Source: Cristatella mucedo
Lineage: Eukaryota > Bryozoa > Phylactolaemata > Cristatellidae
DNA: 64,000 nucleotides
Assembly: GCA_009760855.2 (NCBI GenBank)
Contig: WPIO01000272.1
Span: forward strand, 1-64,000
Direction of reading: 5' to 3'
Both the position numbers and the translations under genes were made by a program. The notes beneath the pieces were generated by a model. That model made no database searches, had not been told where the DNA came from, and saw only the letters and a program-made list of their open reading frames with translations. Below, piece by piece: positions 1 to 64,000 of the stretch (positions are counted from its first letter, which is position 1; every line of letters starts with the position of its first letter).

Positions 1-1284
1 TAAGGTTGAGGAGGCTGAATGCGGCACCGGACCTTGCCGCCAAAAACAAGTGTGAACACTCAAGCGAACGACGATTAGGCAGGCTCTAGGACGCAACTGT
101 CGTCAGACATATGACGCTATAGGTCAATCGTCGTGCAGCAGATGTGCAGCAGAAGCATGTAGAATTATGCCGGGCCGCAGCTTTAACGGGGACTTAGCCA
201 TCCTTTTGGGCAGGAATGCACAGGCGGAGAGCCGCAAAGGTCGACAGCCCTCATTTTAATACAGCCTTCGGCAGTTAGCAATTGTCATTCAAGCTTTGTG
301 AGATCGATTTGCAGTCGGTCACGATACGGTGGACGTGGGATAGAGGTCGGATATGAGCTTCATAAACCTGGACTGGTGCAAGAGAGTGAATTACAAAAGT
401 CGCTAAATTTTGAGGCTACGTGTCAAATACATAGTATGTGCAATTCTTTGCCGACTTTTTGTACCAGCTTTATTGTTAAGACTTCCAATAATGACAGATT
501 GCTTCAATACATTCAACTAATTTTCACAATTAGATAACTGCAAAACCAATCTCTCCAGATCTTGGGAAAGCATCCGCTAGTAGGATACGGGTGCTACGGG
601 GGTAGCCTACGAAAATTGGGTAAAAAACCAATTAATTTTTTTAGTGGTCTTATAAACGGCAAACATCTCAGGAATGCCATCCCAAATTTTGACGATCGAC
701 ATGTAACTGGAAAAATTTCAAAAAATCAAAGACCCAGATGTTGTCTAACCGGATATATACCGGAAGTGAGGAACTGTCGTTCTTTGTTATGATTTTCGCT
801 CAGATTTCTGCATGATTTGCTTAACCAGACCGATAAGTACATCAAATAATAACTTTTTCGCTATAAAAATAAAGTAAATAATGGTCATGAATAATTAATC
901 TATCTGTACAAGTAAGTTGTGTGGGGCACCTGCGAGGTCCGATTACAGTTGTAACATGTTCGACCGTGTAGCTATATGCAAGCTGCCTAGCTACGCAGCA
1001 GTCACTGGTGGTAACATCACGGCCAAAGCCTATTAATGCAACGAGTCTCTTGCCTGTATTGTTTCCATCAAAGATTCCAACATATTTGGATTATGACTGA
1101 ACCGGAAGTAAAAAAGGCGGCGTCCCCCCCCCCCCGGACGACTGTAAAGCTCTAGCATAATCGCGGGCAGGGAAAGCTGCAAACAGCTGTTGCTATGGAT
1201 GTTGACCTCTGAGCCGGATGCATACAGCCAATCCAACATCCACTCCGACCCATTGCATCTGCCGCCATTTCTTCTAACGGACAT
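1..1284. other. Undetermined DNA upstream of Mutator-type transposase
   Basis: No recognisable gene. Short ORFs here (for example 298-537) match no family I know and have no codon or motif support. A C homopolymer lies at about 1125-1136. The stretch just before 1285 may be the 5' untranslated part or terminal repeat of the DNA transposon that follows, but I could not match it convincingly to a repeat on the other side. Confidence 0.4.
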
Positions 1285-3149
1285 GTGGTGGACGTTCTCC
1301 AAACAGCTTCCAAGATGAATGGTTCAATGCAACGCTCGCGTCGTTCTGCAACTATTGGGCAGTGCACGGCTGGTGCTGAAAGTGCAGGCCGTGATGCAAC
1401 TCGAGTAAATGAAGTAGTTTCGGTGAGTAGTGTAGGGGAATCGAGCGGCCCTCGGAAACGTGGACGACCGCTGGTACTGCCGGTTAGACCCCCGGGTGGT
1501 GTCGCCACGCCCACACCCAAAAAACGACGGGTAGTGAAAGAGAAAGAAGAGAACGAGGGGAATAATTTTATTTGTGGAAATCGTATTTTTGATGTTGCCG
1601 CACTGGCTACGGCGTTGATGGCTTACGCTCGGTGCCCGGCCTGTAATTGCCAAGTCTATTGTAGGGAAACGGACCTAGTGGGTCTTGCGAGTACGCTTGT
1701 ACTTATATGTAGGAGCCGTATTTGCAAAAATAGTCAGGTTAACATGCCTTTCTATCCGTCCCCTAGCAGGGAAGAGATGAAAGCCTTGCGAGCTGCAAAT
1801 GAAGAAGACAGTGAGAAGATGATGGTTGCCAAGCAAGGTCGTGTAAGGTCGACAGAGCCTGAGCTGCCCCTGAACATTCAGGCAATTTATGCTGCTAGGA
1901 GCGTTGGGCTAGGAAGAGCAGGGGTTGAAAGACTTTTTGGGTTTGTAGATTTACCTCCCCCTATCCCATCTAAACGCTGCACCGATTGTGTGAAAGCAAT
2001 TGCAGCTGCAGCTACGCAAGAGGCTGAACTGTCAATGGTGAGTGCTGTAGAAGAGGAGAAGGCTTTGGCTGATTCGTGTGATATCACCATCGCCGTCGAT
2101 GGCACGTGGAGGACCCGCGGCTTTAAATCGAAGCATGGGGTAGCAACAGGCACTTCCCTTAAAACAGGAAAGGCACTAGATGCAGAAGTGCTCAGCTTAT
2201 CATGCAAGGTTTGTGCAGCTGGTAAGCGAGGAGAGCATGACTTCGATAAAAATATCTGTGGCACAAGTGGTGCAATGGAAGGGGAAGGGGCAAAACGTAT
2301 GTTTGAACGCTCGCTGGAAACCCGTGGTGCACGGTATGTTAGGTATCTAAGGGATGGTGATTCCAAAGCTTGACAAAGTGTAACCAAAGCCAAACCGTAT
2401 GGAGACAGAAATAACAAAACTGGAGTGTATAGCGCATGTCGGTAAGAGGCTGGGCACTGCTTTGCGAAACCTTAAAAGAAAGAAAGCGAAATACCCCGAG
2501 GTTAAGGGCGGGTTTGCTGGACAGGGTGGGCTAACTGGCCTCATAGCTAGTAGGTTGCAGCAACACTTTGCCCATGCGGTGAGAGAGAATACGAATAATC
2601 TAGAGGGCTTGAAGAAAGATGTATGGAAATCTTTTTACCATACTTTCTCCTTTAATCAGGAGCCAGATCATAGGTTCTGTACGAAAGGTGCGTCGTCTGA
2701 ATGTCCCTATGAGAAAGCTGTAGCAAGTAATACGGTTTATGACCATGCAAAATCAAGACATTACGTACTAAAACCAGGGATAAAACAAGCCGCAAAGGAT
2801 CTGTATGAGGATAAACTACCCGATGACCTTCTAAAAAAATGTTTGCATGGTCACACCCAAAACCATAATGAGTCTCCATAACCTGATCTGGACAGAGGCT
2901 CGAAAGACTGAATATTCAGGCTTGTCCGCAGTTCGAGTGGCAGTGGCTGATGCCTGTCTACAGAAGAATGAAGGGATGTGTGGTCGTATCCCAGTTTGCA
3001 GAAGGTTAGGCATTCCTGTGGGCAGGTATATGAGGTTGTTTATGAAGGATTACGACAGGGAATCCAAGAGAGCTAGTTTAGCAAAGGCGAAATACAACCT
3101 CAAGAACAAAGGTGCACGTAGGAAGCCTGTACCAAGGCAAAAAAAATGA
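1285..3149 (+). pseudogene. Broken Mutator-superfamily transposase (DNA transposon)
   Basis: The first ORF (1285-2373, 362 codons) has an AT-hook-like RKRGRP at residues 57-62, a basic PKKRR at 78-82 likely to act as a nuclear signal, and a cysteine cluster C117-C120-C122-C126 that may bind zinc. A first catalytic Asp lies in IAVDGTWRTRGF (D272) and a second in RYLRDGDSK (357-359). This order matches the Mutator-like transposase family of animals, a cut-and-paste DDE enzyme. The reading is broken by a stop at 2371-2373 and a shift into the frame of 2399-2881, which carries ITKLECIAHVGKRLGTALR and the conserved KTQN-like block (TQNHNES) holding the third acidic residue. A second shift at about 2860 leads into 2847-3149, a basic C-terminus. 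It is therefore inactive. Terminal inverted repeats were not found, so element borders are unknown. The family call is from motif memory, not a search. Confidence 0.75.
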
Positions 3150-4341
3150 TAAGGCATACTGCTCAGGTAATGGATCATTTATGTAGATAATTAGAAAGCC
3201 TCGAGAAAGTAAGCCGAGTTGCTCACGTGCCTGTCTGCCACTGTATACTGTCCGAGCTGAACAGAACGACTGCCTTTTTCAAGGCAATTGTCGGTTTGTG
3301 CATTATGCAGCTTCTGTTTCAAATATATGCCAGCATTATTGGTCTCTTGGTTGTCGGTTGTCTTTGTTAGCACTAGCCAAAACTTCCGATTTTGGCTATG
3401 GAGGCTGCAATGATGGATGCTGGCAAAACGTTGTCAAAGCACAACTTTCATCACTATCGATGAATGCTGAGACTCTGAGCTCCTCCATAAAGTTAAATAA
3501 ACATCATCTGCAACTGCATTCACCACTTAATGCAACACGGACTTCCACTTACTACTTGTTCATTCTTGGTCATTGCAGTTGCTTGTTACCACTGTTTTCC
3601 TTATAAATTTACAGCTTCGTCAAAACTCGGCCGATCGGTGTGAAATTCGAATTACATGCTCTTAAGTATGTGTTTCGATGTTGTATGGCAACAAATATAG
3701 TAACACTCTTGTTATTCGTCGCCTACATGTTTTGGCAGGTTAAGGTGGCTTCTGTGAGGCTGTCACAGCAGTAGTACTTTGTACCTGGTAAATTGTACAA
3801 CTTGGTCGATACTAGGCCGATCTGTCTGAAACTTGGAATATAGGTGGAGCTCACCTGTCTCGACGTTCTCCCCCTGTGCATCTATGCATGATGGGTGTGT
3901 ATGCATATAATGTGCCTGTCACAGTGTCCGTGGGCTGTGTTCGTGATGACAGTCAATAGTTTGAGATATAATTTTTTTTAATTTTTTGTGGGGGGCGAGC
4001 GTCCAGTCGAGTGTCTTGCATTTTTTGAGCGGTTTGCCATATTTCTACAATGACTTTTTAAATCTCTTTTAACGTGAAAAATGTGGACCTGCAATTGAGC
4101 TGCAGTGCTATACGTGACCTTGGACTTTTACAGGTCATCAGAAGGTCAAAACTGCAGCTATGTCACATCAAACGATAGCTAATGTTCCAGTGTTATGTAA
4201 TACCAGTGTTCTTCGTGCCAATTTTCATGCTATTCAGGTCACTAGTCTTCGTACGATATTTAATAAATGTGCTTTTGGGGTAAAACTCCCTCTATTGGTG
4301 GCCATTTTGGAAGATAACTCCCAATACTGGCCGACTTACCC
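3150..4341. other. Non-coding DNA, probably transposon 3' part and flank
   Basis: AT-rich with no supported gene. Two related 40-base phrases, at about 3612-3650 and 3800-3840 (both containing GGCCGATC), suggest internal repetition. The stretch may include the 3' untranslated region and right end of the Mutator-type element. No clear terminal inverted repeat was seen. Confidence 0.35.
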
Positions 4342-4391
4342 CCTTTAGCAACTACTGCCCAGTCTCCCTTCTACCATTCCTATTAAAGACA

Positions 4392-5153
4392 ATGGAACTG
4401 GTCGTGGCAGACCAGCTGACCTCATATATCGAAACCTCACACCTTGGTAGTAAGTCCCAGTCTGGCTTTAGAGCTAATCACTCCACCGATTCCGCATTGC
4501 TTAGGGTATACAACGACCTACTTAGGAATGCAGACATAGGTAGAGTGTCTCTGCTTGTTTTGCTTAATCTTTCGGCAGCTTTTGATACCATCGATCACAA
4601 AGTTCTTCTAGAGCGCCTCTCATCTCGCCTGGGCACCACTGGCACTGCTCTGCAGTGGTTCAGGTCCTATCTCAGTGGGAGACTCCAGAGTATTGACGTG
4701 AATGGACAAAGATCATTTGAAGTACCTCTGAAATATGGAGTACCTCAGGGCTCCGTGCTAGGTCCGGTTCTTTTCACGATTTATACTCTCCCTCTTGCTA
4801 AAGTGATTGCCAAGCACAATCTAGGCTTTCACTTCTATGCCGATGACACTCAGTTGTACCTTTGCTTTTATCCCCCCCAGCCTTCGAGCACCTCACATTC
4901 TCTAAACTCAATTGCTGCATGCATTGATGACATTCGCACATGGTTGGCAGCAAATTTTCTAAAACTAAACGATGATAAAACTAACTTACTAGTTATGGGC
5001 GAACCCAGTGTGATTCAGAAATTGAAAAAGCTGCCTCTCAAAATTGGCTCTGCCTGCTTATTTCGAGTGGAATCAACTCGGAACCTAGGTGTCATATTCC
5101 AAAGCGACCTCTCGCTAGACGACCATATCAGCTCCACAGTCAAATCTGCATAG
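4392..5153 (+). pseudogene. Family A reverse transcriptase fragment
   Basis: The longest surviving frame of the family A polymerase, 253 codons. It contains [36 protein letters not shown] (first catalytic Asp region), [17 protein letters not shown] and [14 protein letters not shown] (YADD catalytic pair), in the order and spacing of L2/CR1 reverse transcriptases. It copies element RNA at a nicked target. The frame ends at a TAG (5151-5153) where the next residues would continue into the conserved C-terminal region. Further in-frame stops follow near 5252 and 5385, so this copy is dead. The first Met is internal to the domain and is not a genuine start. Confidence 0.85.
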
Positions 5154-5560
5154 TTTCAGCTTCACAACATTGCTAAAATTCGGGCTTGTTTGGATAGGGA
5201 TACCTCGCCCAAGTTTGTCCATGCATTCGTGACATCCGGTCTTGACTTCTGAAACTCACTGCTTACTGGCCTACCAGCATGTGCGATCAGGCAATTGCAG
5301 CTGGTGCAAAACTCTGCAGCTAGGCTTGTCTGTCGTGAGCGACTCAGTTGCCACATTACTCCACTTCTCGCCGACCTGCACTAGCTACCAGTCAAGCAAC
5401 GGATTGACGTCAAGGTTTTGTCACTCACTTTTAGGTCCCTTCATTCTATGGCTCCAGCCTATCTCTCCGACATACTCCCCCATCAGGCCAAGCATCGTAC
5501 CACCTGCTTTTCGCTATCCAACAGTCTAGAAATACCTCGTACAAACCTTAAATCCTTTAA

Positions 5561-6887
5561 TGTATCTCCGTCAGTAACTCATCAAAGTCATAAAGACCAT
5601 GTGGGCGTTACGCAGGAGAGTTTTGTATAGCACACTCACAGCCTAAGCGGCTTTCGGTACGCATTCGATAGCCAACAGACTTCGTCTCACGCAACAAAGA
5701 GAAAGTGGGAAGCATAGCAGAGTTAGGAGAGCAGTTGAGGTAGAGAGTAGCATAGAAGTAGCAGCTCAGGACAGCTGAAAAAGATGTGCCATAGTCGGCA
5801 GTTGGAGAGTAGATGTCGTTGCGTAAGAATTGTGGAAGCGAGTTCCACAGTCTAGGACCTGCAGAGCTACAGCTTCTGTCGCCAACGGTCTTTAAGCAGA
5901 GAAAAGGGAAAGCTAATTTATTGTCCACATAGGACCTGAGGGCGCGAACAGGCTGAAACTTATGCAGCAGTTCAGCTAGGTACGAAGGAGCCAAGCCGTG
6001 GCTGGCCTTGTGGGTCAGTGTAAGAACTTTGCTCTGTATCCTTTGCTCAACCGGCAACCATTCTAGCTCTTTCAGCAAAGGTGACACATGGTCAAACCGC
6101 TGGGACTTGAAGACCAGCCTTGCAGCCATATTCATAGTCAGCTGTAGTGTCATAATAGCTTTCTTTGGTAGCACAGCCAAAAGGGAATTACAATAATCAA
6201 GCCGAGATAGAACTAAAGAGCTAGTTAAATTTTTTACAAGACACTGAGGGAGACAGCTTCTAATCTTGGATAGGGATCGGATGTGATGGCTAGCTGTAGA
6301 GGCAGTCTTCTGAATGAAGCTTTTGAAATTGAGCCAGCTGTCGAACACGACACCTAGATTACGAGCATGTGGTGAAGGTCGCACAATAGCATCACCTATT
6401 AGAACAGCAAAGCCTTTTAATCCAGCCACACGCTTAGGGTGTCCTATGAGAAGCAGTTCGGTTTTATTGTCATTTAATTTCAGGAAGTTTTCTGACATCC
6501 AGGATCGAATATCGGCAAGGCAAGCATTCAGTTTCTCAGTTGCTGCAGCAGATTCCGACGGTTCAAATGACAAATACAACTGAGTATCGTCAGCATAGAA
6601 GTGATATCCTATTCCATGGGCCTTAATCACTTTTCCCAGAGGTTGCGTATAAATGGAGAGCAACAAGGGACCAAGTACAGACCCTTGAGGGACTCCACAG
6701 GTGACCCTTCTCATGTCTGAGACCTGACCCCCACACGACACGGTTTGAATACGATGAGACAAGTGTGATTTAAACCAAGCCAGTGCTTCGTCTGCCAGAC
6801 CGATCGTTGTTCTCAATCGTTCAAGCAGAACTAATGCCAAATACAATGGATTTACTGAGTATCGTCAGCATAGAAGTGATATCCTAT
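5561..6887 (-). mobile_element. LINE family B copy inserted into family A; unusual 5' junction
   Basis: Minus-strand, 5'-truncated family B LINE. Its 3' end, at the left, begins with the family B terminal block (TGTATCTCCGTCAGTAACTC), though the TAATG-type tail seen elsewhere is almost absent. The upstream end stops within the RT domain at about 6840. Then 6846-6887 carries a second copy of an internal family B stretch (compare 6573-6613) in the same orientation, with an extra 7-8 bases inside it, before family A resumes. The filler fits template switching during target-primed reverse transcription. No clear target-site duplication was seen. Confidence 0.85.
5608..6846 (-). CDS. Family B reverse transcriptase C-terminal part (partial)
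   Basis: An uninterrupted 412-codon frame running to the family's natural stop (ends AIQNSPA). It contains [19 protein letters not shown] and [16 protein letters not shown], followed by the thumb/C-terminal region ([17 protein letters not shown]-like, then [11 protein letters not shown]) that L2/CR1 proteins share. The N-terminal RT motifs and the whole endonuclease are missing because of 5' truncation, so it cannot be active. The displayed Met is not an original start; its first residues come from the rearranged junction. Confidence 0.85.
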   Translation of the reverse strand: MYLALVLLERLRTTIGLADEALAWFKSHLSHRIQTVSCGGQVSDMRRVTCGVPQGSVLGPLLLSIYTQPLGKVIKAHGIGYHFYADDTQLYLSFEPSESAAATEKLNACLADIRSWMSENFLKLNDNKTELLLIGHPKRVAGLKGFAVLIGDAIVRPSPHARNLGVVFDSWLNFKSFIQKTASTASHHIRSLSKIRSCLPQCLVKNLTSSLVLSRLDYCNSLLAVLPKKAIMTLQLTMNMAARLVFKSQRFDHVSPLLKELEWLPVEQRIQSKVLTLTHKASHGLAPSYLAELLHKFQPVRALRSYVDNKLAFPFLCLKTVGDRSCSSAGPRLWNSLPQFLRNDIYSPTADYGTSFSAVLSCYFYATLYLNCSPNSAMLPTFSLLRETKSVGYRMRTESRLGCECAIQNSPA

Positions 6888-7258
6888 TAGAGACCGTGCA
6901 TTTAGTTCGTATGCTAGCAAAGCCTGGAACTCCCTCCCGACCTGCGTCAGAACATCTTCTGACCTGACCACATTTAAGAGTAACTTAAAAACACGTATTT
7001 AGGACAGCATTTAGGGGGTCCATGTGATTCGTCCCTGATGTGTGATGTGCTGACACTGAGCATGCTGCCACTAACCACATTTGCATGCTGACCCTGTGCA
7101 TGTCACCCTAACCATATTAATTTTGTTTGTTTTTAAAGCATGATTTTACTTACCATTCAATTGAATTTCATTTTGCAGCAAATGTAAAGCGCCTAGAAAG
7201 AGATTAAGTTCACCGAGGGCGCTTTATCAAGTGCATCATTATAATGATTATTATCATT

Positions 7259-7586
7259 ATCTAAAGCAACATAGAGACAGTGGGAAGCATAGCAGAGTCA
7301 GGAGAGCAGGTGAGGTAGTGAGTAGCATGGAGGTAGCAGCTCAGAACAGCTGAAAAGGATGAGCCATAGTCGGTAGCAGGAGAGTAGTAGTCGTTGAGTA
7401 AGAATTGTGGAAGCGAGTTCCACAGTCTAGGACATGCAGAGCTAAAGCTCCAGTCGGCAACGATCTTTAAGCAGAGGACTGGAACAGCAAATTGATTGTC
7501 CACACAGAACCTGAGGTTGTGAACAGGCTGAAACTGGTGCAGCAGTTGAGCTAGGTACGAAGTAGCCAAGCCGTGGCAGGCCTTGT
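7259..7586 (-). mobile_element. Family B LINE fragment, C-terminal region
   Basis: A minus-strand segment encoding [15 protein letters not shown], then [16 protein letters not shown] and the stretch ending MLPTVSMLL, all clearly family B but more diverged than the copies at 5.6 and 26 kb. It lacks the last 20 or so codons and the 3' untranslated region. It abuts the family A tail at 7258. The missing 3' part may be the plus-strand fragment at 8196-8310 (see findings). Confidence 0.75.
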
Positions 7587-8195
7587 CGAGAGGGGTCAGC
7601 CGGGATGGCCGGGTACCAGTAGTTGATGGTTTGCTAGGTGCCGAGCTGGCGGCAGTAATAGCAGCTGCTTGTGACGTCCGGAAGTCGATCTTGGGGTCTG
7701 GGAGGTGCTAGCTGGAGGTGGTGTCTTGGCGGGGCACGACGAGGACCTGCCAGCTTCGCCCTTAGAGCTCAGCCTCTGACGTACATTAATTCACTTAACT
7801 CGCTAGTTATGTGTGTCAGCCTGACAGCAGACGCCCGAGGCAATCGCTGTGGATGAGACTCTCGAGGCACAGGTAGAACAGGAGACGTTGGAGCAGGATT
7901 TGTGTGACGTGCTCACTGTCAGGGGGACGTGGGATCAGAGGTGTTATGGTTGAGGGGGTGCGAAAATAGAGGTAGTTTATCGTTAGCTGGGCACAGCTCT
8001 GACGGCTGTAGCATGAGCTAGCCATATCAGGAGGTCGGCCTTGTTTACTGGGAGGCGAAATGTGAAGGCAGCGTCATGGGGTGCAAGACGTCCACCGGTC
8101 AGCTACAGGCCGCGAGGGCTTAACCTCTGCTGGATATTATTACTCATGTCACCAGTGCCAGGTGCCAATACAATCAGTCAGTTTGTGCTTTCTAT
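7587..8195. other. GC-rich segment between two family B fragments
   Basis: About 610 bp with higher GC than its surroundings and no recognisable coding motif. It separates a minus-strand and a plus-strand piece of family B whose internal break points nearly coincide. It may be a later insertion or filler. Short ORFs on both strands look like chance frames. Confidence 0.4.
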
Positions 8196-8312
8196 GTACC
8201 GAATGGGTACCGAAAGCCGATTAGGCTTTGAGTGTGCTATACAAAACTCCCCGCCTAACACTCACATAGTCATCGTGGCCTTGTGGAGTTACAGACCGAG
8301 ATAAATTATATT
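8196..8312 (+). mobile_element. Family B LINE 3' end fragment
   Basis: Begins at the codons for [19 protein letters not shown], matching the last residues of family B ORF2 ([20 protein letters not shown]). It continues through the 3' untranslated block (about CTTGTGGAGTTACAGACCGA) into a degenerate AT tail. It is plus strand, opposite to the neighbouring 7259-7586 piece. Confidence 0.75.
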
Positions 8313-9580
8313 ACTTAACTCTTTAGTATCTGAAGTCCGACATCTCGTTGCTATCTGCACCAGAATACGAACGCCTCACACTGTCGCCGCTGCAGGCCGC
8401 CCCAGCCGTGGCTCGGTGTTCTTCCAAGGGTGACACTTCCGAGAGTCGAAGCGAACGGCTGCACGTGATGGCGTCTCTCGGGCGTGAGGGAGAGTTATTG
8501 TGAGCTTGGGAGGTGGCGAAGTCGCCCGCTTATCTTGCCGGCACATCATTCATTTGCGAGACTAGAGTCTCGTCTCGAAGGCGAGACTCCGACGTGCCTT
8601 TCGCCTGAGACAAAGGGCACGTTCTTTGTTCGCGAGACTGGAGCTGCCCTTCGCCTCTCGTCGGACGTTCGACTGCGAAAGACACGAGAGCCCTTTGGAA
8701 TGCGATCGCCAGATCGTGCAATGCCGAACTTTTCGTAGAGCTCTCCCGGCGGCCTAATTGGGTCAGCTTTCTAACCGGAACTCTCTCTACTGGCCGCAAC
8801 GACAGTGTCCATCAGCAGGCACATGCCTGTAGCTCAATCTCTGCTACGATCTTCGGCCGCAAGTGGAAGTGCTGCGACGATGGCTAAGGAGACGAGTGCT
8901 GCTGCAGGGTGCGTGCTCGTGAGCCGAGTCTGGCTGGCAGGGCGAGCTCACAGGGGTCAGCCGCTGCCTGGCGGGACGTGACCACTGCGTTCGTTCGAGG
9001 AAGATGGTCGCTTCGGCGAGCCGAAGGCTGGAGGAGTAAAGTGAAGTAGAAGCCAGGTTATTATATGGTCACATTGTGTGAGCACCAAGGCAGCATAGAC
9101 TTTGGATGTGCTAGAAAACGGAGCTGGGCAACACCAACTTTCTTATTATCTTAGATTTTTTTCGTATATTGTTATTAGATATACAGACACCTAATGTAAT
9201 ATGCTTAAAGTAAAATGCTTCTTTGCCCGACTGACTAGGCCTCAAATGGCTTGGCAGCGACCTGCAAACCGAAAGTTCTCACCCCTGGAAACTTCCTGCA
9301 CAGCCCTCATGTAGAGGACGATAAATAAATCATTTCACCTTAACGTCACTATAGCTGTGCGTCCATGAAGCTTTACTGATTCGTTTAGCTTCTCGCCGCA
9401 CCCCTGATGTTTTGGCACTACTAAGTACTGTAATGGTCACCAAACCTGGCCGTGCAGGGCAGTGACATATATTTTCCTGCTAACCACAAGGTCTCATTCA
9501 TCTGGTACGATCGCTTGACCCATACCCCTAGCTACACGACTTGAGTTGAGTGTGCACACTTACGACGGATAGATTTCCGT
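8313..9580. other. GC-rich, then AT-rich undetermined DNA
   Basis: 8313-9060 is markedly GC-rich and contains repeated GCGAGACT/GAGACT phrases (around 8560-8650), giving local self-complementarity. No protein family is recognisable in its ORFs (for example 8484-8738 plus, 8530-8799 minus). 9060-9580 returns to AT-rich DNA with nothing I can name. A promoter-like CpG-rich region is possible, but nothing shows it. Confidence 0.35.
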
Positions 9581-12560
9581 ATTTTTCCATGCCGTTGCAT
9601 TCGATTGCCGCGCATTACCCTTGCATGTACGATCAAAATTGGTTGATAGGATTGTGGTTGCTCTTTTAATACAGCCAACTGTTACGCAAAAAAACGCGAT
9701 CTTCTCCCACAAGCTTTGATTGTAATTGCAACAGACAATGATAGATTGCTTTATTGCCTCAAGCTATTGCCTCAAGCTTAATTGCCTTTGATTGCCACGG
9801 ATTGCCCAAGGTTAAAATTTAAAAAGGACAGCTTGTGCGCCCACAATGAGCGTTATGTAGTTGGATAATTACAAACTCTAACCAGCCAATTTCTAGCAAA
9901 TTTGAACCGGATTGCTGCAGAGACCGGGCCATTGCTGTCGATTGCCGTGCATCGCCCTCGATTGTGCCTTTTCGATTGTATAAAAGGATGCGGCTGCACT
10001 TATAATGCAGTGCAGCGCAATGCACAAGAAAAGTTGGAGTTTCTCTCAGCAACTGTTGGTACATGTATACCTATCCATTGTGAACTGGTGAATTTCCCCG
10101 GCAATTGCCGTCAATTGCCGTGGGTAACCGTCGATTGAACGCCCACTATGGGTAAACAATTTTTGCTCATACAATTACATGTTACGTGGAATGACAGTTT
10201 CAGTTTATTGCAGCCAATCTTGGCAATTTTCCACGTATTTAGCTATCGGCCCCTACAATTGCTGTTGATTGCCGTGCATCGCTAACAGTTAACAAACAAA
10301 GCATCTTGAAGTTTCCATGGTTTTACTTCGGACGCAGCGGATTGTTATATGGAATGACAATTGATGCTTCGGCACTGCCAATGTTTCTTCAATTCGCCGG
10401 GAATTGGGGTTTTTGGCCCAGGACATCGCTGTCGATTGCCGTTCGTTGCTCACGATTGTTAGTTCATGATTGGCTAAAAGGATTTGATTGCACTTTCAAC
10501 ACAGTCGGCTGTGACAGGTATGACATGTTTGATCTTGGCCCAGTCACTTTCCAGTGATTTGCCATGGACCATATTGGATTGCCGTATTTGCCCGGGCCAT
10601 TGCTGGTTGTTGCCATGCATTTCTCACGATCGAACGGTCAGAGCTGGTTGAAAGTATGCCTACACGTAGTGAGATGTTACGTGGAATGTGAATTGGAGCT
10701 CGGTGCAGCCGATTTCTTGTCGATTTGCCACGGATTTCGGTACTGGTCCTTGCCAGTGCTGTCAATTGCCGTGCATTGTAGAAAATTAACGAGCAAAATA
10801 GCTTGAAAGTCCTACGGTTTCACTTGTAGCACAAATAAATGTGAAATGCGACGATGATAGGCACTTCGTGCAGCCAATTTAGAGTCAACTTGCCACGGAT
10901 TGTAGTAAATTGCTGCTTCGAGCCGAGCCGTTGCCGTAGATTGCCGTGGATTGCCTTAGATTGTACGGGCTCAATTGATTAAAATGATATGATGGAATGT
11001 AATCAGTGTGCTTTTAAAAATGCATTCCAAATTGAAGCATTGCGAAACCAATTTCAGGGTACTTTCCATCAGATTGCTATAAATTGAGGTATTGGACCGG
11101 CCATTGCAGTCGATTGCAGTGCGTTGCTGTTGAATGATCGATGCGATTGCAGTGAAATTGTGGGAGTACGCAATAACCAAAAATTAGAGCAACGTGAAAT
11201 CACTGTTAGAGCTTAAAGTGTACGTATTCTGGTTGTTTTTTGGTGGGTTTCTGTACTCTGACATACTGGCCCGGGCAGTTGCAATGCATTGCTGCAGAAT
11301 GGCCAAAACAATTACAGTTAAGTTATGCAAGTACACAATAAACGAACAGTATAGCTGCGTGAAATCATAATTAGAGCTTTTAGTATACGCGTTCTGGTGG
11401 CTGTGTATCGGATTGCAGCGGATTTCGGTGGATTGTGGTGTGGGACCGGGTCGTTGCAGTCGATTGCAAGTCATTTCATGAGAACACGTATGCACAATGG
11501 AGCTACATTTTGTGGATGCACTTTGAACTGAGTCTAGTCCAGTATGCAATGTCAATTAGAGCATTGCGACGGCAATTTGTGGATGATTTGCTGTGGAATA
11601 GACTGGGTTGTGGTAGTTTTTCCAGGTCATTTCCGGCGATTACAGCCAATTGCCACTGTGCGAGGTTCTACAGTTTTTATGTTTGGTTATTGTGCACACA
11701 AAACGGTGCACTCTAACTTGCAATAAAAACTGGAGCTCGGCGCAATGCACTTCATATTATCTATGCGATGAGTTCTGCGGACGGAAGTGGATTGCTGTAT
11801 TGGCCTGTGCTACTGCAATCGATTGCAGTGCATTGCACGAAAAAGGCCGAGCCAATCTAAGTGAAAGATTTGTAATGCAGTTTTCGCAGAGTGTGCTGTA
11901 ATATTCAATCAAAAACGGAGCTTTTGGATCAGAGTTTCTTTCGTTCCATGGTAGAATGCTGTGGATTGTGGTTTTGGCCTGGGCCAACGCAATCTTATTT
12001 TAGTGAACTTTGTCAAAACTCGTGAGCAGAACCGTGCGAAATTTTCTGGGTAAATTGTGTGTGTAAAAAGAAAAAATAGAATAGTAGCTGATTTAACAGC
12101 TTTTTGTGTAGCCACAGAAGAACCTTTACGGCTATAACCACAGCTTGCAGTGGCGATAAATTATCGCCCACGACAGGATTCGAACCCACGACCTCGGGGC
12201 CGATGTCGTATAAAGCCATTGCCTTACCTGGTAAGCCATTACGATTAGCCTAGATTGATATTCCCGACTTTTTGGAGCTGTTCGCAGAAGATTCGGGGTG
12301 GATTTGACGGGAACTAGAATGGATTGCAGTGGATTGTGGTGGATTGCAGTGCAGGCGTCAGGCGTCAAAGCTCATTTGCATAAATGTGCGTGGGAGCAGC
12401 ACCATGCAATTTGGTGGACAGATACATTCAAACGTGTACTACTATAGCCGTGCACAATTTGAGCTCAGCAACGCTTAGGTCTGATCGTTGCTAGCCTAAA
12501 TAGAGTGGAATGCCGGGAATGAGGGGATTGTGGTAATTCGTCGAACCCAGCAAGGCCCAG
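9580..12560. repeat. Degenerate satellite array, about 170-bp period
   Basis: A core phrase near GATTGCCGTGCATTGC (variants with CAG for CCG) recurs at about 9603, 9790, 9940, 10113, 10267, 10434, 10607, 10764, 10939, 11112, 11278, 11462, 11638, 11821 and near 11990. The mean spacing is close to 171 bp. Each core follows a GGCCNGGGCCATTGC-like block. Between cores lie looser shared phrases, such as GTGGAATG and GGAGCTCGGTGCAGCC in some units and TAGAGCTT plus a GTACAC-like run in others. Units are clearly diverged from each other. An S1 SINE interrupts the array at 12086-12250; subtracting it puts the next core (about 12315) back in register. ORFs inside are by-products of the repeat. Confidence 0.8.
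12086..12250 (-). mobile_element. SINE S1 (tRNA-derived), inside the satellite array
   Basis: On the minus strand it begins with an A-box-like segment (TGGCTTACCAGG), has a B box GGGTTCGAATCC and a short tRNA-unrelated body (GGCGATAA ... AAAGGTTCTTCTGTGGCTAC), and ends GCTGTTAAATCAGCT. The A and B boxes are the internal RNA polymerase III promoter of tRNA-derived SINEs. Five more copies occur in this window. Confidence 0.8.
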
Positions 12561-13606
12561 GCAGCAAGCGACAGCCTGGCGCCCTTGCGGCTTTGCTCCC
12601 TCTTCTTGAGCCGACCGTGAGTCGCCGTTGCATGCAAGGCCATCGAAAGCGAAACCTATCGTGCGATAACGTGAGGCCGAATCTGCCTAACAGCTGATGC
12701 TGCGAGATAGGCAGGCAGCTACGATTTCGGACTCGGCATTGGCATTTGAGCTGATTCAGGCTCTAGGCAACTGCACCGTTGGGTTACGGTGCCGTGGCTG
12801 CTGCCGAACGCCAGTAACCATCCGTTGGTATGGAATAGACTAACGTGCATCTACATGATGAATATTAGATTTATAGATAGAAAGATCGACGGATGCACTT
12901 TGTGTGCTAACGTATGGGTACTTTCTCGTCGAAGCCGTATTCCAGCTACTGTTGGTCAACTACCTGCGTTTTTTTGCGCTCCACCTACAAGTCGCTAGCC
13001 GCATAGCTACGAGGTTGAGGCCTCCCAGCATCTATCTCATGGCGGCTAAAACTAGTTTCTCTACGAGCTCTGAGTGGGCGGTCTACTTCTGCCAGGACTT
13101 ATGTGACGCTCACCTCGTTTGTAACGATGCTAAGGGCACCCCTGAATCTCCCACTCACCGCAAAATTTATTTCGTGAGTTCCGCCGGCATTCTCCGTCAA
13201 GGTCCTGTCCGCAGGAAGTGGAGCGCTCAGTATCATCACAGCCATTTAAAACAAACGTGACTTGAGCGCGACTCGATTATTGACTAAGCAAGCCCGACCG
13301 GATACCCTGCTTCGTCGAGTCCTGCCAGCGAGCAGCGAAGAAGATGGAGGCATAGCAACCTCGCTCTCGGTCTCACGATTCGCAGAGCTACGAGGGCTCT
13401 AGAAAATTGCTCAGCTGACCTTGGCTCGAAAACCGCGCCGCAGAGTCATTCACAGTGGCTGACGCTGCAATGCCCGTAATTGTACTCGAGCTCGACAGCT
13501 GAGGCTGCACTACGAACAATGAGCTGACCGCTTCATTAGAACAAGAGCGCTAATAAAACAGACGTGATAAGCCGAGTCTTACGAGCAGTGCTATGTGTGA
13601 TTGCGT
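12561..13606. other. GC-richer undetermined DNA
   Basis: Mixed composition with ORFs at 12789-12998 and 12904-13260 (118 codons). The latter has a cysteine-containing stretch (VYFCQDLCDAHLVCND) but matches no family I recognise and could be a chance frame in GC-rich DNA. No splice or promoter evidence. Confidence 0.3.
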
Positions 13607-13640
13607 AATAAATGTAATGTAATGTATCTCCGTCATTATA
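13607..13640 (-). mobile_element. Possible minimal family B LINE 3' end
   Basis: The plus strand reads TGTAATGTAATGTATCTCCG followed by unrelated DNA. This is the family B tail repeat plus the terminal block of its 3' untranslated region, with almost nothing else. It could be an extremely 5'-truncated insertion of about 20-30 bases, or chance similarity. Confidence 0.4.
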
Positions 13641-14060
13641 GTCGGACTTATGAACTGATTACTATAACAAAATATGTGGCTGACTGCAGTCGCACTCTTG
13701 GAGCAGCAGTCGGCCGGTCGTGGAGTCCTAGCTCTGATTGAAATCTGTTGTAAACTCGTTAGCGAGTCGGCAGGAAGCCACTCTGTCATCTCAGCTGTAT
13801 ATAAAAGGCTGTCACAGCGCTGCTTCCACTGCAGGGTTATTATTAGCATTGCGTGCGGAATATCAACCACTGTGTCACTATCGTTGGCGCATTTCGAGCT
13901 TCCAGGGTTTGCACCTTGCACACGTTGCGCCACTGTCATAACTGGTGAGGATCGCTTGGTCATAATGGCACCGACTGCGTTTCTGGCTGCCGATTTCCGA
14001 CCCAGCCTAATTCCAACAGCGTGCCCTGTCAGCGTTGACGGCCGAGTTCCCACATGAGAC
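13641..14060. other. Undetermined DNA with overlapping ORFs
   Basis: Overlapping frames on both strands (13674-14057 plus, 127 codons; 13550-14062 minus, 170 codons) reflect GC-rich sequence with few stops. None shows a domain I recognise, and neither is favoured over the other. Confidence 0.3.
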
Positions 14061-14061
14061 A

Positions 14062-14330
<269 letters not shown>

Positions 14331-14357
14331 GAAATATCGTCTGCAACTCCACATAGC

Positions 14358-15204
14358 CATAAAATCAGCTCAAAATCTAGGTATCATATTCCAAAGGGAC
14401 CTCTCGTTAGACGACCACATCAGCTCCACAGTCAAATCGGCCTATTTTCAGCTTCATAACATTGCTCAAATTCGGGCTTGTTTAGATAAGGATACCACGT
14501 CTAAGTTGATACACATGCATTCGTGACATCCTGTCTCAACTTCTGCAAGTCACTGCTTACTGGCCTACCAGCATGTGTGATCAGGCTATTGTAGCTAGTG
14601 CAAAACTCCGCAGCTAGGCTTATCTGTCACGAGCATCGCAGTTGCCACGTTACTCCACTTCTCGCCGACCTGCACTGGCTACCTGTCAAGCAACGGATTA
14701 ACTTATAGGTCCCATCATTCTCTGGCTCCAGCCTATCTTTCAGATATACTACCCCATCAGGCTAAGCATCGTACCACCCGCTTTTCGGAATCCAACATTC
14801 TAGAAATACCTCGTACAAACCACAAATCCTTTGGAGACCGTGCATTTAGTTCGTATGCTCCCAAGGCTTGGAACTCCCTCCCGACCTGCATCAGAACATC
14901 CCCTGACCTGACCACATTTAAAAGGAAATTGAAAACGCACCTATTTAGGAGAGCATTTAGTGGGTCCCTGTGAATCTTCCTTTATGTGCCTATGCATGCT
15001 GACACTGTGCCTGCTGCCACTAACCACATTTGCATGCTGACCCTGTGCATGTCACCCCTAACCATGTTATTCATTTTGTTTGTTCATATTACTCACCATT
15101 CAATTGCATTTCCCTTTGCAGCAAATGTAAAGCACCTAGAGAGAGATTGAGTTGTCCGATGGCGCTTTATCAAGTGCATTATTATTATTATTATTATTAC
15201 TATT
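14358..15204 (+). mobile_element. Family A LINE, 5'-truncated, with 3' tail
   Basis: Begins inside the RT C-terminal region (LGIIFQRDLSLDDHISSTVK at about 14368-14430), then the thumb region with disrupted frames. An uninterrupted 3' untranslated region follows (GGAGACCGTGCATTTAGTTC at about 14833), then the AGCACCTAGAGAGAGATTGA block and an ATT tail (15179-15203). This copy shows what family A looks like without the family B insertion seen at 5.5 kb. Confidence 0.85.
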
Positions 15205-15213
15205 ATAGAATAA

Positions 15214-15640
15214 GTGGGTGTTAGGAAGGAAAGTTTTGTATAGCCCACTCACAGCCTAAGCGGCTTTCGGTACGCATTCGGTAGCCGACAGACTTCGTCT
15301 CACGGAGCAAAGAGAAAGTGGGAAGCATTGCGGAGTCAGGAGAGCAGCCCGGATAGTCAGTAGCATGGAAGTAGCAGCTCAGGACCGCTGGAAAGAATGA
15401 GCCATAGGTTGCAGCAGAAGGTTAGCTGTCGTTGCGTAAGTACTTTGGAAGCGAGTTCCTCAGTCTAGGGCCTGCAGAGCTAAAGCTGCTGTCGCCAACG
15501 GTCTACAAGTGGAGGAATGGAACAGCTAATTTATTGTCCATATAGGACCTGAGGGCACGAGTTGGCTGAAGCTGGTGCAGCAGTTCAGCTAGGTACGAAG
15601 GAGCCATGCCGTGGCAGGCTATGTAGGTCAGCATGCGGCC
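15214..15640 (-). mobile_element. Family B-like LINE fragment
   Basis: A minus-strand fragment running from the 3' untranslated part (TTTTGTATAGCCCACTCACA) upstream to the codons matching SYLAELLHQ, where it joins a GA microsatellite. It directly follows the family A tail at 15204. It is more diverged than the 26 kb copy, comparable to the 7.3 kb fragment. Confidence 0.8.
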
Positions 15641-18194
<2,554 letters not shown>

Positions 18195-18245
18195 TTGTAA
18201 TAATAGTAATAATAATAATAATGCACTCGATAAAGCTCTTGATCT
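18195..18245 (-). mobile_element. Family A LINE tail remnant
   Basis: TAATAATAGTAATAATAATA followed by ATGCACTCGATAAAGCTCTT: the reverse complement of the family A tail and the last bases of its 3' untranslated region, with nothing further. A very short 5'-truncated copy. Confidence 0.55.
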
Positions 18246-18334
18246 GGAGAGCAAGCACTAGCGTGCCTTCATCTTACTGACCCTTCTGTTTTTGGTTGTG
18301 TTTGCTCTCTTTTTCTTGCAATGCACGACCGGCC

Positions 18335-18515
18335 GGAATAAATAATAATGTATTTGTATAGCACCCCAAGAGAACATGATCTCAGTTTATAGCGCCCCAA
18401 GAGAACTTAGTCTCAATTCAGAAGGTTTACATTTGCCTTGGGGCTTTTGCCCACGATCTCAGCCAGACCTTAGTCGGGGTGAGCACCTTAATCGCTGGAC
18501 CAAACCATCTTAAGG
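18335..18515 (-). mobile_element. SINE S2 (tRNA-derived, LINE A-like tail), with duplicated tail
   Basis: Minus-strand copy. The tRNA-like head contains the complement of GCTCACCCCGACTAAGGTCTG. The tail block (AGCGCCCCAAGAGAACTTAG and its near copy AGCACCCCAAGAGAACATGA) occurs twice, about 37 bases apart, so the tail is locally duplicated. Confidence 0.65.
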
Positions 18516-19935
18516 TGCAAGCTCTAATCAAACTAGCACTCTATCAGTCAGAAAGCATCACTATGTGCAGTATCATGCAACTGCAGAGAGTCTGAAGAGC
18601 GGCTTTACAAAAACAAAAATTTCATTTGTTCTTAGAATCCTTCTCAAAATAAATGTCCGATGGGCGATTGCTTTCTCAAACGAACTAGGTTTGAAGTGGA
18701 GACCCACACGTTATCCACATTACTGAAAAAACAGGTGCAAGAAGGACTACATAATTAGAAAAAATTAAACATCAAATTATCCACGCTTAAAAACCTCCCA
18801 CTCATTGCCAAATTAATTAAAAACCTATAAGTTCTGCTTGAGGCTAGCCAGTAGTTAAAATTAAATTGCACTTCGAAAAAACCATTTCTTGTACGTCCAA
18901 TTTAGGTCCTATCTCTCTCATGTAGAAGTTGGCTGACATATCTCAGCACAGGAAGGCCGTATCCATAAGAAAGACACATATTTGACATCAGCTGAGGTTT
19001 AAAGGCACTCAGTAGCAGCCACGAAGGACACCAACGGCTCCGTGGCCTAGATCTTGAATAAGCTCAAATGCAAATGACGAGTCCATAGCGACGACACACT
19101 GCCTATCACGTGGCTTGGGCCTTTGTGAGGCCTCGGAGGCGGATTATCGCTTGATAAATTTATAGTCTTAACGAATCAGGAACTGCAGACATTAATGATC
19201 GGTCATAATCTGGTTGGATTAAATGACCGCCATTTCGATACCTCCTTCCTGAACAAAGGCCGCCCACAGGTGTAATAAAAACATAATACCACGCTATGGT
19301 AAGTATCTATTTTCGGTTCGCTATCTTTTTATATTTTCGCCAAACTTTTTACCTGCAATTTTTGGATGCATTCTTCTAAGCTATTTCTGTGGCTTACTAG
19401 AGTTAACCTTCCTCACTAACAGCAGTCAAACCAAAGAGCTGTAATTCGAAGCGTCTCCAGAATAGTCAGCCTATGTTCGCCTTTCAAACTTTTGCTATTC
19501 TGTGGCAGCAGATTTCACCATATAGCATTGTCGCTACATTAAAAATTTTGAAATCACTGTTTCTCGTCTGGATTTTCGCCAGGTGTGGCTACACTCCTTC
19601 AAATGCAGCAGTAATCTCACAGCGAGAGAATGACAGCTTGTCTAGCATCAGGGCAGCAGTCCATAGCCACAAGAGTTCAAACAGTAGCAGTCACAAAGCA
19701 TATATTACCAGTCAGAGGCTCACTAGTGGGATATAATGGTTGAGGAAATGTTGAACTAGCTTCTATGTTTTCTCTAGGCAGAATAATTGCAAATCCATTT
19801 TGGTTGGGCTCCCAAAAAGTGCAATTCCGCCACTACAGCTCGTAGTTATATGGCTATCTAAAATATCCTGGAAGTTCAGCAACTTTTCTTCTTTGCTGAA
19901 TGAGCATCTACGACTTCTGTTTGGTCAGCCGATCT
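18516..19935. other. Mostly AT-rich DNA without a recognised gene
   Basis: An 87-codon frame at 19473-19736 shows no family features. No LINE or SINE similarity was noticed. Confidence 0.4.
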
Positions 19936-19936
19936 G

Positions 19937-20068
19937 GTTCGGTTCAGTGGTTAAGTAGCTCGCCCCGACCAAGGTCTGGCTGAGGTCGTTAGCTCGAGCC
20001 CCGAGGCATATATGAAGCGCCTGAATAGAGATTGAGTTCTCTTGGAGCGCTATGTAAATGAATTATAT
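19937..20068 (+). mobile_element. SINE S2 (tRNA-derived, LINE A-like tail)
   Basis: The best S2 copy. It has an A-box-like CAGTGGTTAAGTAGC, a middle GCTCGCCCCGACCAAGGTCT and a B-box-like TAGCTCGAGCCCC. The tail GCGCCTGAATAGAGATTGAG, then TTCTCTTGGAGCGCTATGTA and an AT-rich end, closely parallels the last 50 bases of LINE family A. Confidence 0.7.
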
Positions 20069-20832
20069 TTTGTTTACATTATATAACGGATACAACTGAC
20101 AGTTCTCATGCTGGTCCACAAGGCCTGCCATGGCTTTGAACCTATAGTTGCTTAGGGTATGAGCAGGCTATAGAAAGCTCTACCGAGTAACATCCAATTA
20201 GGACCTGTGGCTCTGTGGAGTTGCCGACTGATATAAATTAAGTGGCATTAAAACACAGCTGCTGCAGAAATTACAAGATAAATCATGTAGGGGTGTTAGG
20301 TGTTGCAAATCTTATTGTCACCCAGTAAGAGAAAATCCGCAGACATCCAAGTCCTGGTGTCAGGAGTAATACAGTCGTGTAGAGCAGTAGTAGCTAGAGA
20401 GACTGAAAGGCCAATTTATCTAGAAGTGCACATACAGATTTTTATCTGATGGATAATAACTCAGGTCCATATTTCATTTTACAATTGTAGAGGGGCAAGT
20501 CTTTAATCAAAAAGGAGGATACCAAGACCTGATTACTAAGATTCACTATACTTTAAAGATAAATGGAATAATTTGGCCGTTGATGTCTATACAACGACAG
20601 AGGTCATATCTATAGAATTGCAGTACAAAGCTGTAGCAGTGCAGATCTAGTGACATTTCCAAACAAGGAGTCTCTGAGGGTGATTGGTGATATCACTGCT
20701 AAGAGAGTGACCTGAACATGCGAAATGACTTTAGCTACGTCAGTATTGCCTACGCCATTTTTATACTGTAGCAGCTGTGCTGATTCCGGGAAAATGTCAG
20801 CTCCAATTATAGAACTATTTGGTTTAAATATA
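20069..20832. other. AT-rich DNA, nothing recognised
   Basis: No supported coding frame and no identifiable repeat. Confidence 0.4.
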
Positions 20833-20985
20833 ACTGAATATATTTCATTTGTATAACACCCCAAGTGAAATTAATCTCTATTAAGGTGCTTCCCATATGC
20901 CTCGGGGCTCGAGGCCATGGACCTCAGCCAGATCTTGGGCGGGACGAAGTTCTGAGCCGGTTTTTAGCAGGGAGGTCACTATTTC
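20833..20985 (-). mobile_element. SINE S2 copy
   Basis: Minus-strand copy: tail complement (TGTATAACACCCCAAGTGAA) on the left, then the B-box complement around GGGGCTCGAGG, then the complement of the CGCCCAAGATCTGGCTGAGG region. Confidence 0.65.
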
Positions 20986-21296
20986 ACTGGCTTTGAGAGG
21001 ACGCATAGTAAAGAGACATTGCGGCTTTTGCCTAAAGTTTTGCTTCACAGTTTATATTTACTAATAATGAAGAATATATTGAAATGTTGATGTGCAATAT
21101 TAGTCAAGTTATTATTGCAAAATGGCTCAGAACCAACTATGTCACGGCGTTTGGTTGTTTTTCTAGAAGCCTAAGCCATATCGTAGGCTGAAGGCTTAAG
21201 CTCTTGACGTCGAGCCAAGTAATGAAATGTGCTTAGAAACATGGAACCGTGGTGTTATGTTATTCTCTGAACAATGTAAAATATCTTTTCTATGAT
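20986..21296. other. AT-rich spacer, nothing recognised
   Basis: Spacer between an S2 SINE and a family A LINE. No gene or repeat recognised. Confidence 0.4.
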
Positions 21297-22261
21297 AGTT
21301 ATAATAATAATAATGCACTTGATAAAGTGCCCTCAGAGAATGTGATTTCTTTCTGGGAACTTTACATTTGCTGCAAAGGGAAAGTGATTGAATGGTGAGC
21401 ATTATCATGCTTGATAAACACCCTTAATAAAATTGCTAGGGGTGACATGAACAGGGTCAGCATGTAAGTGTAGTTAGTGGCAGCATGCACAGTCTCTGCA
21501 TGCATAAGCACATGAAGGACGAATCGCAGCAACCCACTAACTGCTGTCCTAAATAGGTAGGTTTTTAAGTTCTATTTAATTGTGGCAAAGTCATGAGATG
21601 TTTTGACGCAAGTCGGGAGTGAGTTCCCGGATTTGGAAGCATGCGAACTAAATGCAAATTATCCAAAGGAGTTTAGGTTTGCACGAGATATAGTTACACC
21701 GTCGGATTCCGAAAAGCCGGTGGTACGATGCTTGGCCCTGGTGGGGGAGCAGATCTGAGAGATTGGCTGGAGCCACAGAATGAAGTGACCTAAAAGTGAG
21801 CGACAAAACCCTGATGTCGATCCGTTGCTTGACTGGTAACCATTACATGTAGGCGAGAAACGGTGTGATGTGGTAACTGCGACGCTCAAGGCAGACAAGC
21901 CTAGCTGCAGAATTGTGCACCTGCTGTAAGCACCCCTGATCACACATGCCGGTAGGCCAGCAAGCAGTGAGTCACAGAAGTCAAGACGGGATGTCACAAA
22001 TGCACGGAACAACTTTGACGCGGTATCCTTATCTAAAGAAGCCCAAATTTTAGCAACGGTATGTATCAGAAAGCAGGCAGACTTGATTGCGGAGCTTATG
22101 TGGTCATCTAATGAGAGACTCACTTTGGAACATGACACCTAGATTTCGAGTTCATTCAACAGGAGACATGCCGACTGAGTCAATTTTGAGCGTCAGCCTT
22201 TCCAATTTCTGAATCACACCGAGTTTTCCCGTAACTAATAAGTTAGTTTTATCACTGTTTA
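21297..22261 (-). mobile_element. Family A LINE, 5'-truncated
   Basis: Minus strand, with the AAT tail at 21297-21315, the full 3' untranslated region, and RT C-terminal frames. The frame at 21659-22138 includes VSLSLDDHISSAIKSACF and SRLDFCDSLLAGLPACVI. Frames are interrupted. Similarity stops at about 22261, in codons just after the [12 protein letters not shown] block. Confidence 0.8.
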
Positions 22262-24137
22262 GTTATTGTTTAGTTTATTCTACCCTATGGCCAGCCTGAG
22301 GGGGCAGGGTCAGTCGTTACCTCCTACTGTGACGAGGCGACCTAGGCCGTCCCTAAACCTAAGCCACCGACAGCCATCGGCGACTAATGTATGCCTGAAT
22401 TACAATAAATAAAAATACTTTTCATCTGAAAAGCAGCCTAAAAGCCCAACATACCCAGCTGGGCCAGAGCCTAACGCACCAGTCGTAAAAGGCAAGAAAT
22501 CCCTGAGCCGAACCACGTCGCATGATAGAGCAACTGCCAAGTTCATGCAGAATAAACTGTGATTTTGCCTTACAATGTTTCGTGAATATCCGATCAACAC
22601 GCGCCTACATGGGAATTGTAAGCGCCTTGCAGGTCTTCTTCTGTTAGATAAAACACTTGGCCGCTGGCTAACACGTCTACTGGATACTTATAACTTTACG
22701 CGGTACTCGAACAGACTGCCCGCCCAATGGGCTTTAATTTGTACGTAACGACGGCTGGCTTCTTTATTGTGGCCCTGACCTGCCATCGTTGGCATACCTC
22801 AGGTTATTGGTGCAGCACATACCGTAACGGACATCATCCGTAATAATCAATGAAAGAAGCCCTCGTATTGTATCGTTTAGCTGTCTGCAATGTCTTCCTC
22901 CGTCGAGATAGCTATTATTTTGTGATAGAAAAGAAATTCTGATAATGAGGCCACACAGCTTGTGTTGCATTTTGTTTCGGAATTCTCCAATCATTTTCGA
23001 AGAATCTTAGCAAGAGCATCTTGCCAGCCGTTTTTGCTTGTTACTATATAGGTAAAGTTTTTTATGTCAATTATAGCTTCCCATATTGGCAGGATTATGG
23101 CATGTGCTGATTGTCACAACAGACCTTATTCAAACACGGGTACGCGAAGATGCATGCCTACTCGCTCGAATAAAATCATTGCAAAAAACCCTCACTCGTT
23201 AAAGAAAGTAAGTTTTGTAAGAATATTAAAAGAAATTAGCTGTTGAAATGTTGGAAATGCCTATATACACGAGCATCAATTTTTTAAGCTCAACGTAAAA
23301 TTGTAAATGCGTATTAGGAACCGGTTGGAAAATTTATGTAAGAGTAAGCAGACAAACTAATGCTGCCTAAGAAGTACTACGGAATAATAAACCGTTTACA
23401 GAGCTAATGAGGAGGCAAATTATGGTATTAAATGAAGAGCGTAATTATTTGAACTTCTTTCAATAACCTTAGGAAAACAAAAGCATCTAATTCACCAGAT
23501 AGGTGTAACTAGCCGATAACCTTCGGTTAATCATTCTACCCCAAGTTCTTCATAACAGAGAAGGAACCATCTACCAGCAAAAGTATCTACGAAAAAGAGT
23601 CTACCCGTTAAAACTCGCCGGTGTATTCAATTTTAATATGAAACACTTCGCTTAGAAGTGCATAGTATTCCAAAACTGAGAGGCAATTCCTCACAGATCA
23701 GTAAGCGTGACTAAAACTGACACTATGTGACAAAGTCTGCCTTTTAGCGGTTACCTGGCTTTTTATCCGCACAGCGTTTGAAACAAAAGCCTTGTAGGAC
23801 TGTTTCATAATCAATAGGGTATTCAATATCAAAAGTCCAACCACAAGATTTCGAGTTGGAGCTTCTTTTAAAAATCATAAATAATCCCTGCTATCTTTGA
23901 TATGACACTTATCGTGGCCAATTCATTGTAGCAGCAATCAATATATCAAAATAGCACAAACCAAGTTCAACCTCAGTGAATGCCGCCTATATAAAAAAGT
24001 CTGCCCTATATATATAAATGTTTCCTCAATATAAACAAGTTGCAAACCCTACCCCAAATAACGGAAATCCTTGCACTGCCACCGCTGTGTGCCTATATTG
24101 GCAACTGGTAGACAAAAGGTAGAGGTGGTGTAATATA
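22262..24137. other. Mostly AT-rich DNA with weak exon candidates
   Basis: 22823-23005 (minus) is an open 183-base stretch with a GTATGT donor and a weak acceptor. 23077-23207 (plus) is open with a GTAAGT donor and an ATTATAG acceptor. The two lie on opposite strands 70 bases apart, so at most one is likely to belong to any given gene. Both are short enough to be chance. The rest shows nothing I recognise. Confidence 0.25.
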
Positions 24138-24545
24138 GTTTCAGCCTGTTCGCGCCCTCAGGTCCTGTGTGGACAATAAATTAGCTGTATCATTCCTCCG
24201 CTTAAAGACAGTTGGCGACAGAAGCTTTAGCTCTGCACGTCCTAGACTGTGGAACTCGCTTCCACAATTCTTACGCAACGACATCTACTCTCCAACTGCC
24301 GACTATGGCACATCTTTTTCAGCGGTCCTGAACTGTTACTTCTATGCTACTCACTACCTCAACTGCTCTCCTAACTCTGCTATGCTTCCCACTTTTTCTT
24401 TGTTGCGTGAGACGAAGTCTGTTGGCTACCGAATGCGTACCGAAAGCCGCTTAGGCTGTGAGTGTGCTATACAAAACTCTCCTGCGTAACACCTACATGG
24501 TCTTTATGACTTTGTGGAGTTACTGACGGAGATACATAACATAAC
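24138..24545 (+). mobile_element. Family B LINE, 5'-truncated, little decayed
   Basis: Starts in the codons for [10 protein letters not shown] (frame 24169-24489: MDNKLAVSFLRLKTVGDRSF ... to the natural stop after AIQNSPA). It continues through the intact 3' untranslated region to a tail of ACATAACATAAC type. The frame is open to its end, so the insertion is fairly recent. Confidence 0.85.
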
Positions 24546-25160
24546 ATATATTGTGTTTTCAGTTTTCTCTTGTTTCTACCGAGAATTTTGCTTGCTAAAG
24601 ATGGTAACCTTGTTAGAGATCCTAGATAATTTTTTTGCAGGCACCCTGAAGTTAATAATGTAGCGCCGACATGTCCTATGTTATAGATCAAAGCATCTTC
24701 TGGTACTAAAGTCCACCGCGTATTAGACTAATGAGGCAAACAATAATTACAGACGTGAAGGACTCAGATAATCCATAACGGCTACCTAAGTTACAGTCAT
24801 TCATCTTTTTGGAATATACTTGTAGATTTAAACGCCTGCATTGTATTTTAACAAGAAATGCTTCTCTATCTGAAGTTTTACTAATCTGCTAAAAAATAAA
24901 GACTTTCCAGTATCGTTTGATATTTTGAGTTGGCTTTTTTCATGTATTGACGTTTCACCGATTTCGGCAGTTTTTATTTTTAGTAAACACCGAAAAGGCC
25001 ACCCTATTTGGCATTTAACGAAAATAATCAATCGTAATTATGTAAATTATGTAATTATGTTCATTAAACATTCTAGGATAAAGACTGCTATTTTATTAAT
25101 TGTTGCTCACTGAGGACTTACTGAATTTGACGATTGTCTTACGGTGATAACAGTAACAAC
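24546..25160. other. AT-rich DNA, nothing recognised
   Basis: Short opposing frames (24828-25031 minus, 24925-25113 plus) have no recognised motif and no convincing splice sites. Confidence 0.4.
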
Positions 25161-25326
25161 GAGCTGATTTAACAGCTTCTTGTGTTTAGCGATAGAAGAG
25201 CCTTAATGGCTATCAACACCGCTTGCAGCGGCAATAAGGAATCGCCCACCGCATGATAATAATCCACGACCTTAGTCACGATGTCGAGAAAAGCAACAGC
25301 CTTACCTAGTGTGCCATCACCGCTCA
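25161..25326 (-). mobile_element. SINE S1 copy
   Basis: Starts GAGCTGATTTAACAGCTTCT and ends near the A-box complement CCTTACCTAGTGTGCCATCA. The B box is decayed (the plus strand has AATAATCCACGACC where other copies have GGATTCGAACCCACGACC), so this copy is older. Confidence 0.7.
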
Positions 25327-25689
25327 ACAGCCTAGGCATAGAATACTAGAACTTTGAACAGGCAATAGACAACATAGCTTAACCACAAAATATCCCCGTT
25401 CTGAATACTTTTAGTCGACAAAATGTAAAGAATAATTGAAATTTAGTTTTTTAAGTTTTAGCAGATTTACTTAAAACATTGAGATAAAGCCCGAATGAAT
25501 AGCATAGGTTCCTTTCAAAACTATGCAAACTATACTGTGCGCAAAATATGTTAAACATCTCACTGTCCACATGCAAAGACATTTTCAGTGCCCTCCGATA
25601 AAACTAAAGACTTCAATATGCTGGCCGGAAACGTATTTCAGAAACATAATTTAACTACTAGGCCAGCAGTATGGAAATGTATTTCATCA
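25327..25689. other. AT-rich spacer between two S1 SINEs
   Basis: No gene or other repeat recognised. Confidence 0.4.
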
Positions 25690-25836
25690 TTCAACAGCAT
25701 GTTTTGTACAGCGATAGAAGAGCATTTACGGCTATGACCTTCGCTTTCAGCAGCGACGTAGAATCGCCCACGATAGGATAGCAGCCTACGGCTATGGGAC
25801 CAAGGTCGTTAAAAGCTACAGAATTACCCAACGTGA
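25690..25836 (-). mobile_element. SINE S1 copy, degraded
   Basis: Contains TTTTGTACAGCGATAGAAGA and GAATCGCCCACGATAGGATA of the S1 body. The tRNA-like head is much altered. Confidence 0.6.
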
Positions 25837-25902
25837 AATCGAAGCTCACAAATATAGTATATATCGTGCATCTTCGTTCCAAAACGAGGATATTTTTGTT
25901 AG

Positions 25903-26067
25903 CTTGAATTTTCCATCGCAAAACTTCATATTCTCACCTGCTGCGACAGAATTTATCCCTGTTACTTGTGTTAAAATGCTGGACGGCATAACAGTTGTCT
26001 CGGAACCTAAAAATGGCAAAACAGCTTATGAATATAAAATGAAAGTTCATCAAATACTAAAAAAAAG
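25903..26067 (+). CDS. Weak candidate host exon
   Basis: An open stretch of 165 bases between ATTTTTGTTAG (acceptor-like, with a pyrimidine-rich tract) and AAG|GTACTT (donor-like). It would encode 54 complete codons (includes FIPVTCVKMLDGITVVSEPK) with phase 2 at both ends. I do not recognise the protein. Stretches this long are expected by chance in AT-rich DNA, so support is weak. Confidence 0.25.
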
Positions 26068-26295
26068 GTACTTAAGCCAAATACTCTTGGGGTCTTATAA
26101 TAATATTGTTTAATAATGTTTAGATTACATTGTATATAAGACAATATTACAATAATATTATTTGAAAATATTATGGAATGTGATCTCACTTCAAGAGGTA
26201 CCTAGATGGTTTAATCAGGCAGTATATTTGAGCGTAAGTGTAATGTAATGTATCTCCGTCAGTAACTCCACAAAGTCATAAAGACCATGTGGGCG

Positions 26296-27861
26296 TTACG
26301 CAGGAGAGTTTTGTATAGCACACTCACAGCCTAAGCGGCTTTCGGTACGCATTCGATAGCCAACAGACTTCGTCTCACGCAACAAAGAGAAAGTGGGAAG
26401 CATAGCAGAGTTAGGAGAGCAGTTGAGGTAGTGAGTAGCATAGAAGTAGCAGTTCAGGACCGCTAAAAAAGATGTGCCATAGTCGGCAGTTGGAAAGTAG
26501 ATGTCGTTGCCTAAGAATTGTGGAAGCGAGTTCCACAGTCTAGGACCTGCTGAGCTAAAGCTTCTGTGGCCAACTGTCTTTAAGCAGAGGAATGGGACAG
26601 CTAATTTATTGTCCACACAGGACCTGAGGGCGCGAACAGGCTGAAACTGATGCAGCAGTTCAGCTAGGTACGAAGGAGCCAAGCCGTGGCTGGTCTTGTG
26701 GGTCAGTGTAAGAACTTTGCTCTGTATCCTTTGCTCAACCGGCAACCATTCTAGCTCTTTCAGCAAAGGTGACACTTGCTCAAACCACTGGGACTTAAAG
26801 ACCTGCCTTGCAGCCATGTTCATAGTCTGCTGTAGTGGCATAATAGCTTTCTTTGGTAGCCCAGCCAAAAGGGAATTACAATAATCAAGCCGAGACAGAA
26901 CTAAAGAGCTAGTTAAATTTTTTACAAGCCACTGTAAGAGATAGCTCCTAATCTTAGATAGGGATCGGATGTGATGGCTAGCAGTAGAGGCAGTCTTCTG
27001 AATGAAGCTTTTGAAATTGAGGCAGCTGTCGAACACGACACCTAGATTACGAGCACGTGGTGAAGGTCGCACAATAGCATCACCTATTAGAAGAGCAAAG
27101 CCTTTTAATCCAGCCACAAGCTTAGGGTGTCCTATGAGAAGCAGTTCGGTTTTATCGTCATTTAATTTCAGGAAGTTTTCCGACATCCAGGATCGAATAT
27201 CCGCCAGGTAAGCATTCAGTTTCTCAGTTGCTGCAGCTGATTCCGACGGTTCAAATGACAAATACAACTGAGTATCGTCAGCATAGAAGTGATATCCTAT
27301 TCCATAGGCCTTAATCGCTTTTCCCAGAGGTTGCGTATAAATAGAGAACAGCAAGGGACCAAGTACAGACCCATGAGGGACTCCACAGGTGACCCTTCTC
27401 ATTTCTGAGACCTGACCCCCACACGACACGGATTGAACACGATCAGACAAGTATGATTTAAACCACGCCAGTGCTTCGTCTGCCAGACCGATCGTTGTTC
27501 TCAATCGTTCAAGCAGAACTTCGTGATCAATGGTGTCGAAGGCAGCAGACAGATCTAGAAGAGCTAAGGCAGTGAAATTCCCGTCGTCGTTGCCACATAG
27601 AATGTCATTGTTAACACGGAGGAGAGCAGTTTCAGTAGAGTGCTGCCTCTTGAAACCTGATTGAAATGTTTCTGACATTCCATTATTTTCAATATGTCCA
27701 ACTAGCTGCTTAGCAACAATTTTTTCAAGAATCTTTGATAGGAACGGGAGAAGGGAAACTGGACGATAGTTTGCTAGCACCTCTGTGTCTAATCCAGGCT
27801 TTTTAAGAATAGGTCTAACGATTGCCGATTTAAAGGACTTGGGGACGACCCCTTTTCCCAA
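26296..27861 (-). CDS. Family B reverse transcriptase, long open part
   Basis: 521 codons open to the natural stop. Visible blocks: [20 protein letters not shown] (30-49), [16 protein letters not shown] (67-82), [20 protein letters not shown] with catalytic D103, [17 protein letters not shown] (159-175, with PHG where relatives have PQG), and [13 protein letters not shown] with the YADD pair at 193-196. The fingers/palm and thumb are followed by a C-terminal region ending [20 protein letters not shown]. The Met is internal: one premature stop (near 27866) separates this frame from the in-frame 27871-28359 segment upstream. Close copies at 5.6 kb and 57 kb keep PQG. Confidence 0.9.
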
Positions 27862-27870
27862 AGAAGCATT

Positions 27871-28665
27871 TCAAATCTTGGTTATGGCAGGGCTAAGTTG
27901 GTCTGCAAGTGAAGACCACAGAGATGAAGGTATAGGGTCTTCAGGAGACGAGCTCTTTTTGCTAGACCTTATTAAGGCAGCCACATCACTGGCAGAAACT
28001 TCGGAGAACCTCTTAAGAAAGGTCACAGGTTGAGGAACGGCGATTGCTTTGGTCGGAGGGGGCTTAATGGAGGCACGAATGTGCACAATTTTTTCAGTAA
28101 AGAAGGCTGAAAACTTTTCGGCTGAGCCCTTAATATCTGGGGAGTCAGACCTGACAGCATTGGCCAATAATTGGTTTACTGTCTTATAAATCTGTTTAGT
28201 GTCCGACTGGCAGGAATTCAGTTTTCTAATGAAAAAAGAAGCCCTGGCTTTTTTAAGCTTTCGGGTGTAAACTCGAAGGAAGTCGTTAAAATTGACTAGG
28301 TCTGCCTCAGACCCCGATTTCTTGAAACGACGTTCCAGCCTGTGCTTAACACAGCGCATCTTAAGGAGTTTTTTTGTAAATTGAAAGCAATCTCAACGAC
28401 TTTGAACACGGATAGAATGAACGGGAGCATGCTTGTCAAAAGCACTCCTGAGTGTCATGTTCATAGCATCAATGAGGGTATCGAGGCTGCCGGTCGAGTC
28501 TGAATGCAGATCAAGAAGGCCTGCATCACAAACAGATTTCAAAAACTTGTCCAAGTCAATGCTTTGTAAGTTACGTCGTTTGGCAAATTTGACATTACCC
28601 TGCAGGTGGAGGGAGCAGGAACAATAAACGAGACCGAGCAATGATCTGAGAGGGTCAGTGGGCAC
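27871..28665 (-). pseudogene. Family B linker between endonuclease and RT
   Basis: Two frames in the same phase (28393-28665 and 27871-28359), separated by a premature stop near 28391 and a short readable gap. They encode a basic linker (MRCVKHRLERRFKKSGSEAD), a region with FSAFFTEKIVHIRASI, and SSSPEDPIPSSLWSSLADQL, the segment that precedes the RT in L2/CR1 elements. The copy at 57.6-58.15 kb has Phe where this one has the stop near 27866 (ITKIFNASLGKG), showing the stop is a private mutation. Confidence 0.8.
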
Positions 28666-29135
28666 ACCACAAAGTCAGTGGGGATGACATCCTTAGTGAT
28701 CACGAGATCTAGAATGTGGCCACCGACGTGGGTGCTATGATTAACGTGTTGGGCCAAACCAAGATTCTCCAGACAGTCAAGAAATGAGCGGACCTGGCTG
28801 TTGCTAGGGTTGTCAACGTGAATATTGAAGTCTCCTAAAATCAGTAGCGGCCTGTCACTCACAAATATTTTAGTGAGGAACTCTGAAAACTCCTCTATAA
28901 ACAAGTTTAGACAGCCAGAAGGAGGCCGGTATATCACAACGGTGAGAGGCATTGTCTTTGATGAAGACCTGATAGCAACCGATTCAAACGATGACCCATG
29001 CGAGAAACTGCACATTTTATAGCCAAACGATTCGAGAACAACAATTGCAACCCCGCCACCAACCTTGTCAGAACGCATGGACTGATAGACTGAGAACCCG
29101 GGTGGAGTGGTCTCGGAAATACAGCTACTGGACAA
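28539..29135 (-). pseudogene. Family B APE-type endonuclease, main part
   Basis: 198 codons with DKVGGGVAIVVLESFGYKMC, VVIYRPPSG, LLILGDFNIHVDN (acidic GDFN motif), STHVGGHILDLVITKD and LTLSDHCSVSFIV (SDH motif). These are the ordered hallmarks of apurinic-like LINE endonucleases, which cut target DNA. The frame departs from its upstream partner near 29120 and from its downstream partner near 28600 by frame shifts. Confidence 0.9.
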
Positions 29136-29611
29136 GGCGTCATCCAGGTTTCGATAAGCAGAAATGCATCTAGCTTCTCATGGACTACCTGATTGCGGAT
29201 AAGTAACCCCTTGGTTTTTAATGAGCGGACATTTAGTAGGCGGAATTTAAGAGGCTGTCCAACAACTGGGCGACGGCGATGAAGTGGCTTGTATTCTCTA
29301 CCATTTGCGTCCTGCCCGGCAGACGCTGGCTCTTCGAATTTGAATTGGACCTTGGTGACGGCCGTCGGACGACGTTTCACAACGCGCTGGGCTACGGCGG
29401 GTGGGCTACTACCGAAACAAGTACCATTCAGTGCTTTAAACTTACGAGTCGTAGGTTTGATAGCCGAGCTGTTGATAGGGCGAACGCAGGATGCAGGAAG
29501 GTTCTCACTGACCCGCCGAAGAAGGCCTGCAGGTAGGTATCGACTAATGGCGACATCGCACCTTATGCTAAGCAGGTCCTGTTTTGTGTAGCATATCCGA
29601 GGACAGCTCAT
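28934..29611 (-). pseudogene. Family B N-terminal segment and start of endonuclease
   Basis: The first 160 or so residues are the N-terminal region: basic, with GLLRRVSENLPASCVRP and TAVTKVQFKFEEPA. At about residue 120 comes LKFRLLNVRSLKTKGLLIRN, then LDAFLLIETWM, the opening of LINE endonucleases (N and E active-site region). After ETWM the frame is no longer the coding one because of a shift near 29120. No separate ORF1 with an RNA-binding domain is visible upstream. Confidence 0.8.
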
Positions 29612-29740
29612 AAGTAGTCACAGCGAAGATAGCAGCGGAATATCCGAAGGTATAACGGAGAAATCAAGTAAAAGTCCACACCACGCTAGGAGTCGACGAG
29701 GCCGCTCTTTAGAGCAGGGAGGAATGAGAACATGCACCAA

Positions 29741-30325
29741 ACATTTTAATTAGACGAAAGCTAGGGCATTTTTTACACACAAGATGGATATGGAATGTCA
29801 GACTGCAGACTTTTTAAACTATTTGAACTAGATACTCCATGAAAACATTAGTTCCCTGGTGGCTTTTTATGTATTCCTGAAAAGAAGCTGGTTGGGACGT
29901 TTACCTGTGATATCTTGAAGAAAAAGTTCTGAAACCATTTGAAGTCAGCAAATATATAACTTCTTTTGAAACATTTTGTATATGTTTAATATGTTATGCA
30001 TTTTTTGCATAAGTAATTTAACCGTATCCACCAATTGCTCACACTTCAAATTTTTATTTCAGGCAAAGAGAATTCGGTAACCTGTGGCAGGCTACACCTG
30101 GAGTATAGTGAATAAGTATGGTGGAACAGTTGATTGGTATCCTAGAATAGAAAATGGGATGTAATCTGTGGATCAATGTCTCGTAAAGCAATCGGTAATT
30201 TCACAAAATTTAAATTCTTTAGCTAACTGCCAAAAAAACTAAACATATTTTTTTTCAATTCTAAAAGATCGTAGTGCTTCTGACATCATCTTTGTGCATC
30301 GATGATGCTAGAGAACACCTCTTTG
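29741..30325. other. AT-rich DNA, nothing recognised
   Basis: No gene or repeat identified between the family B LINE and the inverted repeat at 30326. Confidence 0.45.
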
Positions 30326-30370
30326 CTTTTAATCCTTACTATCCCAAGGTGGGATCGTAAGGATTAAAAG
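30326..30370. repeat. Long near-perfect hairpin
   Basis: Arms 30326-30339 and 30357-30370 (CTTTTAATCCTTAC and its complement) are perfect. After one mismatch, inner arms 30341-30345 and 30351-30355 (ATCCC/GGGAT) also pair, leaving a 5-base loop. In total 19 of 20 positions pair. Confidence 0.9.
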
Positions 30371-30945
30371 GACCCAAAGCTTTGCGGCTTTTGGATCTAC
30401 TCGCTAAAAAACATTTTTTCAGACCTGACAGGAAACTCCTATCACCTTAAAAGGACGATCTAACGTTCGGCAGTAGCTGAGCCCAGGTTGACAAGTGAAA
30501 GGGCTGAAACAAGCTTAATGTCAGGGCCTCTAATCTGTGAACCGATGAGGTTCTGTTTTTAATTTCTACTTTTTCAGCCAACAGCTAGAGTAGCCACAGA
30601 GTATCTTGACATTTTACTTAGCGAAATCAAGGTCTCTGGTACAGCCATTAAGATCTTTTTGTTGGGGACAGTATTATTTTTGTCTTATGTACCCCTTCGA
30701 CTTGATCAACTGGACCTACCATGTCTACCTCCTTCTCCGACTTGCCTTTCACCTGAAGATGGCCAATCACTCGTAAAAGGGTCGGAATAAAGAGTTTGGA
30801 TTTTGCTGCTTTGGGGCATATGATGCAGGATGACCATAGAAGTGGTAGCAGTAGTATCATAGCCATTTCAACGCTAAAAGGGTTCACTGTACAGAACTAA
30901 CAGTTGATTGAGTAGACAACGTATTCCTACCAAATCACTTTATAC
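30371..30945. other. Undetermined DNA
   Basis: An opposing frame at 30648-30887 has a hydrophobic start (MAMILLLPLLWSSCII), but nothing else supports a gene. The plus strand here carries CTGAAGATGGCC followed closely by AATAAAGAG, which could be the 3' end of some retroelement. Confidence 0.3.
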
Positions 30946-30946
30946 T

Positions 30947-31115
30947 AGCTGATTTAACAGCCTCTTTTTGTACAGCGACAGAAGAGCCTTTACGGCTGTC
31001 ACCACAGCTCGCAGTGGCGATAAAGGATCGCCCACCACAGGATTCGAACCCACGACCTCGGGCGCCGAGGTCGTGAAAAGCAACCGCCTTACCTAGTGAG
31101 CCATTACGACTCACT
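30947..31115 (-). mobile_element. SINE S1, best preserved copy
   Basis: On the minus strand: A box TGGCTCACTAGG, B box GGGTTCGAATCC, body with GGCGATCC and CTGTGGTGACAGCCGTAAAG, and 3' end GGCTGTTAAATCAGCT. Between the boxes, CACGACCTCGG and its complement form an 11-base hairpin (plus-strand positions about 31051-31075). No CCA end and no cloverleaf typical of a functional tRNA was found. Confidence 0.85.
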
Positions 31116-31172
31116 TTAATAGGAAACGTGATTGAATTTAGTATAAATTTTGTTAGATATAAAATATCTGCA

Positions 31173-31245
31173 ATTTATTGGTATAGCGTGCTAAGAGAAC
31201 TTAATCTCTATTCAAAAGCTTTGCATATGCATCAGTGCTCGTGCC
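31173..31245 (-). mobile_element. SINE S2 tail fragment
   Basis: TGGTATAGCGTGCTAAGAGA, then ACTTAATCTCTATTCAAAAG: the complement of the S2 tail, followed by a decayed B-box region. Confidence 0.5.
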
Positions 31246-31279
31246 AGCCATCTCTCCCACCATGCTTGCAGCTACTGCT

Positions 31280-31312
31280 GCATCAGGGCCGGCTACCGGC
31301 CGGCCCTGATGC
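31280..31312. repeat. Perfect GC-rich hairpin
   Basis: Arms GCATCAGGGCCGGC (31280-31293) and complement (31299-31312), loop TACCG. A 14-bp perfect stem. Confidence 0.9.
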
Positions 31313-31707
31313 TCAGCAGCAGCTTGCCACCTCGGCAACGGTCTCCTTTGGTTGACTTTGAAGCCAGCCAGCAGATTGTTACCTCGGTTGGTGCAGGTGA
31401 TGCAGCTGCCCATTTTTTGGTCGCTATAGGTGCTAGAACTCATGTGGTCTTGGTCTTTGCTGCTCTTAGGTTGATTTAAAGGCCCCCCCAAGGGCACCAC
31501 CTAGGAGAATGGTGGGCCCCATTCTGGTAAATACACAGCTATGGCAGCTCGAAACCCTGGCAAACCTCGGCCGGCCTTGGCCATCCTTGGCCCTCGATTA
31601 CTGGTTTTTACGGCCAGATGAGGTTTACCTCCTGGTTTTCACCCATCCATGGCGGCAGTCCAGGATGGGGCTGCCACACTTAAACCGGCTAATCCCCAAC
31701 CAGCTTA

Positions 31708-31742
31708 AAATGCCTTCTCCATAAAGAATGGAGAAGGCATTT
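31708..31742. repeat. Perfect hairpin
   Basis: Arms AAATGCCTTCTCCAT (31708-31722) and complement (31728-31742), loop AAAGA. A 15-bp perfect stem. No T-run follows, so a terminator reading is not supported. Confidence 0.9.
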
Positions 31743-34620
31743 CTCGACGGCCTGCTATTGATTTACCCATACAACCACCGGGCAATGATCACCTGGTATT
31801 CAGCAGCATCTTTGGCCATTGCCAGCTTCCATTGCCTGATGGCAGATTGAGCATTGAACCTGGTTCAGGCATTCACAACTGTAGACCACCCTGGCGCCAG
31901 GTACCTGGGCGACTGACAGGCAGCAGTAGTCGTTTTCGGCCTCAACCTGGAAACCCCAGATGAGAGCCTGTCCAGTGTGTTCTGAGATTACGGTAGGGTG
32001 ACGCAGGTGAGGACCCCTCACCTCAACCCAGGTTTTCTGTCTGACGATTGCTCTGTCAGCATAGCTGTGAACAGGCTGATCCATACGGTCCTTGTCGTCG
32101 ATCGGGCCTCCTCGGTCTAATGCGCCTGGCAGCTCCGGTTTACAACAACTGCGGCTTGTCGAAGCCCTGTATGAGAAAAACCCAGCACATTTGAGCTTCT
32201 GGTGTAATGCAATTGGGCACATCAGTACATCTTTCCCTACGCACCAAATGCAGGGCTCCCGGCTACTGTGCCTGTGACTGTCCGGCAGCTCCTAGAGACA
32301 GTAGCAGCAAGACGGAGGATGTGGCCTCACACCAGCCGGCCCAGGCAGCAGCTCCAAATTTGGAGGAACTCCTGCCACTCTATTAGGCGATGTTTATACT
32401 GCCACATGCGACACCTGTCTATGCTATGCTGGTCCTCCTCACTGAGGCCTAGGCTTCTTTGGTGCCTGCCCTCGCTCTACCAACCTCCAGGATGGCCTCA
32501 GTGCTTGGTGCTGCCGGGCCGTCTAGCATCCTGTCGTAATTAGGCTTCTTGCTATGTTACCAACATAACCAACCTGGTCTTTTTTTCGGGCTTCTCGGCA
32601 AGCCTGCCAAACCCACCAACTTCGGGCAGTTACATAGTTTCTACCCTACTTTTTGTTTTCCCCAAGATTGCTGGCCAGGCTCTGAGCACAGGCTCACCAC
32701 TGACAAGTCACCTTTCGGCTTGGAGCTTCTCTCCCGGCCTCTAGAGATTGCTTCTCCGGCACGGCTCCAGTGGCTTCCCCAGCTTCGGCCTCCCAAGATC
32801 TGCAGCTAGCTTAGCCTGCAGTGGCCGTGAAGGCCTCGAAACCCCATGGTGCTGCCACTACCTCAGTGCAGATTAGCACTACCCATGCAGATTCAAAGGC
32901 AGCCAAAGCCATCTTGTCATCGGCTCTCTTGCAGGTGGCCATCACCTCTGCTAAGGTCACAGTGCCAAAGGTTATGTGAGTAGGAAGCAGAAGTAGTTCC
33001 CATGGGTGCCTTTACCCCCAACGGGATGCCTGCAGCACCCACAGTCCTGGTCCTTTACTCCAGCTGACTCTCCTCTCTTTCCCTAGCAGTACAGCCAGGT
33101 GCTTGATCTATCTACTAAGCTTACTCACTGTCATAATTAATGGCTGCCCACCCTCTCTGGCCTTCGTCTGCTTCACAGCTGTCTAAGCCAGTTTACTCCC
33201 CCCTGACTCTCAGCTTGCCATCCCTGACCAATCTCCTTCAAAATTTATACAGCCACCGGCTACCTCCCAACCTGCTTGCCCCAGCTCTTGGTTGAGCTCT
33301 GCCGAATGACCTGCCCAGATGACTCCCACATCTGCCCATCACTGGTCACATAACATCATGGAATTTTCGGTGCCTCGGATACCTGGCTGCCTTCAGGCGC
33401 CTGACTGGCTAGCTTTTCAAGCTTCTGTCCTCCTCAGTGAAGAGTGGCTGTTGCTCACCATGGTCACGGCAGAGCTGAAGATTTATTGAGCTGGTCAGGA
33501 GCTTCCTACATTTCGGCCGTACAGGCCTGGTCCAGATGGGCTTCGGCCATGGGACCCAAGATGTGCCTCGGGCACATAGAAATTGCATGCCACAAGCCGT
33601 GCAAAGGCCAGTCCAGAGATTATTCTCCCAGCACCTACAATATTCTCTGGTGACCTGGCATCCTGCTCCCCAGTGCCATGCTGATTTGCAGGCCCGGCCA
33701 ATCAGCAAAGACCACCAGGATGCTCTTCTCTGATGGACGATACTGCCTCGACTGGCACAGGAGCCCAGCCTGATATCACAGCTGCCCGAAGTTGATGTCT
33801 CCATGTGCCTCTGCAGAACTTGGAAATAACTTCTGGAGCCCATCACGTGGAACACAGCCACCTGCACCTCGTGGATCCCGATAGCAGGCTTATTGCCTAC
33901 CTCCTAAATGGTTGCCTCCACTTTGGGGACGTTCCTTTAGCTTGAAAAAAAGAGACATCAGCTCGCCCCAGCACCTCCAAACAATTGCACTCTTGCCCAC
34001 ACGCCATAAGACCATAAGCTGCTCTTAAACAGTCTGGGGGCTAGGCTAAGTAACCTCCAGGGCGGCTGTGGGCTGCTTTCTCCTCAGTAAAAGGACTTCG
34101 TGCCGGGCATGAGGGTGACCTCCAGCAGCTCTTTCTTGTGGAGAGCGCCTTCCAAGAAGCCAGGGATCGGCAGGGTGCCGGTATGATGCATTTAGCATTC
34201 CTCGACTTTTAGAGCGCCTTCTGCAGCATTCTAGGCATCTTGCTGTATGCGCTTGCTCCAGAACGCCGGAGTAGACAATGCCTGATGGCTTGTGAAGATT
34301 CCCTATGCCTTCTCACTCCGAGAGCTGAGGGTGTGCAACTCAACGAGACATTTACTGAGGGGTAACTCAACAAAAGTCGAAGAAGGGCGATCCTCTGTCG
34401 ACGATCCTATTCGATCTGGCGATGGAGCCGGTAGTCAGTCTCTTTGGCAGCATCCAGGAGTCCAGCGTCATGCTAGGCGATACCCAGCTATCTGTTTGCA
34501 CCCTGGCTGATGACCTCGCCTTATTTTCGGGTACGTCCAATGGCCTGCAGGTCCTGGTGTCTGCAGCCAAGCAGGCCGTTTTTAAGCTTTGCATTTAAGG
34601 GCATTCAGGTTCTGCTGGAA

Positions 34621-35089
34621 AAGTGCTGAGTAGTTGCTCTCGGGATGCGAAGGCCGTGCCTGCCGTCGTATAACAAACTAATTATTAGTTTGATAAATAA
34701 ATGCAAATACTCGCTAATCTCTTCATGCCATGTGCATATAATGAGACTTAGTTTTCTGAGGGACCTGTACACATATATTATTGTCAATATTATTGTAATC
34801 AATAGTTTGCATTATAACCATCAAATGATCGTTACCCCTAAGAAAACAGTTGAATTTTTCTAAGGATTAAGAGCATTTCGTAATTCATTTTGCCTAACAA
34901 TTGAAAAGTGCTGTTTTACATAGAAATAGCTCTCTTAGTAAGAACGATGATAACTTGACACATCTAGTTTATTTTTACTTATTGCCTCAGCTAGGACGAA
35001 AGCTTTGCACATAAGGCATTCATTTGGCTGAAACATGATATAGTGAGATACAAGGTCATTTAATCTTAAGCAGTTTGTCCATGGAATTT
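34621..35089. other. AT-rich DNA, nothing recognised
   Basis: Opposing short frames overlap at 34605-34863. No repeat or gene family noticed. Confidence 0.4.
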
Positions 35090-35413
35090 AAGCTGTAGGG
35101 GCGCCTTTGACTAACCTTTAATTTATATAAGGGCAACGTAAGAAAGCGCCGAATAGCATTATTTGGTCCCCGTGATTCAACCTCTATGTGTTTGTGCATG
35201 CTGACACCGTTGCAAGCACCAAAACCACACTTGCATGCCGACCGTGTGCATGTAACCCCTAACCACAATGTTCTTGTTTTTTTGGAGCACCCTACCACTA
35301 ACCATTCAATCGTGCTTCCTTTGCAGCAATTTTAAAGCTTTTAGAAAGAGATTTAGTTCTCTGAACGTGCTTTTTCAAATGTATACCTATTATTACTCTT
35401 ATTATCATTCTAA
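35090..35413 (+). mobile_element. Family A LINE 3' untranslated region fragment
   Basis: Matches the family A 3' untranslated region from its start (AGAAAGCGCCGAATAGCATT region) through CATGCTGACACCGT, AACCCCTAACCAC and AGAAAGAGATTTAGTTCTCT, to a decayed ATT tail at 35390-35413. Confidence 0.7.
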
Positions 35414-38400
35414 AGCCAATGAAAGGTTGCATGCACCAGAATAGTCCTAGTGCTACAATAAGCAAATAAAATAGTAAAAAGTACTCATTTACAAAAGCAC
35501 TCATTTTGCTTGTTAGGACTGTATAGGCTTGAAAATCATAGCAGCCACTGCAGTTGGAAGCTTCACTGGTTTGGATTGGAAAAAATTGGCGCAAAGCAAT
35601 CTACCACAAACTCTGCTGTAAATCACCCTGACTACGTTTATCTGATGGCTGCTACAGCCCCGGTAGCCAATCCTTTCCACTAGCTTTTAGAATTGTTCAT
35701 AGATGTTAGCTATAGCCTAAAATTAGGCTAACTAATTATTGAGGACAAACTCCACTCGTTTAGTTTGACCGAAACGTGGATGAAAGTGACTAACTGCCAG
35801 ACAATCACATAAGCTATCACTACAGTTTTATATTTCTTCCATAACCCTAGATCTGTAAACAACGGTAGTAGAGTCACTATTGTTACTCATTCCTTCTTCA
35901 ACAAGAAACTGCAGACTCTTCGAAACTGGCTTTTAGCTCCTTACTTTGACTTCATCTGACAACGAGCTGCCAGTGGTAGCAGTGGTGCACCACCATCCAG
36001 ACAATAAATTCTTGTGTATCGCAGATTTCTCTGATCTCATTTCTATACCGTGTGTGACCTCTCAATCATTTTTATCCTAGATCTTTCCTCATTAAAGTTT
36101 ATTCACTTGGGAACTTAGCTGATACTTGCCATGCCACTTTCCCGACCTATCTGAAATAAATTATCTTGATGAACATGTGCACGATCCCATTCATCACAAA
36201 GGTCGCCCCACAATCAAATGTTATCTCAAGCATTCGGTCAGCCCCTATTGTTAGCTAATTCTGCTAGTCTGAATACATGTTAGACTTATCCAGCATACAA
36301 TGTAAGCCCTGCTTTGCATCCAAACTCGTTTCTGAATCGCAAACACTGGGCCCATGACACCCAATGTTGTTAATGCATATGTATCTTCTTTGCTCTTACT
36401 TCTCGATTTCCCATCTGTCCAGTCATTATTGGTAAAATTATAAAATACGAACTAGCTTACATGATTACATATTTCAAAATTTTACTAAGATTAATGCACC
36501 TTTCCAAGAAAGCCTATGGTTTATTCCACAAAAATTAAACTAGCCAGGAATACTAAGCACAAGCTTGAGAAAGCGTGCAAAAGATCAGGACTGCCTGTCA
36601 GCTGTCCGGTATTGCAGTACTACTGCAATGCTAGTATAATACAAAGTATATATCATGCTCGGAGAACTGTATAAATTTCTAGCAACTTGGTGCACATGCA
36701 GGAGTATAGTCAAATCATACACCATGTTATCAGGTATCACATGGCTGGAAGTAAAGATAAAAACATGTTCACGTGATTAGTGGTACCATGCAAGATACCA
36801 ATAGAAAGCATAAGCTTGGGAAATCAATGAAATGATTAGGACTGACTGTCCATCCTCAGGCATGCGACGGCTTCTGTAGATCATGCTCATACATCTTAAA
36901 AAAGGCTAAGTAAATTTTCAATATAAATACTCGAATTACAGATGCTCAATTACAAAGTTTGTGTGTCTACCATTAAAGATCTCCATAACCACTCCTGAGG
37001 CTAAATCCATAACATATCCTTGTAGCAATCTCGCTGATCAATTCTGTAGATTTAAACTAACAGCAAATGAGAGCAGCTAGTAGATCTTCAGGAACTGAAG
37101 TCGCCACCACAGTCTTTCAAATAAGCCGTCGCTCGACCGATACGTATAAGGCCGGAATTGAAATAAGATGTCTTACAAAAATTTCACCCATTTAAATAAA
37201 GCTTCTTTTTTAAGGATTCTCCAAATAATTGTCGCTAAGCAACTGTTACCACACATTGAAAATAATGAATTTTCAGAAAAGTGTCAGTCAAAATTCAATT
37301 GATACAACTCCACTGAAACTGCTATTTTCCGTGTGACCGACCACATCCTATGCAGCCATGAAGACAAAAATTTCACAGTTGTGGCCCTGCTTGGTCTACC
37401 AGCAGTGGTCCATGCTATTGGTTTTGGTATTCAAGCTAAGTTAGTGGTAACAGTGATCGGTCTGGCAAATGAGGTAAAACCGTGATCACAATCAAAGTCG
37501 TTCAATCTGATTGGTTCTGTAGATCCTACCCATATGTTAAGAAGTGAAGTATCTTTTAATTATAATTTTTAGAGCAGTGCTTGAGTTATTCACTGAAAAT
37601 AACAATGTGCAAGGAAAACATGGCAACCAAAGATTCTCATGGGAATTCATACTTCAGAATCAGGACTTACTGCCTTCTTAAATTCTACAACTCATATAAA
37701 ACCAGCCACTGTACACAAGATGAATGTTTAATTTGAAATAGGGTCATGCGATGAAATGATAAAACTCATACCCTTTTATTTATCTGAAAAGCCATTGGCT
37801 CCCTTGCCAATTACAGTTATCATTAGTTGGCATGAGCAGTTTTACTGCATTTTTAGCATCAATATTAATAGACAATTATCTTCCAAACGTCGCTCAAGTA
37901 TAAGGTATCACAGGGCTCTGAGCTTTCTCCCGTTCTTTTTACAGTTTATACTCTTCCTCTTGCCAATGTGATAGCAAGGTACACCCTAGGCTTCTGCTTT
38001 TCTATGCAGATGACACTCAGTTATACCTTTGTTTCGATCCCTCCCAGCAAAGCATCAAGCAGAACACTCTCAACTCATTTGTTGCATGTATTGATGAAAT
38101 CCGCACATCGATGGCAGTGAACTCTATCAAATTGAATGATGATGAAATCAACGTACTGTTCAGGGTCAAACCAATGCAGTTCACAAATAGGAAAACCTAA
38201 CCCTCAAAATTGGCTCTGCCCGAATATCTCTGGTTGAATCTGCACAAAAGATGGGTTTGCTATTCCAAAATGAACTGTCATTAGACGACATCAGCTCTAC
38301 AATCAAGTATTCTTACTTCCAGCCTAAATGCCTTGCTCAATTCGGGCTTGGTTAGACAGGGATATCTAATCTACACTGTTTCATGCATCTGTGACATCCC

Positions 38401-38707
38401 GTCTCGACTTTTGCAAGGCACTTTTGCAGGTATACCGGCCTGACCAATCAGGTGCTTACATTTGGTGCAAAACTCATGTAATTATGCTTGCATGTCGAGG
38501 GCGTCAGCAGCTACACCAAGCTAACCTCTTTCTTTCCAAACTGCACTGGCTCTCAGTCAAGCGAGGCATTACAATCATTATTTTTGCTGTCAATTTTACG
38601 TCCATTAATTCTGTCCCTAGAGCCTACCAATTAAATATATTACTTTAAATCGCTAAGCATTGTATCACCTGCTTTTAATATCTAACTGTTTAGCTACATC
38701 TCTTGCA

Positions 38708-41700
38708 TAATAGGAATAATAATACACTCGATAAAGTGCCCGGAGAGAACTAAATCAGATTATAGGCGCTTTACATGTGCCTCAAAGTAATATGCCATGG
38801 AATGGTGAGTGGTATCTTGCTTGATGAACAACATAAATAACGTTGTTAGGGGTGACATGCACAGGGTCTCCATACAAGTGTGGTTACTGCAGTATGCACA
38901 GTGTCAGCTTGCTTGAGCACGTAAAGGAAAAATCAAAGGGACCCACTAAATGCTGTCCTAAATAGGTGTGCTTTAAAGTTCTTTTGAAATGTAGTCAAGT
39001 CAGGGGATGTTGTGACACAGGTCAGAGGTGTGTTTGAGGCTTTGGGAGCGTAGGAGCTAAATGCCCTGTATCTAAAGCATTTTTAAGGTTTGTATCAGGT
39101 ATTGGCAAATTGTTAGATTCCGAAAAGCGGGTGGTACGATGCTTGGCACAGTGAGGGAGTAGATCTGAGAGATAGTCTGGAGCAAAAGAATGACATAACC
39201 TAAAGTGAGCGGCAAAACCTTGAAATCGCCCGTTGCTTGTTTCATTGCCAGTGCAGGTTGGCCAGAAGCAGTGTGATATGGCAACTGCCAAGCTCACGAT
39301 ACAAAAGTTTAACTGCAGAGTCTTGCACCCGCTTTAAGCACCTAATTGCACATGCCAGTAGGCCGGCAAGCAGTACGTTTCAGAATTTAAGACGAGATGT
39401 CACAAACGCCTGGACCAAATTTGACCTGGTATCCTTATCTAAAAAAAGCTCGCATTTTAGCATTGTTATGTAGCTTAAAGTAGGCTGACTTGACAGTGGA
39501 GCTGATGTTATCGTTAAACGGGAGGTCACTTTGGAACAAGAAACCCAGATTTTGAGTTGATTCAATGGAAGATTGTGTTGGCAGATCCAAGTTTGAGAGC
39601 CAGCTTATCAAATTTCGGAATCACCCTGGGTTTGCCCACAACTAGTAAGTTAGTTTTATTATCGTTTAGTTTGAAAAAAATTGCTGCCATCCACGTGCTG
39701 ATGTCATCAATACATGCAGCAAGTGAGTTGAGAGACCTCGAGGTGCTTGAAGGCTGGGTGGGATCAAAGCAAATATACAACTTAATGTCATCCGCGTTGA
39801 AGTGAAAGCCTAGATTGTGCTTGGCAATCACATCAGCAAGAGGGTGAGTATAAACCGTGAAAAGAACCGGACCTAGCACGGAGCCCTGAGGTACTCCATA
39901 TTTGAGAGGTACTTCAGATGATCTTTGTCCATTGCCGTCAATACTCTGGAGTCTCCCACTGAGATAGGACCTGAACCACTACAGAGCAGTGCCAGTGATG
40001 CCCAGGCGAGATGAGAGGTGCTCTAGAAGAAATTTGTGATTGATGGTAGCAAAAGCTGCCAAAAGATCGAGCAAAACAAGCAGAGACACTCTACCCATGT
40101 CTGCATTCTTAAGTCGGTCGTTGTACATCCTAAGCAATGCTGATTCTGTGAAGTGATCACTGTGAAGCCAGACTGGAACTTACTAAAAAGGTTTAAAGTT
40201 TCAGTATACAAGTTCACCTGGTCCACCACGAAACGTTCCAGTGTCTGTGACAGGAATTAGAGAAGGAAGACTGGGCAGTAGTTTCTCAAGTTCTCTTGAT
40301 CCAGGGTCGCTTTCTTAAGAAATGGCCTGACTACAGCTTCTTTGAAAAAGGGTGGGACATGAAATGAGGCTGATGACTCATTAATGATGTTAGTTATGCA
40401 TGGCAGCAGCAGATCAATCCAGCTTAGGAGCAGGGCAGTGGGAATAGGGTCCAAAGGACTTGTTGTTCTAATTGATTGGGGTATCAACTTCAGGACGAGA
40501 TCAGTAGTGACCAGCTTAAATGTAGATATTGTGGTTCAACCATTAATCGGGGAACAGCATTATAGGGGATCTTGTCATCGCAAGGATGGGCTCCTTGATC
40601 TTGTCTATATTCTGCACAAAGAATCGAGAGAAGCACTCGGCTAGATCATCACAAGGATCATCAGGTACGGTGCTAATCTGGGAGAGGTTGAGGAGATGCT
40701 TGATCGTCAAAATCAGGATTTTTAGATTATGCATCTGTGATTCTGCAATTGTTGTATAGAAGCTAAACTTGGCCTTTACTAGGATCGATTGGTTTGACCT
40801 ACAGTGTCTTCATATGCATGTTGTTTGACACTTAACTGTCGATGGAGAGTCAGTCCAGATCTTGTGTACGTCTTTTCAAGCTTGGGATTAGTAGGCTTAG
40901 TTAGTTTAATGTCGTGAGTAAACCATTTTCTATAAGGACAAGTGCTCACAGTGTGCTTAGTCGGAGGTAAAAATTCGTCAAGCGTGTCAGCCACTGTCGT
41001 TTTGTAGGTATCTAAAGATGATGACAGTTCGGAGGGGAGTCTGGGCGGCAGAGGTGAAGTAGATATTATAATAATGCTAATAATAATGCACTTGATAAAG
41101 TGCCCTCAGAGAACTTAATCTCTTTATAGGCACTTTACATTTGCTGCAAAGGGAAATGCAATGGAATGGCAAGTAAAATCATGCTTAAAAAACAAAAAGA
41201 ATGAATAACATGGTTACTGGTGACATGCACAGGGTCAGCATGCAGATGTGGTTAGTGGCAGCATGCACAGTGGCAGCATGCACAGTGTCAGCACACATAA
41301 GCACGTGAAGGACGAATCACAGGGACCCACTAAATGCTCTCCTAAATTGGTGTGTTTTTAAGTTCATTTTAAATGTGGTCAGGTCACGAGATGTTCTGAC
41401 GCAGGTCAGGAGGGAGTTTCAGGTTTTGGGTGCATTATCACACGGACAGCATCGACGTCAAGTGTGTTGAGGTTTTGCGATTCACAGGTGATTTCAGAGC
41501 AGGAGGAGGCTGGCACACAGTGCCGACTTAATGAGATTTGCATGTGGTCAGATAAACAGGATTTGGTAATCATTGGTGATGAAAACGAGCAGTTGCATGA
41601 AAACTTTATCGAGTGTGTTACCCTGTATATGAGCAGGGCCATGCTCATTAGCCACAATTGAGTCAATAAGTCGGTTAATGCACACAATTTAGTGCCGAAG

Positions 41701-42413
41701 GCATCAGATAAGTTACCAAAGTGCATGCCTGAATCACCGATAACGAGGAAGGATTGATTTCTCTCACAAAAATCAAAATAAGATCGGAAAATCTGAAATA
41801 AATGAGGATTTGGTACCTGGAGAGCTATAGAATACTCCCACCATCAGCTGCTTGTTTTTGGTTGAAGCGAAGACAATAAATTCAAAAGACTGCTTTCAGG
41901 GTACTGCAACTGAATAGAAATTGAATTTGGAGCACATGATAGCTGCAACTGTACCTCTAGTTTTGATTGATCTAGGGGTATGACAGAATGAGAAACCAGT
42001 CGCGGGTAGAGTCTTTAAATTGCATGACAGTTTAACGATCTTTGCCAAGTTCCCGTTAGGGCGAGCAGGCCTAGACCTTTTCCAGAAATAAGATTGCTTA
42101 TTACCAGAGCTTTATTGCACATTTAGCAAGGAAACCAATCGAAGGTGCTAAGTCGGGCCGATGGAGGTAAATAGGCTTGATGACCACTAAATTAGATGGA
42201 TTCACAGTGATGCATGTAGGGAGAATGCTGAGCGGTTCGGGACAATTCTCGGAATACCAAATGAGCAGCTACTCTGCTTGCAGTTTCCGCCAAACGAGCG
42301 GCATACAAGCTGGCGGCTCTGGCCACCATTTGGGTTACAGCTTGGTTTTCTTAGGTTAATGTGTAGTTCACAAATCTTAGCAACAGCATTAATATCTAGG
42401 TATGCGTTGGATT
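38708..42413 (-). mobile_element. Family A LINE, near full length (middle element of the nest)
   Basis: Minus strand, ATT-type tail at 38708-38722. RT frames: 39562-39879 (VIAKHNLGFHFNADDIKLYI, with Asn where the YADD Tyr should be), 40023-40229, 40257-40487 (TSPLDPIPTALLL ... VVRPFLKKATLDQENLRNYC). Linker: 40779-40994 (TVSTCPYRKWFTHDIKL). Endonuclease: 41440-42180, including SSPMITKSCLSDHMQI. It is interrupted by a short family A fragment (41070-41435). Subtracting that gives about 3.3 kb, similar to family B. Several shifts and stops make it inactive. Confidence 0.75.
41070..41435 (-). mobile_element. Short family A LINE fragment (inner element of the nest)
   Basis: Minus-strand tail, 3' untranslated region and the last codons only (ATAATGCACTTGATAAAGTG on the left; ends near GGGAGTTTCAGG). 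It sits between endonuclease and linker codons of the middle element. The host reading VDAVRVI upstream runs naturally into STSPLPPRLPSELSSSLDTY downstream when the fragment is left out. ATAAT occurs on both sides and may be the target-site duplication. Confidence 0.8.
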
Positions 42414-42779
42414 CATCAAATAACTTAGAGACCGTGCCTATAACTAATTGTCTCCAAAAGACTGAAACTTATTTCGTACTGCAGTCTCGACACCCCTGAC
42501 TCAACCATTCACAAATAAGTTAGAAGTGCAGCTTTTTATCACAGCATTAAGTAGGTCCGTGTGCTTCGGCCTTCGTGTGCTAATATCTGCTGACACTATG
42601 TGCTGCCACTAACCAAACTTGTATGCTGATCCTGTGCAACTTAGCTCTAACAGGGCTATGTGTGTGGTCATTCAACACAATGCCACGATAATTTTGACCA
42701 TGCTTTTTTGCAGCAGATGTGAAGTGCCTTTAAAGAGATTAATTGCTGCGAGGGTGCTATTAGCAAGCGTTATTATTAG

Positions 42780-43262
42780 TTTTCAAAGCCATACTATATA
42801 CAAACTTGCTACTTGAAAGAAGTTGCTAAAGAAAAATAAATTGTAAGAGGTTTTCTTGGGAGTACTGTAGTTAGCAGACTTTATTCTATGCAAAAGCAAG
42901 AACGTGAGATGCTTAGAGTAGTCAGAAAGCGGTAAAAAAGTGAGTTGCATAGAAACAGCACCCAAGGGCAGCCGGAAAAGATGTTCCCCTGTCGGGAGAA
43001 GACGATTAGGCGTCGTTGAAGTACAGTTGAGAGATAAGTTCCTTGGTTGAGGATCTGCAGAGCAGAACCTTAGGGCATCAAACTATTTTAGCCACCAAAA
43101 TGGAGCTCCTCATCTATTGTAAATGGAGGACATAAGGTCAGATAGAGACTGAAACTGGTGCAGCAGTATATTTAGGTGCGTAGGAGCCACGTCTTGGTTT
43201 ACCTTACTAGCCAGAGAAAGAATTTGCCAACATTCCTGATAACATGGTAGCCATTACAACTA
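42780..43262 (-). mobile_element. Old family B LINE fragment
   Basis: Minus-strand and heavily diverged, but alignable by eye: GTAGTTAGCAGACTT (for GTAGCCAACAGACTT), GCATAGAAACAGCACCC, GACTGAAACTGGTGCAGCAG, TAGGTGCGTAGGAGCCACG and the codons after. It directly follows a family A tail. Confidence 0.65.
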
Positions 43263-43559
43263 CTTAATCAATGTAGACATTGAACTGCTATGGCTTATTA
43301 TGGCGATTAAGATTCTGAATGAGTAATCAGAATTCATGCACGGTTATGCGATTATATTTCTTGCCAAGAGATTAAAAATTGAAGCTAAACTTTGCGACTT
43401 GAGCTAGTAGGAACTATGATTGAGTATGTCAACAAATTAAACTTATTTCGTAATGCATCTCCCTCTCTAAAACCATAGAGCCACGAAGATTAAGTGGTTG
43501 TTGTGGTCTTAAGACGCTGCCATAAGTTTACTTGTAGTTCAGTTCAGAATTTATTGAGG
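43263..43559. other. AT-rich DNA, nothing recognised
   Basis: Short spacer before the Ty3/gypsy-like fossil. Confidence 0.4.
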
Positions 43560-45735
43560 GTTATGGTTGTATGAGGTCAAGTTGCATTTTCTGGTGAATT
43601 AAGACCGGAAGAGAATGGGGCAGAAAGAGTACTGGTAGGTTAAGACAGGCTGTGAGCCGTCGCATTGCGAAACCTACATACTCAGTTGATCTCGGATCAA
43701 GAGGTTTTTTGTACTGTTGCTTGCTTCCTATTGGGGCATCAAATGACAAGCTATTTCGGCCAAATGGAGTCAATCACAGAACTTGCTAAGACACAATCTA
43801 TGAAGGCAAAACGGAGTTCGTCGAGTGGCTACACCGGATTGATACTGTGGCCAAGATGCATAAAGTTAAAGGTGAAGATCTCGAAGGACTCAAGCCCAAG
43901 TTTATAACTTGTGGAGCCTTTGAGGTCTATAAACGGATGACGGACTAAGATACCAGTGACTAACGAAGGAGAAACGTACACTCAGTGTCGCGCTTTCACC
44001 CGGTTGATTATGTACGAATGATGAGGTTTCGAGCAAATGATTTCGCCATGGTCTACTGATCCAACCATGAATACTTTGCCTCCATTGTCTTGGCTACCCA
44101 GTCACAAGCAGAGGTACCTGCGCATCCCTTGAGTCTTTGCTAAAATGTGGTTTTGTGTCCGTGCTACCTGATTTAAAACTGCGGCTGCGAGTAGAGCGCT
44201 TGCTTACCAAAGCTGAGTTGCCTGTTTTGGTTGATATCTCAAGGAATTTTTTTCATCAAGTGAGAAAGGTTCTCACAGATCATTTTGTGTATCGATGCAC
44301 CTAGACCCGAGGCGACACAGACAAGTGTAGGCATGATACGCAAAGGTGGTACATCGACCAACCTTTTCAATATGGGCCGCTCAGGTGACTTTGCGATCTC
44401 TGTGGCGATTCGAATAACCTAGCCGAGGTGTGCGGTAACAAGGTCGCCAATCGAACGACTAAGAGGCACAGTCAACACCTACACCTGTGTGTTCCCCTTG
44501 AATTATGAGATGCTACCCTCCGTTGAGGTTATTTTGAATGGTAAGAGCATTAGCTCACTCTTTGACACTGTCGGCCTCGGCACGGAGCTTTCTGGCACCC
44601 TTTCGTGAATAGCAAACCGCGAGGGGAGGTATCTTGATGATGAAAAGTAACCACTCTCTAAATCCTTACTTGTATATTCAGCATAACTATTGAAGGAGTA
44701 TCGCCGTAGGCTAATTGTTTGGTAATCAATATAATTGATTGCATGTACATCGTCCTTGGGATGGATGTCTTAACAGCACTAGGTGGCGCAGCATTTGACA
44801 CGGCGACGGTCGAGTTGTCTTCGGTAATAAGGCGTCCTCTGCCGAAGTCACCCGTGGTGAAAGAACAGGCAAGAAGTGCCTACGCTTCCTCTGGGCCACC
44901 TATTTCTCCCTCGCTCCTGACGTGGAGATTCAAGCTAGCTCATAGTCTCTGACAAAAACTTTACAGCCGCATTTCAAGATGGTGCAGCTTGCTGATTCTC
45001 CGATCTGGGAAGTCCAAAGCAGCAAAGTGAAAGTGCGGACTCTTCTCGACTATTGGAGCTAAGCAAAATCCTATCGATCTCCACGGCTGATGGAGACATG
45101 GGCAGTAAACGGGATGTGGTGGTGGGAAGTGGTAACGAATGGAACACAACACAAGCATTGTGGACCTGTGTAAGGTCTTTTTCCAGATTCGCCTTGACAA
45201 GTTATTGTGGAAGTATCAGGTGGTTAATTTTTATGGCCGTCGGTACTGCCTGACTAGCCTGGCTTTCAGCCTTAACGTTGCACCGAAGATGATGACTGCA
45301 GTTCTAAACAAAGTGCTGATTATGGACGAACGAGTCATATTCGCCACTGACTCATATGCAGACGTTTTTTTAAATGACCCTGGAGTTGAGCTGCTCCAGG
45401 AATGCGGAATTGAAGCTCAACCACCCAGGGAAGTTAGAGGGTGGTCGAGTCCTTGGCTTCCGTGTTGACAGTAAAGGCAGCCAGCTCGAATGCACCGAGA
45501 GCATGCGATAAGCTCAACACAGCCAGTGATGCTGATTCAAGACCTATTTCCTTGATGTCGCAGCTCGTTGATCCTTTCCCAGAAGCCGGCTGGCTGCGAC
45601 CCAGTGGATTCACCACAAGATTATATTCAGAGATCGGGACTGGGTCAGCAAGGTGGGCAACAAGGTTCTTGAAATAGCTTACGAAATCCATGGCTCAAAC
45701 TTCCTTTACCGGCTGTGATCAAGGTGAATGTATTT
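43560..45735 (+). mobile_element. Ty3/gypsy-like LTR-retrotransposon fossil (internal region)
   Basis: A plus-strand fossil with parts in the usual order: a gag-like stretch (about 43.66-44.0 kb), a retropepsin-like stretch (about 44.5-44.85 kb), and a reverse-transcriptase-like stretch of the kind found in Ty3/gypsy polyproteins (about 45.13-45.5 kb). It is badly broken, with many interruptions, and old. RNase H, integrase and flanking LTRs were not recognised, so only part remains. The family call is by motif recall. Confidence 0.55.
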
Positions 45736-45822
45736 GATGAACGAATTTTTGGGCTCGAGACCCGTGTCAAACACAAAGAGCCTGAATTAGCGATTAAGTT
45801 CTCACGGAGCTCTATACAAATC

Positions 45823-45824
<2 letters not shown>
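45736..45824 (+). mobile_element. SINE S2 3' half
   Basis: GGGCTCGAGACCCGTG (B-box region), then GAGCCTGAATTAGCGATTAA and GTTCTCACGGAGCTCTATAC: the S2 body and tail. The tail passes straight into a TA microsatellite. Confidence 0.55.
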
Positions 45825-45878
<54 letters not shown>

Positions 45879-45895
45879 AGTGCATGTGTGTGTGT

Positions 45896-45932
<37 letters not shown>
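45825..45932. repeat. (TA)n then (TG)n microsatellite
   Basis: TA repeats from about 45825 to 45878 with one interruption, then TG repeats from about 45885 to 45932. Confidence 0.95.
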
Positions 45933-45933
<1 letters not shown>

Positions 45934-46724
45934 AACTATATACTAAGCTAAATAGAACCAAGTTCCGGAATATAACTAAAAACTTCCATGATTTTTCAGG
46001 AAAACACTAGTTATCCGATAAAGGTATCGCTTCCAACCAAGGTTTAGAAATCTAAAAGCACTATATAAACAGAAGAATGACCACATCGATCAGATTATTG
46101 CAAAGCGCTATTACGAGATCAATTGTGGTACGGATGTGTTCACATCGAAGTATATCATTTTACACTATACCTTTTAGTTCGAAATTTATAATTTGAAGCC
46201 CAGTACTCTGATTAATGTGAATGGTTTAAACGGATCTTGAATTGTCGAGTTACTTTTTTACTTATTTAAAACCTCTTTAGTTTTTTAATAAGCATTTGCT
46301 TTGGCTTTTGATGAATCCGAGTTAGTGCTATGCAACTGATGCAGTTTTGTTTTATTTCATCAGGGTTATTACTGATTGGTGCAAGATCAGTGGCCATTTA
46401 AAAGTCTGTCTTACATTTACTAGCATTGACGACTCGCTAGTCTATATTTTTCTGGTATATATAATGATTCCAATGGGTTCAGGGAATAGGTAATGTGGCC
46501 GTTATACGTTTACTATTAGAACTAGATAAGGATTTTTCTCGTACCCTCTACTCATCAGGATCTCTTCGGATTGGTACCCTTTTCGAGTGGCTATAAGAAT
46601 GGAGCACAGACCAGCACTTCTGTTTTTTTATTTCCGATACCGTAACAACGTTTTTTAGTAGCAAATGGTATATCTGGGTCGTTGACGTGCCACTACTGAA
46701 TTGAAATATGTTTGCATACAATTA
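45933..46724. other. AT-rich DNA, nothing recognised
   Basis: No long frame and no recognised repeat. Confidence 0.45.
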
Positions 46725-48620
46725 GCTCCATATTTTAATTCACAAGACCGAAAAGGCTAAGTGGGCCTTACCCAGGAGTGTTTTGTATAGCTCACTCAAA
46801 GCTATTGTAGCGTTTGGTACAAATAAGGTAGATAAAAGACTTCATGTTAGTCAGAACAGAAATTTGAGAAGTTAGCTAATACAGCATGGTAGTCGAGAAA
46901 AAGAGTAGGACATTTTTAACAGCTCACATTGGCTGGAAATGAGGAGCCACAGTCTGTAGCAGGATAGTAGATGTCGTTGCCAATTAATTGCAAACGTAAT
47001 TTTCAGAGTATACAACCCAGAGAAAACAAGCTTCCGTCACTAAAGGGTTTAGAGGGTCTAAATGCGACATTTAGTTTACCATTCGAGGACGACCTGTGGG
47101 TACTAGGAAACTTAAATTTATATAATTGTACAGCTAGGTATGACTGATCCAACTTTTCACTGGCCTTGTGGGTCAGTGCGGGAATTATGCTCTGAATTCT
47201 TAAATCAACCTGGATTTATCCTAGCTTTGAAATGCCTCTGAACCAGTAGAATTAGTTAAACAGCATTGCTCAATTTAAGCCGCATGAATGGCTTTGGCTT
47301 ACTGGGGCAGCGAAACCACAAAACCGTAGTCCAGCTCAGATCGAACGAAGAAGCAATATATATATTTGCCAAACCACGATGGCAGATAATGCTAAATCTT
47401 AGGCATCTGAGCTAATGGTTATCTGGGGAAGAAGTCTTCTTAAATAAACCTTCAAAATAACATACATAACAGCACCACCTACTAAACAGGCAAAGTCTCC
47501 ATGCCCAGATTTAGGATTTGGTTATTCAATTAGTACGAGTTTTTTCAATAAGCATCTGGATTACGGAAATTGGTCGACGGCCCAGACCAGATATATACAA
47601 GACAAGGATTTAGTGTATTGGTCAATAAAGCATGCTAAAATAGCTCAAATTTATTTCAGCTGATTCAGCAGCCTCTTTTTTATAGCGACTGAAGAGCCTT
47701 AAAGGCCATCAACTAACGCTTGCAAAGTCAAATAAGGATCTCCTTCCACAGGATTCAAACCCGCTACATTGAGGTTGTGATTTCGCAATGCCACAGCCTT
47801 ACATTGTGTGCTAAAGGGTAAAATACAGATTAGTATCAGCAGAATTGAAAGAATAGCCGATCCAGCTGGCCTGTCTCAGTTTTTCTGTAGGCTCAGTTAA
47901 AACAAAACAGAGAGCAGCAAAGGGATAATAAGGATCATTTCATGAATTATGTGTACAATCGATTTGTTGTTTGAGATTTAACCTTAACAAGACACTGATA
48001 CAATGCAGCTAAACAAGAACGAAATGAGCAGGCTGGCATGTAGTTGGAAGACTTAAAGTTACTCGCAATCGTTAAAGTAGAATATTATGATCAATAATTG
48101 AATACTACTAATAGATCCAGCTTGGCAAGGTTAGTAATAATTCTGCCATTGTTTCTCCTTATGTTGTCGTTCATCACATGGAGAAGAGCAGTTTCAGTGG
48201 GGAGGCCTTGCTTAAATACAGCTATGATTTTTTAAGAGTATTTTATTGTGCACTACAGGCTGAATAGAAAGTCTTTTCAAGACTTTTTGACAAAAAGGGA
48301 AAAGGAAAATTGGGAGGTAGTATTCTGAGACCTTTTATTATTATCCTGGCTTTATAAGTATAAGGCTTAGTCAGCTGGTCTAAAAGCTTTCGAGCCACCC
48401 TGGTAGCTCGGGAAGCATTGCAGTCAAAGTTACGACAGGACTAAATTTTCCTGCAAACGAAGAACAGAGATGTATTTGGGTTTTCATGAGACATGCTCCT
48501 TTAATTTGAACTTATAAATTCAACTGATTCATGTACAGAAACCTGTGAAAATTTCCTAAGAGAAATCACAGTTTATGAGTTTACATTAAAAGCTTTTAAG
48601 CTTATAGGTAACATTCGAAT
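46725..48620 (-). mobile_element. Old family B LINE, possibly extending to about 49.65 kb
   Basis: Minus-strand. Recognisable blocks: the 3' end (CTTACCCAGGAGTGTTTTGT), TAGATGTCGTTGCCAATTAA, TTTTTCAATAAGCATCTGGA (RT C-terminal half), TTCATCACATGGAGAAGAGC near 48171 (RVNND region), and GTACAGAAACCTGTGAAAAT near 48533 (linker). There are no open frames. An S1 SINE is inserted at 47657-47817. Beyond 48620 the similarity fades; weak matches suggest the endonuclease part may continue to about 49650, but I cannot be sure. Confidence 0.65.
47657..47817 (-). mobile_element. SINE S1 inserted in an old family B LINE
   Basis: CAGCTGATTCAGCAGCCTCT on the left, the B-box complement GGATTCAAACCCGC, and CCTTACATTGTGTGCTAAAG on the right. 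Family B sequence flanks both sides (TACAGATTAGTATCAGCAGA resumes at about 47823). Confidence 0.7.
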
Positions 48621-50900
48621 TTTTTTCCTAGTACCTATCCTAATGTTAAGCCTAGGTTGAGGTTATCAGTCTTAACGTCCTTAAGCTGTATTTTTACTTC
48701 ACACTGTACACCCAAACAGCTTAACTGATTCTCTGAGTATCCTTAGGACTATTTCCCTGGAGTAATTTCCACGTGTCTATGATAATAAAAACTGAAGTAT
48801 AATATATCAATTATTTGGTATGGAAGGTCTGATAAATTGGGGCTTTAACCGAAGTGGTCTTTTTGAGACTTGAATATAGGCTATTCGTTCAAAGAATAAG
48901 GCTGCTGAAAACCAGTCCACTGGAGTCATTCGTATTCATAGAGTGAGATGTCTTAAGAGAGGGAATAAAATTATTTGTGGTCTTATAAATTTTATTTTGA
49001 TGTGATTAGTGGGACTTCAGTTTTTAGGTGAGAAAGAAACTCGAGCTCCTATAATACACTTTGACTATGTAGGAGATATTATTTCAAAGTTAGATTGTCG
49101 CCACACTTTAAAAATGCTTAAAAATGCTCAAGGAAAGAAATTTTGTAGTTAGATGATTTTGCGAATTGATCATTTGGCTATAAGCTTGTTAGATCTAAAT
49201 ATCAATGAATGATAAGTAAAGCACAGTTATGTAATTCTGAGCTCACTAACTTTAATTTAAACATCCTATTTGACATGAGTATGTACTGTATGCATCGTTT
49301 TCGCTTAGCTGGTTTCCCTATATGTAAGTGAAGTTAATTGCTTAATAAAGCTTGAGAAACTTAATCATCTAGGGCTTTGTTGAGAATGGAATTTGCTTGG
49401 GTTGGTAACTCGTTCAAAAGGCTGATGACTCATAACTATGCCTAGCTACTGCAAAAAGCTTTAGAGACGCCGACGTCTGGCTTGCTTAAGTTGCCAGATA
49501 GGAAAGCAAATTTTTTCGTTAATTAATTATTTAGAGCGAAAGAATTACGCTCAACTATAGTGGCCCTGGAAAGAATTAATTCGTGGATTTTGGATTTAAG
49601 GCCATTTATCGGCTCTCTCAAGAGTTTACCCGGTCTTTGATCTCTAGTGGATCTGCAAGTTAAACTTCGTCAAAACCAGAGTCTAAGAGAATCAGGAGCG
49701 ACATTCCGTACCCATGCTTTTTTCAACAAGTAATCGGAGCCTTTTTTGGTTGGATATAATGCAACTATTAAGAACATGCGAATGTGATTCTTGTTTAATC
49801 CCACTGACATCGCGAAGTCACGCTCAAAGCTCGCTTGAAGTGGTTTTCATATACTGGTCAACTATTTTCGGGATTCTTTCTTAAACAATACAAGACGAAA
49901 AAGTTTCTATCTACAAGCTGCTTTAACTATGGATTCGCGAGGACGTTACTTTATAATCGTTAGCATTTCCATTAATTGAGCCTTAGCAATGGTAGGCAGC
50001 AGTAGTTGTAGTTAGGCAGCCCTTGCTGCCCTGCTTAGATCTATGCATTTCTTGGGTTCTACACTGTAAGAAACTGCAGCTCCATATTAGCTTTAATAAA
50101 ATATCGCGGGTCTCATTAAGAATTACTTTGATTTGTGCAGCCATTGCAACTTCAGAAATGACTTTTAGGGCGACTGATGTTTTGTAAATCTTTGGCAAAC
50201 TCCTAAATATGCGAAATTACCACGATAAATATGTTTTATCTTTTTTTATTTAAAATGATGAAGCTTTCTGAAAAAATAAGATTTATAATGCATTACTTAA
50301 TCATTCTGAACAATTGCAAGTCCAAGGGCGGAGCATTCGTTTAACGGGAATGAAAGGCAAGACAAAGAAATATAAACCACACAATAATTCAATCCAATTA
50401 AGATCTCCAGTGTTCTACTTTTTCCTGAATTAATCAGTGGATTTTTAATTACTTTTTGATTTATTAAAATGAACAGATTTTGTAAAATTTTCTTTCAAAT
50501 ACCTATTTTATTGTGTGCATTACTCCAGGCAAAAAGGCAGTTGGTTCAGATTCTAATGGTTTCTCAGCAATTATATCATTTTCTCCTAGTTATTACTTTT
50601 ATTCTGCAATTTAGGTTTGCGGTTGCAACGATTATATTTTAAAATAATTAAATTAAATTTGAAATTAAATATATTATATCTCACGGTTAACTCAAGCAAT
50701 ATTAACAATGTATCAGTCATCTGCTGTTAAGATTCGACCCCGATAGCCGTGTTCCGAATCAAGAACGACTCCGGTGGCGACAGCTACCTTAAGATAGCAT
50801 GATAAAAAAGTTCAAAAACCACTCCTAATTACTGTCACAACATATCCCAACGTAATTACATTTAAAAAGAGGTTTAAGACACAACTAATCCTCATAACAT
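48621..50900. other. AT-rich DNA; first kilobase may be decayed LINE B
   Basis: No supported gene. A minus-strand frame at 49983-50198 (71 codons) is unremarkable. From 49.65 kb onward no repeat was recognised. Confidence 0.35.
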
Positions 50901-51022
50901 TCGCGTAAGCCAAGTGATTAGGTGCTCGCCCCGACCGAGGTCTGGCCGAGGTCGTAGGCTCGAGCCCCGTGGCTTATATGAAGTGCCTGAATTGAGATTA
51001 AGTTCTTTCAGGGCACTAAAAA
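50901..51022 (+). mobile_element. SINE S2 copy
   Basis: CAAGTGATTAGGTGCTCGCC, then CCGACCGAGGTCTGGCCGAG, a B-box-like TAGGCTCGAGCCCC, and tail GTGCCTGAATTGAGATTAAG with TTCTTTCAGGGCACTA. Well preserved. Confidence 0.7.
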
Positions 51023-51379
51023 ACAAACTGTACATTTATCGATATAAATTTCCTTTTAATTTCTTATGCGTACTTTCAAGTATGACACCACTAATATTAC
51101 TAAAACGCTGCTTTTACATTACATAAAATGCTTAGGGAGAGATTTGAATATTGCCAGCTCTGCAAAATTGTTCTTTTTTAAAGTTGCTATTTCTGAAAAA
51201 ATACGAGATAAAGTAGGACTTTGATCCATCAGACGCCTCCGCCTGAAGGAAAATTAAAGTCACAACCTATTTCCTTAAAGCACTTTTAAAGGGTTGTGTG
51301 CATGAATAGGCTACGTCAATGTGGTTGTTATAACTACGTGAACTTCAATAGTTTGGGCAGCACCATAGTGCACGGAATG
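51023..51379. other. AT-rich spacer, nothing recognised
   Basis: Spacer between an S2 SINE and a family B 3' end. No gene recognised. Confidence 0.4.
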
Positions 51380-51545
51380 TGCTATATACTATATTTCTCA
51401 CTTTCTTGTTGTTGCGTTAGATAAAGTCGGTCGGCTAAGGAATGTGTACTTAAAGCCACTTTTGCTCTGAGTGCGCAAAAACATCTTTCCTGCGTGACCC
51501 CCACGTAGTCCTTGTAGAGTTACAGACGGAGATACAATACCAGAC
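51380..51545 (+). mobile_element. Family B LINE 3' end, old
   Basis: CTTTCTTGTTGTTGCGTTAG, AAAGTCGGTCGGCTAAGGAA, CTCTGAGTGCGCAAAAACAT and GTAGAGTTACAGACGGAGAT follow the end of family B ORF2 and its 3' untranslated region. Confidence 0.7.
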
Positions 51546-52429
51546 GCTAGCAATACGTCAAAGATAACCTCACCGCACTCAATATTCTACATGCAGCACG
51601 AATGAAAACACTGTGTTTTAAAAGCACATACACTAACCTGCACATTATGGCTAACACGACAGATAACTTCAAACAAAATCGTTAACAGGCATACGACAGC
51701 ATATGCTCAGTGCTAAGCCTCATGGACCTGCAGAGCGTGACACTAAGAATGCACTACAGCCAGGTCCCGGCCTTGTATATACCTGAGCTAGGTCATAACT
51801 TAATATATAATCTTCCGCATACGTATGGATAAATAATAATTCTCCAGAGGTTCGGGTTTTTGTGACAATTTCGTAAGCGACTCTCATTTATAATCCAGTT
51901 GTTCACCTGTCAAACTCATATTTCATCGTTGCACTATTTTGAAGTATACTAACATAGCTCGTCACCTAAAATAAATATGATCCCCTCCCTCGTCTTAATT
52001 GGCTCGAAAGCTCACTCCTACCATCACTCAGGTCGTTTACGCTTCTCCGGATAATGTGGTTGTTCGAAAGCTGTTCAAATCGTTCGCCATCGCTCAAATT
52101 GTTCGCCATCGTTCGAAACATGCTTATGAAGCCTGGATTTTATTCGATAGGTCTCTGTATACTACCACTCAGTAAAAGTATTTCTCTAAAATATCGCTAA
52201 AGTATTTAAAAATATTACCTCTTAGCAGTTTGTAGTAAACTGTAGGAGTCACTGATTTTCTGAAAGTTTTGAGTTGGAAGTTGAGTGACGCCAGTTGTTT
52301 GTCACGAATGGTCTCATTGTGACGCACGACAACCTAAGTAGCATTGATAGAAGTAATGTTATGGGACCGTCTCCACTGGATCTATCAGCTGGCTCGGCAC
52401 TATTGATTGCAATTTAAAGCCTCAAAGAC
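51546..52429. other. AT-rich DNA, nothing recognised
   Basis: GTTCGCCATCGTTCGAAA-like phrases are repeated near 52070-52120 (a small local repeat). No gene recognised. Confidence 0.4.
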
Positions 52430-53330
52430 TAACACCAGCGTTCGGTCACGCAAACTAAGGCCTAAAGTTTCACAACCCCCTTGGTCCTTGCATGAATGAC
52501 GTTCCCACAAGGATGGCAGCAAACATTCATAGATTGATGATGATAAAACTAAATTACTACTTACGGAAAAACGAAGTGTAATTGAGAAAATGAAATGGCT
52601 AACGCTCAAAGTGGGTACTGCCAGCACACCACCTTTTGAATCTGCACTATATGTAAGTGTTATGTTCCAAAGTAAACTTGTATTATACGACCACATCAGC
52701 TCCAAGTAAACTTGTATTATACGACCACATCAGCTCCAGAGTCAAATCTACTCAATTTTAGATACTTACAATTGCAAGAATTTTGGGTTAGTTTAGACAG
52801 AGATACCAAATCTAATCTAGTCTATGAATTTGTGACATCCCATCTTGACTTCTGCAACTCACTACTTGCGTGTCTAACGGCCTGTGCACTAAGACACTTA
52901 CAGCTGGTGTAATACTCGGTAAGTAGGCTTGCCTGTCACGAGTGATGCAGTTGCCACATCACATCACTTCTCGCCGACCTGCACTGGCCTCCAGTCAAGC
53001 AACACATTGACTTCAAGGTTTTGTCACTCACTTTGTGGTCTTTTCATTCTTCGGCTCTAGCCTACCTATGAGATCTAGTTCCCACCAGGCCAAGCATTTT
53101 CGGAATCCAGCTGTTTACCTATTATTCGTACAATCCTCAAATATTTTGAAGATCGTGCATTTAATTCGTATGCTGCCAAAGCCTGGAACTCATTCACAAC
53201 TTGCGTCACGACATCTCCTAAATAATTTACATTTAAAAAGAAAATAAAAGCAGACATATCTCAGCCTTTAGTAGTTCTTCATTATGTGCTAATGGGGGCT
53301 GGCACTGTCCATGCACCCACTGACTGATGC
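52430..53330 (+). mobile_element. Family A LINE, 5'-truncated, old
   Basis: From the codons around [12 protein letters not shown] (ATTGATGATGATAAAACTAA near 52536) through LDDHISS, TSHLDFCNSLLACLTACAL (frame 52712-52912) and the thumb, to the 3' untranslated region (GAAGATCGTGCATTTAATTC near 53147). It stops before the usual ATT tail, where a family B fragment begins. It contains a 34-bp tandem duplication at 52671-52738. Confidence 0.75.
52671..52738. repeat. 34-bp tandem duplication inside a LINE
   Basis: Two identical 34-base units, 52671-52704 and 52705-52738 (each starting AGTAAACTTGTATTATACGA). Other family A copies have a single unit. Confidence 0.95.
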
Positions 53331-53850
53331 AACTTAGGAAGCACAATAGAATCAGGAGAGCCGTTGAGATGGTGAGTAGCATGGCGCTAGCAGCTCAGGA
53401 CGGATGGAATGGGTGAGCCATAGTCGGCAGCAGGAGAGTAGTTGTTTCTGCATAAGAATTGTGGAAGCGAGTTCCGTGGTCTCTGACCTGCAGAGCTAAA
53501 ACGTCTGTCGTCAACTGTCTTTAAGCTAAAAAATGGAAAAGCTAATTTATTGTCCATACATGACCTGAGGGCACGAGGTGGTTGAAACTGGTGCAGCATT
53601 TAAGCTTTGTGTGAGGAGCCAAGCTGTGGCAAACCTTGTAGGTCAAAGTATGAGTTTTGCTCTGTATCCATTGATCCACTGGAAGCCATCGTAGGTCGTG
53701 TAGCAAAATGACATATATTCTTATCTACTGAAAGTGACACGTACAATAAAGCCATCTGGAGCTGCAACTTCCAGGCTACTAACTTCATGGACTGGCCTCC
53801 TGGTGCATTCAGGCTTCTGATTATCACATCGTTTTTTAGAATGAAGCTGT
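53331..53850 (-). mobile_element. Family B LINE fragment, old
   Basis: Minus-strand. The frame at 53387-53599 (MLHQFQPPRALRSCMDNKLA) and surrounding sequence match the family B C-terminal region. It lacks the family 3' end and abuts family A at about 53330. The right border fades near 53850. Confidence 0.7.
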
Positions 53851-54141
53851 TTATCTGTTATTGTATCAATGGCTGCATTGACTCTAAGCGAACTGCTGAA
53901 ACCTCTTATATGTAAAAGTCGCTTAGTTGTATATTACTGAGTTGCAGAGGGTGAAGCATTACACAACACAAAAATGGGAGGGTTTTCAAAACACTCAAAT
54001 TCCTTAGTAGATATAAATCTCCAACACCAACGGAGTGCAAGACGACTAATTTAATCAAAGTTAAAGGAAAGAGGACAATTTAATTAACTTAAACACTCAG
54101 TTATGCCTCTAATTTACGTAGAATCCACAAGTAAAACTTAC
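53851..54141. other. AT-rich DNA downstream of candidate exon
   Basis: If the exon at 54142-54543 is real, this would be the beginning of the following intron on the minus strand. Confidence 0.3.
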
Positions 54142-54543
54142 CGCACACTGGAATATCGGAAAGGATGTATGCTGTGAGAGATTCCATTTTTCTTGCAGAA
54201 TCGACATAGGAGATCTTCCAGAAGATATTTTTCAGTGTTGATAAATACCGATCTGCAATCACCAGCAAGTGCAGACTAAATACCACACTCACTCCTTGAC
54301 CTCGTATTTCCCTCAGAAAATTAGGACTACTGCAGTTGATCTCCCGAGTCACTATCCATTCATTTGCCACAGAAGTAAAGCCATTTCTATCGCAAGCTCC
54401 TGCTTCGACAGTTCCGTTAAAATCCAGTACATATAATGAAATTTTTTCCAGAACTATCTCCTCAGTAGTAGTGACCAAGCATTGAGTACCAAAGGTCGCG
54501 AAAGAATCCAGGCATCCTATGTTTTGTAGAGCAACCGTTATCT
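54142..54543 (-). CDS. Candidate host exon, unknown protein
   Basis: A long open stretch in AT-rich DNA (the surrounding frame, 54101-54622, is 173 codons). On the minus strand it is bounded by a TTTTACTTACAG acceptor (just right of 54543) and a consensus G|GTAAGT donor (just left of 54142). The exon would be 402 bases with 133 whole codons, phase 1 at both ends, a symmetry common in extracellular domain exons. The peptide includes NIGCLDSFATFGTQCLVTTT, DFNGTVEAGACDRNGFTS, REINCSSPNFLREI and ends SDIPVCG: five cysteines and an N-glycosylation sequon NGT (NCS and NGF are not sequons in themselves unless extended). I recognise no family. Neighbouring exons were not identified. A chance frame of this length is possible but unlikely. 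Confidence 0.45.
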
Positions 54544-55400
54544 CTGTAAGTAAAAGTATTCGATTGAATTCATATAAGAACATAGATTCTCTATAATTAC
54601 CAAAAATGCCAGCCTCTCTCACATCGCATATTAATTCGTTTGGCTACTGTTACCTGAATGCTTTCATTATCCCTGCTGCTTCTTTTCAGACCACTTCACG
54701 ACCTGAGTCACGATAAGCCCATAGTTAAATATCTAGTTCAAACCTAATGTAAATTGCCCAATAATATATTCAGTTCTCTGAGTGTGCCATACACATGTAT
54801 GAGTGTTTTTATTACTATTATAGGCCAATATATAGTTTTTGGCTTTAATGATAAAAAAGGCAGCCCAGCTAGAATAAGAAAATTCCGTGATTGCATTAAA
54901 AGAAAAACCCTCGGTCAATAGCGAGTCGTAGTTTAAGGCCATATATCGGCCATGTCGCAGTATTTCGTAATATTGCATAAATATGTCATTTTCCGTCTGA
55001 AAATCTTGAGAATAGTACTCTTAGTAGCAGTAACAGCAGCAGCTGCGGTGGCACGGTAGTGATAACGCAAGCAGCTCTAACAAAACTAATACTCAACAAG
55101 CGGCCGCAATCTGAGTAGTATTATTAATAGCATCAGTAGTATTAGTAAAGGCAGCAACATCGACAGCTGCAGTGACAGAAATTATGGTTGTATTGCACTG
55201 CAGAGCTTACTACCCTCCAGCCATCTAGGAAGTATTTGTTTACATTGGTCAGATAAGGCAGTGTGCAAGTGGTGGCTTCTGGGGGCCCAGAAACTTTCAT
55301 CACATAACCGAACTTAAGAGCAAACTATTTTTAACGCCACGTAAGTAGTCTTGCATCCGTAATTTGTAAATGTAAACGCGTTTAAGAAGTCTGTGGAAGT
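54544..55400. other. AT-rich DNA, nothing recognised
   Basis: An 81-codon minus frame at 54733-54978 lacks motifs. CAG-type short repeats occur near 55020-55180. Confidence 0.35.
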
Positions 55401-56084
55401 TTTAATAGTTAGTTCTGTAGCGCCTTGCTGGATTTGGCTGAATTTTAGCCCGAACAAGAGCTGTTCGGCGGCGGGCTAGAGCCCCTTTGTCCCGGAGCAG
55501 TGAGCCAGAGAGGAGCGTTAGTGCTTTAGAGAGGAAGCGCTTAAGAGCAAGCCAGGAAGCTCTCAGACGGGCAGTGGCGATTCGGTCTTTAGAATTGGTC
55601 CGATACTCGCGGAAGTTGCTTATAGATGTTGGCTGGCCTGTCAACCTCCGCCTCCACTCGTTCCAAGAAAGAATCGTCTGGAGCCCATTCGCCATTCAAG
55701 CTGGACAGAGATGCCCTTCCAGTGGCCTGGGGACGGAATTAATTCCTTACCGAAACGGGGCCTGGTGTCGGGCCCAATACCACTAAGCTCTTGCCCCATT
55801 GTCTCAGCTAGGTTTTTAAGAGTAGAGCAACGCTCGCTCTTGGTTTTTGGTCTTTTGGTCCTCCGTCTTTGGTCCGGCTCCGCGCTTCGACGCCGTCGGA
55901 CTCGTTTCTCTGAAAGCGAGGGAGGAGGGCGGGCTGTCCGCCGACGATAGGCGGAACAGGACAGGACAGTGCTAGAAGGATTCGGTGGACTCCACCGAAT
56001 ACGGTCGTATCGCGCCTGAACTGGCATTTTGTGTTTCTTTCGTGTTTTGTGTGTGAGCGCTAGCACGCGGTCTCGGCATAGGGG
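55401..56084. other. GC-rich block before 122-bp repeat, unknown
   Basis: Distinctly GC-rich. Open frames exist on both strands: 55402-55695 minus, 55487-55786 plus with an Arg-rich helix-like stretch ERKRLRASQEALRRAVAIRS, and 55641-56066 minus. None matches a known family. A tight palindrome ATTCGGTGGA-C-TCCACCGAAT lies at 55980-56000. It could be a promoter-proximal region or part of an unknown mobile element. Confidence 0.3.
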
Positions 56085-58600
56085 TGTGCCGGTGCGAACT
56101 AGACGTAGTTGGCGTGTGTGGAGTCCTAGTTCTCCGGTTAGGGTTTAGGCACCATTTTGAGCTTTGTCTATTTGGGTCGTTCCCCGGTATAGATGTAAGT
56201 AGCGTAAGTGTTGACACGTGTTTCCTCCGCAAGAGTGCTTGAGGTGGCGTGTGTGGAGTATTCCTGCTGCACTGATGGAAACCAAGTCCTAGTTCTCCGG
56301 TTAGAGTTTAGGCTACGGTTCGCGCTTCAGTGTGGAGAACTATTCCCTCGGCAAGAGTGCTTGAGTTGGTGTGTGTAGAGTCGTAGTTCTCCGGTTAGGG
56401 TTTAGGCTCTGGTTTAAGCTCTGTCTACTTGGTCGTTCCCCATTTTAGATGTAAGCAGCTTAATGTAATGTAATGTAGTTGTAATGTAATGTATCTCCGT
56501 CAGTAACTCCACAAAGTCGTAAAGACCATGTGGGCGTTACGCAGGAGAGTTTTGTATAGCGCATTCACAGCCTAAGCGGCTTTCGGTACGCATTCGGTAG
56601 CCAACAGACTTCGTCTCACGCAACAAAGATAAAGTGGGAAGCATAGCAGAGTTAGGAGAGCAGTTGAGGTAGTGAGTAGCATAGAAGTAGCAGCTCAGGA
56701 CCGCTGAAAAAGATGTGCCATAGTCGGCAGATGGAGAGTAGATGTCGTAGCGTAAGAATTGTGGAAGCGAGTTCCACAGTCTAGGACCTGCAGAGCTACA
56801 GCTTCTGTCGCCAACGGTCTTTAAGCCGATGAATGGGACAGCTAATTTATTGTCCACACAGGACCTGAGGGCGCGAACAGGTTAAAACTGATGTCGCAGT
56901 TCAGCTAGGTATGAAGGAGCCAAGCCGTGGCGGGCTTGTGGGTCAGCGTAAGAACTTTCCTCCGTATCCTTTGCTCAACCGGCAACCATCCTAGCTCTTC
57001 CAGCAAAGGTGAAACGCGCTCAAACCACTGGGACTTGAAGACCAGCCTTGCAGCCATATTCAGAGTCTGCTGTAGTGGCATGATAGCTTTCTTTGGTAGC
57101 CAGCCAAAAGGGAGTTACAATAATCAAGCCGAGACAGAACTAAAGAGCTAGTTAAATTTTTTACAAGCCACTGTGGGAGACAGCTCCTAATCTTGGATAG
57201 GGATCGGATGTGATGGCTAGCTGTAGAGGCAGTCTTCTGAATGAAGCTTTTGAAATTGAGCCAGCTGTCGAACACGACACCTAGATTACGAGCACGTGGT
57301 GAAGGTCGCACAATAGCATCACCTATTAGAACAGCAAAGCCTTTAAATCCAGCCACACGCTTAGGGCATCCAATGAGAAGCAGTTCGATTTTATCGTCTT
57401 TTAATTTCAGAAAGTTTTCCGACATCCCGGATCGAATATCGGCAAGGCAAGCATTCAGTTTCTCAGTTGCTGCAGCAGATTCCGACGGTTTAAATGACAA
57501 ATACAACTGAGTATCGTCAGCATAGAAGTGATATCCTATTCCATGGGTCTTAATCACTTTTCCCAGAGGTTGCTTATAAATGGAGAGCAGCAAGGGACCA
57601 AGTACAGACCCTTGGGGGACTCCACAGGTGACCCTTCTCATGTCTGAGACCTGACCCCCCCCACGACACAGATTGAACACGATTAGACAAGTATGATTTA
57701 AACCACGCCAGTGCTTCTTCTGCCAGACCAATCGTTGTTCTCAATCGTTCAAGCAGAATTTCGTGATCAACGGTGTCGAAGGCAGCAGACAGATCTACCA
57801 GAGCTAGGGCAGTGACATTCCCGTCGTCGTTGCCACGTAGAATGTCATTGTTAACACGGAGGAGAGCAGTTTTGGTAGAGTGCTGCCTCTTGAAACCTGA
57901 TTGAAATGTTTCTGACATTCTATTATTTTCAATATGTTCAACTAGCTGCTTAGCAACAATTTTTTCAAGAATCTTTGACAAGAATGGAAGAAGGGAAACT
58001 GGACGATAGTTTGCTAGGACCTCTGTGTTTTTAAGAATAGGTCTAACGATTGCCGATTTGAAGGACTTGGGGACGATCCCTTTTCCCAAAGAAGCATTAA
58101 AAATCTTGGTTATGGCAGGGCTAAGTTGGTCTGCAAGTGAAGACCACACAGATGAAGGTATAGGGTCTTCAGGAGACGAGCTTAAGTGTGGAGACGCGTT
58201 TCCTCAGCAGGAATGCTTGAGTTGGCGTGTGCGGAGTATTCCTGCCGCACTGGTGGAAACCTATTTGTAGTTCTCCGAGTTGGGTTTAGGCTTCGGTTCG
58301 CGCTTCAGTGTGGAGAAGTATTTCCTCCGCAGGAGTGCTTGAGTTGGCGTATGTGGAGTATTCCTGTCGCACTGGTGGAAACCGAGTTCTAGTTTTCCGG
58401 GTAGGGTTTAGGCTTAGGTTCGAGTTTCAGTGTGGAGAAGTATTCCCTCCGCAAGAGTATTTAAGTTGGCGTGTTTGGGATATTCCCTCGTCACAGGTGA
58501 GAACGGATTCCTAGTTCTCTGGTTAGGGTGTAGGGTCCGGGTCGCGCTCAGTGTGGAGGAGTGTTCCCTCTGCTAGAGTGTTGGTGTAGTTGAGAACGTG
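56085..58600. repeat. 122-bp tandem repeat split by a LINE
   Basis: Repeat units start GTGTGGAG and contain TATTCCCTCCGCAAGAGTGC, TTGAGTTGGCGTGTGTGGAG, GGTGGAAACCGAG, CCTAGTTCTCCGGTTAGGGT and CGCGCTTCA. Starts at 58186, 58308, 58430 and 58551 give periods of 122, 122 and 121. Left of the LINE, units near 56105-56455 include longer variants with GTCGTTCCC and GATGTAAGTAGC segments. The LINE occupies about 56461-58182. Confidence 0.85.
56461..58182 (-). mobile_element. Family B LINE, 5'-truncated, inserted in the 122-bp repeat
   Basis: Minus-strand, little decayed. The tail has TAATG repeats with a small irregularity (56461-56490), followed by the full 3' end. Frames: 57574-58149 (linker end and RT start, [20 protein letters not shown]), 57060-57731 ([30 protein letters not shown]), 56537-56857 (C-terminus). 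Frame shifts lie in a C homopolymer near 57655 and near 57100. The 5' truncation point is after GGAGACGAGCT (58182). Confidence 0.9.
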
Positions 58601-59727
58601 CGAGGAGTATGGAGATAAAGCTGAACTAGACATGCAGCGACTTTGTGCGCTTGCGAATAAAGTTCAGTAAAATTCCCAAATTGCGTGTCTGGCTTTCCAA
58701 TTCATGCCGCGGATTCACGAACCCCATTAGTAATGGTTAGCAGGTCAGCGCCAGACACATTCGTTTTGTGGCGGCCAGCTAATTGTGAGTAGGGGTGCAC
58801 CGATTGGCAGTAGGTGCTAGGCTACGCCGCTAGGTAACCGGCAGGTCAAGCCTACCCCGCCGAGCGATCGGCGTTACAGTTCAATGAAGATCGATACAAT
58901 GCTTTTGCCGTGAATAGTGCCGTCGATTGGTCAAAAACATTCAAGCGTGATAAGCTGACCTCATGACGAAGTTCATCTGAATGTTTGCAAGAATACTAAA
59001 CCTCGACAGGCTATGCAACCTTTTAGGCTTCTGAAATTCCTCGACTTTCTCCTGTCTTGCATCCATTGCAATTGGATATTTTTTATCATTCCTAAAAAGG
59101 CCTTTTATAAGCGTTCCATTAAGGATGGAATAATAGACGTGGTCAGTTTTACCAACTGCGATCTAATTTCCCTACTGCTGTTCATATAAAGGCACTGTAA
59201 ATGATTGTTATATATAATGTTCATATAAAGGCACTGTAATGAATGTTGGCTAGCTGATCTCTTTTATCAAACCTTCAATCTCACCAAGTAAGTTTCAGTA
59301 AGCTTTCGCAGGTGAACACTCTACATGGTCGGAAAAGCTGTGAACCAATTCACACGACTTCTCCACAAAGGTCAAGATGGAGTTGCTCAGAAAATGTTAC
59401 CTTATTTTCAGCCAACGTGTTGAATAGATGCTATTACGATCCTTCTTTAGCACATCTAGTCTCATATGAGCATCACGGTTCGGAATTTCAAAAGATTTGC
59501 CGATACGTCAGTGGGAGATCATGTGCTTGGAAGCGAACGAGCCATCATAAGCTGATAACCTACTAGCATACTGGTTACCCCAGATATTTGTACTAGTTCA
59601 AATTCTTTTCAGGCTTACGCTTTTACTCTTGTTGATGCAATATATAAGCAATGCTAAGGTGCTGTAATTTCACTGCAGATAATGTAGCTTGTGTAGTTTG
59701 AGTATATGCCGGCTCCTCTAATGAGCG
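58601..59727. other. Undetermined DNA, with an AATAAA-containing block
   Basis: 58600-58880 is GC-richer and includes GCGAATAAAGTTCAGT, a possible polyadenylation signal or LTR-like feature. A 39-bp near-duplication, GTTCATATAAAGGCACTGTA, occurs at 59180 and 59219. No gene recognised. Confidence 0.3.
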
Positions 59728-59966
59728 TGTGATGTGGCATGGACACAGGCCAGTAACCACTGGTGGCCAGATGGTGAAATCACCATCAGTCTCGGCCACT
59801 GCACAGTTGTGGTCCTCGATGAATCATCGGGGTCAACCAGAGGAGTGGAGGAGCAGAGACTCTAGTGTGAGAAGGGGGCGAAGGCAGTCGTGCATCTCGC
59901 TGCTCCGTGCCTTGTACAATAAACCGTTGCGTTGTTCTGGGCCAACGTTCTGTATGCCGAACTACA
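59728..59966 (+). mobile_element. Possible solo LTR (low confidence)
   Basis: The block begins TGTGATGTGGC, contains ACAATAAACCG (polyadenylation-like) near its end and closes with ACA, a layout like a small solo LTR fossil. No clear flanking duplication and no second copy in the window. It could equally be unique DNA. Confidence 0.2.
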
Positions 59967-60330
59967 GCTTGAGCTTAGACCCCTCACTTCTTCCCAGCTC
60001 GTCCAACTATTGAACTTTTACGACTGCTTTTGGAGTTTATAGCATTTTGAAATCACTTGCTGAATTTTGCAAAGTTATGGCAAACGCTTTTCAAAATTAA
60101 TGAAGTTAAACCAACTTTTAAGCTATGGCAGTACTCAACAATTGGACAAAGTCACCCCAAAAATAAGTTTGGTCAGTATATATCCTGTGCCATCTGGGTT
60201 AAACGATGTCTTGCACCTAAATTATTGTTTTCAAGGGTCCCTTCTGACTACTTTCTGTTTTTTGGCATTGTTAAAACAGGCACACTCTTAAAAAAGAATA
60301 ATACCAGTGAAGTTTCCAATATATTTCCTG
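59967..60330. other. AT-rich DNA
   Basis: Frames here have no recognised motif; the region leads into a LINE A remnant. Confidence 0.3.
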
Positions 60331-60430
60331 CGACATGGCCTCTAGACCTCTGCCACTCATTTCTCACCAGTCTGCCAGCTGGGGTACTAAGGTGGTTATA
60401 CTTGGTGCACAACTTAAAACTAAATTAATA
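60331..60430 (+). mobile_element. Family A LINE remnant
   Basis: Codons for LDLCHSFLTSLPAGVL and LVHNLKL parallel family A LDFCNSLLTGLPACAI and LVQNSAAR. Short and isolated. A family A tail-like piece at 61135-61245 may belong to the same old copy. Confidence 0.5.
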
Positions 60431-61134
60431 AATAAGTTAGTTTTCAGTATATTCAATACATCGTTCTACGAAATTCTCGCAAAAAGAATCAAGTATTACC
60501 TTTGGGACGAGATGCTTAAGAAAAAGAGGCAACTTACGGCCACAAAATGGAAGTGCTTCAAGCATTGTAAATGCATTGAATCGCATAAAGTTAAGCGAGA
60601 TTAGCCCAAGGGGTAAGAGAAAGCTCGCCGGAAGCATAGAAGGCCGAGTTCAACAGGCGAGTCTCTATCTGAATCTTAGCTGATGGAATGAATAGCAGGT
60701 CGCTGCAGCAGATCAATGTGGGTTTTGGATTTTCCATATAAATGAGGTGAAGGCTCATTGGCAATCGATCTCCTGTTAATGTGAGTAATGCAAAGAGACT
60801 GGAAAATGATCAGTGGTGGATCAGTGGTTGATCATAGCTGCACAAGAGCGTATGGAAGGAGCTCGGAAGTTGGATATGTCGGGTAGTGAGTGAAGCAACC
60901 TGTGTGGCACACAGAGTTTCTTGCAATTGATTCTATTTAGTGTGAAGTAGTGTGAAGCATGAAATAGTGTGAAGCATGAAATGCTTACGGAAATCCTTCA
61001 TAATCCATCCTACTACAATTGTATGCTATCAATTTCCAGTTTTGGCAGGGTGATTTATTCCTTTGCACAGCATCCGACAGGCATCATTTGGATTAAGTGT
61101 GTGCTTCACATAGGGTAAGAATTTCTGCACAGTT
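60431..61134. other. AT-rich DNA, small local duplication
   Basis: AGTGTGAAGCATGAAAT is repeated in tandem near 60955-60990. Nothing else recognised. Confidence 0.35.
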
Positions 61135-61245
61135 GTTCATAACATTCGATTATGCTTCCTTTGCAGCAAATTTAAAGTTACCAGATCGAGACGAAGTTCT
61201 CACAGGGCACTATAAAAATTGTATTATCAATATTATCATTTATAT
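61135..61245 (+). mobile_element. Family A LINE 3' end remnant
   Basis: CATTCGATTATGCTTCCTTT, GCAGCAAATTTAAAG, GAAGTTCTCACAGGGCACTA and a tail of TATTATCA-type repeats. Confidence 0.6.
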
Positions 61246-62690
61246 CATCGTCTTCTATCTACTAGGAACCAGTCCTCATCAACTGAAGCAGAGTCAATTT
61301 AGCCACTTCTGAAATAATTAGCTCAAAGCAGGATTATATAATTCACTCCGATAACCCAACTGCAGATGATGGTCCTATTACAAATATTCCACTGGCACTA
61401 AGCCATTGTCAGCCTCAAGGGATGTCGTCAATTAAAACAATACGTAAATAAATTACAAATGGCATCCAGAACAGTGGCTCTCACTAAATATTGAGATCTC
61501 GGGTCAAGACCTGCATATTTGACATAAGGCCAGCACAACGTTGGTAAGGTCTGCCTTTTCTGATTCAGGGCCGTTACCTTGCAATAACTACTACAGTATT
61601 GACGAGGAAGAACTTAAATGAGTTACTTATATCTGACTGAAGCATACTGAGAAACCAATAAATTTGGCTAACTTCATCAAAGCCTTTGGTTTGTTCTGAA
61701 GGCAAATTTATTTCTGCATTAGCAAAACTTTTCAAATTTATCTCACGGAACCAATTGACTTCAAAATGGTGAAGAATCAAGCATGGCTTCTTGCTAGAAC
61801 AAAGGCTCATTGGTTGCCGTTTTATTATTATTGCTCAAAAGGCTGGGGAAACTTTAGCTTTTTGAAATTTAATAAACTTCCCCGTTAACTTATTATCAGC
61901 ACATACTTTCGAAATAACTTGTCTCAAATAATTTTGATTGCAGTACCAACAAGAAGACTTCTGTAAAGCTATATACAAGTTTAATCTCGTTATCGCCGCT
62001 CTTATCTTGTTTGAGGCAACTCACATGAGCAGAAAAGGAAGAGAATAAAAATTTGACAAAATGCTAGAAAGCTCGGTTTAATCGCGTTTACTTATATACC
62101 GTTGTAGGTTTAATCACCAGGGCGCAGCTGAGGTACGATACAGCCAACAGTGCTACCTAGCTGCAGTAAACCTGTCCTTTGACTTTGGAAAGGATGCCCG
62201 ATGCAGTCTGTAATGTGACCTCTGAGTAGTGTGGCAAGTCGCCAAGAGTTCAGACATTAACTCGAATTCTGAATTGTCTTCAGCACCCAGCTTATACGTC
62301 TTGAATGAAGTGACCCTGGCATTCCGGGATACTGTAAACGGACGCTGGAAACATTGTCAGTGACAGTGCTAAAGATCAGTACCAAAATAATTTAAACTAA
62401 ATTTATAGTTCTACTGTTTTTGGAGCCCCGTGAAGATATTATTGATGGCACTGACTCTGGATTAAGGCGGCTTCCCAAACCAGCAGCCAGACATAGCTTG
62501 GGCATGGGCTGCTGCATTATTTTTGCATCGCAAGAATACTTCCTGACGGACAACGGATTCCACTTCCTTTTTTACGGCATATGCACCTTTTTATGAATTA
62601 GCTGTTCTTCAGACTTTATGAGCAGGCCAGTGTAACCTAAAGCTCCGAATCAAACAATCTTTACTCAGACGGTTATTGATTAGTAGCAAA
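61246..62690. other. AT-rich DNA containing a weak exon candidate
   Basis: Apart from 61578-61793 (listed separately), nothing was recognised. Confidence 0.3.
61578..61793 (-). CDS. Weak candidate host exon
   Basis: Open for 216 bases on the minus strand between CTTTGTTCTAG (acceptor-like) and GCAAG|GTAACG (donor-like). Phase 2 at both ends, 71 whole codons including LHHFEVNWFREINLKSFANA and FDEVSQIYWFLSMLQSDI. Same strand as the 54.1 kb candidate, but its outgoing phase 2 does not match that exon's incoming phase 1, so the two would not be consecutive. Short enough to be chance. Confidence 0.25.
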
Positions 62691-63180
62691 TCGGATAAAC
62701 AGTTTGGTCAAAACTTTGAACGTATAACAAGTAAGTTCCAGCTGGATTTTAAAGCAGGTCACTCATCAGAGTCAGTGTATCTGCGGGTAGAGAATGAACT
62801 TCCCAGGAGTAAATGCTTATTTAAAGTGTCTCATTTCCGATTCTTTATGCAGCGATTGAGACTTGTGATATCCGTATCCTTTGGCCTTTCGTTGTGGCTG
62901 TAAATTACTGAAGCGAAATTTAAGTTATCTATCAGTTGGAAGACTAAACTTCGAAATTGCCAGTGGGCTACGACCATTCAAAAAGCCTCTGAAATTCAGT
63001 GCAATTCACTGTGGTACAAGAAAATATAATTCAAATATTCGTAAGATATTCGGATCAAAACTATTAGAAAATGTACGTTATATAATTTTTGTGCGAATCT
63101 TGCATTTCCCAAAACTATCAGGTAAATTTATGCGGTCAGCACGTTTTACAGATGATACTCAGCTAGAGTACGAATGAAAG
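62691..63180 (+). mobile_element. Old family A LINE remnant (RT region)
   Basis: The frame at 62676-62903 includes ITSKFQLDFKAGHSSESVYL, comparable to family A KSQSGFRANHSTDSALL. The segment ends ARFTDDTQLEYE (62881-63177), the decayed equivalent of [10 protein letters not shown]. The DNA between is much altered. Confidence 0.6.
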
Positions 63181-63418
63181 TAATATGTATTGCAACCAAA
63201 TTGAGAAGATTTAACTTGCTGGAGCACAGTGAGAAATCAAAGCTCTCTAAATCTGTGTGTCGTTGCTAAGTAAAAGCCCAGATTGCCTTTCTTGTTGAAT
63301 TTACAAGATTAAGACAATGAATATTGAGATTTTTACTAGAACAGGTCCACGAGAGCTTCTTCCTTAAATAGGAAACCAATCGACTTTATAATCAATGCTT
63401 AGTTTTTCTATTCCGGAG
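63181..63418. other. AT-rich spacer, nothing recognised
   Basis: No gene recognised. Confidence 0.4.
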
Positions 63419-63580
63419 ATGGCAAACTAGGAAAGATGGTTGTTTTTCATTACATTAGTCCCGAGGTCGTAGGTTCGAATCCTAAGCTTGGCGATATTTT
63501 ATCGCCGCTTAAAGTTGTTGTGATAGCCACATAGGCTCTTCTGCTGCTACACAAAATAGGCCGTCAAATCAACTAGTACT
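63419..63580 (+). mobile_element. SINE S1 copy (plus orientation)
   Basis: A-box-like TGGCAAACTAGG, B box AGGTTCGAATCC, GGCGATATTTTATCGCC body, GATAGCCACATAGGCTCTTC, and end GGCCGTCAAATCAACT. The only S1 copy here on the plus strand. Confidence 0.75.
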
Positions 63581-64000
63581 TTCTTTTGTAATAATTTAAG
63601 TTGTTTACAGATCTTATGAGAAGATAGCACAATCTAATAAAGGTAATTCAAAATTTGATACAACATCATGCGGAAATATTAGGCTTACGACATAAGAACT
63701 ATCTAGCATACTAAAGATCTCATTTATCGTGCTCCTACTAGCATGGTAAAAAGAAAATTCAAGGGCACTCATTCCATATTCTCCACTAAAAAATACTTCT
63801 GGTGAATAACATGTAGCTGCACATGGTGTACAAGTACACACTTGAAGCATGCAAGAACGAAAAAGACAAGTCAGCAGGATTAGACGTAAATTTAAGTATA
63901 CATGATTTATCTTTAGCTGAGAAATAAAAAATCCGCATCGCTAAAGGTTTAGCCCCAAGCCTGACGCTTCTTGCCGACAATTGATGAATGTGAGTCATAT
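63581..64000 (-). other. AT-rich DNA with a weak exon candidate at 63689-63840
   Basis: On the minus strand an open 152-base stretch lies between CATGCTTCAAG (acceptor-like) and GTC|GTAAGC (donor-like). It encodes a cysteine-rich start CTCTPCAATCYSPEVFF then EYGMSALEFSFYHASRSTIN. Incoming phase 1, outgoing phase 0. Not recognised; support is weak. Confidence 0.25.

What the first reader, a model, noticed from the sequence alone, without database searches (positions are those of the whole stretch)
9580..12560. Diverged satellite array of about 170 bp units built around a GATTGC-rich core
Fifteen or more core phrases recur with a mean spacing near 171 bp over about 2.4 kb, and the register continues on the far side of an inserted SINE. 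The unit length is close to a nucleosome repeat, as in many centromeric satellites, but the units are strongly diverged. Within a unit the GATTGC word itself repeats every 10-14 bases, so there are two levels of repetition. The array may be a fossil satellite or a boundary region.
Basis: partly seen in the sequence, partly recalled or inferred. Interest (0 to 1): 0.75.

Follow-up and report, generated by a model that had tools for sequence, protein, structure and literature searches.

The report
Old, decayed 171-bp tandem repeat array
A stretch of repeat-rich eukaryotic DNA holds fourteen head-to-tail copies of a roughly 171-letter unit that have drifted to about half identity yet keep a short core with a 10-letter rhythm, so it looks like the remnant of an ancient satellite-like array.

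Summary
14 head-to-tail units (9588-11979; mean 170.9 bp, sd 6.3) share about 50% identity, against 36% for shuffles. A profile built without a unit still finds that unit, wholly or in part, in 14 of 14 cases (E 5.3e-06 or better). Weak remnants continue to about 12513 beyond a SINE-like insert. All six frames are full of stops.

A 30-bp core of 10-bp-spaced ATTGC words is conserved more than uniform decay gives (difference 0.173; largest of 120 simulations 0.107). A/T dinucleotides in the core follow a 10.29-bp rhythm, and 7 of 8 mid-sized indels are 9-11 nt (only 4 of 7 by another method). Array-wide phase coherence is weakly supported (4 of 400 jittered, 39 of 400 reordered controls reach it).

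Best reading: a fossil nucleosome-length, satellite-like array with a constrained or locally homogenised core. The kind is known. Centromeric location, genome-wide copies and species are untested (17 genome-search runs unanswered). No CENP-B-like enrichment; no transposon ends found.

The parts
9588..11979 (+). Array of 14 head-to-tail units, mean 170.9 bp (unit starts, set by eye: 9588, 9757, 9925, 10090, 10252, 10424, 10596, 10753, 10925, 11098, 11272, 11449, 11624, 11806)
9925..10924 (+). Possible ancient trimer duplication: units 3-5 (9925-10423) against units 6-8 (10424-10924), the highest-scoring of all non-overlapping trimer pairs
   Evidence: score 312; its identity (0.66) does not stand out among the 15 listed pairs (0.63-0.67); order-permutation tests of an offset-3 effect are weak (p 0.10 and 0.22)
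9588..11097 (+). 5' block of units (1-9): exact TTGCxGT words have C at 9 sites, T at 2, A at none; mean length of the first seven units is 166 bp
11098..12350 (+). 3' block (units 10-14 and remnants): exact TTGCxGT words outside the SINE-like insert have A at 7 sites, T at 3, C at none; mean length of the last seven units (8-14) is 175 bp
11980..12080 (+). Decayed unit 15, first part, up to the insert
   Evidence: register and residual core words read by eye; no HMM match is listed here
12081..12244 (-). SINE-like insert, 86% identical to a copy at 30942-31109; strand and tRNA-like B-box motif are recalled and read by eye, while ARAGORN and Rfam report nothing here
12245..12517 (+). Weak remnants of units 15-16, with GATTGC cores at 12322 and 12342

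Best explanation
This is a remnant of a nucleosome-length, satellite-like tandem array. An ancestral unit of about 171-175 bp, itself containing a tract of 10-bp sub-repeats (consensus near GATTGCCGTG), was amplified head to tail, by single units (for example units 10-11) and possibly by blocks of three (units 3-5 and 6-8). It then stopped homogenising and decayed to about 50% identity, took a SINE-like insert, and now lies among LINEs and other repeats. SHOWN: tandem origin, decay, relatedness of neighbours, a core conserved above uniform decay, a 10.3-bp A/T rhythm in the core, and, on MAFFT alignments, mid-sized indels mostly of about 10 nt. INFERRED: while active, the 10-bp-phased core set the rotational position of a nucleosome, or bound a protein along one face of the helix, once per unit; and either constraint on that core, or 10-bp slippage and conversion within it, kept it similar while the rest drifted.
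For: Period and unit homology, core and non-core. Identity falls with distance along the array (Mantel r -0.51, p 2e-4). Core: best 30-column stretch 0.790, reached by 0 of 2000 column permutations (maximum 0.775); difference to the rest 0.173, against at most 0.107 in 120 uniform-decay simulations realigned the same way. A/T dinucleotide power at 10-10.5 bp is 3.77, against 1.58 (sd 0.32) in 94 background windows of 2.4 kb; z 8.7 at 10.25 bp against 30 shuffles. 7 of 8 indels of 5-16 nt are 9-11 nt, against simulation means of 20-26%; 0 of 120 simulations reach 70%. Unit distance d 0.83, against 14% difference between the SINE-like copies.
Against: No second array of this family was seen in the window and none could be sought in the genome, so 'satellite-like' rests on one locus of about 2.9 kb. 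The rhythm lies almost wholly in the core: at 10.29 bp, power is 32.7 in the core and 3.0 in the rest, so it does not imply nucleosome positioning over the whole unit. Core similarity may come from sub-repeat slippage or conversion rather than selection. The indel pattern depends on method: leave-one-out HMM alignments give 4 of 7 indels of 5 nt or more at 9-10 nt, the other three being 5 nt. Several 10-nt gaps are shared by units 4, 5 and 7; by my reading there are about five independent events, two of them in the sub-repeat tract. The simulations assume independent units and a chosen indel-length mix.
Confidence: 0.72

Rival explanations
1. The array is the central repeat tract of an old mobile element (Helentron/HINE type, or subterminal repeats of a large DNA transposon) that carried it here.
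For: The oyster HINE elements carry satellite-like arrays of 140-180 bp units, mostly of few units, the longest with 29 (PMC7492417, passages). The array sits among transposons, including a Mutator-like transposase about 7 kb away.
Against: DNA fold of 12500-12640 is no better than shuffles (z 0.33, 123 of 200 fold at least as well); the hairpin scan lists none in 8500-14000; inverted repeats in 8000-14100 are 13 short pairs, the longest 26 nt at 73%. TRF lists no microsatellite beside the 5' edge, only a 2.1-copy 14-mer at 9192-9220. With one copy the ends cannot be defined, so these negatives are weak.
Confidence: 0.15
2. A functional regulatory or chromatin array under selection for helical register: ATTGC sites kept on one face of the DNA over many units, with indels tolerated mainly in whole turns.
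For: A narrow 10.29-bp A/T peak over the 2.4-kb array (power 26.4; background maximum 13.0 in 141 windows scanned on a coarser grid). 9-11 nt indels on MAFFT alignments. Core conservation. Core spacings somewhat concentrated (a fraction 0.0102 of 5000 random draws reach it).
Against: 4 of 400 junction-jittered and 39 of 400 reordered arrays reach the same power. Phase is roughly steady only from about 9926 to 11635. The spacing concentration is not peaked at 10.29 bp (0.69 at 10.10-10.15 and 0.67 at 9.6, against 0.61 at 10.3), its null was slightly wider than the data, unit 2 was left out, and many spacings are inherited. HMM alignments give 4 of 7. 10-nt slippage of sub-repeats would give much the same pattern. 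The non-core adds little.
Confidence: 0.08
3. A remnant of a coding or RNA-gene tandem array.
For: Minus-strand ORF of 123 aa at 11184-11555.
Against: 23-37 stops in each of six frames over 9588-11979; unit length varies and is not kept in multiples of three; no Rfam family at gathering score and one chance-level hit at E 0.5.
Confidence: 0.02

Closest known systems
Nucleosome-length centromeric or pericentromeric satellites, for example primate alpha satellite (171-bp monomers; abstract of PMC4585704 in the listing)
   Same: Unit length, head-to-tail order, a hint of three-unit blocks, uneven conservation along the unit.
   Different: Units only about 50% alike and only about 16 of them; no CENP-B-like enrichment; place on the chromosome unknown. 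Sequence similarity to alpha satellite was not tested.
Meloidogyne satellites with conserved Box 1 (PMC3694981, passages)
   Same: Highly divergent monomers (two of the satellites share 32% identity) keep a short conserved box; higher-order repeats occur.
   Different: That box resembles the CENP-B box; here the box is a 10-bp sub-repeat tract of ATTGC words without CENP-B likeness.
Helentron/HINE central repeats of Crassostrea gigas (PMC7492417, passages)
   Same: Short dispersed arrays of 140-180 bp units outside large satellite blocks.
   Different: No palindrome, microsatellite or inverted subterminal repeat found at the array ends here.
C. elegans periodic An/Tn clusters (recalled; only a search listing was seen)
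   Same: About 10-bp A/T rhythm over long stretches.
   Different: Here the rhythm sits in a tandemly repeated core and in a different word (ATTGC).

Membership tests
Satellite-like tandem DNA (head-to-tail, non-coding) | Head-to-tail repeats of a common unit, above chance | tested here: met
Satellite-like tandem DNA (head-to-tail, non-coding) | Non-coding | tested here: met
   stops in all six frames; no Rfam family at gathering score
Satellite-like tandem DNA (head-to-tail, non-coding) | Many copies or long arrays in the genome | not testable with these tools
   The genome search unanswered in 17 tries; no other array in the 64-kb window
Active, homogenised satellite | Units kept alike by concerted evolution | tested here: not met
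   about 50% identity; only relatedness of neighbours remains (Mantel). Hence filed as a fossil, not as an active satellite
Centromeric satellite with CENP-B box | CENP-B box core in a subset of units | tested here: not met
   93 window matches with up to 2 mismatches, 92.5 expected; 3 two-mismatch matches inside 9588-11979, none closer
Centromeric satellite with CENP-B box | Location at the centromere, CENP-A chromatin | not testable with these tools
   no map or ChIP data
Higher-order repeat satellite | Multi-unit block repeated as a whole | tested here: inconclusive
   units 3-5 and 6-8 are the highest-scoring trimer pair and the top four (overlapping) pairs all have offset 3, but permutation p is 0.10 and 0.22
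Helentron/HINE element | Palindrome near the 3' end, microsatellite and subterminal repeats beside the array | tested here: not met
   a single copy only, so weak
Helentron/HINE element | Same flanks at several loci | not testable with these tools

The most novel reading that the evidence does not exclude
An ancient tandem array in which selection keeps not the sequence but the helical register: a 10-bp-phased ATTGC core stays on one face of the DNA over roughly ten units, and length changes are tolerated mainly in whole turns, so the array would be a long-lived platform for rotationally set nucleosomes or a one-face DNA-binding protein.
Probability: 0.08. Interest if true: 0.65.

Novelty: new member of a known kind. 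Interest (0 to 1): 0.36.

Why it matters
Satellites are usually seen young and uniform. A readable remnant at about 50% identity that still shows a conserved core, indels of about one helical turn and possible block duplications would record what in a satellite unit resists decay. With further copies or orthologues it could separate selection on chromatin phasing from mere slippage of short sub-repeats.

Tried and rejected
Coding remnant: rejected on stops and unit lengths. RNA gene array: no Rfam family, no tRNA. Foldback or long inverted repeats: only short pairs within 8000-14100; on the minus strand the array model has only chance-level matches, best E 1. Hairpin after the array at about 12550-12586: seen by eye, not above shuffles, not in the hairpin list. 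A 10-bp period running through the whole unit: the non-core profile has no lag-10 signal (z 0.7), and non-core A/T power is 2.06 against 1.61 background. Three-unit higher-order structure as a rule: not significant. Strong claim of array-wide helical coherence: weakened by the jitter and reorder controls. Core pattern in public collections: 0 in viral contigs; 21 loci with one match each in genome contigs (prokaryotes), taken as chance. LINE reverse transcriptase in viral contigs to place the organism: no relative. Tick identity was only a guess used in two paper searches and is not claimed.

Full report
Setting. The window is 43% GC. Of 37 ORFs of at least 100 aa, 10 were scanned against Pfam: six carry reverse transcriptase or endonuclease domains of LINE type, two carry parts of a Mutator-like transposase, two have no match. 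Self-BLAST shows several related LINE copies and SINE-like copies. It is eukaryotic and repeat-rich. The species was not established.

Observation. Autocorrelation and word spacing of 9580-12110 show lags 10, 165 and 174 and multiples near 320-329, 350-359 and 490-499. In two control stretches (20000-22500, 30000-32500) the highest lag has z 2.7 and 3.1, and neither 165 nor 174 is among the 15 lags listed, though 170 is listed at z 1.9 in the first. Fourteen units, cut by eye at the core word, are 157-182 bp long, mean 170.9. Their mean pairwise identity (0.497) is far above shuffled units (0.359) and random chunks (0.360), also without the first 48 bases of each unit (0.470 against 0.362). 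Profiles built from 13 units find the fourteenth in 14 of 14 cases; the weakest are unit 13 (E 5.3e-06, model 69-174 only) and unit 2 (E 2.4e-06). The best outside match is E 0.071. No second array was found in the window.

Beyond the insert. A SINE-like element (12081-12244; sibling at 30942-31109, 86% identical) interrupts unit 15. 'SINE-like' rests on several copies in the window and a B-box-like motif that I recall; ARAGORN and Rfam report nothing. Weak matches at 12273-12329 and 12342-12513 (E 0.22 and 0.37 in the whole window; E 0.0013 for the first and 0.0089 for 12434-12513 in a 797-base search without the insert) and core words at 12319-12347 continue the register. This continuation is likely rather than proven.

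Age and growth. Units differ at half their sites (Jukes-Cantor d 0.83), while the insert differs 14% from its sibling. If rates are similar, homogenisation ceased well before the insertion. Identity falls with distance (Mantel r -0.51, p 2e-4). Units 10 and 11 are the closest pair (65%; tree support 0.98). Units 3-5 and 6-8 are the highest-scoring trimer pair, and the top four trimer pairs, which overlap each other, all have offset 3; their identities do not stand out, and the offset-3 permutation tests are not significant (p 0.10 for all 14 units, 0.22 for units 1-9). In exact TTGCxGT words the variable base is C at 9 sites up to 10941 and A at 7 sites from 11104 on; 2 and 3 words with T, and one with A inside the insert, were left out of this contrast, which was noticed after looking. 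Mean identity is 0.53 within units 1-9, 0.50 within units 10-14 and 0.47 between.

Core. The most conserved 30 columns lie over CCGGGCCATTGC-GTCGATTGC-GTGCATT. With units re-cut 85 bases away so that the core is not at the edge, the stretch scores 0.790; 0 of 2000 permutations reached this (maximum 0.775). In 120 simulations of uniform star-like decay with random indels, realigned in the same way, the difference between best stretch and rest was at most 0.107; it is 0.173 here. The simulations assume independent units, which the real ones are not.

Rhythm. A/T dinucleotides have a 10.25-bp period in 120-bp windows, z 8.7 against 30 shuffles, and 3.77 against 1.58 (sd 0.32, maximum 2.49) in 94 background windows. 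Over the whole array the peak is narrow at 10.29 bp (power 26.4; background maximum 13.0 in 141 windows, scanned on a coarser grid). Controls temper this: 4 of 400 junction-jittered and 39 of 400 reordered arrays reach it, the signal comes from the core (32.7) and hardly from the rest (3.0), and local phase is roughly steady only from about 9926 to 11635. A test of core spacings, with core positions set by hand and unit 2 left out, is concentrated beyond the null (fraction 0.0102 of 5000) but not peaked at 10.29 bp.

Indels. Of the indels of 5-16 nt in the re-cut alignment, 7 of 8 are 9-11 nt, against 20-26% on average in simulations. Six MAFFT runs of other settings and phases give between 7 of 9 and 8 of 9, with 9 of 12 as the lowest share. 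Leave-one-out HMM alignments are less clear: 4 of 7. Several gaps are shared by related units or lie in the sub-repeat tract, so independent events are about five by my reading.

Interpretation. The simplest account is a nucleosome-length tandem repeat, amplified locally, then left to decay, with a core of 10-bp sub-repeats that either slips and converts or is constrained. A chromatin role (rotational nucleosome setting or one-face protein binding) is inference. Centromere function is not supported by any test here: no CENP-B-like enrichment (93 found, 92.5 expected), and location could not be tested.

Known relatives. Uneven conservation with a short box in divergent satellite monomers is in print for nematodes (PMC3694981, passages). 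Short arrays of 140-180 bp units inside Helentron-type elements are in print for oyster (PMC7492417, passages). A review of satellite DNA (PMC8122249, passages) describes nucleosomal and 5-10 bp unit lengths. Six paper searches were made; none searched for this unit's sequence, so no claim is made that it is absent from print.

Limits. The window's own genome could not be searched. All conclusions rest on one locus.

Noticed in passing
window 58180-58570 and 56201-56466: A 122-bp tandem repeat of about 3.2 copies; a related piece lies on the other side of a LINE copy at 56480-58182, as if the LINE had landed in the array.
   Followed up: partly
window 1285-2881: Mutator-like transposase (PF20700) matched in two neighbouring plus-strand ORFs, 1285-2373 and 2399-2881.
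   Followed up: no
window 4343-7586, 26239-29611, 56480-58182 and fragments: A family of LINE copies, the closest pieces 95-96% identical, with RVT_1 and endonuclease domains.
   Followed up: no
window 8545-8660: A stretch rich in CGAGAC/GTCTCG words in both orientations (read by eye).
   Followed up: no
window 9588-11979: CpG is less depleted in the array (observed/expected 0.93) than in the window as a whole (0.71).
   Followed up: no
window 16531-16659: A perfect AT dinucleotide run of 64.5 copies.
   Followed up: no
window 25159-25317, 25689-25779, 30942-31109, 47658-47762, 63419-63578: Further copies or fragments of the SINE-like element that interrupts the array.
   Followed up: no
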